From Antedon mediterranea (Eukaryota > Echinodermata > Crinoidea > Comatulida > Antedonidae), in NCBI RefSeq assembly GCF_964355755.1, contig NC_092680.1:18949001-19013000 (forward strand): DNA of 64,000 nucleotides, read 5' to 3'. Below the pieces are notes generated by a model. That model was not told the DNA's origin. It saw only the letters and a program-made list of their open reading frames with translations, and made no database searches. Of this stretch, positions 1 to 64,000 are shown one piece after another; the first letter of the stretch is position 1; each line of letters starts with the position of its first letter. A program made the translations under genes and the position numbers.

Positions 1-165
1 CACAATTGTCAGGTCAACCTCAAAACAGCGGCTCTCGGGACCGGGAGAGTTGTATGATTTGTTTTTATTATTATTTTTTTTTTAATGCGCCTTGAGCACT
101 CTGTGGTATGTGTGCTATAAAAATCCTGTTATTATTATTTGTTATTATTATTTCACCTTTTAGTC
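1..165 (+). mobile_element. LINE 3'-end-like relic
   Basis: A segment reading GCGCCTTGAGCACTCT, then a TGTGTGCTATAAAAATCCTG stretch and TTATTATTATT, resembles the 3' tail of a CR1/L2-like non-LTR retrotransposon. A close relative lies at 10994-11052, which shows it is a dispersed repeat. No coding part is visible; the left part lies outside the window. Confidence 0.4.
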
Positions 166-169
166 GTGT

Positions 170-2697
170 CTGTCTTAAAGTAAAGTGATCTTTAATTGGA
201 AGAGGACCAGTACAATTACTTGTTTTTAATCACATGATTATAAACTATTTATTCCTCTTGTCTGTGCTCGTACAAAATAATAAAACGGTCGCTAATTGGA
301 AGTGTATTAAAGTAAAGTGATCTTTAATTGGAAGAGGACCAGTACAATTACTTGTTTTTTATCACATGATTATAAACTATTTATTCCTCTTGTCTGTACT
401 CATACAAAATAATAAAACGGTCGCTAAATGGAAGTGTTTAAATTGAAGTGATCTTTAATTTGAAGAGGACCAGTACAATTACTTGTTTTTTATCACATGA
501 TTATAAACTATTTCTTCTTCTTGTCTTTATTCATACAAAATAATATAACGGTCGCTAATTAGAGGTGTCTTAAAGTAAAGTGATCTTTAATTGGAAGCGG
601 ACCAGTACATTTACTTAATTTTGTCACATAATTAAACTATTAATTATTCTTACCTTTACTCATACCAATTAATAAAAATGGTCGCTAATTAGAGGTGTCT
701 TAAAGTAAAGTGATCTTTATTTGGAAGCGGACCAGTACAGTTACTTAATTTTGTCACATAATTAAAACTATTAATTATTATTGTCTTTACTCATACCAAT
801 TAATATAATGGTCGCTAATTGGAGGTGTTTTAGGTAAAGTGATTTTTAATGGAAGAGGACCACTTCATTTACTTGTTTTTGTCATATACTTAACAATTAT
901 TTATTCTTTTTGTCTTTATTAATACTAAATAATATAATGGTCGCTAATTGGAGGTTTCTTTAAGTAAAGTGATCTATAACTGGAAGAGGACTAGTACAGT
1001 TACTTAATTTTGTCACTATCATAATTAAAACTATGTATTCTTCTTGTATTTAGTCCTACCAATTAATAAAATGGTCGCTAATTAGAGGTGTCTTAAAGTA
1101 AAGTGACCTTTAATTGGAAGCGGACCAGTACATTTACTTAATTTTGTCACATAATTAAACTATTAATTATTCTTGCCTTTACTCATACCAATTAATAAAA
1201 ATGGTCACTAATTAGAGGTGTCTTAAAGTAAAGTGATCTTTAATTGGAAGCGGACCAGTCAGTACAGTTACTTAATTTTGTCACATAATTAAAACTATTA
1301 ATTATTATTGTCTTTACTCATACCAATTAATAAAATGGTCGCTAATTGGAGGTGTTTTAAGTAAAGTGGTCCTTTATTGAAAGAGGGCCAGTACAATTAC
1401 TTGTTTTTTGTCACATAATTAATAACTATATATTCTTCTTGCTTTATTAATACTAAATAATATAATGGTCGCTAATTGGAGGTTTCTTTAAGTAACGTGA
1501 TCTATAACTGGAAGAGGACTAGTACAGTTATTTAATTTTGTCACTATCATAATTAAAACTATGTATTCTTCTTGTATTTACTTCTACCAATTAATAAAAA
1601 TGGTCGCTAATTAGAGGTGTCTTAAAGTAAAGTGACCTTTAATTGGAAGCGGACCAGTACATTTACTTAATTTTGTCACATAATTAAACTATTAATTATT
1701 CTTGCCTTTACTCATACCAATTAATAAAAATGGTCATTAATTTGAGGTGTCTTAAAGTAAAGTGATCTTTAATTGGAAGCGGACCAGTCAGTACAGTTAC
1801 TTAATTTTGTCACATAATTAAAACTATTAATTATTATTGTCTTTACTCATACCAATTAATAAAATGGTCGCTAATTGGAGGTGTTTTAAGTAAAGTGGTC
1901 CTTTATTGAAAGAGGGCCAGTACAATTACTTGTTTTTTGTCACATAATTAATAACTATATATTCTTCTTGCTTTATTAATACTAAATAATATAATGGTCG
2001 CTAATTGGAGGTTTCTTTAAGTAACGTGATCTATAACTGGAAGAGGACTAGTACAGTTATTTAATTTTGTCACTATCATAATTAAAACTATGTATTCTTC
2101 TTGTATTTACTTCTACCAATTAATAAAAATGGTCGCTAATTAGAGGTGTCTTAAAGTAAAGTGACCTTTAATTGGAAGCGGACCAGTACATTTACTTAAT
2201 TTTGTCACATAATTAAACTATCAATTATTCTTGCCTTTACTCATACCAATTAATAAAAATGGTCATTAATTTGAGGTGTCTTAAAGTAAAGTGATCTTTA
2301 ATTGGAAGCGGACCAGTCAGTACAGTTACTTAATTTTGTCACATAATTAAAACTATTAATTATTATTGTCTTTACTCATACCAATTAATAAAATGGTCGC
2401 TAATTGGAGGTGTTTTAAGTAAAGTGGTCCTTTATTGAAAGAGGTCCAGTACAATTACTTGTTTTTTGTCACATAATTAAAAACTATATATTCTTCTTGC
2501 TTTATTAATACTAAATAATATAATGGTCGCTAATTGGAGGTGTTTTAGGTAAAGTGATTTTTAATTGGAAGAGGAACACTTCATTTACTTGTTTTTGTCA
2601 CATACTTAACAATTATTTATTCTTCTTGTCTTTTCACATACCATATAATATAATGGTCCCTAATTGGAGGTGTTTAGGCAAAGCGATCTTTAATTAG
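170..2697. repeat. 130-bp satellite with four-monomer higher-order repeat
   Basis: About 20 monomers of 129-135 bp follow head to tail, each carrying a GTAAAGTGATCTTTAATTGG-like block and a later GGTCGCTAATT block. Block starts fall near 180, 312, 445, 575, 705, 834, 964, 1098, 1228, 1361, 1492, 1627, 1757, 1890, 2021, 2156, 2286, 2419, 2549 and 2678. Monomers at 1098, 1627 and 2156 are nearly identical and exactly 529 bp apart, so four different monomers form a higher-order unit. The set starting at 575 has the same order but a variant third monomer (834), seen again at 2549. Edge monomers are more diverged. No open frame or Pol III box was seen. Confidence 0.9.
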
Positions 2698-2989
2698 AAA
2701 AAAAAAATTTGTTTGGCATCATTAAGTATTATTGGTTATTAAAAGAAGACAAGACAAGTGCAGGCGTGATAAAAACAACCACCTATCATAAAACGTATGA
2801 TACAGTATTTAATAGTGGACGCATTTCAATCCATGGGTCAGACATTATTAAACGGGCCGGACAGCATTAAATTGTTGAAAAACGCCCACGAACCCGTTGA
2901 AACATGCAACTGGACACTATCCAATGCTGAAAAGTGTCCACCCGGACACTTTTGAATGCTGGACACAATTCAATCTTACACCGGCAATA

Positions 2990-3178
2990 CGTTCTCACAG
3001 AATGCCCGTCTGGCATTGCGGGGAATATCCCTAGAATATTACTAGGTCTAAAGCAGGTCATGTCGATGCCGGCATGGTGCCGGCATGATGCCAAGACGAC
3101 CCGTTCTCACAGAAAACCATACCGGCATGGTAATGGTATATTCCCGCAATATTCCTGGCACACAACTCTGTGAGAAAG
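2990..3178. mobile_element. Possible inverted-repeat (MITE-like) element
   Basis: TTCTCACAGA occurs at 2993 and 3102 and its inverse TCTGTGAGAA near 3168-3177. Between them are inverted pieces such as GCCGGCATGG and GGAATAT/ATATTCC. This looks like a short non-autonomous DNA transposon or two nested copies. Ends and target duplication are uncertain, and nothing is coded. The flanks 2698-2989 and 3179-3530 hold no gene or recognisable repeat. Confidence 0.35.
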
Positions 3179-3536
3179 GGGCTCTGGTGGGGTAATGAAG
3201 TGCGTTACGACAGGTGCAAATAGCCTTGTAAAACTACCAATGCAAACTTTTATAAAACTGTCACTAATTTAGTATAAATTCAAATGCCTTGAACTTGCCT
3301 AATAAAACCATGTTTGTATTCATGTAGCCCGATTGAACTTCTTCAGGATAAACTTCCTCCTTAATACTGATTAATAATATAGAAAAACAAAAAATTCAAA
3401 ACCAGATATAATATAATTGACTTGAAGTTACTAAAAGATATCATCAATTATTTTAGCATCAGATATATTATTGTTATTGTTTTCTTTCTTAATTTTTTTT
3501 CATTAATGGAATGTGTTTTCATTTAAGACACAAACC

Positions 3537-3890
3537 ATACGAAGAGAGGTTGAAGGCTTTGGACCTACCTACGTTAGTATTTAGAAAGAAAAGGGCTGAT
3601 GTATTACAAACATTTAAAATAATAAGTATGAGAAAATAAATGATGAGAAGCTCTTTGCAAAATCTAATTATAAACAAACTAGAGGACACAGTTTCAAAGT
3701 CTCTAAACCCAAGATAAAATTAAACGTTAGAAAGAGTGCATATTCGGTAAGAGTGGTAGATGATTGCAACTCATTACCCAGTCATGTAGTAGAGGCACAA
3801 TCGGTCAATGAGTTCAAATCGGGCATTGCTAAATATTGGTCTGACCACCACATCAAGTTTCGCCCGTACGTTAATGAAGAGTTATGACGA
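3537..3890 (+). pseudogene. LINE reverse transcriptase C-terminal relic
   Basis: Read on the plus strand with frame breaks, this segment gives YEERLKALDLPTLVFRKKR, later GHSFKVSKPKIK and then DDCNSLPSHVVEAQSVNEFK. That is the familiar C-terminal end of CR1/jockey-type LINE reverse transcriptases (the RL..L.L..L..RR block, then the W/C-N-S-LP and FK blocks). A stop codon and a frameshift near 3637-3650 show it is dead. Only about 115 codons remain, as expected for a 5'-truncated insertion. The exact clade cannot be told by eye. Confidence 0.6.
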
Positions 3891-4699
3891 TGGAGGGACA
3901 AATGAGCTAGTTCTCAATGTCCGAAGTTCAAGGTAAATTCAAGGTAAATTTCATTCACAAAACGCCTGAGACACATTTTTGAAAGAAAATGATACATAAA
4001 GTTTATTTCAGATAGTTTGAAATCGTGAGGAGCATTGTTGCACAATGCATGATAGGAAGGAAATTGGAGGAAACAACAAATCTTGTGATCTCCCCGTTAA
4101 TATTCTCAATTGATCACACTTTGTATTATAAATAAACCAAATACAGCAAGAATGCACTACCTTTTAATAAACCTTAAAAAAATAGATTCATTTTTTAGTA
4201 CAGTTATAGGCCGACATTTGAAATGCTAGAAACCACAACAGAGATTTGCCTAGGACCCCACTCCAAGCTCAAGGGTATGCATCTCAATTTATAGCACTAT
4301 CCCCTTTATAAAAATATGATAAAAGCACAAGGCACACACCGTCAATAATTTATATGTAAACTTTTTAATAGGTGAAATTTTACCAATCAGTCATATAAAG
4401 TAAAGATTTATTGCAAAGTTTCAGAGTGGAATGAATTAAGATTTAACTGTTTGCAGTACTTGGTAATTGAAACCATAAACTTGCAGTTAAAACGAACCTT
4501 GATTTTATTTTAAGTTTAGTTTCGATTTTGTAGAACCTTTAGGTTCCAAGGGTGAAAAAGTTATAAATGAATAGAAGGCCAATTTCAGATACTGAAAGGG
4601 CTTCAGAGAAAAAAAAAACATTTTGTACCCACTTTATATTCAATCAATTAAAGCCTATGATAATGATTTTAATATAACAATATAATAATTCATTCTTAT

Positions 4700-4980
4700 A
4701 TATATATTATGTATAAGCAAGCTCTCAATGCACTGCACATTATCACCCCGGTCATTTTTAGGATCAAACACGTATGGAAACATACTTCCATAATAATGCA
4801 GCTAGTAATCAGCGCAAAGTTGTGTCTTGATCTAACCGGGTACCCATTTTATAAACCTGGGTAGACAGAGGAAAATGTAAGTAAAGTGTCTAAGGATACA
4901 AGCAATGCGGCAAGAGTTGGATTTGAACTACGATCTCACGATCAGTAATCCAACGTCCAAAACACTGTGGCACACGTCCT
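4700..4980 (-). mobile_element. tRNA-derived SINE, reverse copy
   Basis: Read on the minus strand from 4980, the segment has a tRNA-like head with an A-box-like region and a B box (GTTCAAATCC), followed by about 200 bp of body containing CCATACGTGTTTGATC and GACCGGGGT. It matches the plus-strand copy at 20911-21186 almost throughout, which defines a SINE family of about 280-300 bp. The two copies differ at many positions, so neither insertion looks very recent. Confidence 0.75.
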
Positions 4981-4985
4981 CACAT

Positions 4986-7900
4986 TTTGTATACTATTGT
5001 ACAGGGATGTACAGGGATTAGGGAAGTCTGGATGGCTGCTGACGGGATGGGAAAACAGTATTTTCCAGCGGTTCCTTGGATGGGTGATGATGGGTTCAAT
5101 GAGGCTGAGATTCCAAATAGGCTTTAGCCTATATATGGAAATTGGACCTAATTACCTAAATTTAGGAAATAGCTGAGGATTTATTTATGTTTGTAAATAA
5201 AATACTGCATTGAGTACATCAAAACATTGAATTCTCAACATGTGTTTCATCTTTTTCTTTAGTTATCCTTGTTTTTAATTTAGTGGATTTCCGGATTTAA
5301 AGTAATTCTTTTTCTGAATCAACAACAGAATGCTGATGTCAAGATGAATAGAAATAAAATGACCGATGACCATCATCATGCATTCTTAAAAATTTTTACC
5401 AGCAAGAGGCAAGAATGATAATTAGAATCGGTCACTATGGTGGTCTACACTAATCATCTCTAATTGTCTTATATTGGTGTTAATTTGGAAATTGATTATA
5501 ATAAAACAAAATGTGATATAGATGGGTTTTAAAGAAAACAGTATGAACAAGCATAGATATTTTATCCAGCATTATGTTAATCATTATATCACAATCTTAT
5601 TTAAATACTTTTGAGAAATTACTATAACTATTATGAAGTACAATAACAACAATTACAATGAAAGGTTAACATTTACAGCTGCCAAGTCTTGCTGGGGTTA
5701 TTGACGTGAACACTGATAAATCAGTCAGTATAGTTACGCTCACTGTATTTAAATAATCAGGAATTCAAACGACATAAATAGCAACATTGCTTTCCACTGG
5801 GAGATGACTAAAATATTTATCATAGAATTTAAAGCATCTAAAAGTAATGTTGTTTCTATGAAGTTATAAAAATAGTAAAGGGTAGACAGAGTTGAGTTTG
5901 ATGTGTGTATTTTATTTACTACTAATTTCTGCGGTCTTGGTGAAAACATACCGCGGTAAATATAAAAATAAGACTTTTACGCATGACGTCAAACCTCATT
6001 TTGCGCATATGCATGTTACTCTTCCTATAAGCAATTTCAATAGTTTTAATGAAACCTTTTTGTAGTACTTTTTATGCATTATGTCAAACAGTCATTCCTT
6101 GGATAAATTGACAGTGGCTTTTTGTATAACTGTGGACAAATTAATGAGCACCATTTGGTGGCAGCACTCCACACAAAGGGACCCTGTGTGCAATTCTGCC
6201 CAGTACTGTAGGCTGCAAGTCACAGGATATTCGTCCACAATTACAGAGCTGTTCATACTTGCCTGGTTGGTTTGACCAAATCAAGTCCAGTGCGAATGGG
6301 GCTTATTTTATTACAAGTACAAGACTCTTGATCAAGGTAACGGATACTTTTTCTGGACCACCTGGCTGCTATTTATACTAGATTACTGACTAACTTATAC
6401 CGCATTTAATCTTTGTATTGAGTCACCTATTATAATTGTAGTAATAACAACCTTGACTTTATCGAATGATTCGGTAAAAAACTTTTCATTTTCTTCTCAA
6501 TCAATGAATATTTTTAGATCAAAGAGAACATGAATAATGCCATAATAGCCGACTGGTAGATTTTCCCACCACCGTTGTTCAGCAAATCTGATGACAACCT
6601 TATTACTTTAGAATACCTGTAACGTGAAAACAATACATTTCATAGAGAAAGAGGCGGGTATAATTAAAAAAGCTTTTTGATCATTAGAACATTGAAGGTC
6701 TAGGACTATCTCATTATAATAGATTATCGCATTATTGTATAAGTTAAGACCTAACCAGTGCCTTTGTGTTCTACACTAGACCTTGAGTGGTAATATATGT
6801 TCTATTAAAACTGTAATTAAATTTTACAACAAATTTAAAACAGAAACAGTATCACAGGTAACTCACTGAAATTAATCCATACAATTGGCGGATTTCAGGA
6901 TGGTGTACTCTTGAAACCATCCACAAAAAAACACTTGCGCCGTGAAAATTGGAAGCAGTTACAGTTTCGACACCTTTTGATTAGGTCGATTATAATATTA
7001 GGTTCACAGACATCTTTTTGAATTTGTTGTTTTTGTTTCACCCACCATGAGGACAATGGCATCGGCCTTATAGGGCACCTAGCCGAAGACTTCAGCTAGC
7101 CTCACTACTCTATCTAGGCTAAGTGTAATTGAGACAGAGTTAGTCTGTCTCAGCATGGACCTGGTCTCGGGCTAAGCTACAGTAGATACGCCAGGTAAGC
7201 TCAGGCCCTAGCCTAGCAGCAGCTGGATGGTGTGGTGATGAAATATATAGCCTGAGAGAGTATTTAAGATACGTATTTTATAATATAATAACATCTTTTC
7301 ATCGAGATGTTCTGATTTAGGGCTAACTAGTAAAATGAACCAACCTACCACCTGCATTCCACCTCTAATTTTGTACAGAAGTTTAAATCTGGTTGAGGGC
7401 GCTAAACAGATATTTTTTCAATTCTTAAAAAGTAGTCTGATGCTGATAATTAACAGGTTGATTAGAATTATTTGTTTATATGCCACTTTTCTTATGATAA
7501 AAGCACTTTACCACCATGATATTTTTTTCTTCATTTTTTATAATACAGTAAATTATTGTATTAAACTTAAATTTGTATTATAATTTGCAATTTAAAGAGT
7601 GTTCATATTTTGTATATATTTTTCTCTCTATCAAATTTGTCTTGTTTTAATTACTTTGATTATATAGACATGTTGGAATGTGTATCGGTTCCCTTTTCTC
7701 AATTGACGATTAACAATCTTGTTTTGTTCTTGCATCAGTCTGATCTAGCGCCCTTTGGGGAAGGCCCGGCAATCGAGCAGGTACATATTATGGTTGCTGT
7801 GTTGTTATGTTCTGCTAGTAGGTACTGATGAATAAAGATCATTATACCATAGTCTAATGTGTCTATGGTTTTGTTTCTCTTTTCTGACGTTTCTTTTAGC

Positions 7901-8159
7901 ACATAATTTTAACTAATTAATTTTCTTACAGCATTACACCTTCACATTGTTTCAAACCAGGCACCATTTAATGTACAATTATAATATTTACAGCAGTTGC
8001 ATATAAGTTACACATTGTTCGTTTATCAATACATTTTGAAAAAAATAGTTCTCTTCTCTTTGGATTAAAGCAACCAGAAATAATTCATTACTTATAGCAT
8101 TCAGGAAGATCAAAGAAAGCACCTATTTTAGCAATGGAATTATTTTTCTTATTAGTTAT
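4986..8159. other. Intergenic region, no gene seen
   Basis: This 3.2-kb AT-rich stretch has only short chance open frames with no recognisable domain and no convincing chain of splice sites. A GC-richer patch at 7060-7220 has CTAGCCTAG-type words like those in the gene introns. I see no named repeat in the rest. Confidence 0.5.
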
Positions 8160-8165
8160 TTTATT
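8160..8165 (-). promoter_or_regulatory. Polyadenylation signal for STPG1
   Basis: AATAAA on the minus strand, only about 18 nt beyond the STPG1 stop codon. If used, it gives a very short 3' UTR. Confidence 0.45.
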
Positions 8166-8182
8166 GTTTTTAAAATATTAAT

Positions 8183-11100
8183 TTAAGGGAAAACCCATTT
8201 CTTCTGAGCGTTGTACAGAAATGACTGGCGGTTTGCTTGCTGACCAGGCCTGTATGTTGCTGAAAAGAAAATGTGAAACAAAAAATGAAAAACTGAAAGT
8301 AGCTAATAAAGTATTCATTGAAGTATAGATTACATTAAAAAGAGGTGAACAAACTCTATTAATGTCCTTGTTTTTATGTAGAATGAAAACTCTAGCATTC
8401 TCATCAACGAAGACCAAATGTTTGTTACTGCACTAATATTATATATGCCATAAATGCATGCAACTTTTTTAATGTAGTAATACATATAATAGTATAATCA
8501 TGGACCTATAAAATTATAGGTATGGTATATGTAAATAACTTTTAAGATAAATGCCATTTTGTAACTGTAGCGGCGCTATACAGTATTTGGTTTGGCGCGT
8601 CAGTAGCAGAAGAGGTACGAATGAGATGCATCCTTCGTCGCTGCTACTCAATCTTATGCATCAAAAAGCTTGTTTTTGGGTATGTTTTATCTTTAATTTG
8701 TTAGTATTAGTTTAAGTAATTGTTTGAGATCATTAATTGCCAGACTACAGCATGTTTGATGGTAAATTAACGTAGTTGTCTTAGTTGGAAAGTTAGACAT
8801 TCATCTAACACGATGTGTGTGTTCTCATGCTTCGAGCATGTTCGAGCATCTTAAGGTCAAGTGACGAAGATAGATCACTTTACGGTCACGTGTCAAAACA
8901 GTAGATTCCAAGATGGCTGCGCCCATCGGAACTAATACATTTTTTATATTATTGCTTGTGATATTGATAATTGATTATAAACCTTCATTATTTCGATTTA
9001 ATAACTATTGATTTATTGAAAGAAAGTCATTAATTGATTGTTATATGTTATTGATATTTGTTTTACAGTCAACTTGTAACTTAACGATTACTGAATTGAA
9101 GGCTTGTGGTTTATGAGTTTGCGCCATAATTCATGTAAGGTTTGAACATTATTGGATTAACTCATATGTAGTATTTAATTAAAACCATCTATTTGATCAT
9201 TTGTTAGACATACTGTATAACATTGTTCATAGAACCACGTTCTGCTTAGTTATTCAAATTGTTTGTTTATTTGAGACTTGTTAAACGATATTAAGTGATT
9301 ATTATTTGTATTTTTCTAGTCACCAGACTATTTTCAGAGTCAGAGAATAAAAGTACTGAAATTTACATAGTTTGCGTTGTTGTGTTGGTGCCCTCATTGT
9401 TCGTAAACTACATCAAGCCCAGATATTCTACAGTATATTATATTGAGCCTCACATAGGCATATAATAAAGAGATGAAAAACAATAGTTATGATCTCAATT
9501 CGCTTTATCAAAAGGCAAAAAATTAAACTGTTGGTACATGCTTTGCCTCACATAGGCATAATAAAGAAATGAAAAACTATAGTTATTCATTTCACACACA
9601 TGGTTTGCAAAACAGGAGATACATACCTGGGCCTGGGTCAGCTGAGTTCTTAACAGTGTCACCTGTCCATCGACTGGTGTTAGATACAAACATTGAGCTG
9701 GACATGTAGTGCTTCTCTTCGCCATTGTAGTTAACAAGCTGGTAGCTACCAGGGCCTGGGTCTGGAAGTGGGGGTGGTAGGGGCATGGCTGGAGCTGAGA
9801 TACATAGGTAGTGTTTCCGCCTATGAAAAGAAAAATGCAATTTACTGATCTAGTATATGGGGCTTATTACAGAACTTTCGGTTGATCGACGGTATACCAC
9901 ACATTGTATTAAGCTCTGTCTACACTGTCAAGCTAGTTCGACCAAAAAAGTGTGATGTACCCAAATACGGTAGTGATATGCCCAAATATGGTAGTGATAT
10001 GACATCATCATGTCCATATATGGGCACATCACATTCTTTTGTCACATACACTTTGATAGTGTAGACAGAGCTGTAGGCTTGGAGCATTTAAGTATTGATC
10101 TGGGGTTAAGAATGGAGAATAGTATAATGGTCAAATATTAAAATATGGTTTTGAGGAATAAACACAATAGTGTTTCATTTAAAACAAAGCCAAGAATAAA
10201 ACAAAAAGAGGCTAAAACAAGTTAGCCTTTGTTAATTATGTTGTTAGATTCTTTTGTATATCAAATCATATTCTTGTAACTTACGGCAGCAGTGTTTTAT
10301 TGGCTGGTTCCGGTTCTTCATGAGGTTTGTAATGGCCTGGACCTGGGTTCTAACAGAGAAAAGAAGTGTATTTATATGTACATATTATTTGAAGGTGATT
10401 ATAGTAAAATGTCTCCCCTAGTAGGAAGGAAATAAGATTGGGAAAAACTTCCTTTTCATTCATTCATACACATTTATTCAGTTTTTTGACAATAATAACT
10501 GCAGGGCCTGTCCTAGAAGCAATACACTGTCTCACGAGAGCTCCTACAATACAAATATGCAAAATACATAAAAAGAAATACTGTATAAAACAATAAAATA
10601 AGTCAAAAAAGAAAGATAAAATATTGAGCATAACAAAAGTTTAAGTTGTTGAAATGGCTAATAGGTAATGTTTTACAGATTTTTTTAAAGTAATTATACA
10701 GATTTTATTTTAACAGGGAGATCGTTCCATAATTTACTACTGTAGATTGGTTGTATAGAGAAAGTCTTCATTTCTCTTCTGGTAGTAGGCAAAGGAAATT
10801 GTGAAAACGTCATAAAATCACTTACCAGATTCGTTGTATTGTTCATTGTTCGTTCAGTCGTTGATTTGAAGCAGCTATTAGGAACACGCACTGAATCGTG
10901 CAGTAAACTATCACTTACATTATACTGATCTGTATAAAGAATACGGTAATATATTAATATGCATTGTATAGTGAATTTCATTCTTTTTGTTAACACGCCT
11001 TGAGCACTCTTGAGTGGGATGTGTGCTATATAAATCTATATTATTATTATTATGTCATATGATATAAATATGGAATAAATTTTTAAAAAATGCTCACTAT

Positions 11101-13719
11101 GTGCTTTTCTGAAAGAATACTAATAATATATAAAGTAATGGGTCAGTGGCTGAGGTATTAGATTCCTGAGAGCAGACTGGCCTGGAGTAGGCATAAAGCC
11201 TCAGTGAGGTGCAGATGACGACCCTACAAAAAGGATCCTATTAATATACCTTTCTCAACTTGTTTATGTTAATGTTTTATACCAAGTAAAATATTTCATC
11301 ACTGATTTAATTGTAAAACATACTTGGGCCTGGGTAGTTCCCAGGTGGTCTGTGATAATCAACTCTTTTTGATGTCGACCTAAATGATGCCTGCACTTGG
11401 CTTCCATAGTGTTTTTTGGTGCTATGACCCGAGATCTGAAAAATATGAAAATAACAATCATTTCAGGTACTTAATGGATATCTGGACTTCAAATGTACAG
11501 TAGGCCTATTCAGTACAATATTAGGTCACAGTTGAGCTAATACCCGACTAATTAAAAATGATATTGAATATTCTTATGTGTAAATGTCAGTAACCAATGA
11601 CCTGTATTTTGTTTTACCACTGACCAATGAATGTCAATCTTTTACTGTAATTTAAACCCATCTCCAAACAATTATTAGTTATTAGGAAGCTTTTGATTTG
11701 CGACGACTAAAGCTCTATCTACACTATCAACCTTTATGTGACAACAAAAATGTGATGTGCCCATATATAGACTATTATATCTGGTCATATCACTACAATA
11801 TTTGGGCACATCAAACTAGTTAATGTAGAGAGAGCTTTAGAATTCACCAAAAATATGTTAGTAGTGCATTGAAATTAACGTCAACTCACATCATATTTAT
11901 TAGGTGCAGGACCGCTAGATGCTTTATTTTCTGCAATGACTGCAATTGGTTTCTGGAAGCTGCTTGTGTTTGTAGTTTTGTTAAAATCGTTCCTGGTGGA
12001 GAGGAGACTAGGCAAGTGGTAGGCAGCCGATCCCGGCCCTGGTGTGCCTTTATTCCGAACATTACGGCGTGTCTGAAAAAAGGCAAAAAAAAAAAAAGAT
12101 TTAGTTAAAAAGGATAATTGGGTAAATATTTCCAGAAGACACTCTTTTTAATTATCTGATAATCTAAAATTAAAAGGAACATTAAAAATGATATGATGGG
12201 TGGAGTTGTAGCTTGGTGGTTAAGATGCTCGGCTATTGATTCATTGTTTCAAATCCTGTCAGATGTCAGTACTTTTTTCTCAAAACAAAACAAGTCATCC
12301 ACTCTCTCAAAGATTTGTTTACGTGGAGAATCTTGTATGTATATTTGTCTTTTTAACAGATTGTCACTTATATCCAGACAGTGAAAAAATTGATGAATAA
12401 AATTTTAAAACGCACATGCTGGAAATTATGTATTATATTACATGTTTTACTTAATATTACCTTTGACACAAATCCAACTCCATAACCTTTTTTAGAATAT
12501 GAGGATTTGTCAGATGTGGCACGACCATGGCTGACATAAGAACCTGGACCAGGGTTTTCATTCTAAGAAAGAGAATGCAAAAAGAATTAAAAGCAATTCA
12601 GATAATTTATTGTCCAATGGGAATTACATACTCATTTCCTAAAGCTCTGTCTACACTATCAAACTAGTTTGACAAAAAAAGTGTGCCCAAATATGGTAAT
12701 GATATGCTCAAATATGGTAGTGATATGACATCATCATTCCCATATATGGGCACATCACATTTTTTTGTCACATAAAGTTTGATAGTGTAGACAGAGCTGA
12801 ATTTCATGTCATGCAGTTTCTCTTTGAACCTTGTTATTGGCTATCTGGAAGATACTTACTACATCTTTTTCATGGCTGAACCTCTTAGACTGTGACCCAA
12901 AGCCTTTTTTGTCGTTGTTTGGTACGACAATCGTCTGATATTTACTTGGAATTGAAGAAGTAGCAGCACTGATTCCTGAACCTAAATAATAGATTTATAG
13001 TTGGTATAATTATTAATAATAAAGGCCTAGGCCCTAAGCAATATAATTTAATTGTGAAGTAATATAATACATTCTCAAAGCATAGTGTACAAAAAATATA
13101 TTAATATTTATAATATATTTAGGCCTAGGCCTATTAGTTTTCAAATCTCCTTGATGATGATGTTGTGTACAGCATGGTATGCCAGCCTTAGTTAGCCTAC
13201 TAATAATATAGTAGTACTAGGCCTAGCCTAGAGTAGGCTAGGGCTAGTAAGTAGTAGTATAATTATATAGGCGGCCTAGGCCTACTATACTTGCTTAATG
13301 TTATTGATTGGGTCGGTTGACAAGCTAAATATATTACATAAAATTTCTTTTTGAACAACCAAAAATAGTATAAGCGAACTGGCGTTTCCAATAATTATAA
13401 ATATAGCTTATATGACCCTTCCTGTCTTCTTGTAACCAAAACTATCATAATATAGATGCTATACTCTAGGCCTAGAGGACTTAATAATAAATAAGGCCCT
13501 GCCTTGATTTGCATAGGCCTACTAGGCCTAGCCTAGTACTACTACGCCTAGGCCTAGGTAGGGCCTACTAGGCTAGGACGCCCTAGTCTAGGTAGGGCCT
13601 ATAATATTCAAATCAGATGGATGGATGGGCACTTGCTTACCTTTATGAATCCTCCCAGATTGTATATGACCTGAAAGTCTTCGATAGTTTGGATCCAAAA
13701 CTTGGACACTGTCTGCCAT
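8183..13719 (-). CDS. STPG1: STPG1, sperm-tail PG-rich repeat-containing protein 1
   Basis: Nine coding exons give 345 aa; vertebrate STPG1/MAPO2 is about 334 aa. Exons: 13641-13719, 12860-12981, 12461-12562, 11890-12072, 11324-11435, 10826-10929, 10285-10349, 9627-9820, 8183-8259. Every junction is GT-AG and in phase. Pro-Gly repeats occur in series: NPGPGSY (residues 70-76), TPGPGSAAY (about 111), NYPGPNQY (about 195), NPGPGHY (235) and DPGPGSY (276). FVSNTSRWT and the C-terminal QSFLYNAQKKW match the vertebrate protein closely, as do KKGFGSQSKRF (exon 2) and SCFKS (exon 6). The family is linked to sperm tails and axonemal microtubules; STPG1 was also described as an apoptosis factor. I chose the ATG at 13719 because it aligns with the vertebrate N-terminus; an in-frame ATG at 13818 is an alternative. 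The introns hold three copies of one MITE and a LINE relic. Confidence 0.93.
8566..9412. mobile_element. Possible solo LTR in STPG1 intron 8
   Basis: The segment starts TGTAGCGGCGC and ends GTAAACTACA, giving a five-base inverted end (TGTAG/CTACA) of the TG...CA type. An AATAAA lies about 65 bp before the right end, and the segment is richer in GC than the surrounding intron. The length (about 850 bp) fits an LTR. I see no clear target-site duplication and no second copy, so this is tentative. Confidence 0.35.
9911..10072. mobile_element. MITE family A, copy 1 (STPG1 intron 7)
   Basis: A 160-bp element has terminal inverted repeats AAGCTCTGTCTACACT and AGTGTAGACAGAGCT. Inside are repeated AAATATGGTAGTGATATG-like words and ATATGGGCACATCACA. 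Related copies lie at 11707, 12640, 18723 and 55980. The TA next to the ends in the best copies suggests a Tc1/mariner-type origin. Confidence 0.8.
10640..10800 (-). pseudogene. LINE reverse transcriptase C-terminal relic
   Basis: The minus strand reads TTRREMKTFSIQP, then SSKLWNDLPVKIKSV and a stop, followed in frame by FKK-type residues. This is the conserved LWNDLP-I end of LINE reverse transcriptases, cut to some 50 codons. It sits in STPG1 intron 6 beside the exon 6 donor, in the same orientation as the gene. Confidence 0.55.
10985..11055 (+). mobile_element. LINE 3'-tail-like repeat
   Basis: ACGCCTTGAGCACTCT is followed by GTGTGCTATATAAATC and a TTATTATTATTATT tail. It is the same type of end as at 1-165. 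Only this terminal piece is recognisable. Confidence 0.4.
11707..11840. mobile_element. MITE family A, copy 2 (STPG1 intron 4)
   Basis: The ends CTAAAGCTCT and AGAGCTTTAG are perfect inverses. The inside carries TGTGATGTGCCCATATAT and TTTGGGCACATCA words shared with the other copies. At 134 bp it is shorter than its relatives. The outermost TA fits a TA target duplication. Confidence 0.8.
12200..12270 (+). mobile_element. tRNA-like SINE head
   Basis: GTAGCTTGGTGGTTAAGATG resembles a tRNA A-box region, and GTTTCAAATCC some 35 bp later resembles a B box. Similar heads occur in reverse at 45545 and 56725. It lies in STPG1 intron 3. No long body is recognisable. Confidence 0.55.
12640..12798. 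mobile_element. MITE family A, copy 3 (STPG1 intron 2)
   Basis: The ends TAAAGCTCTGTCTACACTA and TAGTGTAGACAGAGCT are inverted. The internal sequence is nearly that of the copy at 9911, including the TATGGTAGTGATATGACATC word. It appears to be among the younger copies in the window. Confidence 0.8.
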
Positions 13720-13880
13720 CACAAAAACTGTTAAGTCTATATGCTTAGGCCTACCACTCTTCCTGCTCAGTGCTGGACCGTCACGACCTTCAACAAAGTC
13801 TCTTGCCTCACACAACAAGCTGGCCTTTTTCGTAAGGCTAGCCTAGACTAGGCCTAGGCCTGGGTAGGCCGGATAGATGG
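13020..13880. repeat. CTAGGCCTAG-rich cluster around STPG1 exon 1
   Basis: The palindromic words TAGGCCTA and CCTAGG and mixed CTAGGCTAG strings occur more than twenty times across intron 1, skip exon 1, and resume just upstream of it. They are scattered rather than strictly tandem. The same words cluster at 43996-44156 in BSDC1 intron 2. Confidence 0.7.
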
Positions 13881-14075
13881 AGCTTTATTTATACGCTTTC
13901 TCTAAAGTAAAGGAATCGTACCATAACTTGAGGGAATAAACAATTGGGTTAATCAATTATCTGATTTACAACCTTTTAACCACATTATTAATTCTCAAAA
14001 CAACCCATTTACCACGCTACAATCAATCAGGAAATTCTTCTCGCGATCGAAAACCACATCAAAATAATAATACAC

Positions 14076-14090
14076 GTTTCCATAGGCAAC
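14076..14090. promoter_or_regulatory. X-box (RFX binding site) upstream of STPG1
   Basis: GTTTCCATAGGCAAC fits the imperfect inverted-repeat X-box bound by RFX factors (GTNNCC, short spacer, RGNAAC). It lies about 360 bp before the STPG1 start, and RFX sites mark ciliary gene promoters across animals. This suits a sperm-tail/axonemal gene. A TCTCGCGA core lies close by at 14039-14046. Confidence 0.6.
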
Positions 14091-14186
14091 ATAATTATGT
14101 TGATATTATACAGCGCCCTCATCGATGTAAATTGTTAACATTTTCCAAAACTTTAAAAATTAATTTGTCTGTGAATAGCAAAGAGC

Positions 14187-14257
14187 ATGTCTGGTTCTTC
14201 TGTGGATAGTAATGTCCTCTCTCTTATCATCGGCGCAACAGGTCCTCACTTCGGTGC
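14187..14257 (+). CDS. Possible first coding exon, divergent from STPG1
   Basis: An ATG at 14187 opens 23 codons (MSGSSVDSNVLSLIIGATGP and a few more) and meets a fair splice donor, G|GTGCGT. It lies about 470 bp from the STPG1 start and 97 bp from the X-box, so a shared two-way promoter is possible. I do not recognise the peptide and found no following exon on the plus strand. It may be chance. Confidence 0.2.
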
Positions 14258-14269
14258 GTTAACAAACAT

Positions 14270-15160
14270 TTAAAAGAATTTAAAAACAACAATTCACACA
14301 TTTTTAAACATTTAAATGGTTCGCCTATGGGCTCTATTTTTATTGACCAAACAGAAAAAGGGTTTTAAACCCGTATTTTTGGAAGAACGGTATATTTTTA
14401 AACCGGTTTCCGAGAAATTCTACTCTGTGGAGTCCAACCACGAACTATCACTAAATGGGCCGATTTTAGTTTGAGTCAAAATTAGGCTGCAACATGATTG
14501 TTGTTATAACAAATCACTTGGGTCAACCGGCTCAGCTACAGTGATTAAGTTCACTTAGGTTGACCCTGGTCTCCCCAATTTCAGCTGTTTTTGTCATGTA
14601 TATATTGAAATAGACCGAATAAATAATGAAATGAAGTGAAAATCGCAATAAACTGTTTAATTTTCTTTCAATAAAAATCGAAAATAGAATTGTTCAAAAT
14701 TCTGATTTTCTAAAAACAATTTCCAATATAGAGGCACTCTGTATAACAAAGATTATCACACCAATCTAACTTTACAATTGATTGTAACCTTATTTTTGTT
14801 TACTCAGTTTTATCACATTATTTTTTTTCGGATTAAAATTCATTGTTTATAAACTACCAAATAAATATTTTATGTTAGCATAAAAATCTTCTTTTTTTTT
14901 TTTCTTAAATCGCCCTTTTTATAAACCATTCTTTTAATAATATAATGCATGCATGCATTTAAAATGTAATATTCTATTTAAAATGGATAGCACACTATTT
15001 AAAATATGTAGTACATTGTACACTACATGTTTACATTTACATCACTAACTACGGTATCTTAAGATCAACATTATTCAAATCCACATAGGTCTATACTCAA
15101 TGTACCTGCAACAAATAGCGATTGCTTTGGCATAAGCTTAAGTCTGAGTGTAGGCCCTCC
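14270..15160. repeat. Duplicated flank sequences, left set
   Basis: The part 14280-14440 matches 17156-17290 (shared ACAACAATTCACA, TATTGACCAA and GTATTTT.GGAAGAA words). The part 14750-15150 matches 18265-18670 (shared TAAATCGCCCTTTTTATAAA, TATTCTATTTAAAATGGATA and GGCATAAGCTTAA). These blocks are respectively like the 5' and 3' flanks of the GTPase gene at 15406-16944. No exon is seen between them. Confidence 0.65.
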
Positions 15161-15272
15161 AACTTGCTTTGCTCTGTCGATATTTAGAAGCGCTGCTAAG
15201 AATGATTAAATAATAATCAATTTAATCTACACGTGCTATATAATATACATAAAATATTATTTCTTAGTTCAG

Positions 15273-15278
15273 TTTATT
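15273..15278 (-). promoter_or_regulatory. Polyadenylation signal for the GTPase gene
   Basis: AATAAA on the minus strand, about 130 nt past the stop codon at 15406. Confidence 0.5.
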
Positions 15279-15405
15279 AAAACTAAATGAAAAACTTAGG
15301 CCTAACTGCATTCGCTTGTGGTCTGACTGAACGTTAAATACCAGTACCGATACGATAACGAAAGAAACAGAGTATTCTTGGCTTATATACAGTACGCTTG
15401 ACAGT

Positions 15406-16944
15406 TTAATAGTGTTGATACTGTCTATAACTTTCGTGTTGGTTTGCCAACCCACCTATGTACCCGATTAAAATACGCAACAGCAGTATAAATAATAGTA
15501 TAAACAATACAAATCTAACAATTCTCAGCTGCATGAAAGCATGCCAACTTATTTTACTTTCGACTACACCCTTTTGATGTACGTCATACTCTTGTTGGAT
15601 TTTGTGAATGACTTTACACAAATCGAGGTGTTTTTTCAAATCCAAATCATCATCAGTTGGACCTTCACCCTCAACGTCAATCAGATAGTTTTCTACAAAT
15701 AGTGCCAATGACGCACCTTTTAAATAAAAAATAAATATGACCCGGTTTAATAGGCTCAATGATAAACAGGTTGTTTAATATAAAATCTGTTTAAAAAATT
15801 TTAAGTCTCATCATTATTATAATAATTGAGGTAGATGCTATTGAGGATACTCACCGAAACCAGTGAGTATTGAGTGCATTTCTATCTCTTGCCCTTGTGG
15901 TATCTCTTGTTTTGACGTCACGACAATGATAGGGCTACATCCTGAATTAAGGTATTATGACAAAGAAAAATATTTTATTAACATAAGGCATAGGTTTTAT
16001 AACTAAAACAATATTATCTGGAGATGATAGAATGGTAGACAATATTTTACCTGATGCAGCCTTTATATAGCCTACTACTCTCTCCAAAACTGTGTAATCT
16101 GGGTCTTTTGAATTGTGAAAATGTAAAATTTGATCATGATCAGTTATGCTTACTTTTCTCAAATCATTTTTTGTTTTGCTGAAAATTTATATTGTTATTA
16201 ATCATGTATCAATATATAATTAGGCCTACCTAACAAGAAGTACAGGAAAGTCCATTGGTTTAACAGGCACTTCGAAGAAGTTAAACCATTTTTTTCTCGG
16301 CTTCCAAGATACATCAGTAACATAATTGCGGTATCCATCTAAATACAAAATGTATCTTTAATATGTCTTTATAAAAACCAAAATTAATAATGTGTTTATA
16401 AAAGAAAAAGCAGTAAAGAAGAGTAGTCGAAAATCTCAATAGCCTTTAATCCAACATGTTGAAAAATATGATATTAATGTTAGCCCTTTAAGAATCGGAC
16501 CAAAGACATGATGATATTATTTTTAGTATTTCTACTTTTCGAAAATTCTAACTTACTACAAATACGGTAGATTTCATCATAGGCATCCCCTGCTCCAGCA
16601 GGATATCCTCTTGTATCAACAAACTCCAAATTTCCAATTTTAACTATTCTAAGTTGATTTGTATTTCCACCTCCATGGTGTCCTCCCTTGCGAGAAGAAG
16701 GCACCTCTTGAACAAACTCATCAGGTAACTCTTTACTTTGAAATTTTGAAACCCAAAGTAAGCTATTCAGAAATGAACTTTTACCACATCCGGACTGTCC
16801 AAAAACAACAATTCTGGGGGGCACAGAAGAAGAGTGGATTTCACCTGGAACAGTGGGTCTCCACATCCTGATGTCAACTGCCATATTCTTTAATTTTGGC
16901 TCAAGTGAAAGTTGCGATACAGTGACTTTCTGAAATCTGTCCAT
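15406..16944 (-). CDS. P-loop GTPase with C-terminal transmembrane anchor
   Basis: Five exons (16557-16944, 16230-16338, 16051-16178, 15855-15941, 15406-15716) join in phase with GT-AG introns to give 340 aa. An in-frame TAG sits six bases before the ATG, so the start is firm. Visible motifs: a P-loop GQSGCGKSS (residues 49-57), T95 in a Gly/His-rich loop as candidate switch I, DTRG (110-113) as the G3 motif, and VVTSKQE (215-221) where the base-recognition motif would sit, though it is not canonical NKxD. A hydrophobic helix of about 20 residues (about 303-323) ends the protein, followed by a short polar tail. This is a tail-anchored layout, seen in immune-type GTPases such as GIMAP proteins, but I cannot assign a family. 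Role and partner are unknown. The flanks are duplicated on both sides. Confidence 0.8.
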
Positions 16945-17155
16945 GGCTACCTAATAGCTTTTATTGAAAAGAGCTCTGAAAAATATACATTACAGTCATA
17001 ATATTAGAAAAGTAGCACAGACACAAACAAACAACATGTTATGGTATGAAAAGTTCATTGGCGCGATTGTGATTTTCCTAATCAAAATTAAATATCATCA
17101 AAATCTACCTTATTTAGAGTAAGGATTGGAAAGGAATAGGCGACCCAGATAAAGA

Positions 17156-17670
17156 CAACAATTCACAGATTTGTTAAACATTCAAATTGTTTCCCAGAGG
17201 TAGTGACCCAACCCAATGGCATATTTCTATTGACCAACAGAATACGGTTTTTACCGTATTTTGGAAGAATGGTATTTTCTTGCCAACAGATTGTGATTAC
17301 GCAATACAACACTTTGCGTCAATACGTCTCTGCGTTGCGTTCTAGTGAGAACCACGCTTATAGGCCTAAAAATGTCATTACCTTCAGGTCTGTAAAATAA
17401 AAAAGCAAGTGTTAACAGCCGAATACGAAGTATTTAATCAGTAATTCCAGTTAAGTATACGCCCTATAGGCGATTGTTCGCTGTAGCCGATTTCATGGAA
17501 TTTCCAGAATGACTAAAACGGAACAAGTTACACGACGCAAACTCTCAGTTGTTCCTTATGACCTTAAATGACCATGATTATTCATGTTTGTCGGGAAGTA
17601 TGATATTTCCCGATGAAAATAAAAATGTTTTAAAGCGACTATAAAACTATAATATGATGTTTATGTGTAG
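17156..17670. repeat. GTPase 5' flank, with copies at 14280 and 19473-21660
   Basis: This segment lies just upstream of the GTPase start and probably holds its promoter. The block 17420-17550 matches 19473-19605 (shared TTCCAGTTAAGTAT-like words, GGAATTTCCAGA and ACGACGCAAACTC). The block 17557-17660 matches 20821-20905 plus 21187-21215 (TTTGTCGG.AAGTATGATATT and AAGCGAC.ATAAAACTA). The block 17220-17290 matches 21590-21640. It therefore exists in at least two more, partly broken copies. Confidence 0.65.
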
Positions 17671-18264
17671 CTAAAGTTTCAAAACAACGTCGCAAGTCGT
17701 ATCAGCGTCAGCGGTAACAAAATTTTCACAGTTCAACTCGTCAGAATAAAATATAGGCTAAGGGTCAGAGCGATGGCTTCCGAAATTTGTAAAATCGAAA
17801 TATCATCAAACTCGTAGTTATATTATATCATTAAACGTCAGGTCGCTTAGGTCCTATTTTTGGCCATTTTGTGCACTTAGAAACCTTCTTTAAAACCTAA
17901 CTAACAATTTTAGAAGGGGTGCCCAGAAATTCGAACAATTTAATGACGTCATTTTGACCACGCCCATTAAGCTATGTAAAAAATATAAAATACATAAATA
18001 AGTCAAGTTTGGTATCAAATTATAGCTTATGACATGTACAATACCACTAACATGAGAAAAATATAATTTACAATATAATGACGTCATCAAAGCCACACCC
18101 ATTATATATTACATAACTTCATGGGAAAATTTAATAAATCAAATCGGGAAATTACCTATGAATGGATGTACTGGTTGGGAGCAGGAACGCTAGTAGACCA
18201 AACCCAGTATCGTTTTGATTACGATCAATCGGGAAATTACCTCACGATGATTTTGACTTTGAAT

Positions 18265-18680
18265 TGAAATTGATTGTAACTTTATTGTTGTTTACAATAA
18301 ACAAGGTTTATCACAATAGTTTTTATTGTCATTATTAAAATTCCTAGTCTATGAGCTACGCTACCAAATAATAATTTATAATGTTAACATTAGGCCTTAT
18401 GGTTAGCATCAAAATCGTTCGTCGATATATTTTGATACTCTTGTCAAATCGCCCTTTTTATAAACTATTCTTCTAATAATACATTCATGCATTTAAAATA
18501 TAATATTCTATTTAAAATGGATAGCAAACTATTTAAAATATGTAGTACATTACATATGATAGTTACATGTGTACATTTACACCACTATTATAAGATCAAC
18601 ATTAATAAAACTGCCAGTAGGACCAATGCACCGGCCAATACTGACTGCCATGGCATAAGCTTAATAGTCTGCTCAAATGT
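18265..18680. repeat. Second copy of the GTPase 3' flank
   Basis: This aligns by eye with 14750-15150 downstream of the GTPase stop. The match stops before the position where a stop codon would be expected, and 18680-19470 has no exon-like remnant of the GTPase. It looks like one end of a duplicated locus whose coding part is gone. Confidence 0.65.
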
Positions 18681-19472
18681 CAAATGTCTAAATTGTTCTG
18701 GCTGAATCGTTTAAAATTTCTTCTAAAACTCTGTCTATCAAACTTTATGCGACAAACAAATGTGATGTGCCCACATATGAACATAATTATGTCAATAATT
18801 CGACATAATGAACGTGATAATTAATAATATTATTATTAATTATCACTTTCTGACCAGTGGTTGATGAGATATTCATATGGCCAATTTCCTGACCAGTGGT
18901 CAGAAAAGGGGTTTCCGTCCACTTTGGCAAAAGTTGAATTAGAGTGAATAGAAATACGGGTCCTCTGAGATTATTGGGTGTATTCGGGGGTGTATTCCAA
19001 TACACCCAGTAGTTACCAAATTACGCACAGTCCAAAATTTCACCATATTGACCTGTTGGCCCCTGTACTGACCAAGCAAATTCTTTACTCCATGATATGA
19101 ACCTACGAAAAGTCAATGTGGAGACCACCACTGATATGATAGGCATTTCCAAACAAATCTTGTACAAAAATAACATAAAATTATGCCGGGAAATGTATAG
19201 ATTATATATAATTGGAAAGCTAGAACAATTATATAGACATTGTTTGCTGGCACCAGTCTACAGTATATAGGGCAGATTAGTGCACATAGACTCAGCTGAT
19301 ACAAATATGCCTACAGTAAGATATTAATACATTATTATTTACAAAAAAATATAGTATAGGCCTACTTGTGCCCGGTCTAAACTATCATTAACATGCTCGT
19401 CTATTGTTAAAACTGTGGAATATTTTCTATAGGCCTACACTATTACCTTTAGTTGTCTGTATAAATAAAAAT
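18680..19472. other. No gene seen; expected place of a lost GTPase copy
   Basis: By analogy with the intact locus a GTPase body should lie here on the minus strand. No P-loop, DTRG or anchor-helix coding sequence is visible in any frame. A truncated MITE (18723-18795) and a TTATTAATTAT-type palindrome near 18820-18845 occupy part of it. Confidence 0.45.
18723..18795. mobile_element. MITE family A, truncated copy
   Basis: The left end TAAAACTCTGTCTATCAAAC and the internal word AATGTGATGTGCCCACATAT match family A. The right half and its inverted end are missing. Confidence 0.6.
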
Positions 19473-21660
19473 TCAAGCCGCATACGGAGGTATTTAGTCA
19501 GTGATAATTTCAGTTAAGTATTATACACGATCTTTTGCTGTCAACGATTTATGGGAATTTCCAGATATGACTAATAATTATTATAAACGACGCAAACTCA
19601 GTCGATTGATGTTCCGCCCTCTTCGGTGGATCGAGTGTTTAGAAGGAGCCAGAATAATAATTTATAAGAAGAATAAGAATAATGTATTTCGGATAGTACA
19701 TCCATTATACAAAACATACACAACACTGCGTTTGTCTGTTTGTTTGTCTTTTGTGATAAACAGTTTGTCTGTTTTTGATTGTTTGTCTGTACTATTACTA
19801 CTACCACTTACCGAAAACAACCGAAAACAAAATAAAACAAGAAATATTTTTTATAAAAAACGCCGCTCGACATTTTAAAATTAATCATTGTTCTTTCTTC
19901 AGATATATTAAATGATTAATTATTAAAAAGATGTCCTTTAATCGCAAAAATACATACAGATCAAACATAGTTCTTTAATTATGAATCACTTTATGCCCAT
20001 ACTATGGAAACGTGTAACAACATAAAAATATGTTGGTTAATAGCAAAAATACACAAAATCTAACATAGCTATTTAATTCCCGATTTAATTATAAATCACA
20101 TCATGCCCATTTTGTCACCAGTTAATTTAATATAAATACACAATTTTCAATCAAAATGTTTATTAAAAATATGTTTTTGTTACCATAGAAATATGTAATA
20201 AATAAAAATATGCTGAATCGTAAAACCTATTTGCACGATCAATTTTCTTTTTCAAGCTGTCGAAATTACATCATGTGTTCATTGAAGAATTTGATTCTGA
20301 TAATTTACTTTCATATTTTCTTCCATGACAGTAGAGATTAAATACCTGTTGATAAATAATAATTTAATTAAATAAATTCACTTTAAAAAATAATCTGTAT
20401 TAATTTTTATAATAAATATTAACTGAAGTTAACCATTAATCGCAAAAATAGCGAAAACAAATTTGTACAATATTTTTTTTTAATGTCTCCCTCTAGACTG
20501 ATGGTCTAAAGCTGAGACTTCAGAAGGAGACCGCTACGAAATGGTAGTGTGCACAAAATAAAACTCTAAATCGTACAAATTCAATAATAACACCGTACAT
20601 TTACTTACAAAATATGTAAACACATTTCGTTTTTAGTCTTCCCCTTCTCCTTTGTACACACCACGTGACACCGACACATTGCCGTATCATTCAAAAGTTA
20701 ATAGATAAAGTTACATAAAAAAAATCAACTTATTTCTACAACGTAGAGAAAAGCTGGAAGTCGTATGGTTACATATTTGTTGCGTATTTTGGGGGGATTA
20801 CATTCCTTCATTTGAGTTTGTGACCTTAAAGGAAAACCACCGTGATTGAACACGTTTGTCGGAAAAGTATGATATTTCCTGATAAAAATCAATGACTTTC
20901 ATTTTAAGTAAGGGTGTGTGGCGCAGTGTGTTGGACTACTGATCGTGAGATCGCGGTTCGAATCCAACTCTAGCCGCAATGCTTGTATTCTTAGGCAAGA
21001 TACTTTACTTACGTTTGCCTCTCTCCACCCAGGTGTATAAACACACAACTTTGCCCTGATTACTAGCTGCATTATGGGAGTATGTTCCCATACGTGTTTG
21101 ATGCAAAAAACGACCGGGGTAATGATGTTCAGCGCTTAGTTAGAGTTTTCACAACATTAGGCGCTATATAAATCCAGGATATTTTTTAAGCGACAATAAA
21201 ACTACAGTATAATGTATATTTCGTCTTCCCCGGGGCTCTGCGTTATAGCGTAATTCGAGGTCGTTTTAATCAGATTTAGGGGAGGCAACTTTTGTCATTT
21301 TTATTGGTACATCTAAATAAAATACTATGTGCAAAACATATTTCACGAGGTCTGATGGTATGCGTTACCGTGTTTAAAATACATTGTTTTAATTTAAAAA
21401 ATGAAGTGACCTTTAAAGTTCAGTATATGCCTATATAGAATATTTATCGAGTAAATTTTACCATAGAAAATTTTACGCGAACGTAAAACATACCCACGAG
21501 CCAAGACACTATTATATACTTTAAATGACAGTTCCGAATCAACTACTCTGTAATAACTATACTGTTTTCCGGATTACGGACCGGAGAATACGGGTTTTAT
21601 CGTATTTTGGAAGAACGATATTTTCTTGCCAACACGAAAAGGTACCTATTGATCTAACTG
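19473..21660. repeat. Third copy of the GTPase 5' flank, broken by insertions
   Basis: The blocks 19473-19605, 20821-20905, 21187-21215 and 21590-21640 repeat, in order, parts of 17156-17670. Between the first two lies about 1.2 kb of unmatched AT-rich DNA, and between the second and third a SINE. No gene body follows on either side. Confidence 0.6.
20911..21186 (+). mobile_element. tRNA-derived SINE
   Basis: The head has an A-box-like GTGGCGCAGTGTGTTGG and a perfect B box GGTTCGAATCC, as in a tRNA. The body continues through CCATACGTGTTTGATG and GACCGGGGTAATGATG and ends in GGCGCTATATAAATCCAGG with a short T-rich tail. The reverse copy at 4700-4980 belongs to the same family. It splits two blocks that are adjacent at 17557-17660, so it inserted after that duplication. 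Confidence 0.85.
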
Positions 21661-23160
21661 TTCGGTTTTTATGCTTGGGGTAAGCAATCTCTGTTCAAGA
21701 CAGTAATGCTTGTTGTTTGTCAGATTTAACCTATTATCTAACCAATCAAATAATTAGAATATCTGATAACTTTCAACCAATCAAATGCAAGCATTAAAAG
21801 TACATGGTCAAAATTGACTACGACATAAAGTAGGCCTACAATGATATTATTAAGCATATATTTTTTTCTCCATAGCCCACTAATTTAGCCACCAGCGGAA
21901 AGCTTTGGGCCCTATTTACCATGCGAAATATTATTATATGAATTATTATTGTTATTTTAAACATAATACAATTATAGAAAGATATGGTTTAGCATTGAGT
22001 TATTTTTATGGTGCTTTGTGAAAATTATCAAAAACAAATACTATTTTAAACAATTATTTTGTTTTTATTTTCATTGTATTATTGATGTTTTTTATGTTCT
22101 TGTGAATAGTACAATTTATTAAAAGAATGCAAAACAAAAAAGTCAGTTTAATTGTTTTGTGTATTTAAATTTACGGCTTACGTCAATTGAGCTCTCTGAT
22201 GAACATTAAAACAAGTCTAGCGCCCTCTATTTTGTGGTTAGTCCATTGCCGGAGCATGGATGACTTTTATTTAATTTATTCAGACATAATTCCTACATGG
22301 CCGGAGTAACAATACATTTTATCAGTGGTATATCATGTTTGTGTAGGCTTGTATGACAATGTTCGGCAATTCCAGAGAAGAATGAATCATTTTTTTGACT
22401 ATACTGACTTATCAAAAACGTTTTTCTTCATTATTATTTATTCTTCTATTTTATTTTTTTGTATAAATTATTCACGCATACAAAATCGTCATATTTTACA
22501 TGGGGCTACCTAGTGTATAGCCGTAATATACAATTTATAGGTGTATTATCATATTTTCTAAATCGTAGACTACATACAAAAAAATAACAGTATCACTATT
22601 AATCTTCTCTAATCTTCGTATGACCACATACTTCAGCATTATCACATTTACACCATTAAGGATCTATGAAGTTTATACAATTATCAATGTTTTTTACATT
22701 GCTTTTTGCAACAAATCGAATATATGTATACAATATTATTATTAAACATCACCTATAGGCCTTAAAAAAAAAAATGTGTAGTAAATTACGATGTTCTAAC
22801 AAATGGACACATCCCTCTATGCCCATCCAAAAAATAATAAAATAAACATTGAAATAAGCATTCAGTGTGAATTTCTATGATGGTAGTTACATGGAGCCGG
22901 TGCTGTTACTACTTATCTTGAACGCAATTGCATTCAGTGTAAGTAAATAACAATAATACAAATGGACTAACAGGCTCTGTCACGGAACGTTGAGGGGTGA
23001 AGTTAGTTAGATCCAACAGCAAACTTTTCAAGCTATGTATGCAAAGAATATTCTTTGGTATAACACCAGTTAGATCCGGTTTAGAATACGCGCGTACTGT
23101 TGCAGACAACTAAATTAGCCAATCAGCACAAACTATTTGCTAATTAACATACTTAGTTGC
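21661..23160. other. Intergenic region, no gene seen
   Basis: AT-rich DNA with short chance frames only. No repeat family or exon chain is recognisable. Confidence 0.45.
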
Positions 23161-23238
23161 CCAGCTTTGGGCCATTTTGGAAGAAGAAGGCGAAGAGGAG
23201 ACTGCAAAGAGAAGCCTGACGAAAAAGAGACAGCAATA
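23161..23238 (+). other. Possible exon ending in a splice donor
   Basis: A purine-rich, GC-richer segment (GGAAGAAGAAGGCGAAGAGG and on) stands out from its AT-rich surroundings and ends at a fair donor, ATAG|GTAGGT. It could be the 5' exon of a non-coding transcript running towards the tandem arrays, or nothing. No partner exon was found. The stretch 23240-24155 beyond it shows no gene. Confidence 0.2.
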
Positions 23239-24159
23239 GGTAGGTGATATTTGTTCGAAAATATACACTACTTAGGCGTAATTGGCTTCCTTTGGCAACT
23301 TTAATACAAAAATAGTATTTTATACTAATTTTGTAACATAATTTAGTTTTTAAAACACTCGAATTCGACAGATTTCTTCAGTTTAGACTGAGCTCAAGTG
23401 TTTCCTCAAACCCCACCCACTCAGCATAGGCCTACATACATACTTCTTGTCCATCTCACATCGAATAGAATTATTGTTAAATACCTAGTGCTAATAATTT
23501 CATTTTTATTTATTGAGTCTTAATTATGGATGTATAAAAGACATGATTGTAATAATTAATGGATAGCTTTGCGTCTTATTGGTTAGTTTTATCGAGCACT
23601 TCTAGATTTGTCCACACTGAACTTGTTTTTGGATGTAATTGGTTTATTTAATGTCCTTTGAGTTAACAGATATTTGCTGCTACTGTGTTTTAATTTGAAT
23701 ACAGTACCTGATATACATAGTTACAATAGTCCTGATATTTGTTTTTTTATGGTGCGCCCTCCTTGGTACCATCATGGGCTTGCTGTTGGCTGTTTCTAGG
23801 TATTTTATTTATCCAAACAAAAAAAACCACCAAATTCTGCTTTAATTAGTGATTGAATTTATTATATATATTGCCTTTATTATTTTTATTGTGTAGGCCT
23901 ACATTTTAAGAACGTTTACACTAGGATAGGGAAGTTGAATTAAATTTCCCTAGATTGATGATTGATGTTCTTTTTGCAGGTCCAACTTCAAATTTAAACA
24001 ACGGTATTGCGTTATAAAAATAAAAGCTTTTGGTAATTCTTGTTGGCCTACTGTAGTCTCTTTGTTCTCCGACCATGTGAAGACATTGCAGCACTGCACG
24101 GCTTCTAAAGTTTTTACGCTATTCACGAAAAAAGTTTTTCAGTCTCAATGTTTTGCACG

Positions 24160-24350
24160 TTCCAGCCTAGATGTTTAATTGTGTGATGTTCCGGCCTAGA
24201 TGTTTATTTTATCTGTTCCGGCCTAGATGTTTTATTTTTGTGTGTTCCGACCTAGATGTTTTATTTTGTGTGTTCCGGCCTAGATGTTTTTTTTTGTGTG
24301 TTCCGGCCTAGATGTTGTTATTTGTTTGTGTTCCGGCCTAGATGTTTGTA
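24160..24350 (+). repeat. Minisatellite of about 29 bp, seven copies
   Basis: The core GTTCCGGCCTAGATGTTT recurs at about 24159, 24188, 24216, 24245, 24273, 24300 and 24330, separated by T/G-rich linkers of varying length. One copy has CCAGCC and one CCGACC instead of CCGGCC. Confidence 0.85.
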
Positions 24351-24359
24351 TGAAGACAT

Positions 24360-25633
24360 CAAAGTAAGACCTAACCAATAACACCTCATAACTAACATAT
24401 AGATATTGCAAATATTCATATCTATGTGTTAATTTGTGGTTATTCCTTTACAGATTACTAACACCATATTAGAGTAAGTTTATTCACAGGTTGATGCTAT
24501 CCTGCTTTACCCCTCCTCCCTTCCACACACAAATATTATATATTATATTATATATAATCTATTATAATATAAAAATATATATTTGTATGTGTAGCCTAAT
24601 GTTGTATCATGCATTGATAGGTTTAGAAATGTTAGTTATTTTTAAAAAATGTTACAGATGTAATTTCTTTGTGTTATTCAGTTAGAATAATATATTATTT
24701 TAAAGTTTAATTTTGCAATATGCATCTATAGTATTTATTTGATTATATATTTTAAGTGTTTATATACATAATTTACTTATTTATTTAAGTTTGTATTCAG
24801 TACATGTTAATATAGTATTGTATAATAATATTCACATTATGTTATAATATATAACATTTTTTATATTATTCATACAATATTTATCATATTTTATATTATA
24901 CAACTATATATGCTTGTATTATAGTGCATTTGTTTTCAGTAACTAACAGACCAAAAGATTGAGCTGAGGATACCACCTGTGTCACCTGTATTAGTCTTTG
25001 ATGTTTATTTTAATTCTATTTTCATGCATAATTTTATGATTAAACTGATTATTATTTATGATATTTTTTATATAACATCAGCTTTACTCATTATACACAA
25101 TTGTAAGTCAGTAAACATTAAGTTAAAAACATCACATCATGTTCAGCAAAGTTATTAAACAATTGTAAGAGTATGTTTATTGGAACACCATCATATACAC
25201 ATTATTTTTACAATTGTAAGTACTATACTTAAGACATACTAAAATATTAAATGTATACAATTGTAAGATGATTATAACTAACACTTAGATAATGCATGAT
25301 ACAACCCCAGTTGTGCTCCCCACCCCCTATTCCCTCGCACACTGGTTTTTACCCTATGGAAATTGAATCACAAAGGTAGGTTATTAACACAGCAAGACAT
25401 CGCTTCAAGCATCCAAGCATCAAATCAAGTAAGATTTTGTAACTAGCTGTTAGGGACTGTCTGTAGATAAAAATAACTCATGATTTTCGCGGATTCAAAT
25501 GTAGCCCCAGCTACTAATGGTTAAAATTTCCATGATGCCCCCTGGCATCTTGCGGGCAATATATTGCTAGTCTGTTGAAACTCGACAATTTTTGCGGTTT
25601 CAAATGTAGCCACAGCCACTAATTGGTTTTCGC
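24360..25633. other. Very AT-rich spacer, no gene seen
   Basis: Long TATA-rich runs (24530-24900) and several ACAATTGTAAG words (25098, 25162, 25210, 25258) are present. No coding sequence is recognisable. Confidence 0.45.
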
Positions 25634-26840
25634 GTTGTCTTTAATTTTATCAAACTCTAACCAATTTCTTTCACAGTGATCGCATATTTATTTTGAAATA
25701 AATTATATTAAATGGTTGTCTGTGTCTTTTATTTTATCAAACTCTAACCAATTTCTTTCACAGGATCACAAATTTATTTTGAAATAAATTATTTTAAATG
25801 GTTGTCTGTCTTTTATTTGATCAAACTCTAACCAATTTCTTTCACATAATCTCAGGTTTATTTTGAAATAAACATTTTTAAATGGTTGTCTGTGTCTTTT
25901 ATTTGTAGAAACTTCACCTAATTTCTTTCACAGGATCACAAATTTATTTTGAAATAAATTATTTTAAATGGTTGTCGTGTCTTTTATTTTATCAAACTCT
26001 AACCAATTTCTTTCACGGGATCACAAATTTATTTTGAAATAAATTATATTAAATGGTTGTCTGTGTCTTTTATTTTATCAAACTCTAACCAATTTCTTTC
26101 ACATAATCACAGGTTTATTCAGGTTTGTTTTGAAATAAACATTTTTAAATGGTTGTCTGTGTCTTTTATTTGTTCAAACTTCACCTAATTTCTTTCACAG
26201 GATCACATATTTATTTTGAAATAAATTATATTAAATGGTTGTCTGTGTCTTTTATTTTATCAAACTCTAACCAATTTCTTTCATAGGATCATAAATTTAT
26301 TTTGAAATAAATTATTTTAAATGGTTGTCTGTGTCTTTTATTTGTTCAAACTTCACCTAATTTCTTTCACAGGATCACAGGTTTATTTTGAAATAAACAT
26401 TTTTAAATTGTTGTCTGTGTCTTTATTTGTTCAAATTTCACAATTTCTTTCACAGGATCGCGGGTTTATTTTGAAATAAACATTTTTAAATTGTTGTCCG
26501 TGTCATTCATTTTATCAAAGAGTTGTCTGTGTGGTTGTCTGTGTCTTTTATTTGATTAAACTCAGCTATTTTCTTTCACAGGATCACAAATTTATTTTGA
26601 AATAAACATTTTTAAATGGTTGTCTGTCTTTTATTTGGTTAAACTGAAGCTAATTTCTTTCACAGCGCACGGTTTATTTTAAAATAAAAATTTTTAAATG
26701 GTTGTCAGTGTCTTTTATTTGATCAAACTCTTAACATTTTCGTTCACAGGATCGCAAATTTATTTTAAAATAAATGTTTCTAAATGTGTCTTACTTGATC
26801 AAACTCTACTTAATTTCTTTCACAAAATTACATGGTTTAA
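25634..26840 (+). repeat. Minisatellite of about 86 bp, fourteen copies
   Basis: Each unit has a TTTCTTTCAC word, then a GATCACAAATTTATTTTGAA-like block and GGTTGTCTGTGTC. The first word recurs near 25669, 25756, 25841, 25925, 26006, 26094, 26190, 26276, 26362, 26440, 26568, 26655, 26740 and 26815. Two sub-variants are mixed, one ending in AACATTTTTAAATGG and one in AATTATTTTAAATGG. Right-hand copies are more diverged. Confidence 0.9.
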
Positions 26841-26995
26841 TTACACCTTATTTATTATTTATTAGGCCCTTATTTTCATTATTTTGCTATTTTATTTAGA
26901 ATTTCTATGTCCATTTCCAAATACTCCCCACTGTTGTTGCTATGTAATTAACACTCTGTGGCAAGATCTTTATTTTTTCAGGTTGTCTAAGATGC

Positions 26996-29900
26996 ATTTA
27001 ACACATCCAGATGTTCACCCTATGACAAGACAATTGATGTATTCAACATTCAACTCATCAAGTCAAGATGTACACCCCATAACAAGACAACTGATGTATT
27101 CAACATTCAACTCATCCAGTCAAGATACACATCCCATAACAAGACAATTGATGCATTCAACATTCAACTCATCCAGTTAAGATGTACATCCCATAACAAG
27201 ACAACTGATGTATTCAACATTCAACTCATCCAGTCGAAATGTACATTCCATAACAAGACAACTGATGTATTCAACATTCAACTCATTCAGTCAAGATGTA
27301 CATCTTATAACGAGACAAGTGATGTATTCAACATTCAACTCATCCAGTCAAGATGTAGACCCCATAACAAGACAAGTGATGTATTCAACATGCAACTCAT
27401 CCAGTCAAGATGTACACCCAATAACAAGACAACTGATGTATTCAACATTCAACTCGTCCAGTCAAGATGTACACCCATAACAAGACAACTAATGTATTCA
27501 ACATTCAACTCATCCAGTCAAGATGTACATCCCATAACAAGACAACTGATGTCTTCAAAATTCAACTCATCCAGTCAAGATGTACACCCAATAACAAGAC
27601 AATTGATGTATTCAACATTCAACTCATCCAGTCAAGATGTACACCCCATAACAACACAATTGATGTATTCAACATTCCACTCTACCAGTCAACATGTACA
27701 TTCCACAACAAGACAATTGATGTATTCAACATTCAACTCATCCTGTCAACATTTACATCCCATAACAAGACAACTGATGTATTCAACATTCAACTCATCC
27801 ACTCAACATTTACATCCCATAACAAGACAACTAATGTATTCAACATTCAACTCATCCAGTAAAGATGTACACCCCATAACAAGACAATTGATGCATTCAA
27901 CATTCAACTCATCCAGTCAAGATGTACACCCAATAACAAGACAATTGATGCATTCAACATTCAACTCATCCAGTCAAGATGTACACCCCATAACAAGACA
28001 ACTGATGCATTCAACATTCAAATCATCAAGTCAAGATGTACACCCCATAACAAGACAATTGATGTATTCAACATTCAACTCATCAAGTCAACATTTACAT
28101 CCCATAACAAGACAATTGATGTATTCAACATTCAACTCATCCAGTAAAGATGTACACCCCATAACAAGCCAAGTGATGCATTCAACATTCAACTCATCCA
28201 GTCAAGATGTACACTCAATAACAAGCCAAGTGATGTATTCAACATTCAACTCATCCAGTCAAGATGTACACCCCATAACAAGACAATTGATGCATTCAAC
28301 ATTCAACTCATCCAGTCAAGATGTACACCCCATAACAAGACAATTGATGTATTCAACATTCAACTCATACCGTCAAGATGTACACCCTATGACAAGACAA
28401 TTGATGCATTCAACATGCAACTCATCCAGTTAAGATGTACATCCCATAACAAGACAATTGATGCATTCAACATTCAACTCATCCAGTCAAGATGTACACC
28501 CAATAACAAGACAATTGATGCATTCAACATTCAACTCATCCAGTCAAGATGTACACCCCATAACAAGACAACTGATGCATTCAACATTCAAATCATCAAG
28601 TCAAGATGTACACCCAATAACAAGAAAAGTGATGTATTCAACATTCAACTCATTCAGTCACGATGTACACCCCATAACAAGACAATTGATGTATTCAACA
28701 TTCAACTCATCAAGTCAACATTTATATCCCATAACAAGACAATTGATGTATTCAACATTCAACTCATCCAGTAAAGATGTACACCCCATAACAAGCCAAG
28801 TGATGCATTCAACATTCAACTCATCCAGTCAAGATGTACATCCCATAACAAGAAAATTGATGCATTCAACTCATACCGTCAAGATGTACACCATATGACA
28901 AGACAATTGATGCATTCAACATGCAACTCATCCAGTTAAGATGTACATCCCATAACAAGACAATTGATGCATTCAACATTCAACTCATCCAGTTGAAATG
29001 TACATTCTATAACAAGACAACTGTTGTATTCAACATTCAACTAAACCAGTTAAAAGAGGTACATCCCATAACAAGACAATTAATCTATTCAACATTCAAC
29101 TCGTCCAGTCAAAATGTACATTCCATAACAAGACAACTGATGTATTCAACATTCAACTCATCCAGTCAAGATGTACACCCTATGACCACACAATTGATGC
29201 ATTCAACATGCAACTCATCCATTCACGATGTACATCCCATAACAAGACAAGTGATGCATTCAACATTCAACTCATCCAGTCAAGATTTACACCCCATAAC
29301 AAGACAACTGGTGTTTAACATTCAAATCATCCAGTCAAGATATACACCCCATAACAAGACAAGTGATGCATTCAACATTCAACTCATCCAGTCAAGATGT
29401 ACACCCCATAACAAGACAATTGATGTATTCAACATTCAACTCATCCAGTCAAGATGTACACCCCATAACAAGACAATTGATGTATTCAACATTCAACTCT
29501 ATCAGTAACATGTACATCCCATAACAAGACAATTGATGCATTCAACATGCAACTCATACTGTCAAGATGTACACCCTATGACAAGACAATTGATGCATTC
29601 AACATTCAACTCATCCAGTTAAGATGTACATCCCATAACAAGACAATTGATGCATTCAACATTCAACTCATACTGTCAAGATGTACACCCCATAACAAGA
29701 CAATTGATGCATTCAACATTCAACTCATCCAGTTAAGATGTACGTCCCATAACAAGATAATTGATGCATTCAACATTCAACTCATACTGTCAAGATGTAC
29801 ACCCCATAACAAGACAATTAATGTATTCAACATTCAACTCATCCAGTGAAGATGTACATCTTATAACAAGACAATTGATGTATTCAACATTCAACTCATC

Positions 29901-32900
29901 CAGTCAAGATGTACACCCAATAACAAGACAATTGATGCATTCAACATTCAACTCATCCAGTCAAGATGTACATCTTATAACAAGACAACTGATGTATTCA
30001 ACATTCAACTCATCCAGTCGAAATGTACATTCCATAACAAGACAACTGATGTACTCAACATTCAACTCATTCAGTCAAGATGTACATCTTATAACGAGAC
30101 AAGTGATGTATTCAACATTCAACTCATCCAGTCAAGATGTAGACCCCATAACAAGACAAGTGATGTATTCAACATGCAACTCATCCAGTCAAGATGTACA
30201 CCCATAACAAGACAACTGATGTATTCAACATTCAACTCAACCAGTAAAGATGTACATCCCATAACAAGACAACTAATGTATTCAACATTCAACTCATCCA
30301 GTCAAGATGTACATCCCATAACAAGACAACTGATGTCTTCAAAATTCAACTCATCCAGTCAAGATGTACACCCAATAACAAGACAATTGATGTATTCAAC
30401 ATTCAACTCATCCAGTCAAGATGTACACCCCATAACAACACAATTGATGTATTCAACATTCCACTCTACCAGTCAACATGTACATCCCACAACAAGACAA
30501 TTGATGTATTCAACATTCAACTCATCCTGTCAACATTTACATCCCATAACAAGACAACTGATGTATTCAACATTCAACTCATCCACTCAACATTTACATC
30601 CCATAACAAGACAACTAATGTATTCAACATTCAACTCATCCAGTAAAGATGTACACCCCATAACAAGACAATTGATGCATTCAACATTCAACTCATCCAG
30701 TCAAGATGTACACCCCATAACAAGACAACTGATGCATTCAACATTCAAATCATCAAGTCAAGATGTACACCCCATAACAAGACAATTGATGTATTCAACA
30801 TTCAACTCATCAAGTCAACATTTACATCCCATAACAAGACAATTGATGTATTCAACATTCAACTCATCCAGTAAAGATGTACACCCCATAACAAGCCAAG
30901 TGATGCATTCAACATTCAACTCATCCAGTCAAGATGTACACTCAATAACAAGCCAAGTGATGTATTCAACATTCAACTCATCAAGTCAACATTTACATCC
31001 CATAACAAGACAATTGATGTATTCAACATTCAACTCATCCAGTCAAGATGTACACCCCATAACAAGACAATTGATGTATTCACCATTCAACTCATACCGT
31101 CAAGATGTACACCCTATGACAAGACAATTGATGCATTCAACATGCAACTCATCCAGTTAAGATGTACATCCCATAACAAGACAATTGATGCATTCAACAT
31201 TCAACTCATCCAGTCAAGATGTACACCCCATAACAAGACAACTGATGCATTCAACATTCAAATCATCAAGTCAAGATGTACACCCAATAACAAGACAAGT
31301 GATGTATTCAACATTCAACTCATTCAGTCACGATGTACACCCCATAACAAGACAATTGATGTATTCAACATTCAACTCATCAAGTCAACATTTATATCCC
31401 ATAACAAGACAATTGATGTATTCAACATTCAACTCATCCAGTAAAGATGTACACCCCATAACAAGCCAAGTGATGCATTCAACATTCAACTCATCCAGTC
31501 AAGATGTACATCCCATAACAAGACAATTGATGCATTCAACTCATACCGTCAAGATGTACACCATATGACAAGACAATTGATGCATTCAATATGCAACTCA
31601 TCCAGTTAAGATGTACATCCCATAACAAGACAATTGATGCATTCAACATTCAACTCATCCAGTTGAAATGTACATTCCATAACAAGACAACTGTTGTATT
31701 CAACATTCAACTAAACCAGTTAAAAGAGGTACATCCCATAACAAGACAATGTATTCAACATTCAACTCGTCCAGTCAAAATGTACATTCCATAACAAGAC
31801 AACTGATGTATTCAACATTCAACTCATCCAGTCAAGATGTACACCCTATGACCACACAATTGATGCATTCAACATGCAACTCATCCACTCACGATGTACA
31901 TCCCATAACAAGACAAGTGATGCATTCAACATTCAACTCATCCAGTCAAGATTTACACCCCATAACAAGACAACTGGTGTTTAACATTCAAATCATCCAG
32001 TCAAGATATACACCCCATAACAAGACAAGTGATGCATTCAACATTCAACTCATCCAGTCAAGATGTACACCCCATAACAAGACAATTGATGTATTCAACA
32101 TTCAACTCTACCAGTAACATGTACATCCCATAACAAGACAATTGATGCATTCAATGCAACTAATACTGTCAAGATGTACACCCTATGACAAGACAATTGA
32201 TGCATTCAACATTCAACTCATCCAGTTAAGATGTACATCCCATAACAAGACAATTGATGCATTCAACATTCAACTCATACTGTCAAGATGTACACCCCAT
32301 AACAAGACAATTGATGCATTCAACATTCAACTCATCCAGTTAAGATGTACATCCCATAACAAGACAATTGATGCATTCAACATTCAACTCATACTGTCAA
32401 GATGTACACCCCATAACAAGACAATTGATGCATTCAACATTCAACTCATCCAGTGAAGATGTACATCCCATAACAAGACAACTGATGTATTCAACATTCA
32501 ACTCATCCAGTCAAGATGTACACCCCATAACAAGACAACTGATGTATTCAACATTCAACTCATCCAGTCAAGATGTACACCCCATAACAAGACAACTGAT
32601 GTATTCAACATTCAACTCATCCAGTCAAGATGTACACCCCATAACAAGACAAGTGATGCATTCAACATTCAACTCACCCAGTCAAGATGTACACCCAATA
32701 ACAAGACAATTGATGCATTCAACATTCAACTCATCCAGTCAAGATGTACACCCAATAACAAGACAATTGATGCATTCAACATTCAACTCATCCAGTCAAG
32801 ATGTACACCCCATAACAAGACAATTGATGTATTCAACATTCAACTCATCCAGTGAAGATGTACATCTTATAACAAGACAATTGATGTATTCAACATTCAA

Positions 32901-35900
32901 CTCATCCAGTCAAGATGTACACCCAATAACAAGACAATTGATGCATTCAACATTCAACTCATCCAGTCAAGATGTACATCTTATAACAAGACAACTGATG
33001 TATTCAACATTCAACTCATCCAGTGAAGATGTACATCCCATAACAAGACAACTGATGCATTCAACATTCAACTCATCCAGTTAAGATGTACATCCCATAA
33101 CAAGACAATTGATGCATTCAACATTCAACTCATACTGTCAAGATGTACACCCCATAACAAGACAATTGATGCATTCAACATTCAACTCATCCAGTCAAGA
33201 TGTACATCTTATAACAAGACAACTGATATATTCAACATTCAACTCATCCAGTCAAGATGTACACCCCATCACAAGACAACTGATGTATTCAACATTCAAC
33301 TCATCCAGTCAAGATGTACACACCATAACAAGACAACTGATGCATTCAACATTCAACTCATCCAGTCAAGATGTACACACCAAGAGGTACATCCCATAAC
33401 AAGACAATTAATGTATTCAACATTCAACTCGTCCAGTCAAAATGTACATTCCATAACAAGACAACTGATGTATTCAACATTCAACTCATCCAGTCAAGAT
33501 GTACACCCTATGACCACACAATTGATGCATTCAACATGCAACTCATCCATTCACGATGTACATCCCATAACAAGACAAGTGATGCATTCAACATTCAACT
33601 CATCCAGTCAAGATTTACACCCCATAACAAGACAACTGGTGTTTAACATTCAAATCATCCAGTCAAGATATACACCCCATAACAAGACAAGTGATGCATT
33701 CAACATTCAACTCATCCAGTCAAGATGTACACCCCATAACAAGACAATTGATGTATTCAACATTCAACTCATCCAGTCAAGATGTACACCCCATAACAAG
33801 ACAATTGATGTATTCAACATTCAACTCTACCAGTAACATGTACATCCCATAACAAGACAATTGATGCATTCAACATGCAACTCATACTGTCAAGATGTAC
33901 ACCCTATGACAAGACAATTGATGCATTCAACATTCAACTCATCCAGTTAAGATGTACATCCCATAACAAGACAATTGATGCATTCAACATTCAACTCATC
34001 CAGTCAAGATGTACACCCCATAACAAGACAATTGATGTATTCAACATTCAACTCTACCAGTAACATGTACATCCCATAACAAGACAATTGATGCATTCAA
34101 CATGCAACTCATACTGTCAAGATGTACACCCTATGACAAGACAATTGATGTATTCAACATTCAACTCATCCAGTGAAGATGTACATCCCATAACAAGACA
34201 ACTGATGCATTCAACATTCAACTCATCCAGTTAAGATGTACATCCCATAACAAGACAATTGATACATTCAACTCATACTGTCAAGATGTACACCCCATAA
34301 CAAGACAATTGATGCATTCAACATTCAACTCATCCAGTCAAGATGTACATCTTATAACAAGACAACTGATGTATTCAACATTCAACTCATCCAGTCAAGA
34401 TGTACACCTCATCACAAGACAACTGATGTATTCAACATTCAACTCATCCAGTCAAGATGTACACACCATAACAAGACAACTGATGCATTCAACATTCAAC
34501 TCATCCAGTCAAGATGTACACACCATAACAAGACAACTGATGCATTCAACATTCAACTCATCCAGTCAAGATGTAGACCCTATGACCAGACAATTGATGT
34601 ATTCAACATTCAACTCATCCAGTCAAGATGTAGACCCCATAACAAGACAAGTGATGTATTCAACATGCAACTCATCCAGTCAAGATGTACACCCATTACC
34701 ATACAACTGATGTATTCAACATTCAACTCAACCAGTAAAGATGTACATCCCATAACAAGACAACTGATGTATTCAACATTCAACTCGTCCAGTCAAAATG
34801 TCCATTCCATAACAAGACAACTGATGTCTTCAAAATTCAACTCATCCAGTCAAGATGTACACCCTATGACAAGACAATTGATGCATTCAACATGCAACTC
34901 ATCCAGTTAAGATGTACATCCCATAACAAGACAATTGATGCATTCAACATTCAACTCATCCAGTCAAGATGTACACCCCATAACAAGACAATTGATGTAT
35001 TCAACATTCAACTAAACCAGTAAAGAGGTACATCCCATAACAAGACAACTAATGTATTCAACATTCAACTCGTCCAGTCAAAATGTACATTCCATAACAA
35101 GACAACTGATGTATTCAACATTCAACTCATCCAGTCAAGATGTACACCCTATGACCAGACAATTGATGCATTCAACATACAACTCATCCATTCACGATGT
35201 ACATCCCATAACAAGACAAGTGATGCATTCAACATTCAACTCATCCAGTCAAGATTTACACCCCATAACAAGACAACTGGTGTTTAACATTCAAATCATC
35301 CAGTCAAGATATACACCCCATAACAAGACAAGTGATGCATTCAACATTCAACTCATCCAGTCAAGATGTACACTCAATAACAAGACAATTGATGTATTCA
35401 ACATTCAACTAATCCAGTCAAGATGTACACCCCATAACAAGACAATTGATGTATTCAACATTCAACTCTACCAGTCAACATGTACATCCCATAACAAGAC
35501 AATTGATGCATTCAACATGCAACTCATACTGTCAAGATGTACACCCTATGACAAGACAATTGATGCATTCAACATTCAACTCATCCAGTTAAGATGTACA
35601 TCCCATAACAAGACAACTGATGCATTCAACATTCAACTCATCCAGTCAACATGTACATCCCATAACAAGACAATTGATGCATTCAACATGCAACTCATAC
35701 TGTCAAGATGTACACCCTATGACAAGACAACTGATGTATTCAACATTCAACTCATCCAGTCAAGATGTACATCCCATAACAAGAAAACTGATGTATTCAA
35801 CATTCAACTCGTCCAGTCAAAATGTCCATTCCACAACAAGACAACTGATGTCTTCAAAATTCAACTCATCCAGTCAAGATGTACACCCTATGACCAGACA

Positions 35901-38900
35901 ATTGATGCATTCAACATTCAACTCATCCAGTCAAGATGTACATCCCATAACAAGACAAGTGATGCATTCAACATTCAACTCATCCAGTCAAGATGTACAC
36001 CCCATAACAAGACAACTGATGCATTTAACATTCAAATCATCCAGTCAAGATATATACCCCATAACAAGACAAGTGATGTATTCAACATTCAACTCATCCA
36101 GTCAAGATGTACACCCCATAACAAGACAATTGATGTATTCAACATTCAACTCATCCAGTCAACATGTACATCCCATAACAAGCCAAGTGATGCATTCAAC
36201 ATTCAACTCATCCAGTCAAGATGTACACCCAATAACAAGACAATTGATGTATTCAACATTCAACTCATCCAGTCAACATTTAATAACAAGACAACTGATG
36301 TATTCAACATTCAACTCGTCCAGTCAAAATGTCCATTCCATAACAAGACAACTGATGTCTTCAAAATTCAACTCATCCAGTCAAGATGTACACCCTATGA
36401 CAAGACAATTGATGCATTCAACATGCAACTCATCCAGTTAAGATGTACATCCCATAACAAGACAATTGATGCATTCAACATTCAACTCATCCAGTCAAGA
36501 TGTACACCCCATAACAAGACAATTGATGTATTCAACATTCAACTAAACCAGTAAAGAGGTACATCCCATAACAAGACAACTAATATATTCAACATTCAAC
36601 TCGTCCAGTCAAAATGTACATTCCATAACAAGACAACTGATGTATTCAACATTCAACTCATCCAGTCAAGATGTACACCCTATGACCAGACAATTGATGC
36701 ATTCAACATACAACTCATCCATTCACGATGTACATCCCATAACAAGACAAGTGATGCATTCAACATTCAACTCATCCAGTCAAGATTTACACCCCATAAC
36801 AAGACAACTGGTGTTTAACATTCAAATCATCCAGTCAAGATATACACCCCATAACAAGACAAGTGATGCATTCAACATTCAACTCATCCAGTCAAGATGT
36901 ACACTCAATAACAAGACAATTGATGTATTCAACATTCAACTCATCCAGTCAAGATGTACACCCCATAACAACACAATTGATGTATTCAACATTCAACTCT
37001 ACCAGTCAACATGTACATCCCATAACAAGACAATTGATGCATTCAACATGCAACTCATACTGTCAAGATGTACACCCTATGACAAGACAATTGATGCATT
37101 CAACATTCAACTCATCCAGTTAAGATGTACATCCCATAACAAGACAACTGATGCATTCAACATTCAACTCATCCAGTCAACATGTACATCTCATAACAAG
37201 ACAATTGATGCATTCAACATGCAACTCATACTGTCAAGATGTACACCCTATGACAAGACAATTGATGCATTCAACATTCAACTCATCCAGTCAAGATGTA
37301 CACCCAATAACAAGACAATTGATGTATTCAACATTCAACTCATCCAGTCAAGATGTACACCCCATAACAAGACAACTGATGTATTCAACATGCAACTCAT
37401 CCAGTCAAGATGTACACCCATAACAAGACAACTGATGTATTCAACATTCAACTCATCCAGTCAAGATGTACATCCCATAACAAGACAACTGATGTATTCA
37501 ACATTCAACTCGTCCAGTCAAAATGTCCATTCCACAACAAGACAACTGATGTCTTCAAAATTCAACTCATCCAGTCAAGATGTACACCCTATGACCAGAC
37601 AATTGATGCATTCAACATTCAACTCATCCAGTCAAGATGTACATCCCATAACAAGACAAGTGATGCATTCAACATTCAACTCATCCAGTCAAGATGTACA
37701 CCCCATAACAAGACAACTGATGCATTTAACATTCAAATCATCCAGTCAAGATATATACCCCATAACAAGACAAGTGATGTATTCAACATTCAACTCATCC
37801 AGTCAAGATGTACACCCCATAACAAGACAATTGATGTATTCAACATTCAACTCATCCAGTCAACATGTACATCCCATAACAAGCCAAGTGATGCATTCAA
37901 CATTCAACTCATCCAGTCAAGATGTACACCCAATAACAAGACAATTGATGTATTCAACATTCAACTCATCCAGTCAACATTTAATAACAAGACAACTGAT
38001 GTATTCAACATTCAACTCGTCCAGTCATGATGTACACCCCACAAAAAGACAATGGGTGTATTCAACATTAAACTCATCCAGTCAACATGTACATCCCATA
38101 ACAAGACAATTGATGCATTCAACATTCAACTCATCCAGTCAAGATGTACAACCTATAACAAAACAACTGATGTATTCAACATTCAACTCATCCAGTCAAG
38201 ATGTACAACCTATAACAAGACAACTGATGTATTCAACATTCAACTCATCCAGTCAACATGTACATCCCATAACAAGACAATTGATGTATTCAACATTCAA
38301 CTCATCCAGTCAAGATGTACACCCCATAACAAGACAATTGATGTATTCAACATTCAACTCATCCAGTCACGATGTACACCCCATAACAAGACAATTGATG
38401 CATTCAACATTCAACTCATTCAGTCAAGATGTACATCCCATAACAAGACAATTGATGTATTCAACATTCAACTCATTCAGTCAAGATGTACATCCCATAA
38501 CAAGACAATTGATGCATTCAACATTCAACTCATTCAGTCAAGATGTACATCCCATAAGAAGACAATTGATGCATTGAACATTCAACTCATTCAGTCAAGA
38601 TGTACATCCCATAAGAAGACAATTGATGCATTGAACATTCAACTCATCCAGTCAAGATGTAGACCCCACAACAAGACAACTGATGTATTCAACATTCAAC
38701 TCATCCAGTCAAGATGTACACCCCATAACAAGACAATTGATGTATTCAACATGCAACTCATCCAGTCAACATGTACACCCCATAACAAGACAATTGATGC
38801 ATTGAACATTCAACTCATCCAGTCAAGATGTAGACCCCACAACAAGACAACTGATGTATTCAACATTCAACTCATCCAGTCAAGATGTACACCCCATAAC

Positions 38901-39441
38901 AAGACAATTGATGCATTGAACATTCAACTCATCCAGTCAAGATGTAGACCCCACAACAAGACAACTGATGTATTCAACATTCAACTCATCCAGTCAAGAT
39001 GTACACCCCAGAAAAAGACAATGGGTGTATTCAACATTAAACTCATCCAGTCAAGATGTATATCCCATAACAAGACAAGTGATGTATTCAACTCATCTAG
39101 TAAAGATGTACACCCCACAACAAGACAACTGATGTATTCAACATTCAACTCATCCAGTCAAGATGTACACCCCACAAAAAGACAATGGGTGTATTCAACA
39201 TTAAACTCTTCCAGTAAAGATGTACATCCCATAACAAGACAAGTGATGTATTCAACTCATCTAGTAAAGATGTACACCCCACAACAAGACAACTGATGTA
39301 TTCAACATTCAACTCATCCAGTCAAGATGTACACCCCACAAAAAGACAATTGATGCATTCAACATTAAACTCTTCCAGTAAAGATGTTCACCCCATAACA
39401 AGACCAGTGATGTATTCAACATTCAAATCATCCAGTAGACA
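26996..39441 (+). repeat. Giant 57-bp minisatellite, about 218 copies
   Basis: A 12.4-kb head-to-tail array whose unit reads roughly CAAGATGTACACCCCATAAC, AAGACAATTGATGTATTC, AACATTCAACTCATCCAGT (57 bp). Units differ at a few sites: AGATGTACAC/ACATTTACAT, TTGATG/CTGATG/GTGATG, TATTC/CATTC. The variants occur in the same order in blocks. 27214-29990 is repeated at about 29990-32700 with an offset of 2784 bp falling to about 2600, and 35052-36580 is repeated at 36583-38110 with an offset of 1531 bp. As 57 is divisible by three, two forward frames stay open over long runs (up to 645 codons). Stops recur where CAGTCAAG becomes CAGTTAAG, and small deletions shift frame, so I treat it as non-coding satellite. 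Confidence 0.95.
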
Positions 39442-40094
39442 TATGGTTTCTTTCTGTTTTTGCTGGATAGTTATGGTTTGTTTTGTAAGTATTTATGTTG
39501 GGTAAGTATGTTCCATCATTGGTAATAAAGAATATTATTTATATTTATTTATTATTTATATTTTTATTTTTTTTTATTGAATACCCTAAAAATAATCTCC
39601 CATTAAATAATTCAACACAATAAATGTGTTCCAACAATTTTCTAAAAATACTAAACTATAATGAAATCCTTGGCTCCCTATTGACATGTTTTTATGATAT
39701 ATTCTCTCTCAGTGAGTGAGCACATGGTTTCTATTCTTGAGAGATGTCAAAGTTGTCTTAGGTACTCATTCATAGGCTGTCCATATAATAGGATGTCCAT
39801 GATGTATGCGTTAACATTGCCGTTAAGGTAAGTTTGATTAAGGTAAGCACGATGTAATATTTTTCTTCTCCAGTGTTCTTTTTAGATCTTGATGGTTCCT
39901 TGTTGGTCCACTTGGATAAATCAAGAGAATGTGACTCGGCATAGATATCATAGACTTATCTACCACATTTAGAGCAGATTTTAGGATTGTAACAGCTGGC
40001 TGTAAGTAAATGGTGAACTGTAAATGGTAAACATGTTGATTTTGTTTAGATATGTATTTGCATTAAAAAGTATAAACTAATGATTCATTTTTTC
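39442..40094. other. Spacer between arrays, no gene seen
   Basis: Single-copy-looking sequence separates the 57-bp array from the next one. A polyadenylation-like AATAAA at 39523 follows the array by about 80 bp. No exon is recognisable. Confidence 0.4.
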
Positions 40095-40450
40095 TATGTA
40101 TTTTAAAAATAAAATATACTAATAATGTTAATGATTTACATGTTTCTTTCCCTTATTAGCATAATATTGATTGTTTTTTATGTATTTTATTAATTAATAT
40201 GCTAATGATTTACAGGTTTCTTTCCTCTATTAGCATAATATTGATTGTTTTTCTATGTATTTTATTAATTATTATGCTAATGATTTAAATGTTTCTTTCC
40301 CTTATTAGCATAATATTGATTGTTTGTCTATGTATTTTATTAATTAAAATGCTAATGATTTACAGGTATCTTTCTCCTAGCATTAATGTTGATTGTTTTA
40401 TTAATTATTAATATTTTCTTTCATTAGCATAATATTTGATTGTTTTTCAT
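40095..40450 (+). repeat. Minisatellite of about 75 bp, four to five copies
   Basis: Units share TTAGCATAATATTGATTG and GCTAATGATTTACAGG. The pieces ATTAGCATAAT and ATGCTAAT are partly inverse to each other. The last unit runs directly into the first unit of the 66-bp array. Confidence 0.8.
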
Positions 40451-43055
40451 TATATCTTGGTATTAAATCAGGTTATTTTTTGGTAAATGCATTTCATATA
40501 ATGTGTAAGGTAACATTATATCTTGGTATTAAATCAGGTTATTTTTTGGCAAATGCATTTCATATAATGTGTAAGGTAACATTATATCTTGGTATTAAAT
40601 CAGGTTATTTTTTGGTAAATGCATTTTATATAATGTGTAAGGTAACATTATATCTTGGTATTAAATCAGGTTATTTTTTGGTAAATGCATTTTATATAAT
40701 GTGTAAGGTAACATTATATCTTGGTATTAAATCAGGTTATTTTTTGGTAAATGCATTTTATATAATGTGTAAGGTAACATTATATCTTGGTACTAAATCA
40801 GGTTATTTTTGGTAAATGCATTTCATATAATGTGTAAGGTAACATTATATCTTGGTATTAAATCCGGTTATTTTTTGGTAAATACATTTCATATAATGTG
40901 TAAGGTAACATTATATCTTGGCATAAAAGGTTATTTTTTGGTAAATGCATTTTATATAATGTGTAAGGTAACATTATATATTGGTATTAAATCCGGTTAT
41001 TTTTTGATAAATGCATTTTATATAATGTGTAAGGTAACATTATATCTTGGTATTAAATCAGGTTATTTTTTGGTAAATGCATTTCATATAATGTGTAAGG
41101 TAACATTATATCTTGGTATTAAATCAGGTTATTTTTTGGTAAATGTATTTAATATAATGTGTAAGGTAACATTATATCTTGGTATTAAATCCGGTTATTT
41201 TTTGGTAAATGCATTTTATATAATGTGTAAGGTAACATTATATATTGGTATTAAATCAGGTTATTTTTTGATAAATGAATTTTATATAATGTGTAAGTTA
41301 ACATTATATCTTGGTATTAAATCAGGTTATTTTTTGGTAAATGCATTTCATATAATGTGTAAGGTAACATTATATCTTGGTATTAAATCAGGTTATTTTT
41401 TGGTAAATGCATTTCATATAATGTGTAAGGTAACATTATATCTTGGTACTAAATCAGGTTATTTTTTGGTAAATGCATTTCATATAATGTGTAAGGTAAC
41501 ATTATATCTTGGTACTAAATCAGGTTATTTTTTGAAAAATGCATTTTATATAATGTGTAAGGTAACATTATATATTGGTATTAAATCAGGGTATTTTTTG
41601 GTAAATGTATTTCATATAATGTGTAAGGTAACATTATATATATCTTGGTACTAAATCAGGTTATTTTTGGTAAATGCATTTCATATAATGTGTAAGGTAA
41701 CATTATATCTTGGTATTAAATTAGGTTATTTTTTGATAAATGCATTTCATATAATGTGTAAGGTAACATTATATCTTGGTATTAAATCAGGTTATTTTTG
41801 GTAAATGCATTTCATATAATGTGTAAGGTAACATTATATCTTGGTACTAAATCAGGTTATTTTTGGTAAATGCATTTCATATAATGTGTAAGGTAACATT
41901 ATATATTGGTATTAAATCAGGTTATTTTTTGGTAAATGCATTTGATATACTGTGTAAGCTAACATTATATCTTGGTACTAAATCAGGTTATTTTTTGGTA
42001 AATGCATTTCATATAATGTGTAAGGTAACATTATATCTTGGTATTAAATCAGGTTATTTTTTGGTAAATGCATTTCATATAATGTGTAAGGTAACATTAT
42101 ATCTTAATACTAAATCAGGTTATTTTTGGTAAATGCATTTCATATAATGTGTAAGGTAACATTATATATTGGTATTAAATCAGGTTATTTTTTGGTAAAT
42201 TCATTTAATATAATGTGTAAGGTAACATTATATCTTGGTATTAAATCAGGTTATTTTTGGTAAATGCATTTCATATGTGTAAGGTAACATTATATATTGG
42301 TATTAAATTAGGTTATTTTTGGTAAATGCATTTTATATAATGTGTAAGGTAACATTATATTGGTACTAAATCAGGTTATTTTTGGTAAATGCATTTTATA
42401 TAATGTGTAAGGTAACATTATATCTTGGTACTAAATCAGGTTATTTTTGGTAAATGCATTTTATATAATGTGTAAGGTAACATTATATATTGGTATTAAA
42501 TCAGGTTATTTTTTTTGGTAAATGCATTTAATATAATGTGTAAGGTAACATTATATCTTGGTATTAAATCAGGTTATTTTTGGTAAATGCATTTTATATA
42601 ATGTGTAAGGTAACATTATATCTTGGTACTAAATCAGGTTATTTTTGGTAAATGCATTTGATATAATGTGTAAGGTAACATTATATCTTGGTATTAAATC
42701 AGGTTATTTTTGGTAAATGCATTTTATATAATGTGTAAGGTAACATTATATCTTGGTATTGAATCAGGTTATTTTTGGTAAATGCATTTCATATAATGTG
42801 TAAGGTAACATTATATCTTGGTATTAAATCAGGTTATTTTTGGTAAATGCATTTCATATAATGTGTAAGGTAACATTATATCTTGGTATTAAATCCGGTT
42901 ATTTTTTGGTAAATACATTTCATATAATGTGTAAGGTAACATTATATCTTGGCATAAAAGGTTATTTTTTGGTAAATGCATTTTATATAATGTGTAAGGT
43001 AACATTATTATCTTGGTATCAAAGGTTAATTTTTTGGTAAATGCATTGTAAGGTA
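40450..43055 (+). repeat. Minisatellite of about 66 bp, about 39 copies
   Basis: Each unit contains GGTAAATGCATTTCATATAA, TGTGTAAGGTAACATTATAT and CTTGGTATTAAATCAGG. A T-run of five or six bases makes most of the length change. In-phase stretches read as a 22-aa repeat (NAFHIMCKVTLYLGIKS and so on), up to 281 codons, but one-base T-run changes break frame over the right half. The block 40809-40990 recurs nearly unchanged at 42840-43010, with the same rare variants (AAATACATTT, GGCATAAAAGG), so a larger segment was also duplicated. Confidence 0.93.
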
Positions 43056-43107
43056 AGAATATAGAGGTTCAAGTTTCCATGCATTTTGAATCATGTATCC
43101 TAAGCAT

Positions 43108-43320
43108 TTACAGGAGGCTGTCAGCACTTGGACACTGGGTATAGCAGATTATATCTGGACCAGCCTGTCTGGATGAAGACCATCTCAGATACATGTGCAG
43201 CACTTGAACATGGGTATAGCAGATTATATCTGGATCAGCCTGCCTGTCTGGATCAGCACTATCCGGATACATGACATATGCAGCACTTGGATACTGGACA
43301 TTCAGAGTAGAATATTGGGA
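43108..43320 (+). repeat. Short tandem repeat of about 85 bp, two and a half copies
   Basis: GCAGCACTTG..A..GGGTATA-like heads recur near 43110, 43195 and 43279, with GCAGATTATATCTGGA and AGCCTG.CTGGAT between. It is the last of the arrays before BSDC1. The following 480 bp holds no gene apart from the BSDC1 promoter. Confidence 0.7.
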
Positions 43321-43801
43321 AAAACAGGATACATTGGAAGATTCAGTTTTTGGAAGGACAATCAAAGTAAGTTTTCTATTAACTTAAAAGCACTAAAATT
43401 GTGGTCACTACATCCTAAAAGCATTCATTTAAAAAAATTGATGTTTTTTAATTTTTAATCAATAATTTAGCACCCTTCATTTTCATTACAGTACAGTACT
43501 TTCTTTTTGTTATCTTTCCTGATATGAACTAATTGCATTATATTACCTTTTCTATTAAAAATAAAATTCATGTTGGACATACATCAAAATTATTATTTTA
43601 GTGCATTCAATATTAAATTATTATTATTATCACATTATTAAAAGTGACTTATATCTCGTGCTACTTAGTAAGATAAGAAATACAGGTACAGCCTACCTAG
43701 CCAAGTACCTGCTGCCTAAGTTACTAAAAAACACTATCATAAAAATTCAATTAACATAGCGCCCTCATTTGTCCTTAAGCACAACGTCATAGATCAAAAC
43801 A

Positions 43802-46800
43802 ATGTCTGACGAAAGGTGAGTAATTTGTTTTTATTGTCATTTTTTTAACAAAATCGTACTTTTAAAAATATTTATTGGAATATTCTGGGTAACAATGTGT
43901 GTTTATTTTTCAGTGAAGGTAAAGATGGTGGTAGCTGGTGGGGTGGTTGGCTACAAACTGCTAAAGAACAGGTACGTATTTTGTTGATCCTTTTCTAGGC
44001 CTAGGCTAGGCTAGGCCTATATTTTTATAGGCTAGCCTATACTTGGCTAATTAATAGCCTGCTGGCAGGATCTAGGCTAGGCCTAACTAGAAGACCTCTA
44101 GGCTAGTAGGGCTAGGCTAGTAGGGCTAGCCTAGTACTTGGCTAGGCCTAGGCCCATACACACACGATGAAAGTAGAGTCAGTTAGGACAATTGACTACA
44201 TTATTATGCAGTTGTCAATTGTATGGAGAGGAAGTCATTTACAAATAATTACGGTCTGATGCAGGGGTGCGTAAAAAAACCTAGATGGTACATCACATCA
44301 ATAAACAATGGTGTGTCAATGTCCATCAATTTACCACCCACCATAAACAACATAGTCATAATGCGTCAAAATGGGTGCATCATTGTCACCTATTTAAGGC
44401 AAGTCACATTTATAATGTGTGATGCACATCAGACAAATGACGCACCTCTCCCGGGGGTCATGTAGTGTGTCATACAATTGACAAGTGCATTATTAAATAA
44501 ATTGAATTTAATATATTTTTTTAAAAGGCAATTAAGCTAGGTCTATATAATGTAAAATAAAATAATCCAATAATATTATACAATAAATAATTTATATATA
44601 TAAATTATAATAGAGACCTAAACTGTTTTTTTTTCTTTATATATTAATTTAGTCATCATCAGCATGGGACATGATGAAAAAAGATCTTGTTGAATTTGGC
44701 GTAACTGTTAAACGAGATACTCAAGCAACCGTAGCTAGCGGAGCTGCTAACATCAAAGACCAGATTAAGGTAAAACAATACATGTTTCTTGTTTAAGCGG
44801 TTAAGACAGTGGAACCGTAATTACGTAGCCATAACATCGGCAAGGGTTCGAGGCTCACTCGCTCCATGGTTCTGGTGGTAGAACGAGTCTTCTCGGATAA
44901 GGACTATAAACCGTAGGTCCAGTGTACACATAGCTCATGCGCACTTTAAAGAACCTAGTACATCTTTCGAGACGAGTAGGGGGTTACCCCGGTGTACTAA
45001 TCCACACAGACACTGTCACACACAGCCACTGTGCAAATTACTCACTCGCACCATATCCCACCAAAAGTGCTATAGTCTTCAAGTCTGAAGTTTGCACTAA
45101 ATTGGAAGAAGAAGTTAATAATATGTTTTACCATCCAAGTCATTTGATGATAATCTTAATAATCTCATCTATTTTTCTAAAATTAGACGGATGACGCATC
45201 TTCAAGCGGAAGTAGAGTGACAGAGGGATTTTCCCGGTTGTTATCAGGAATATCAGAAACTCTATCCCCAAGGGATTATGGGCTTGAAGAGGATGACAAA
45301 CAAAGTGTTCTAATAACAAAAGATGGCGCTCACATATTTGATAGAAAAAAGGTAAATTTGATAGGGCAAGTGTTGGTAGGGCACATGTTTATACACCACA
45401 TTATTATTCTTTTTAGACACATTGCCAAGGACTGTTAATTTGGTTTCACTGTCCTGATATTAGTGACAATCCAATAATACACACAAGATGCTCTACATAA
45501 ACAAAGTTGGAATGGAGTTGTGTTGTCATGAGAAAAACAACTGGGAGGAGTTGAACGCAGGGTCGCCTAGCATCCTAACCAACAAACTACAGCTCACATC
45601 ATGGCGAATGTGTGGAAAACATTACCCAGTTATATTTCATTGTAAAATATTTGTTTTGCTTTTCAGGCTAAGTTACATGCAATTCAGACAGAGCCTGGAA
45701 CTTACTGCAATGAGCCTGATGGTCCACTGGATCATTATGAGAAGTGGTGCCAAGCCTTTAGCCTAGAAGATAACAAAGGAGAAATATCAGAATTACTTGT
45801 AGTCAACACCAACGTACGATCCTTATACACCAAAATGGTAAGTTTTAATATGAGCCTATTTTTCAAATTTACAAACATTACTAATTAACTTAGTTTTTGT
45901 AAGGTATTACTGTTTCTGGTTTATTATTCTTGTATTATTTGTCTTATTATTGAAACATAATTTAAGATAAATTTAAAATGTGAAAATAGAATTTAATCTT
46001 TCACCTCATAAAATTATGTGTACCATCGCACTTATAATAAACATTCATAATTTGTATAATATATTTCATTTCTTCCATAGAAATTTTAGTAAATTTATGA
46101 AATATAATATTTTTAAGGTACCTGCAGTTGTGTCTCATGATGATTTCTGGAACCGTTACTTCTATAAAATTTATCAACTCGACCAAGATGAGGCAAGGAA
46201 GGCGGCGCTAATGGAAAGGGCTGACATGACATCATCAACGAAAGAAGATGATGATCTTGGATGGGGTGACGAAGAAGGCGAGTTTTGTTGCAAAATTCAG
46301 TGGCGTAACGGTTATGAATGCTCACTGTCTAAACCCAGGGACCCTGGAGCTTATGAGGCCCCTGAGCAGTGCCTAAAGGGAAAAAGAGGACTTAAAATAT
46401 GCCAGAGGCATCCAGCGTTGGAGAGCCACTTAGGGTTCCTAAACCAGAGGCCTGATATCTCTACATTACGCCATTGGGTAAATTTTGGCAATAAAAAATA
46501 CATAATTCCTTTTTAATTCATTGTGTTTCATATGATTTTTAGATGATTCATGGGATACAGTGCCCGATGCAAAAACTTGCAAGGAACAAACGGACAAACA
46601 GAGAGATGATGATAATGCTGAAACATCGGTAACATCTTCAGGAGCAACAAAACCTGAAGAACCAGTTGTGATCGCATTTATGGAAAGATTAACAGTTGAA
46701 GATGATGAACAAAAGGGAGATGAAAATGAGCCAGAACAGCCATCTGGACGATTGACACCAGAGGAATATATATTAAGTACTGAATGCGATGGTAAATTGT

Positions 46801-47479
46801 GTATATCAAATGAAGAGAGTATTGTAGGCAATGAAAAAACATTGGATTGTACCGCAAACAATGAACCACATAGAGAAATAAAACAAACAATAGACAATAA
46901 ACTGGACAATGAACTGGAAAGTAACGATGTAGAAATTGACAATGGAAAAACCTCACCTGTATCTTCAGATCCAAAAGGTTTGTAATATGGCATTATGGTT
47001 ATTAAATATTCACGTTATTAAATCTGAAGGCTCCGTGCAAATAATTCAACAATCATGAATCGCCACTCAACTATACAGATATCGAGTACTTTTTTACACA
47101 GGCAAACAAAATTAACCAAGGTTTTAAGGCGTTAAAACTAAACCACGTTTAATGAACTGTTGGATGTATCTATACTGTATATCCTTTACACATAGAAACA
47201 CCTGTTTAAAGGGACAACACTTTATTGGCCCTTAATAGGTGTATCCATGTACTAACATATAATATATCCGTTTTTAAAACATGTACGCTAGAAAGTTTAG
47301 AACTATTAAAGTGGAAAGTCATTTTATTTAAAGTCTAATGATCTCTTTCCTCAGATTCAAGTAGCCTGGGTGACGATTGGGATGATTTTGATGACATAGA
47401 AGTTACGGAGGAGGATGTAAAAGCTGCCGCAAGCATGACAGCAGATGATGATTTAGATGACTGGGAAAACTGGGAATAA
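43802..47479 (+). CDS. BSDC1: BSDC1, BSD domain-containing protein 1
   Basis: Eight exons (43802-43815, 43914-43971, 44653-44769, 45187-45351, 45667-45837, 46118-46277, 46543-46977, 47355-47479) join in phase to give 414 aa; the human protein has about 430. The N-terminus (MSDE...GGSWWGGWL), TYCNEPDGP (130-138), KGEISELLV and the BSD core SHDDFWNRYFYKIYQL (181-196, with the Phe-Trp pair at 185-186) match vertebrate BSDC1. The acidic end closes with DDWENWE, as in the human protein (WEDWE). BSD domains occur in basal transcription and synapse-associated proteins; the role of BSDC1 is poorly known. Exon 7 codes for a long acidic, low-complexity linker. Intron 6 is odd: its best donor is GC (AAG|GCGAGT at 46278), with a weaker GT choice at 46266 that keeps phase and drops four residues. 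Neighbouring PRIM2 is convergent. Confidence 0.94.
43996..44156. repeat. CTAGGCCTAG-rich cluster in BSDC1 intron 2
   Basis: Around a dozen CTAGGC/GCCTAG words, several palindromic, lie directly after the exon 2 donor. Composition and position near the 5' end of a gene resemble the STPG1 cluster at 13020-13880. Confidence 0.7.
44209..44487. mobile_element. MITE family B, copy 1 (BSDC1 intron 2)
   Basis: The ends AGTTGTCAATTGTATG and CATACAATTGACAAGTG are inverted repeats, and inner arms carry CTCTCCCGGGGGTCAT. The inside has repeated TGCGTCA/TGACGCA words. A reverse-oriented copy lies at 57815-58127. Confidence 0.8.
44792..45065 (+). mobile_element. tRNA-derived SINE in BSDC1 intron 3
   Basis: The A-box-like TTAAGCGGTTAAGACAGTGG and a B box GGTTCGAGGC form the head. 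The body includes GTCTTCTCGGATAAGGACTA and CTTTAAAGAACCTAGTACAT, typical of a long-lived SINE body. It is a different family from 20911-21186. Confidence 0.75.
45545..45597 (-). mobile_element. tRNA-like SINE head, reverse (BSDC1 intron 4)
   Basis: The minus strand reads GAGCTGTAGTTTGTTGGTTA, then GGATGCTAGGCG and GTTCAACTCC, i.e. A-box- and B-box-like parts of a tRNA. It is related to the heads at 12200 and 56725. Confidence 0.5.
46298..46475. mobile_element. MITE in BSDC1 intron 6, beside the unusual donor
   Basis: CAGTGGCGTAACG at the left and CATTACGCCATTG at the right are inverse with two mismatches. The inside is GC-richer than the intron (CCCAGGGACCCTGGAGC). The element begins 20 bp after the GC donor at 46278. 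Reading from exon 6 stays open through it to 46516, which is a by-product rather than a likely exon. Confidence 0.6.
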
Positions 47480-47914
47480 AACTTTAAAAAACATTTCTTA
47501 TTCATTGTTAAAGCATGTATCTACCCACCTTTTCTTAGACCTCAAATATTCTAGTTCTAGCTAAACTACTGGATTAATAATATACTAATATCAGAGGTTT
47601 AATATATAGCGGAAGTAAAGCATTATTTATTATTTTCAATTGTAAAAAGTTAAAAGAATATTTTAGTTGTATCTTTGATGATATATACATAAAAGACTTG
47701 TCATTGGTAGTTTTCTTGACCAAGGTTTTGAACCCTATGATGTCCACTTCGAGTTGCTATTTCCCAAAAAAAAAAAAAATCTCTCTTAAATATTTCTTTA
47801 AAAATCGGGTCTGTGTACGGAGATTACTTATTACATGTATAATTAAATTAATACATTTTGGATATATTGATTGAGCACTTTAATTATGGCACTAACAATT
47901 TCATATTGCATTCA

Positions 47915-47920
47915 AATAAA
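47915..47920 (+). promoter_or_regulatory. Polyadenylation signal for BSDC1
   Basis: AATAAA about 435 nt after the stop, followed by a GT-rich stretch (GTTTATTTGCTTCTTTTC). Another AATAAA overlaps the stop codon itself at 47475-47480 and is less likely. Confidence 0.5.
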
Positions 47921-48980
47921 GTTTATTTGCTTCTTTTCTCAAAGTTGCATTAAGTCACCAACTGCCACGGCGGTAGTCTGTCTCATCTGTCCATGTTATG
48001 GCTGAGCTACCTTACATAGGATACTCCTATTAAGGGGACACTTTACGAATAACAATATATTGTGTAACACTACGGGCAACTTTTATTCAGAGGATACTAC
48101 TACTTTGTTGAGTCCTAAAGGATCCTGCTGTAATCCTTGTAATGTAAATGGCTTAAAACCAGCAAAAGAGCAAACAAATTTGATTGTGTTGTCATTACTA
48201 CTTGAATCAATGCACAGTATTATAGGTTTATAGGTAATGGCCACACTACTAGTAAATTATTATACTTATTTATAAATAAAACAAAATATCAACATTATTT
48301 TAGTATTATAAAAGCCATAGTATTTTTACAGTTCCAAAAAGTAACAATTTTGTTATATTATAATATTATATACATTTTTATGAGGTTTTTAATGAAAATT
48401 CTTCATTGCATGAACCAATTATGTTAATGTGATATTTTTTGTAATGAAAACATTTATATTTCACTATAACATTAGTTTGTCTTGTTTGTATGGGCCATTA
48501 CACAATTAAAACGTTGCAAAATAGATTATTTAACTCCACAATATTTTTCAATTGTTCTTCCTATGTTTACTTTGATGCATGTATGGTTAAATGTTAAAAA
48601 TAAATGCATTGTAAATAGTATATCAAATTACAATATAATACAAATATCATTAATAAAGATTGCAAACTGTTTATTTCTTTTTCATTTTACCAACATATCA
48701 CCACTGTGATATGTTATTTCAGTAAGTATGTCGACTCCAATGACAATTGAGAGCTTTTGATTTGCAACAACCCGACTACTTTGTAATGTAAATGGATTAA
48801 AACCAGCAAAAGAGCAAACAAATTTGATTGTGTAGTCATTATGTAATAATGATTGCGTACGTATTTGAGTCATGTTATTAGACATGTGTATTGTGTCCTC
48901 AATCAAACAAAGATTTCATGGTCCAGACAACGTCGCAAATCGAAAGCTCCCTCATAACTTATCCTACAGTATTTTTCATC

Positions 48981-48986
48981 TTTATT
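48981..48986 (-). promoter_or_regulatory. Polyadenylation signal for PRIM2
   Basis: AATAAA on the minus strand, about 225 nt past the PRIM2 stop codon. Confidence 0.4.
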
Positions 48987-49208
48987 TGTCTATTTGTAAA
49001 CAATTTCAACCTACATTACTGCCAAATAATAATAATCTGAGAGGAAATGACCTACATTGTTTGTTGTTTTTTCCTTTATGAGCGCCACCAATAGGCGTAT
49101 GGCACTCCAAATTGTATTGCCATGTATTCATAGGCAGTGAAGGGGTGTGCAGAACTATTTTTTTTCTCTTAAATTTTAGTGGAAAAATATATGAATACTG
49201 TAGTTTAA

Positions 49209-52200
49209 TTACACAGCTCCTGCTTCCATCTTATCTAAATCGTCCATTGAGATACCAGTCTCATCATTAAAGTCATCACCATCTCCGATAGGCTGGTTGT
49301 CTTTTGAGGCTTGAACTGGATTACTGATCTGTGACGATGGTGAACGATATGCTAAAGAAAATAGAATAAATTATGTGTAAATAATGAAGGAACATGGGTT
49401 AAAATTAGCAAGCACTAGGATTCATTTCATGAATGGTTAGGTGTGGCAGGTTCAAGATCACACCTTACCACACAATGATTTCTGAGGTCTGAAGATTTTT
49501 AATTGTTCAGAAATTAAGAATGGGGAGAAGCCACATTAATTCATCATTAATATTCTTAAGTCTACATTTTGAGTTATTAACTGTATTTCATCAACACTTT
49601 TTGTTTGTGTACCATTTTTTTTCTTATAATGTAGTGATGCATATTTTATGTTTTTGTATTCATAAGCCAAGTTCTATGATAAAACAAATAAAAATCCTTA
49701 ATACGAATTATTGATAAGGATGAATGTCATGGGCCAACTGAAGGACTCTTGACACAAATACAGTACACTCAATAATTTACAAATTAACTAAATAAAATAA
49801 ATTAATTGAAATCATAATTAAACAAATAATAGTAATAATAAATAAAATAAATAAATATAACACCATAAATGAGTAGTGTAGCTACAATGAAAAGAAACAT
49901 AATAATGAATATTCATTCATGGCCTCCAAAAACAATTTCAATCTATTCAAAATCACTGAAGCATGGAATGTTCAAAAAGCATACAGATTATATTGTGTTA
50001 TGAATCACCACCAACCGTTAAATACCAAGTGGCTAGTAAGTGGGCCTACGCACTGTACCAGGCTAAACAACTTGAACTGAAAAGAGCATGTACACAAGGA
50101 TCTAACACAATATTTGGATTTATAGGTTTTTAGGTAAGTTAAAGTATTAATATTAGGCAGTAACAAAGTACTATGAAATCTAATCATGAGAATTTTACAG
50201 TTATTATTATGTCATTCTGAGTGACATGTATGTAGGAAGGGAGTACAGTAACTGAGTAAGTACCACATTTGTTAGCCTGACCAGACCCATACTAAGTATT
50301 CTATATGCTGTCAGTCTACGAATGATCTGCAGTATTGGCATAATTTAAGGTAAAATTAAGCACATTATGTATCAACATGTTAAAGTAAAGGACTGTCATG
50401 TCATAAATAAAGGAAATCAATTCAACATATTTGTCCATTGTAAAGGAAGTATTTATACAAAACAAGTAACAATATAACTGATGACCAACCGAGTGGGTTC
50501 CCCTCCATTTCCATACAAAATATGGCAGAAAGTATAGGGTGGGATAACACCATAGAGTACTACTGTATACTTAAGTCATATAGTATATACAGTGCACATA
50601 AAATGATAAGCTTTACTAATGTACAAACAGACCTTGTTGTAGTATGATAAAGAAATGCAGTGGGACACCCCTAATCAGGGGACAACACCCCTATTAAGGG
50701 AGTTTCCCATGAAATGAACAAGGGGAAATATAATATGTTTGAACACTACACATTCAACAACCCCTATTTAAATAGATCATCCTTATTAAGGTACACCCCC
50801 CGGGTCCTGAAGGTGTTCCCTTAATAGGGGTGGTTCTACTATTAGTATTAGGTAAATAAAAAACTAATTTTTTTATGGTAAACACATCAAAGTACCAGTA
50901 TGTATTTGAGAACAACAATAGACCCTTTAAGAAAGATGCTTGCTGATTACACCCAACTCTTAAAGCCTAAATTATGGTGATTATTATTCAATCAGTTATT
51001 GTATTAATCAATAAATGATTTTGAGTTTAGGAAAGTTTGTAGAAAATAATAATAATAATATTAATGGTTTCCTTATAATACATAATTAATAAGGAAAAAT
51101 AAATTTTTCATAATAAATTAATTTAAGAAATATCATTCTTGATGTGGTATTGGCAGGTAAAATAAAAATGTCGGTTAATTTTACAATGGTATTTATACCA
51201 AATACAGTAATTTAGTAGTTAGTAGAATTAAGAACCTATAGATCATAGGAAATCGAAAGACAATTTATGATGAAATAAAGTCACTGTTCCCCTTGGTTAC
51301 CTTATCATTGACCTAGGTCACAGAAGGAAGTGCATGACTTCCTGTTTCCTTGAGAGGGGAAAATCTAAAAATCAGTTGTGAATGTGATTTATAAATCAAT
51401 AACATGATTGTTAGATATTATTTCACAAGACAGTTGTAGAATATAAGAACTATAATGTCACATTCTCAACCTTACTGATTTCCTTCTTAGAAACACATGG
51501 TGTATCGCTAACCTTACTACCGGTAATTATTTTAGCCTACTACTTACTTTGTCAGTAGAAACTACAGTAGCAGCCTACCTGTATGAAGTAAATGTCAGAG
51601 TTTACAGTATTCATCTGTTTCACTTTCAGCTCTCTATAATTAGCATAAATATAAAGTACATCCTACATACTAATAACATGAAGGCATTACTTTAATAAAT
51701 TATTTTTAAACATCTTACTGTATTTCCTTTGACAAGACACAATGAAGAATTACATTAAAAAACAAAAATAAAGACTTGGTTTTTACGAAATAAGCTTGTA
51801 GAGAGGTATCAACCGTTTGAAAACTCCATGCCTTTTTAAAGCGTTTATGCTTTTTATCGTATTTTAACTTTTTACTTCCAAAAATCTACTGTACTTATTA
51901 AATTTAAGTTTTTGTGTAATATTGTGTGTGTATTCTATTTTGTTATGTTTGTTTATATTTTATATACGTATATATCTGTTTTTAATTGTACTAATACTTG
52001 CCAATCTTTAAAAAGAATTTCTATTATTATTTAATATGATAATGAACAAATAAAGCTATTCGGTATTCAGGCCGGCTATAGATAAAAGTAAATAAAATAA
52101 ATTCAAAAACAATATTATTTGGATAATGAATTACCAAGTGTACAATCACTAAACTCATCAACTGCACATGGGAGTCATCCACATACAGTATTATGTGAAT

Positions 52201-55200
52201 TTTACAGTAGATTATAATTTACTTTTTTATATTTTTAGATATCTGGAAAGATGGCAGATGACATACTTCATATCCTGGAATGTCCGATGTGTCTTGAAAT
52301 ATTTGACTCAACCCGACATCGACCAAAACTTCTACCATGCCAACACACATTCTGTGTGCCATGCTTGGACATGATAATGAAGAACAACGCCATTGAATGT
52401 CCAAACTGTCGTGTACAGGTCCCTCTTCCTGTAGCTGGAAAAGGTGTTGAGGGGTTTCCTAACAACTTGACTATGTTTGCTCTGATTGATTTGCAAGGAA
52501 AGAGTGAACAGAGCAGTAATGTGCAACAAGTGCCCGAATCACCATTAACGGCACAACAGTCTGTGAATCTTCAGACAAGACAGACTATTTCTGCGTTGAT
52601 CAGTCAGTTGAAAGGAAAAGTAAACACATTAAGCCAAACAAATGTTCAAGAGAACAAACTAGAACAAAGTTATCAGTACGCAAAAGGGCAGATTGATTCT
52701 TCACTTGAAAAAGTTGTAAATGAGGTACGAGCGCGGAAGAACATTCTTGTATCACAGTTAGAAGCGCAAAGACAGGATGGTAAGCGCCACCTTCAGGTAC
52801 AAAGACAACAAGCACAGGAATTACTGAAGAGTTTCCAGAATGAGATTCAAGCGGTCATGTCTGCCAATCAGCAGCCTTCAAAGGAAGACTTGGACAATAT
52901 TGTTGCAAAATGCAAGAATTATCTACAGCAGTTACACAATCTGGAGATGAGGGGTCAAGGGTCATGGTCATGGAGTTACATCGAGGATTCAAAAGAGCAA
53001 CTTGATCAGGAAATTGCAAACTTTGGACAAATTTACAGCAACAGGAGTGCAACAGTAACATCAAATCAGTCACAGACTAACACAGATGGCAGATTGTCTG
53101 GTCAAACAATGCACATACAAACAGAACAGTTGGCTAATCACCTTCAGACTAGTTTAAACACTGAGCAATCAATATCACCTCTGTCTGCAGGAAATCCTTT
53201 TAACAGCCCTACAATTGTTGGAATACCTCGCAGGGATTCTGGCAATTCTTTAAGCAGTATTGGTGCTAGTCAATCCTTTGACTCTGGTATTGATTCTAGA
53301 AGGCGATCGGAATCTTTCTCAAGTGAACACTTGCAGAGTTCTCCATCATTTAATCAAAGTAATCTTCAGGTTTCAAGACAGATGCCACAGATAAAACCTA
53401 ATCCTCAAACACAAGCAACTAATCCATTTTCACGACGCACATCAGCTGGTCCAGTTTTGAATCCACCACCTCCAGTTACAAACAGAAGAAGTTCTAGTCC
53501 ATTACAAAGGCATCAGTCAACTGGAGCAGTTAGTGTTGTTGCAAAAAGTTTGCCAGCTCAGCAAACTTTTGTCAGAAACAATCCTCAAAATGTACAACTT
53601 TCACAGGTTAGCTCTACAACAAATGCATCTGCAATTTCGCCATCAGCTGCTCCTAATTACCGACTGAGAGGCAATCCTTGCAAAGTGTTAGGTGAGGGTC
53701 CTTCAAGAGGTATCAAATTTTCAAAACCGGTTGCTTTACTTTCCCTTCCAAACACAAATCTTGCTGTTCTTGACGAGAATTATAATTCCATTGCCATTTT
53801 GACTGCAGAAGGACAAATATTAAAATCTTATGGCACAATGGGAAATAAACCTGGCCAGTTTTCGGCACCAAAGTCATTCTTCTTAAATAAACGGAATCAA
53901 TTTGTAGTTTCAGACTCTGGGAATAATCGGGTGCAAATATGGGATACAGGACGTGATTTTGTTAATGAATTTGGTTGTGCTGGACATCCATCAATACAAC
54001 TTAGCAGCCCCATTGGTATTGTAAGTGACCGTCTTGAGAATATTTACATTTGCGATGCTAATAATCAATGTGTAAAGGTATATAAATCAGATGGAACTTT
54101 CTTACGCCAGATTGGTCAAGGTGGAGACAGTGATGGTCAGTTTAAAAAACCATCTCACATTGCATTCACTCCTGGTAACCAGTTAATGGTAACAGACTCT
54201 CTCAAACATTTAGTGCAGGTATTTACGCCGGATGGTAAATTTCTCTATAAATTTGGCGGTTGGGGTACTGAACCTGGAAAGTTGAACAGTCCTACAGGCA
54301 TTGCGGTGGATCCGCAAGGATATGTGATTGTTGCAGACACCGGTAACCATCGTATACAAATATTCTATGCATCAGGAACAATGGAGACTTGCTTTGGTAC
54401 TCATGGTAGCGAGGAGGGTCAATTTGATGAACCCACTGGTATCGGGTTTGTACACAATGGAAGATTTGCAGTATGTGATACAGGAAATAAAAGAATTCAG
54501 ATTATTTAGAATTATATGCATAAAAATCAGAAATAAGTCAACACTTAAAATATTGAAAGTGACTGCTACTGTACAAAAACTGATAACCATTATGCACCAA
54601 AAACCCTGAAGGCATTTTATGAACCAACAACTGGTATCGGTAACGGGTCCCAATATTTCCGCATGTACAATGAACTGACAGTTTAAAATCGAGAGGTCCC
54701 CATTTACCAACCTTGGCCACTAAATATATCTTTCCCATTGAATGGAATGACAATACCATGTGTTACAAAATCGACCAATGGAATTGCAAAGATATACTTT
54801 TAAGTATGTATTTAAAGTGTGTTATAATATTATTTTATGACAAATGTGTTTATAATTTGTTTTGACACATGAGGAGAATATCAATTTCTTGCCATGTTTA
54901 CTTTCATTTTCTTTGAATTTCATGTTAATGTGTTTATATCAGTTCAGGATGGTTTTAGCAACTAGATGTACCAAAGTCATAATAGTTTAAAAAAAACACT
55001 ACTATTGAATATACAGTAAACTGTTATTATTATAATATAAAATGTTTGGTATGTCAAACAATTTATTTTTGTTGTAAATGAGTGCTTATTTTTTTAGAAA
55101 TAAAAAACATCAGTTAATAGCAACTATATAATACAGTAATAAGCAATAACAAGAGGTTGAGCTATTTTTATTCATTTATATATTTCTGTTGTGTTATTAC

Positions 55201-58200
55201 TTGATTTTATTTCTTATAGAATAGTATGGACATATGTGTGAATGAAAGTTACTCTTGCGCAATTTTTATTTGTTTGGACTCAATGTCAACAATTTTAATT
55301 TTCATTTGTTTGGACTTCATCTCAACAATTTTCATTATAGTAGTGAGACACAAAACTGTGAACTCATATTATTGTCACAAATAAAAATCCGCTCCAGTTT
55401 TATTAGATATGCTTGACCTTTTGGCAAAATCAATTCACGCTATTATACTGTAAATAACAATGGATTGGATGGGCTAGAGAAATGGCTAAGTAGCTACCAG
55501 AGTATAATGAACATTATTTGTGGTATATTTTGTGATAGCATGTTTCTATTTCAATTTAAATGTCATTGTGTGGCTGGTAGTAGGGTAGTACTAGTATTAG
55601 TACCAGAATGTTTTACAAATTGAATGCAAGAATAATTAATTTTTGGTACATGGACACATCAAACTGGTCACAATGGTCTCATGGCAAATGTAATTTGAAT
55701 TGTGTGTGTCAACTGGTAACATGTCTATTAAATAGGAAAACATAAAAACAAATAACAAATTCCTAAGTTAAATATGTGCTGTACCTTTCAATCAACAATC
55801 AGTATCTATGTAATGTATTATATTTATGATGGAAAAAGATTAGCTGGTATAAAGTTTATTCTGAAGACCATTTCAGCAATTGTAATCGCTCAACAATGGT
55901 AGCATTGCCCTCCCCCACTCCCCTCCCCTCCCCAAGAAGCATCTTGTAGCATACTCTGGATTGGGTGTCCTTAAACATCTTAAGCTCTGCCTACACTATC
56001 AAACATTATGTGACAAAAAAATGTGATATGGACTTGATGATGTCATATCACTACCATATTTAAGCATATCACTACCATATTTAGGCATTTTTTGTCATCA
56101 AACTAGTTTGATAGAGTATACATACCTTAATAATAAGTAAATAACATGTTTTTATCCTAAAAGGGCACCAGCCAGCTTTATTCAATATTGGATGACGGGA
56201 CATACATTACATTGTAAACACTTTTCATCTATTCTGTTGCTATAGATATAAAGCATAACAAAATTCTACTCATATTAAAATGATAATTATTTATTTATTT
56301 ATTTAATTTATTTTCGGTATATAAAATATATTACAAATGCCTAAAAATTTGTTCAAATTGCTATAAAAATAGAAACATCTTATTAAAATTAGATATCGTA
56401 CCATAAAATTAAAAACATAGATGAATAAAAAACCTTAAAACATTCACTTAATACATATCTAAAAAAGAGCTAGTGGTGCCTATTTTAATGAGAACTACAC
56501 TGCTGATGAATATCGAGTATTACGTAAATATGTCACAAAAATAAAACCATGTCATTGTCTACCAATGTGTAAAGAGTTTAACTACTAACATAACACAATT
56601 TAAGGAAGAAGAACTGTTAGTTTTTTTTCATACGCATGCAACAGCAAGCACACGCCAATTACAGGATGGTTAAACTATTTTATAATTTATCGTGCTTATA
56701 AACTAAGTCTCATTTGAGCCTGTAGGGAGTGGAGTTGAAGGCAAGCATGTTAACCACCAATTACAGCTCCACTATACTACTATTGATTGAAAAATGAGTA
56801 CCGTATATGGAATAAAAAGTGAATGAAAATTAGAGTGAGTTTATTAGACACTATAGTGTTAGTACACACTGTAAACTCTATAAACATATACTAAGTTAAA
56901 GAGAAAAATAAATAGGTCTTCATTTTCTTTCTATTAAGTATTATATTTAAATCTATTTTTGTAAAATGGGTTGCTATCATATTTCTAAGTTTTGTTTTGC
57001 TTTCATTTCAATTGACAATCTATGTTTCGCCTGTTGTCGTTATCACATGCAATATATCAAATAATATTACTTATTTATTAGTGAAGATCTTTTTCACTTT
57101 ATATTGAATAAAATAGGATATGCTTAGATTTGCCTAGAGTTGTCAGTAATTGTTTGATAGAATACAGTAAACCTTCAGTCCTATACCCCCTTAGTGTATA
57201 AAAAAATGTGAAATATTTATAAAGTGGAAGAATTAACAATGTGCTTGCAGTTTGTACACAGAGAAATTAGATATTAATTCTTATATCAGACTGTATGAAA
57301 CAAGCAAAGAAAACAGGATTTGGTTTTAAACTTTAATTTGTTTTTTTTTTCATTTTGTAAAAACAAATATCAGTAGGAAACACACAGGGTAAAAATCTCT
57401 ATGTAAAACGAGATCTTAAATTGTTCCTCTCGTAGATCATTTAGCTAAAGGCTGCAGTAATGATTTGTTAGGCCTAGATATGTACTAAAATGAATGGAAA
57501 ATGCACAGAAACCAACATACTATTATTTATTAGATTAGAAAAGATGAAATCATTTTATGTGTATGTAAAATTCAGGGAACGTAAAATCAGGGTACATCCA
57601 ATGTAGGTCCTACTTATGGCAAATCCAACTATTATGTCAGATTGTTTTTTTTTCTTACCTCCGTTTGTTGGTTTTACTCCTGTTAAAACTTTTCTACTTT
57701 CTTCAAAATAATGATTTGGATGCTGGATAGATGTTGTTCCTTCAGGTAGCTATGTATAAAAACAATACAACAAAGACTACATTATTGCATACATTATATT
57801 CCAATATCCTAATGCACTTGTCAATTGTATGACCCACTATACAACCCCCGGGAGAGGTGCGTCATTTGTCCGATGTGCGTCATACATTATTAATACCATG
57901 ACACACTCGTGCATCAAAAATGTGACTTACCTTTAGGTGAACATGATGCACCCATTTTGACGGACTGTGACCATGTTGTTTATGATATGTTTAGTGGTAA
58001 AGTGACAGACATTGACACACAATCGTTCATTGATGTGACGTACCTTCTAGGTTTTTTGACGCACCCCTGCGTCAGTAATTATTTGTAGATGACACACCTC
58101 TCCCGGGGGTCATATAATTGACAAGTACCTAACTATATAGTTTTTCTATTTCTAATATACTATTGGTACAAAAGCATTAAGTTATAATCTACTATAAGGG

Positions 58201-61200
58201 CGAGAGTATGTATGGTTGTTCATTTAGCACATTTTTGCTATTGCAGTGCATCCATACACATGGGGTATCAATCATATATTATGTACCTTTATGAAATTAT
58301 CAAGTGCTGAGTATAGGAAATTCCTGTATGGGAAATTCCAGTGTTATTATAGACAAGAAACAGATATACAATCAATAACTCTAACCTGATGGGTGACGTC
58401 AAAATATCTGGAGCATGCCAGCTGGCAATGGCCACCATTCATATACGTCATGATCTGGAATAAACATAGAAATCAATGCACTTATTCATATATAAGGGAG
58501 GAGCGGTCAGTGCGAGTGTAGGAATGAGGTGTTGAAACAGAAATTAAGCATTGAATAAGGAAAAATATTGTTTCATTCCCAATCATTACATTGTATGTAT
58601 TCTTTAATTCATAATATTTTTGATTTGAAAAGCTACCATGATCATAGCGCCTCTATGTTATGACTATTTAAGAGAAAAAATAGAGTTGCTTCAACACCAA
58701 TGCCACATTGATTTACAATCATTCAGGAAATCATCTTAAAGCAGCTACTGTATAAGAAATTGATGACTAAAAAAACTAAAATGGTTAAAGGTTTCCTCCA
58801 TTAAGAAATGGTTCCAGAACTTCAAATGCTTTATTAGTAGGAAACGATGCCAATGTAGGCTAAATAATCTTTTTCTCAAAGATGGCAAATATAAACACTT
58901 CTCTGGGTCCAATTGTTGCACTCTACTGTACATCCATAATAAATAATGTTATATTGTGTAATGCTAGGTACAGTAGCCACACTCTGTGGTTAACCTGGTC
59001 ATGAAATACGTAAATGAACATAAAGAATAAAGAAAGATTGTTATTCTAAATACTTACAGAATCAATACTGGTTTGTGAGACACCATAAGATGACATTTGC
59101 TGTTTCAGGATTGTGGCATCAGAATGTCGAAAAGGACAGCCTAAACAAATTTAAATATCTAATGGGTTACGATGGAGTTAGTTTTATAAATTTCAGTTGT
59201 TTGTTGGATATACAGTGTTTACCATGGGCTGTGAAAAGCATAATTCATAAATATATAAGTGTAAAGTATCGACCAATCGGTTAAGAAATTTGAATAGCAA
59301 AAGATTACAAACATTCACCTATGGTAGATTATATCCACTTTAATTAAAAAAATACATACATTACAGAAAGTATAAGCAATCTGGTATAGTGTACAAAAAA
59401 AAACTACTAAGTAATGTGAAGTAAGTTGCCTTTCTTACCATGATGGTCACCAGCTCCAGGAGCATTTGACGTAATAATCTTCATACAACTGTACGGTGTG
59501 TAGTCAACACGCTTACCCTCTTTGCCATAGTTGTGCCGAATGTTGTATGCATATTGTTTGTCAAACTAAATAAAAAGAAAAACTTAGTTTATAAGTATCG
59601 CTGTGAAACATTTAGAAATGATAAAGAACATGAACAGGAATGTAGAATGCACTTATCTACATCCAACAACATAAGTTAGCAGGCAATTATGGTAAATTTA
59701 TTGTTTCAGTGTTGTAATGAATGTATTTTTAACAACAATCTCTGATCATTCAGGGATTTTGTGTTTCCACCAAGCATTGTAAGAAGGGTGGTAGGAAAGT
59801 AAACTAATGGCTATAATAGTATAATAGTGGTGAATTTTAACTATTGTTATATATTTTTTATTTGTAATGTTTTTATGTCGCTTGTATTGTTTGCCCCTCA
59901 AAATCAGCTTCCGCTGGCTGGGTCACCCTCTTGAAATATTGTTGAATAAATAAAAAACAACCTATTACAACCTTGGTGACAGCTAGGGTGGAACTGGTAG
60001 GTTCTCCCAAAACAAATTGTCAATTTAGATAATTTTTTATTATTAAAATTACTGATTGCTGGGTCTGTAAATAATTTTTTTTTTACTGCGGACCTGTATC
60101 TAATCTAATGGGGTTAAGTATATTCTGATAAGAGCCTCATCAAAGAAAAAGCTGTTTTTTTTAAATCACATACCTTATCTACATCCATCGTCTTACTAAA
60201 TTCTGATCTCCAAAATATGAGTGCTTGTTCCAGAGTGATTCCAATAGCTTTGAGAAAGAGACCATACTGCATACGTCCCCAGTATTTAAGATGATGGTCA
60301 TGTTTGAGGGCAGAATGTAGGTGCCTCATGCAAAGAGGGAACGACTTGCGTGACAGCTGGAAATCAGAAAAGAAATTTAAGCAAAATTAGTTTGGGAAAT
60401 AAGTACTTTATCAATCATGGTATAACAAAGGTTAAGTTAAAAATTCATTTTTAACACGTTCACTGCCACGGCGTATTTATACGTCAAAAATTGCGTGTCG
60501 CTACTTGCCAAGACGTAATACTACGTCAAAATCGTAGCACTTTTGTATTGTATGTAGAATCGCTGGCAGTGGTGATTGGAACAGGAATTATCGCATGGCA
60601 GTTTATGAATGATGTACGTAAACGATAATCTAAAAATAAATGTCATATGTTTGTTTGTGTTTATTCCCTCATGCATTGAATATGGTTGATACGATGGCGC
60701 CCTCACACTCAATATAATCATCTCAAACATGTCATAAATTGCGCTAATAGTAAATAAAAATAATAAAGGATGAAATGATTCAGTGTGGTTTACTGTTTTT
60801 ATCTCTCGATGATAGGGTGGGTCAGAGGATGGGGGTCAGATATTGACCCCATCATGATAGTCTGTGACCAGATGTTACACTTTCAAACTGTAATTTAATA
60901 TGTAAACGGGACTTGGCACTGGGACAGAAATTACGGAAAATGCCTTGGCAGTCAATGTGTTAAAACAACAAACTACTAAAAAACGTCTATTGTGAAATTA
61001 TCTCAGGGATGTAGTAGATAGTCTAGTCTACGGGGCATCAAGAATTGACGGGTGATTTTAAATCCAAACAATAGACTTTTAGACAAATAATTATTGAGTT
61101 TTTCATTGATATGCATCGAGATTTTGAAATAGAAAAACATTTTAACAAAATAATACCGTTTCAAACTTGTTTACAATTTGGAACTTTGTTCCTCTCGTAG

Positions 61201-63654
61201 CCACAAAGCTGGAACGTGGGGAACTTAGAACACCTACATTACATTAGCCTAAACAACTTACACCATCTAGCTCTCCTATTGAAACCTTGCCAGCATTTGT
61301 CTGCTTTCCTCCATAATCCTGTCCAAGATACTGCTTGCTCAGGTTGTTAAGCAGAGGAAGGAGTCGGTTGTCTTCCTCAAGCTGCGGTACTGCACGTGCC
61401 GTCAGAGCTAGTGCGTGGGACAGGTGAGCACGGTATGCACTAATTACGATTGATACAAGGTCATTACTGGGTACATATGCATATCCCTGTAGAAAAAAAA
61501 ACAAAACTCGTAAATTGATTGCTAATGTTATCAGACAGCGTATAATTCATTTTGCAACATTTATTCCAGTTGAAGTTTTTCTTAATTGTCATAATAAAAA
61601 GTTTTAAAAAACTTTATAAATCAACTAGAATATACTTCATTTCAACCAAGTATGATGCATTTAAATTCTATATAATAATTACCTTGTGAACATATATTTT
61701 TCTACTTCTCACCAGATCAAGGGCTTCAGTAAAAGGAACCTTTAAAGACAGAACAAGCAATATAATTAAATAATAATAAAACAAAATGAAACTGAACTAA
61801 AAATGATTAACAAAAGCTTTAAAGTTATATATACAATAATGGCAGTGATAAATTTAAAATTATCTATAATTCATTTTATTATTAGTCAACTCTTTTGTAT
61901 TGGGTGAGCCTATTTCACCCTGGCAACCTTTTGTACGGGACAATCCAAATTGTACTTGTGGCTTTAATGTTGAGAATCCGCTTCATTTCTTATGTTACTG
62001 CCCTAATTATAATACACAAAGAGATATTCTACTTGTAAGCGCTAACTCAATTATTGAGGATATCTTAGCCAAGGATTTTTCTTTAACATTTAATTTTACA
62101 TTTTTAAGTGAAATTTTTATTTTTGGTTCCGATCTTCTTTCGAATTGTGAAAAAAATGCTTTATTATTTTATTATGTACAACAATTTCCTGTTAATTCTG
62201 GAAGATTTAATTGATGTTTCTGTTAGTTGTTTTAAAATGTTGTATTTGTTAATCTGAGGCGCCTTGAAGCTAAGGTGGTTCCATCTTGTAAGGCGCCTCT
62301 GTGTAATATACTGAATAAAAAAAAAAACAAAAAAAAAAAAAACCTTGTACGATACAGTAATGCAAACTATTGGACAAAAATTAGTAAATCAATTCATTAA
62401 CAAACATGTATATGAGTGACATATAACTATGATTGATCCATATTCAATAATCTTTGATGACCTTACAATAATATTGTCTGGCCTATGAGTAAACATTCAT
62501 CATCTCAACATAAAATAAAAGAAACCTAATAATAATAACTCACTAATAACACCTGTTGTTAATTAGGACAATGGCTAGAAACTGACCAATTAATATTTAA
62601 TGTAATAAAAACAAATTATAAAGACCTTATAGAATTCAATTCCTTCAATGCTCATCTCTGTCAAGTTGTAACTTGAGTCAACCAACTGTTTCTTAAGTGC
62701 TTCCTTCTCTTTCGCGTCAATCTTAAAAAAAAATAAAATATTATTCAAGGACAGAATCTTAAGTGTAATAATACTGTTTAATAATAGAATAATGAATAAT
62801 ATAATATTTTGTGGCGAGTGGCTTTTTCAATATTTTTATGGATTGTTTGAATCTGGGAGTTTGTTTTATTTTACACTGATGAAAATGTGAAAATGGCAAA
62901 CACTCTGAAAAGCTTGGTGTTAAAAACGTTTCACCTGAGCAATGTACTTTAGTCCACTCTACCAATACTGTACACTAGGTCTGGTGTTCCTTAAATCCTA
63001 TTTTCCAAATGTACTTTAGTGATATAAAATAATTTGGGACCTCAAGGACAGTCTGATATTCGGAGTGGTTCCAGTTTTCAGAGAGTCCAGTTGGGAGAGT
63101 CCAATGAACAGTAAATAATAGTAAGTTTACATCCACAATTTTCATGCATTTAAAGAATTATATTAAAAAAAAAGAATAATTTAGTGAACTACTTGTTTGC
63201 TAACCAAACAAAATAAACTAGTATAATATAAATTTAGCATTTTCTATTAGAAATATAAGACAACATTTCGGAGGGCACAATAGAATTTATTGAGAAAGAA
63301 ATTGACTCCTTAGAGGCAAAACTAAAATAGGCTTTCTACTTACAGGTTCATAGTGAAGATCATTGTCAATTAAAAACTGTGTTCTAAAAGATGTCCTTTC
63401 ATCAAGAAATCGAAAACGAAACAACTCAAGTTCCTGAGTTATGAACCATCGACGCAACTCTTCTCTACAAAAAAAACCCATTTTAAATAAGTTTTGCCAT
63501 TCTGCATATTTGGAATCTTTATAAACCATAATAAAACAATAGGTTATAGATTCATATAGCCTTACGATTTGCAATATGCTAATCGGAGAATAAAATGAGA
63601 AATGTGGTCTGATCTTCTTTTCTGAATCTCAGCAGTTGCAGCTCCTCCCATGGA
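49209..63654 (-). CDS. PRIM2: PRIM2, DNA primase large subunit (5' exons missing)
   Basis: Eleven exons (63566-63654, 63344-63464, 62626-62721, 61683-61739, 61262-61486, 60174-60356, 59439-59565, 59058-59140, 58386-58454, 57659-57749, 49209-49351) join in phase and give the last 427 aa. The large subunit pairs with PRIM1 in the polymerase alpha-primase complex that makes RNA primers in the nucleus. [41 protein letters not shown] and [12 protein letters not shown] match vertebrate PRIM2. All four iron-sulfur cysteines are present: in [23 protein letters not shown] and QLACSRYF, with spacings of 17 and 40 residues between the last three, as in human C367, C384 and C424. The first roughly 90 residues lie beyond the right edge. 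The last exon (acidic tail MDDLDKME) is less certain: it fits by phase and acidity only, and lies across an 8.3-kb intron that contains another gene. Confidence 0.93.
49352..52237. other. PRIM2 last intron, right of its final exon
   Basis: It must contain the promoter and probably a 5' non-coding exon of the nested NHL gene, because an acceptor (TTTTTATATTTTTAG) ends at 52238. I cannot place that exon. Apart from the inverted repeat at 50659-50833, no repeat or exon is recognisable. Confidence 0.4.
50659..50833. mobile_element. Inverted-repeat element, CCCCTATTAAGGG type
   Basis: The left part has GGGACACCCCTAATCAGGGG and CACCCCTATTAAGGGAG, and the right part GTTCCCTTAATAGGGGTGG. The arms face each other, and more CCCCTATTT and TTATTAAGGTACACC words lie inside. 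A related word occurs at 48036. Probably a degraded MITE; ends approximate. Confidence 0.5.
52251..54509 (+). CDS. RING-NHL E3 ubiquitin ligase, TRIM32/NHL-1-like
   Basis: A single open frame of 752 aa. A C3HC4 RING at residues 11-53 (C11, C14, C30, H32, C35, C38, C50, C53; CPMCLEIF and [12 protein letters not shown]) resembles TRIM32. No B-box follows; instead come a Gln/Lys-rich coiled coil (about 110-265) and a Ser/Gln/Asn-rich disordered linker (about 270-470). The C-terminus has six NHL repeats (about 480-752), each with a D..N.R.Q-type strand, e.g. [13 protein letters not shown] and [12 protein letters not shown], forming a six-bladed propeller. Such proteins ubiquitinate targets and bind RNA or protein through the propeller; the substrate here is unknown. 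The CDS lacks introns, but a splice acceptor lies 13 bp before the ATG, so the 5' UTR is probably spliced. It sits wholly inside a PRIM2 intron on the opposite strand. TRIM32 is about 650 aa; the orthology is not settled. Confidence 0.93.
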   Translation: MADDILHILECPMCLEIFDSTRHRPKLLPCQHTFCVPCLDMIMKNNAIECPNCRVQVPLPVAGKGVEGFPNNLTMFALIDLQGKSEQSSNVQQVPESPLTAQQSVNLQTRQTISALISQLKGKVNTLSQTNVQENKLEQSYQYAKGQIDSSLEKVVNEVRARKNILVSQLEAQRQDGKRHLQVQRQQAQELLKSFQNEIQAVMSANQQPSKEDLDNIVAKCKNYLQQLHNLEMRGQGSWSWSYIEDSKEQLDQEIANFGQIYSNRSATVTSNQSQTNTDGRLSGQTMHIQTEQLANHLQTSLNTEQSISPLSAGNPFNSPTIVGIPRRDSGNSLSSIGASQSFDSGIDSRRRSESFSSEHLQSSPSFNQSNLQVSRQMPQIKPNPQTQATNPFSRRTSAGPVLNPPPPVTNRRSSSPLQRHQSTGAVSVVAKSLPAQQTFVRNNPQNVQLSQVSSTTNASAISPSAAPNYRLRGNPCKVLGEGPSRGIKFSKPVALLSLPNTNLAVLDENYNSIAILTAEGQILKSYGTMGNKPGQFSAPKSFFLNKRNQFVVSDSGNNRVQIWDTGRDFVNEFGCAGHPSIQLSSPIGIVSDRLENIYICDANNQCVKVYKSDGTFLRQIGQGGDSDGQFKKPSHIAFTPGNQLMVTDSLKHLVQVFTPDGKFLYKFGGWGTEPGKLNSPTGIAVDPQGYVIVADTGNHRIQIFYASGTMETCFGTHGSEEGQFDEPTGIGFVHNGRFAVCDTGNKRIQII
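55980..56129. mobile_element. MITE family A, diverged copy
   Basis: It starts TAAGCTCTGCCTACACTATC and keeps ATATCACTACCATATTTA twice and CAAACTAGTTTGATAGAGTA near the right end. The right inverted end is eroded, so this is an older copy than those in STPG1. Confidence 0.65.
56725..56772 (-). mobile_element. tRNA-like SINE head, reverse
   Basis: The minus strand reads GTGGAGCTGTAATTGGTGG, TTAACATGCTTG and CTTCAACTCC, related to the heads at 12200 and 45545. Confidence 0.5.
57815..58127. mobile_element. MITE family B, copy 2 (PRIM2 intron)
   Basis: The ends CACTTGTCAATTGTATGACC and ATAATTGACAAGT are inverted, with CCCCCGGGAGAGGTGCGTCA facing ACACACCTCTCCCGGGGG. It lies in reverse orientation to 44209-44487. 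It contains repeated TGACGCA/TGCGTCA words. Confidence 0.8.
59780..59965 (+). mobile_element. LINE 3'-end-like fragment
   Basis: TTTTATGTCGCTTGTATTG, CAGCTTCCGCTGGCTGGGT and CACCCTCTTGAAATATTG, then a TGAATAAATAAAAAACAA tail, look like the 3' UTR and A-rich tail of a non-LTR element on the plus strand. No coding part remains. It lies in a PRIM2 intron. Confidence 0.4.
60455..60959. mobile_element. piggyBac-type non-autonomous element
   Basis: TTAA sits at both borders (60451-60454 and 60960-60963). The ends CACGTTCACTGCCACGG and CCTTGGCAGTCAATGTG are inverted repeats with few mismatches. The 505-bp inside has no transposase frame. TTAA targeting and the short CAC-type ends are typical of piggyBac relatives. 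It lies in a PRIM2 intron. Confidence 0.75.
61880..62342 (+). pseudogene. 5'-truncated LINE, reverse transcriptase C-terminus
   Basis: About 100 codons stay open, including the Cys/His motif [20 protein letters not shown] (C-x-C, then H and C) found at the C-terminus of many LINE polymerases, and end at a stop at 62212. A short 3' UTR with AAGGCGCCT words and a poly-A-like tail (62318-62342) follows. The intact short frame and tail suggest a fairly young insertion, in a PRIM2 intron and opposite to the gene. Confidence 0.7.
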
Positions 63655-63790
63655 CTAAAAAATAGAAAAAACATCAATAATAATAACAATTTAGAAGATA
63701 AAATACATAGATTTTTACTTTCTCCTTTGGCTTTATTCTGGCAAATCAATTAGCAACAAGGACACTATTCGATATATTATTACAGTACAA

Positions 63791-63972
63791 TAAGGTGGAT
63801 TGCAAATAGCTTGATTTAGCAAGGAACGTCATTGCACAATGCATGATGGAAGGGTTTGAGAGCAAATGTCGCAGCGCATACGTACAAACAACAGATCACG
63901 TACGTACACGTTGTGACGTTTTCTCCCAAACCCTTCCCACTATGCGTTGCGCACGCTATTTGCGATAAACCT
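63791..63972. mobile_element. Fold-back MITE in the PRIM2 intron at the right edge
   Basis: TAAGGTGGATTGCAAATAGC at the left faces GCTATTTGCGATAAACCTTA at the right. The arms continue inward (GGAAGGGTTTGAGAGCAAA facing TTTTCTCCCAAACCCTTCC) to a TACGTAC-rich centre, making a near-complete hairpin of about 180 bp. The TGCACAATGCATGAT word also occurs at 4040, probably a fragment of the same family. TA borders suggest a TA-targeting transposase. The rest of 63655-64000 shows no exon. Confidence 0.7.
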
Positions 63973-64000
63973 TATGAATGCATCTGAATCTAAAAACACC

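Follow-up and report, generated by a model that had tools for sequence, protein, structure and literature searches.

The 64,000-nucleotide stretch of Antedon mediterranea DNA analyzed here, referred to below as the window, raises the question of whether an open reading frame for a RING-NHL protein truly lies within an intron of PRIM2, and, if so, what it encodes and how it came to be there. A preliminary description had placed a CDS of 752 aa, devoid of coding introns, at 52251-54509, inside the last PRIM2 intron and on the opposite strand. Both statements are borne out on the DNA: the frame runs intact from ATG to TAG with no internal stops, and a complete PRIM2 model appears to surround it. 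We consider it highly probable that the locus holds a functional, one-coding-exon RING-NHL gene of the E3 type, probably with a spliced 5' UTR, which lies antisense in the enlarged last intron of a normal PRIM2 and belongs to an old TRIM-like lineage without a B-box, close to Thin, TRIM32 and NHL-1 and common in this genome.

We reconstructed the minus-strand PRIM2 gene one exon at a time: five exons came from Pfam matches, and the others were located in the sequence, with GT-AG sites used for the joins. The resulting model comprises 13 coding exons with one stop and encodes 518 aa, with all introns of the GT-AG type and phases compatible throughout. Its product matches vertebrate PRIM2 with E values of about 1e-160 to 1e-156 (best 1.1e-160), over an alignment that begins at residue 10 or 17 and ends at residue 477-489, and its FPLC, YSC, GCPF and LAC motifs, whose four cysteines we take to be the Fe-S cysteines, align with those of the vertebrate protein. 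A second, divergent PRIM2-like gene is present at about 2049-4681 (+) of locus L018 (G000:C2:26950001-26957000), in which PF04104 is distributed over three open stretches and followed by a long unrelated C-terminal tail; the stretches, roughly joined, match vertebrate PRIM2 at 1.9e-32, and the four Fe-S cysteine positions are apparently retained, as judged by eye.

The nested CDS is situated wholly between exons 12 and 13 of PRIM2, on the other strand, and the proposed boundaries of the intron, 57659 and 49351, prove to be the exact ends of these exons (see the table). This intron measures 8307 b, compared with 101-905 b for the other eleven, and a scan for coding signal revealed no convincing further coding exon in it besides the nested CDS. 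Judged on sequence, the single-coding-exon gene antisense in the PRIM2 intron is real, correctly located and ordinary.

Table. Features of the PRIM2 locus and of the gene nested in it (window coordinates)
Feature	Position	Strand	Basis or remark
PRIM2 coding exon 1	64504-64342	-	outside the 64,000-nt window (L017)
PRIM2 coding exon 2	64203-64094	-	outside the 64,000-nt window (L017)
PRIM2 coding exons 3-5	63654-63566, 63464-63344, 62721-62626	-	
PRIM2 coding exons 6-8	61739-61683, 61486-61262, 60356-60174	-	
PRIM2 coding exons 9-11	59565-59439, 59140-59058, 58454-58386	-	
PRIM2 coding exons 3-11, whole span	58386..63654	-	Pfam and splice-joined model
PRIM2 coding exon 12	57659..57749	-	ends in phase 1, donor 57659
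PRIM2 intron 12	49352..57658	-	8307 b; contains the nested CDS
PRIM2 coding exon 13 (terminal, carries the stop)	49209..49351	-	supported by phase, splice sites and coding signal
AATAAA, probable PRIM2 poly(A) signal	48981..48986	-	222 nt past the stop
RING-NHL CDS, 752 aa, single coding exon	52251..54509	+	ORF; codon signal over the whole ORF
RING finger, aa 10-54, C3HC4 pattern	52278..52412	+	Pfam zf-RING_2 9.9e-8
NHL six-bladed propeller, aa 491-752	53721..54506	+	Pfam NHL 7.6e-31
Acceptor-like site, probable 5'-UTR intron	52224..52238	+	score 10.2-10.6
Dispersed repeat upstream of the nested CDS	51832..52070	+	at least 39 further copies, 73-86% identity
High-copy dispersed repeat, 164 b	56321..56484	.	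about 95% identical to many copies

The nested protein carries a RING finger at its N-terminus, for which the top match among PDB sequences is human TRIM32 (5fey, 1.9e-11), and the C-terminal NHL propeller that characterizes the NHL-repeat proteins (TRIM-NHL, subfamily C). A single-sequence model of the propeller (aa 491-752) reached a mean pLDDT of 84.1 and a pTM of 0.84, and a fold search with this model returned Drosophila Thin (6xg7) as the best hit (Z 37.3, rmsd 1.8 over 262 residues), with TRIM2, TRIM3 and TRIM71 close behind; the NHL domain of Thin is also the best match of the protein by sequence among solved structures. Of the domains that define a TRIM (RBCC) protein, the RING is present, whereas no B-box was found by Pfam at E up to 1; the same library does detect one in the TRIM71-like locus L025. 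Because the B-box is absent, the predicted protein is TRIM-like, a RING-NHL protein but not a canonical TRIM. The name "NHL ubiquitin ligase" given in the preliminary description remains reasonable as far as RING and NHL are concerned, and does not extend to membership among canonical TRIMs. The gene probably encodes a ubiquitin ligase, in which the RING would recruit an E2 and the NHL propeller would bind RNA or protein partners.

The term "intronless", also used previously, holds for the CDS but probably not for the gene, since a strong acceptor-like site, whose end lies 12 nt upstream of the ATG, points to an intron in the 5' UTR. It was scored with a matrix built from only 12 PRIM2 acceptors, and PRIM2's own acceptors range from 7.8 to 14.5 on this scale. 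Related loci were scored in the same manner. A first run recorded, for each locus, the top-scoring site within 90 nt upstream of the ATG; at several loci this site lay 40-75 nt away or nothing notable was present, and random 90-nt stretches often contain a fair acceptor site. A second run was confined to 55 nt and to the 22 loci in which the start of the RING could be read, the nested gene scoring 10.6: a score of at least 5 was attained at 12 of the 22 loci, the frequency in random stretches being 11.7% (binomial P 1.4e-6), and a score of at least 6 at 11 of the 22 versus 8.0% (P 2.7e-7), where the P values are descriptive, the 55-nt reach having been chosen after the results of the first run, and where independence is overstated, related loci (paralogues) having been counted as independent. 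The sites of the 12 positive loci lie 0, 0, 0, 0, 0, 2, 6, 10, 12, 25, 30 and 33 nt from the ATG, i.e., nine within 12 nt and three farther out, up to 33 nt, and the threshold was not reached at the other 10 of the 22 loci. We infer that genes of this family are probably built of a 5'-UTR intron and one coding exon, a pattern that appears in about half of the tested loci. The 5' end of the nested gene itself may or may not fall within the PRIM2 intron; with a 5' exon to the left of 49209, the gene would extend over the 3' end of PRIM2 and so would not be wholly nested.

The family to which the gene belongs is large. At least 77 genome matches to the nested protein were scored, and at least 144 to the NHL domain of Thin; these counts are lower bounds, yet neighbouring matches can be parts of one gene. 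Most of the NHL-encoding matches lie in long open frames, many of them of 500-830 codons, and among the 33 NHL loci that were fetched and examined, RING and NHL usually share one frame where the start is readable. This arrangement, with no B-box by Pfam, is seen at L022, L024, L026, L027 and L028. The expansion includes clusters of NHL genes on C2 (37.2 Mb), C3 (6.6 and 31.9 Mb) and C4 (5.8-5.95 Mb), and further clusters on C7 (24-27 Mb) and C9 (5.4 Mb). The nearest relatives of the nested protein are only about 25-46% identical to it, and a tree of NHL domains placed it with those five loci and with L019, L021 and L049 at only 83/92, in a poorly resolved group. Thin itself finds its top match in this genome not in the nested gene (36%, 193 bits) but at C10:22202166 (L019; 43%, 208 bits), so that the nested gene is not the reciprocal best match of Thin. 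With Thin as its best match in the PDB, the nested protein appears nearest to the branch of Thin, TRIM32 and NHL-1, which have been grouped together (PMC9070667); Drosophila Thin/Abba and C. elegans NHL-1 represent this branch, and Thin leads for the nested NHL domain, among solved structures, by both sequence and fold. As Thin itself prefers the C10 locus, the nested gene is at most a candidate for its one-to-one orthologue.

Two origins had been suggested for the lack of coding introns, namely retroposition and an old intronless TRIM-NHL lineage. An old lineage with a single coding exon is favoured over retroposition of this copy because the relatives are so diverged and acceptor-like sites recur before the ATG in about half of the sampled loci, and because they lie mostly in long open frames, with RING and NHL in one frame at the sampled loci. 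Most likely, the nested gene would have come to, or stayed in, a permissive intron by ordinary gene duplication or transposition; it would be transcribed probably from its own promoter, and PRIM2 would splice it out with the intron. An acceptor before the ATG that is shared within the family fits duplication at the DNA level, and the lineage as a whole may go back to an ancient retroposition.

It is unlikely, by comparison, that this copy is a retrogene, derived by reverse transcription from the mRNA of a Thin/TRIM32-like parent with introns and integrated into the PRIM2 intron. A CDS without introns that lies in an intron on the opposite strand would suit such an event, and nested genes with a single coding exon presumably derive from retrotransposition (PMC3933685); moreover, L019 on C10 may have coding introns, its NHL domain lying in a frame of 421 aa and a tblastn search of the upstream sequence (L019 and L056), seeded with RING domains, having given no convincing hit. 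However, a fresh copy should have a close parent, and the genome matches include no highly similar intron-bearing one, the best relative being about 40% identical over the NHL domain. Several relatives in the same loose group likewise have a single coding exon, and the acceptor-like site recurs in the family. The 3' flank lacks a long A-tract by eye, but at such an age the tract would be gone. The old single-coding-exon lineage is therefore the reading retained here.

Several repeats are present in the window. The one upstream of the nested CDS ends about 180 b before the ATG and has several copies clustered at C1:40.29-40.35 Mb; by coordinates, none of its listed copies falls at a fetched TRIM-NHL locus. 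Copies of the 164-b repeat are spread across large contigs. The dispersed repeats of intron 12 were considered as a clue to the origin of the nested gene, and no link was found. To the left of the locus, the window contains a tandem array at 171-2699 (130-bp unit, about 19 copies), a fragment of a P-loop GTPase at 16480-16944 (-) with weak AIG1/IIGP-type matches, a 12.4-kb minisatellite at 27009-39436 (57-bp unit, about 219 copies), in which several frames stay open, 57 being divisible by three, and a tandem repeat at 40448-43047 (66-bp unit, about 40 copies, 94% matches).

It had also been suggested that collision of the two transcripts makes the expression of PRIM2 and of the RING-NHL gene mutually exclusive, as in proliferation versus differentiation. 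The genes lie on opposite strands, the nested CDS is overlapped entirely by the host intron, and interference by intronic nested genes has been documented in human (PMC3192792). Against this, the published surveys of nested genes cited in that paper, so far as its account of them goes, find neither a positive nor a negative correlation between host and nested gene in general. Mutual exclusion finds no support here beyond the geometry, and we regard it as very improbable.

The nesting itself depends on exon 13, whose product, an acidic tail of low complexity, is not clearly matched in PRIM2 structures; homology alone is thus no proof of it, and the exon was tested separately for this reason. 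Its codon log-odds in frame is 0.449 log2 units per codon, versus -0.09 to 0.04 in the other five frames; the 12 other PRIM2 exons, which, like the family CDSs but unlike exon 13, had been used in training, score from -0.01 to 0.29, so that exon 13 ranks highest, and it also exceeds the maximum of 0.23 among 342 non-coding stop-free stretches. AG acceptors with a pyrimidine tract that open a phase-1 reading frame of at least 40 residues occur at seven sites, three of them antisense to the nested CDS and three in a BSDC1-like region; the seventh, that of exon 13, alone lies in intronic sequence beyond the nested CDS. The BSDC1-like gene at 43912-47470 (+) has a BSD domain (1.9e-7) at 46016-46516 and is convergent with PRIM2, its coding signal stopping near 47470. 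It is the nearest gene to the left, and no minus-strand gene that could compete for exon 13 was found. Exon 13 is thus well supported, by its sequence features, as the last coding exon of PRIM2. That PRIM2 instead ends before the nested gene, with 49209-49351 belonging to another gene and no nesting at all, is scarcely credible: the unmatched acidic tail would allow it, but the fitting phase 1, the strong acceptor, unique of its kind, the top coding score in PRIM2, the stop with its poly(A) signal and the plus-strand orientation of the left-hand neighbour all oppose it.

TRIM32 has a single coding exon. In humans, it lies within an intron of ASTN2 on the opposite strand (PMC8282839), while the frog is without the nested gene of this pair (PMC3933685). 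As at the present locus, a RING-NHL E3 gene is thus found antisense in a host intron, and TRIM32 in ASTN2 is a direct precedent for the PRIM2 pair, from which it differs in its host and in that TRIM32 carries a B-box (PMC2533329). A layout of RING and NHL without a B-box is shared with NHLRC1 (malin) (PMC3503706); compared by domain layout alone, the nested protein differs from malin in the long middle region between the two domains. The LRRTM genes, whose coding sequence occupies one exon or nearly so, are likewise nested antisense in the alpha-catenin introns (PMC3933685), although that protein family is unrelated to RING-NHL. Antisense nested single-exon genes are common, and a literature search for a gene nested in PRIM2 returned no paper. 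We attach next to no likelihood to the idea that the PRIM2/RING-NHL nesting is ancient and conserved and that antisense transcription there links a cell-cycle gene with an NHL ligase that promotes differentiation.

The nested pair leaves the understanding of PRIM2 and of the RING-NHL gene unchanged. It adds one clear example to the known antisense nested gene pairs, with a TRIM32-like RING-NHL gene now located antisense in the intron of an unrelated host. For annotators, it means that a solitary gene with one coding exon, found inside a host intron, is not necessarily a recent retrocopy if the whole family is built in this way.
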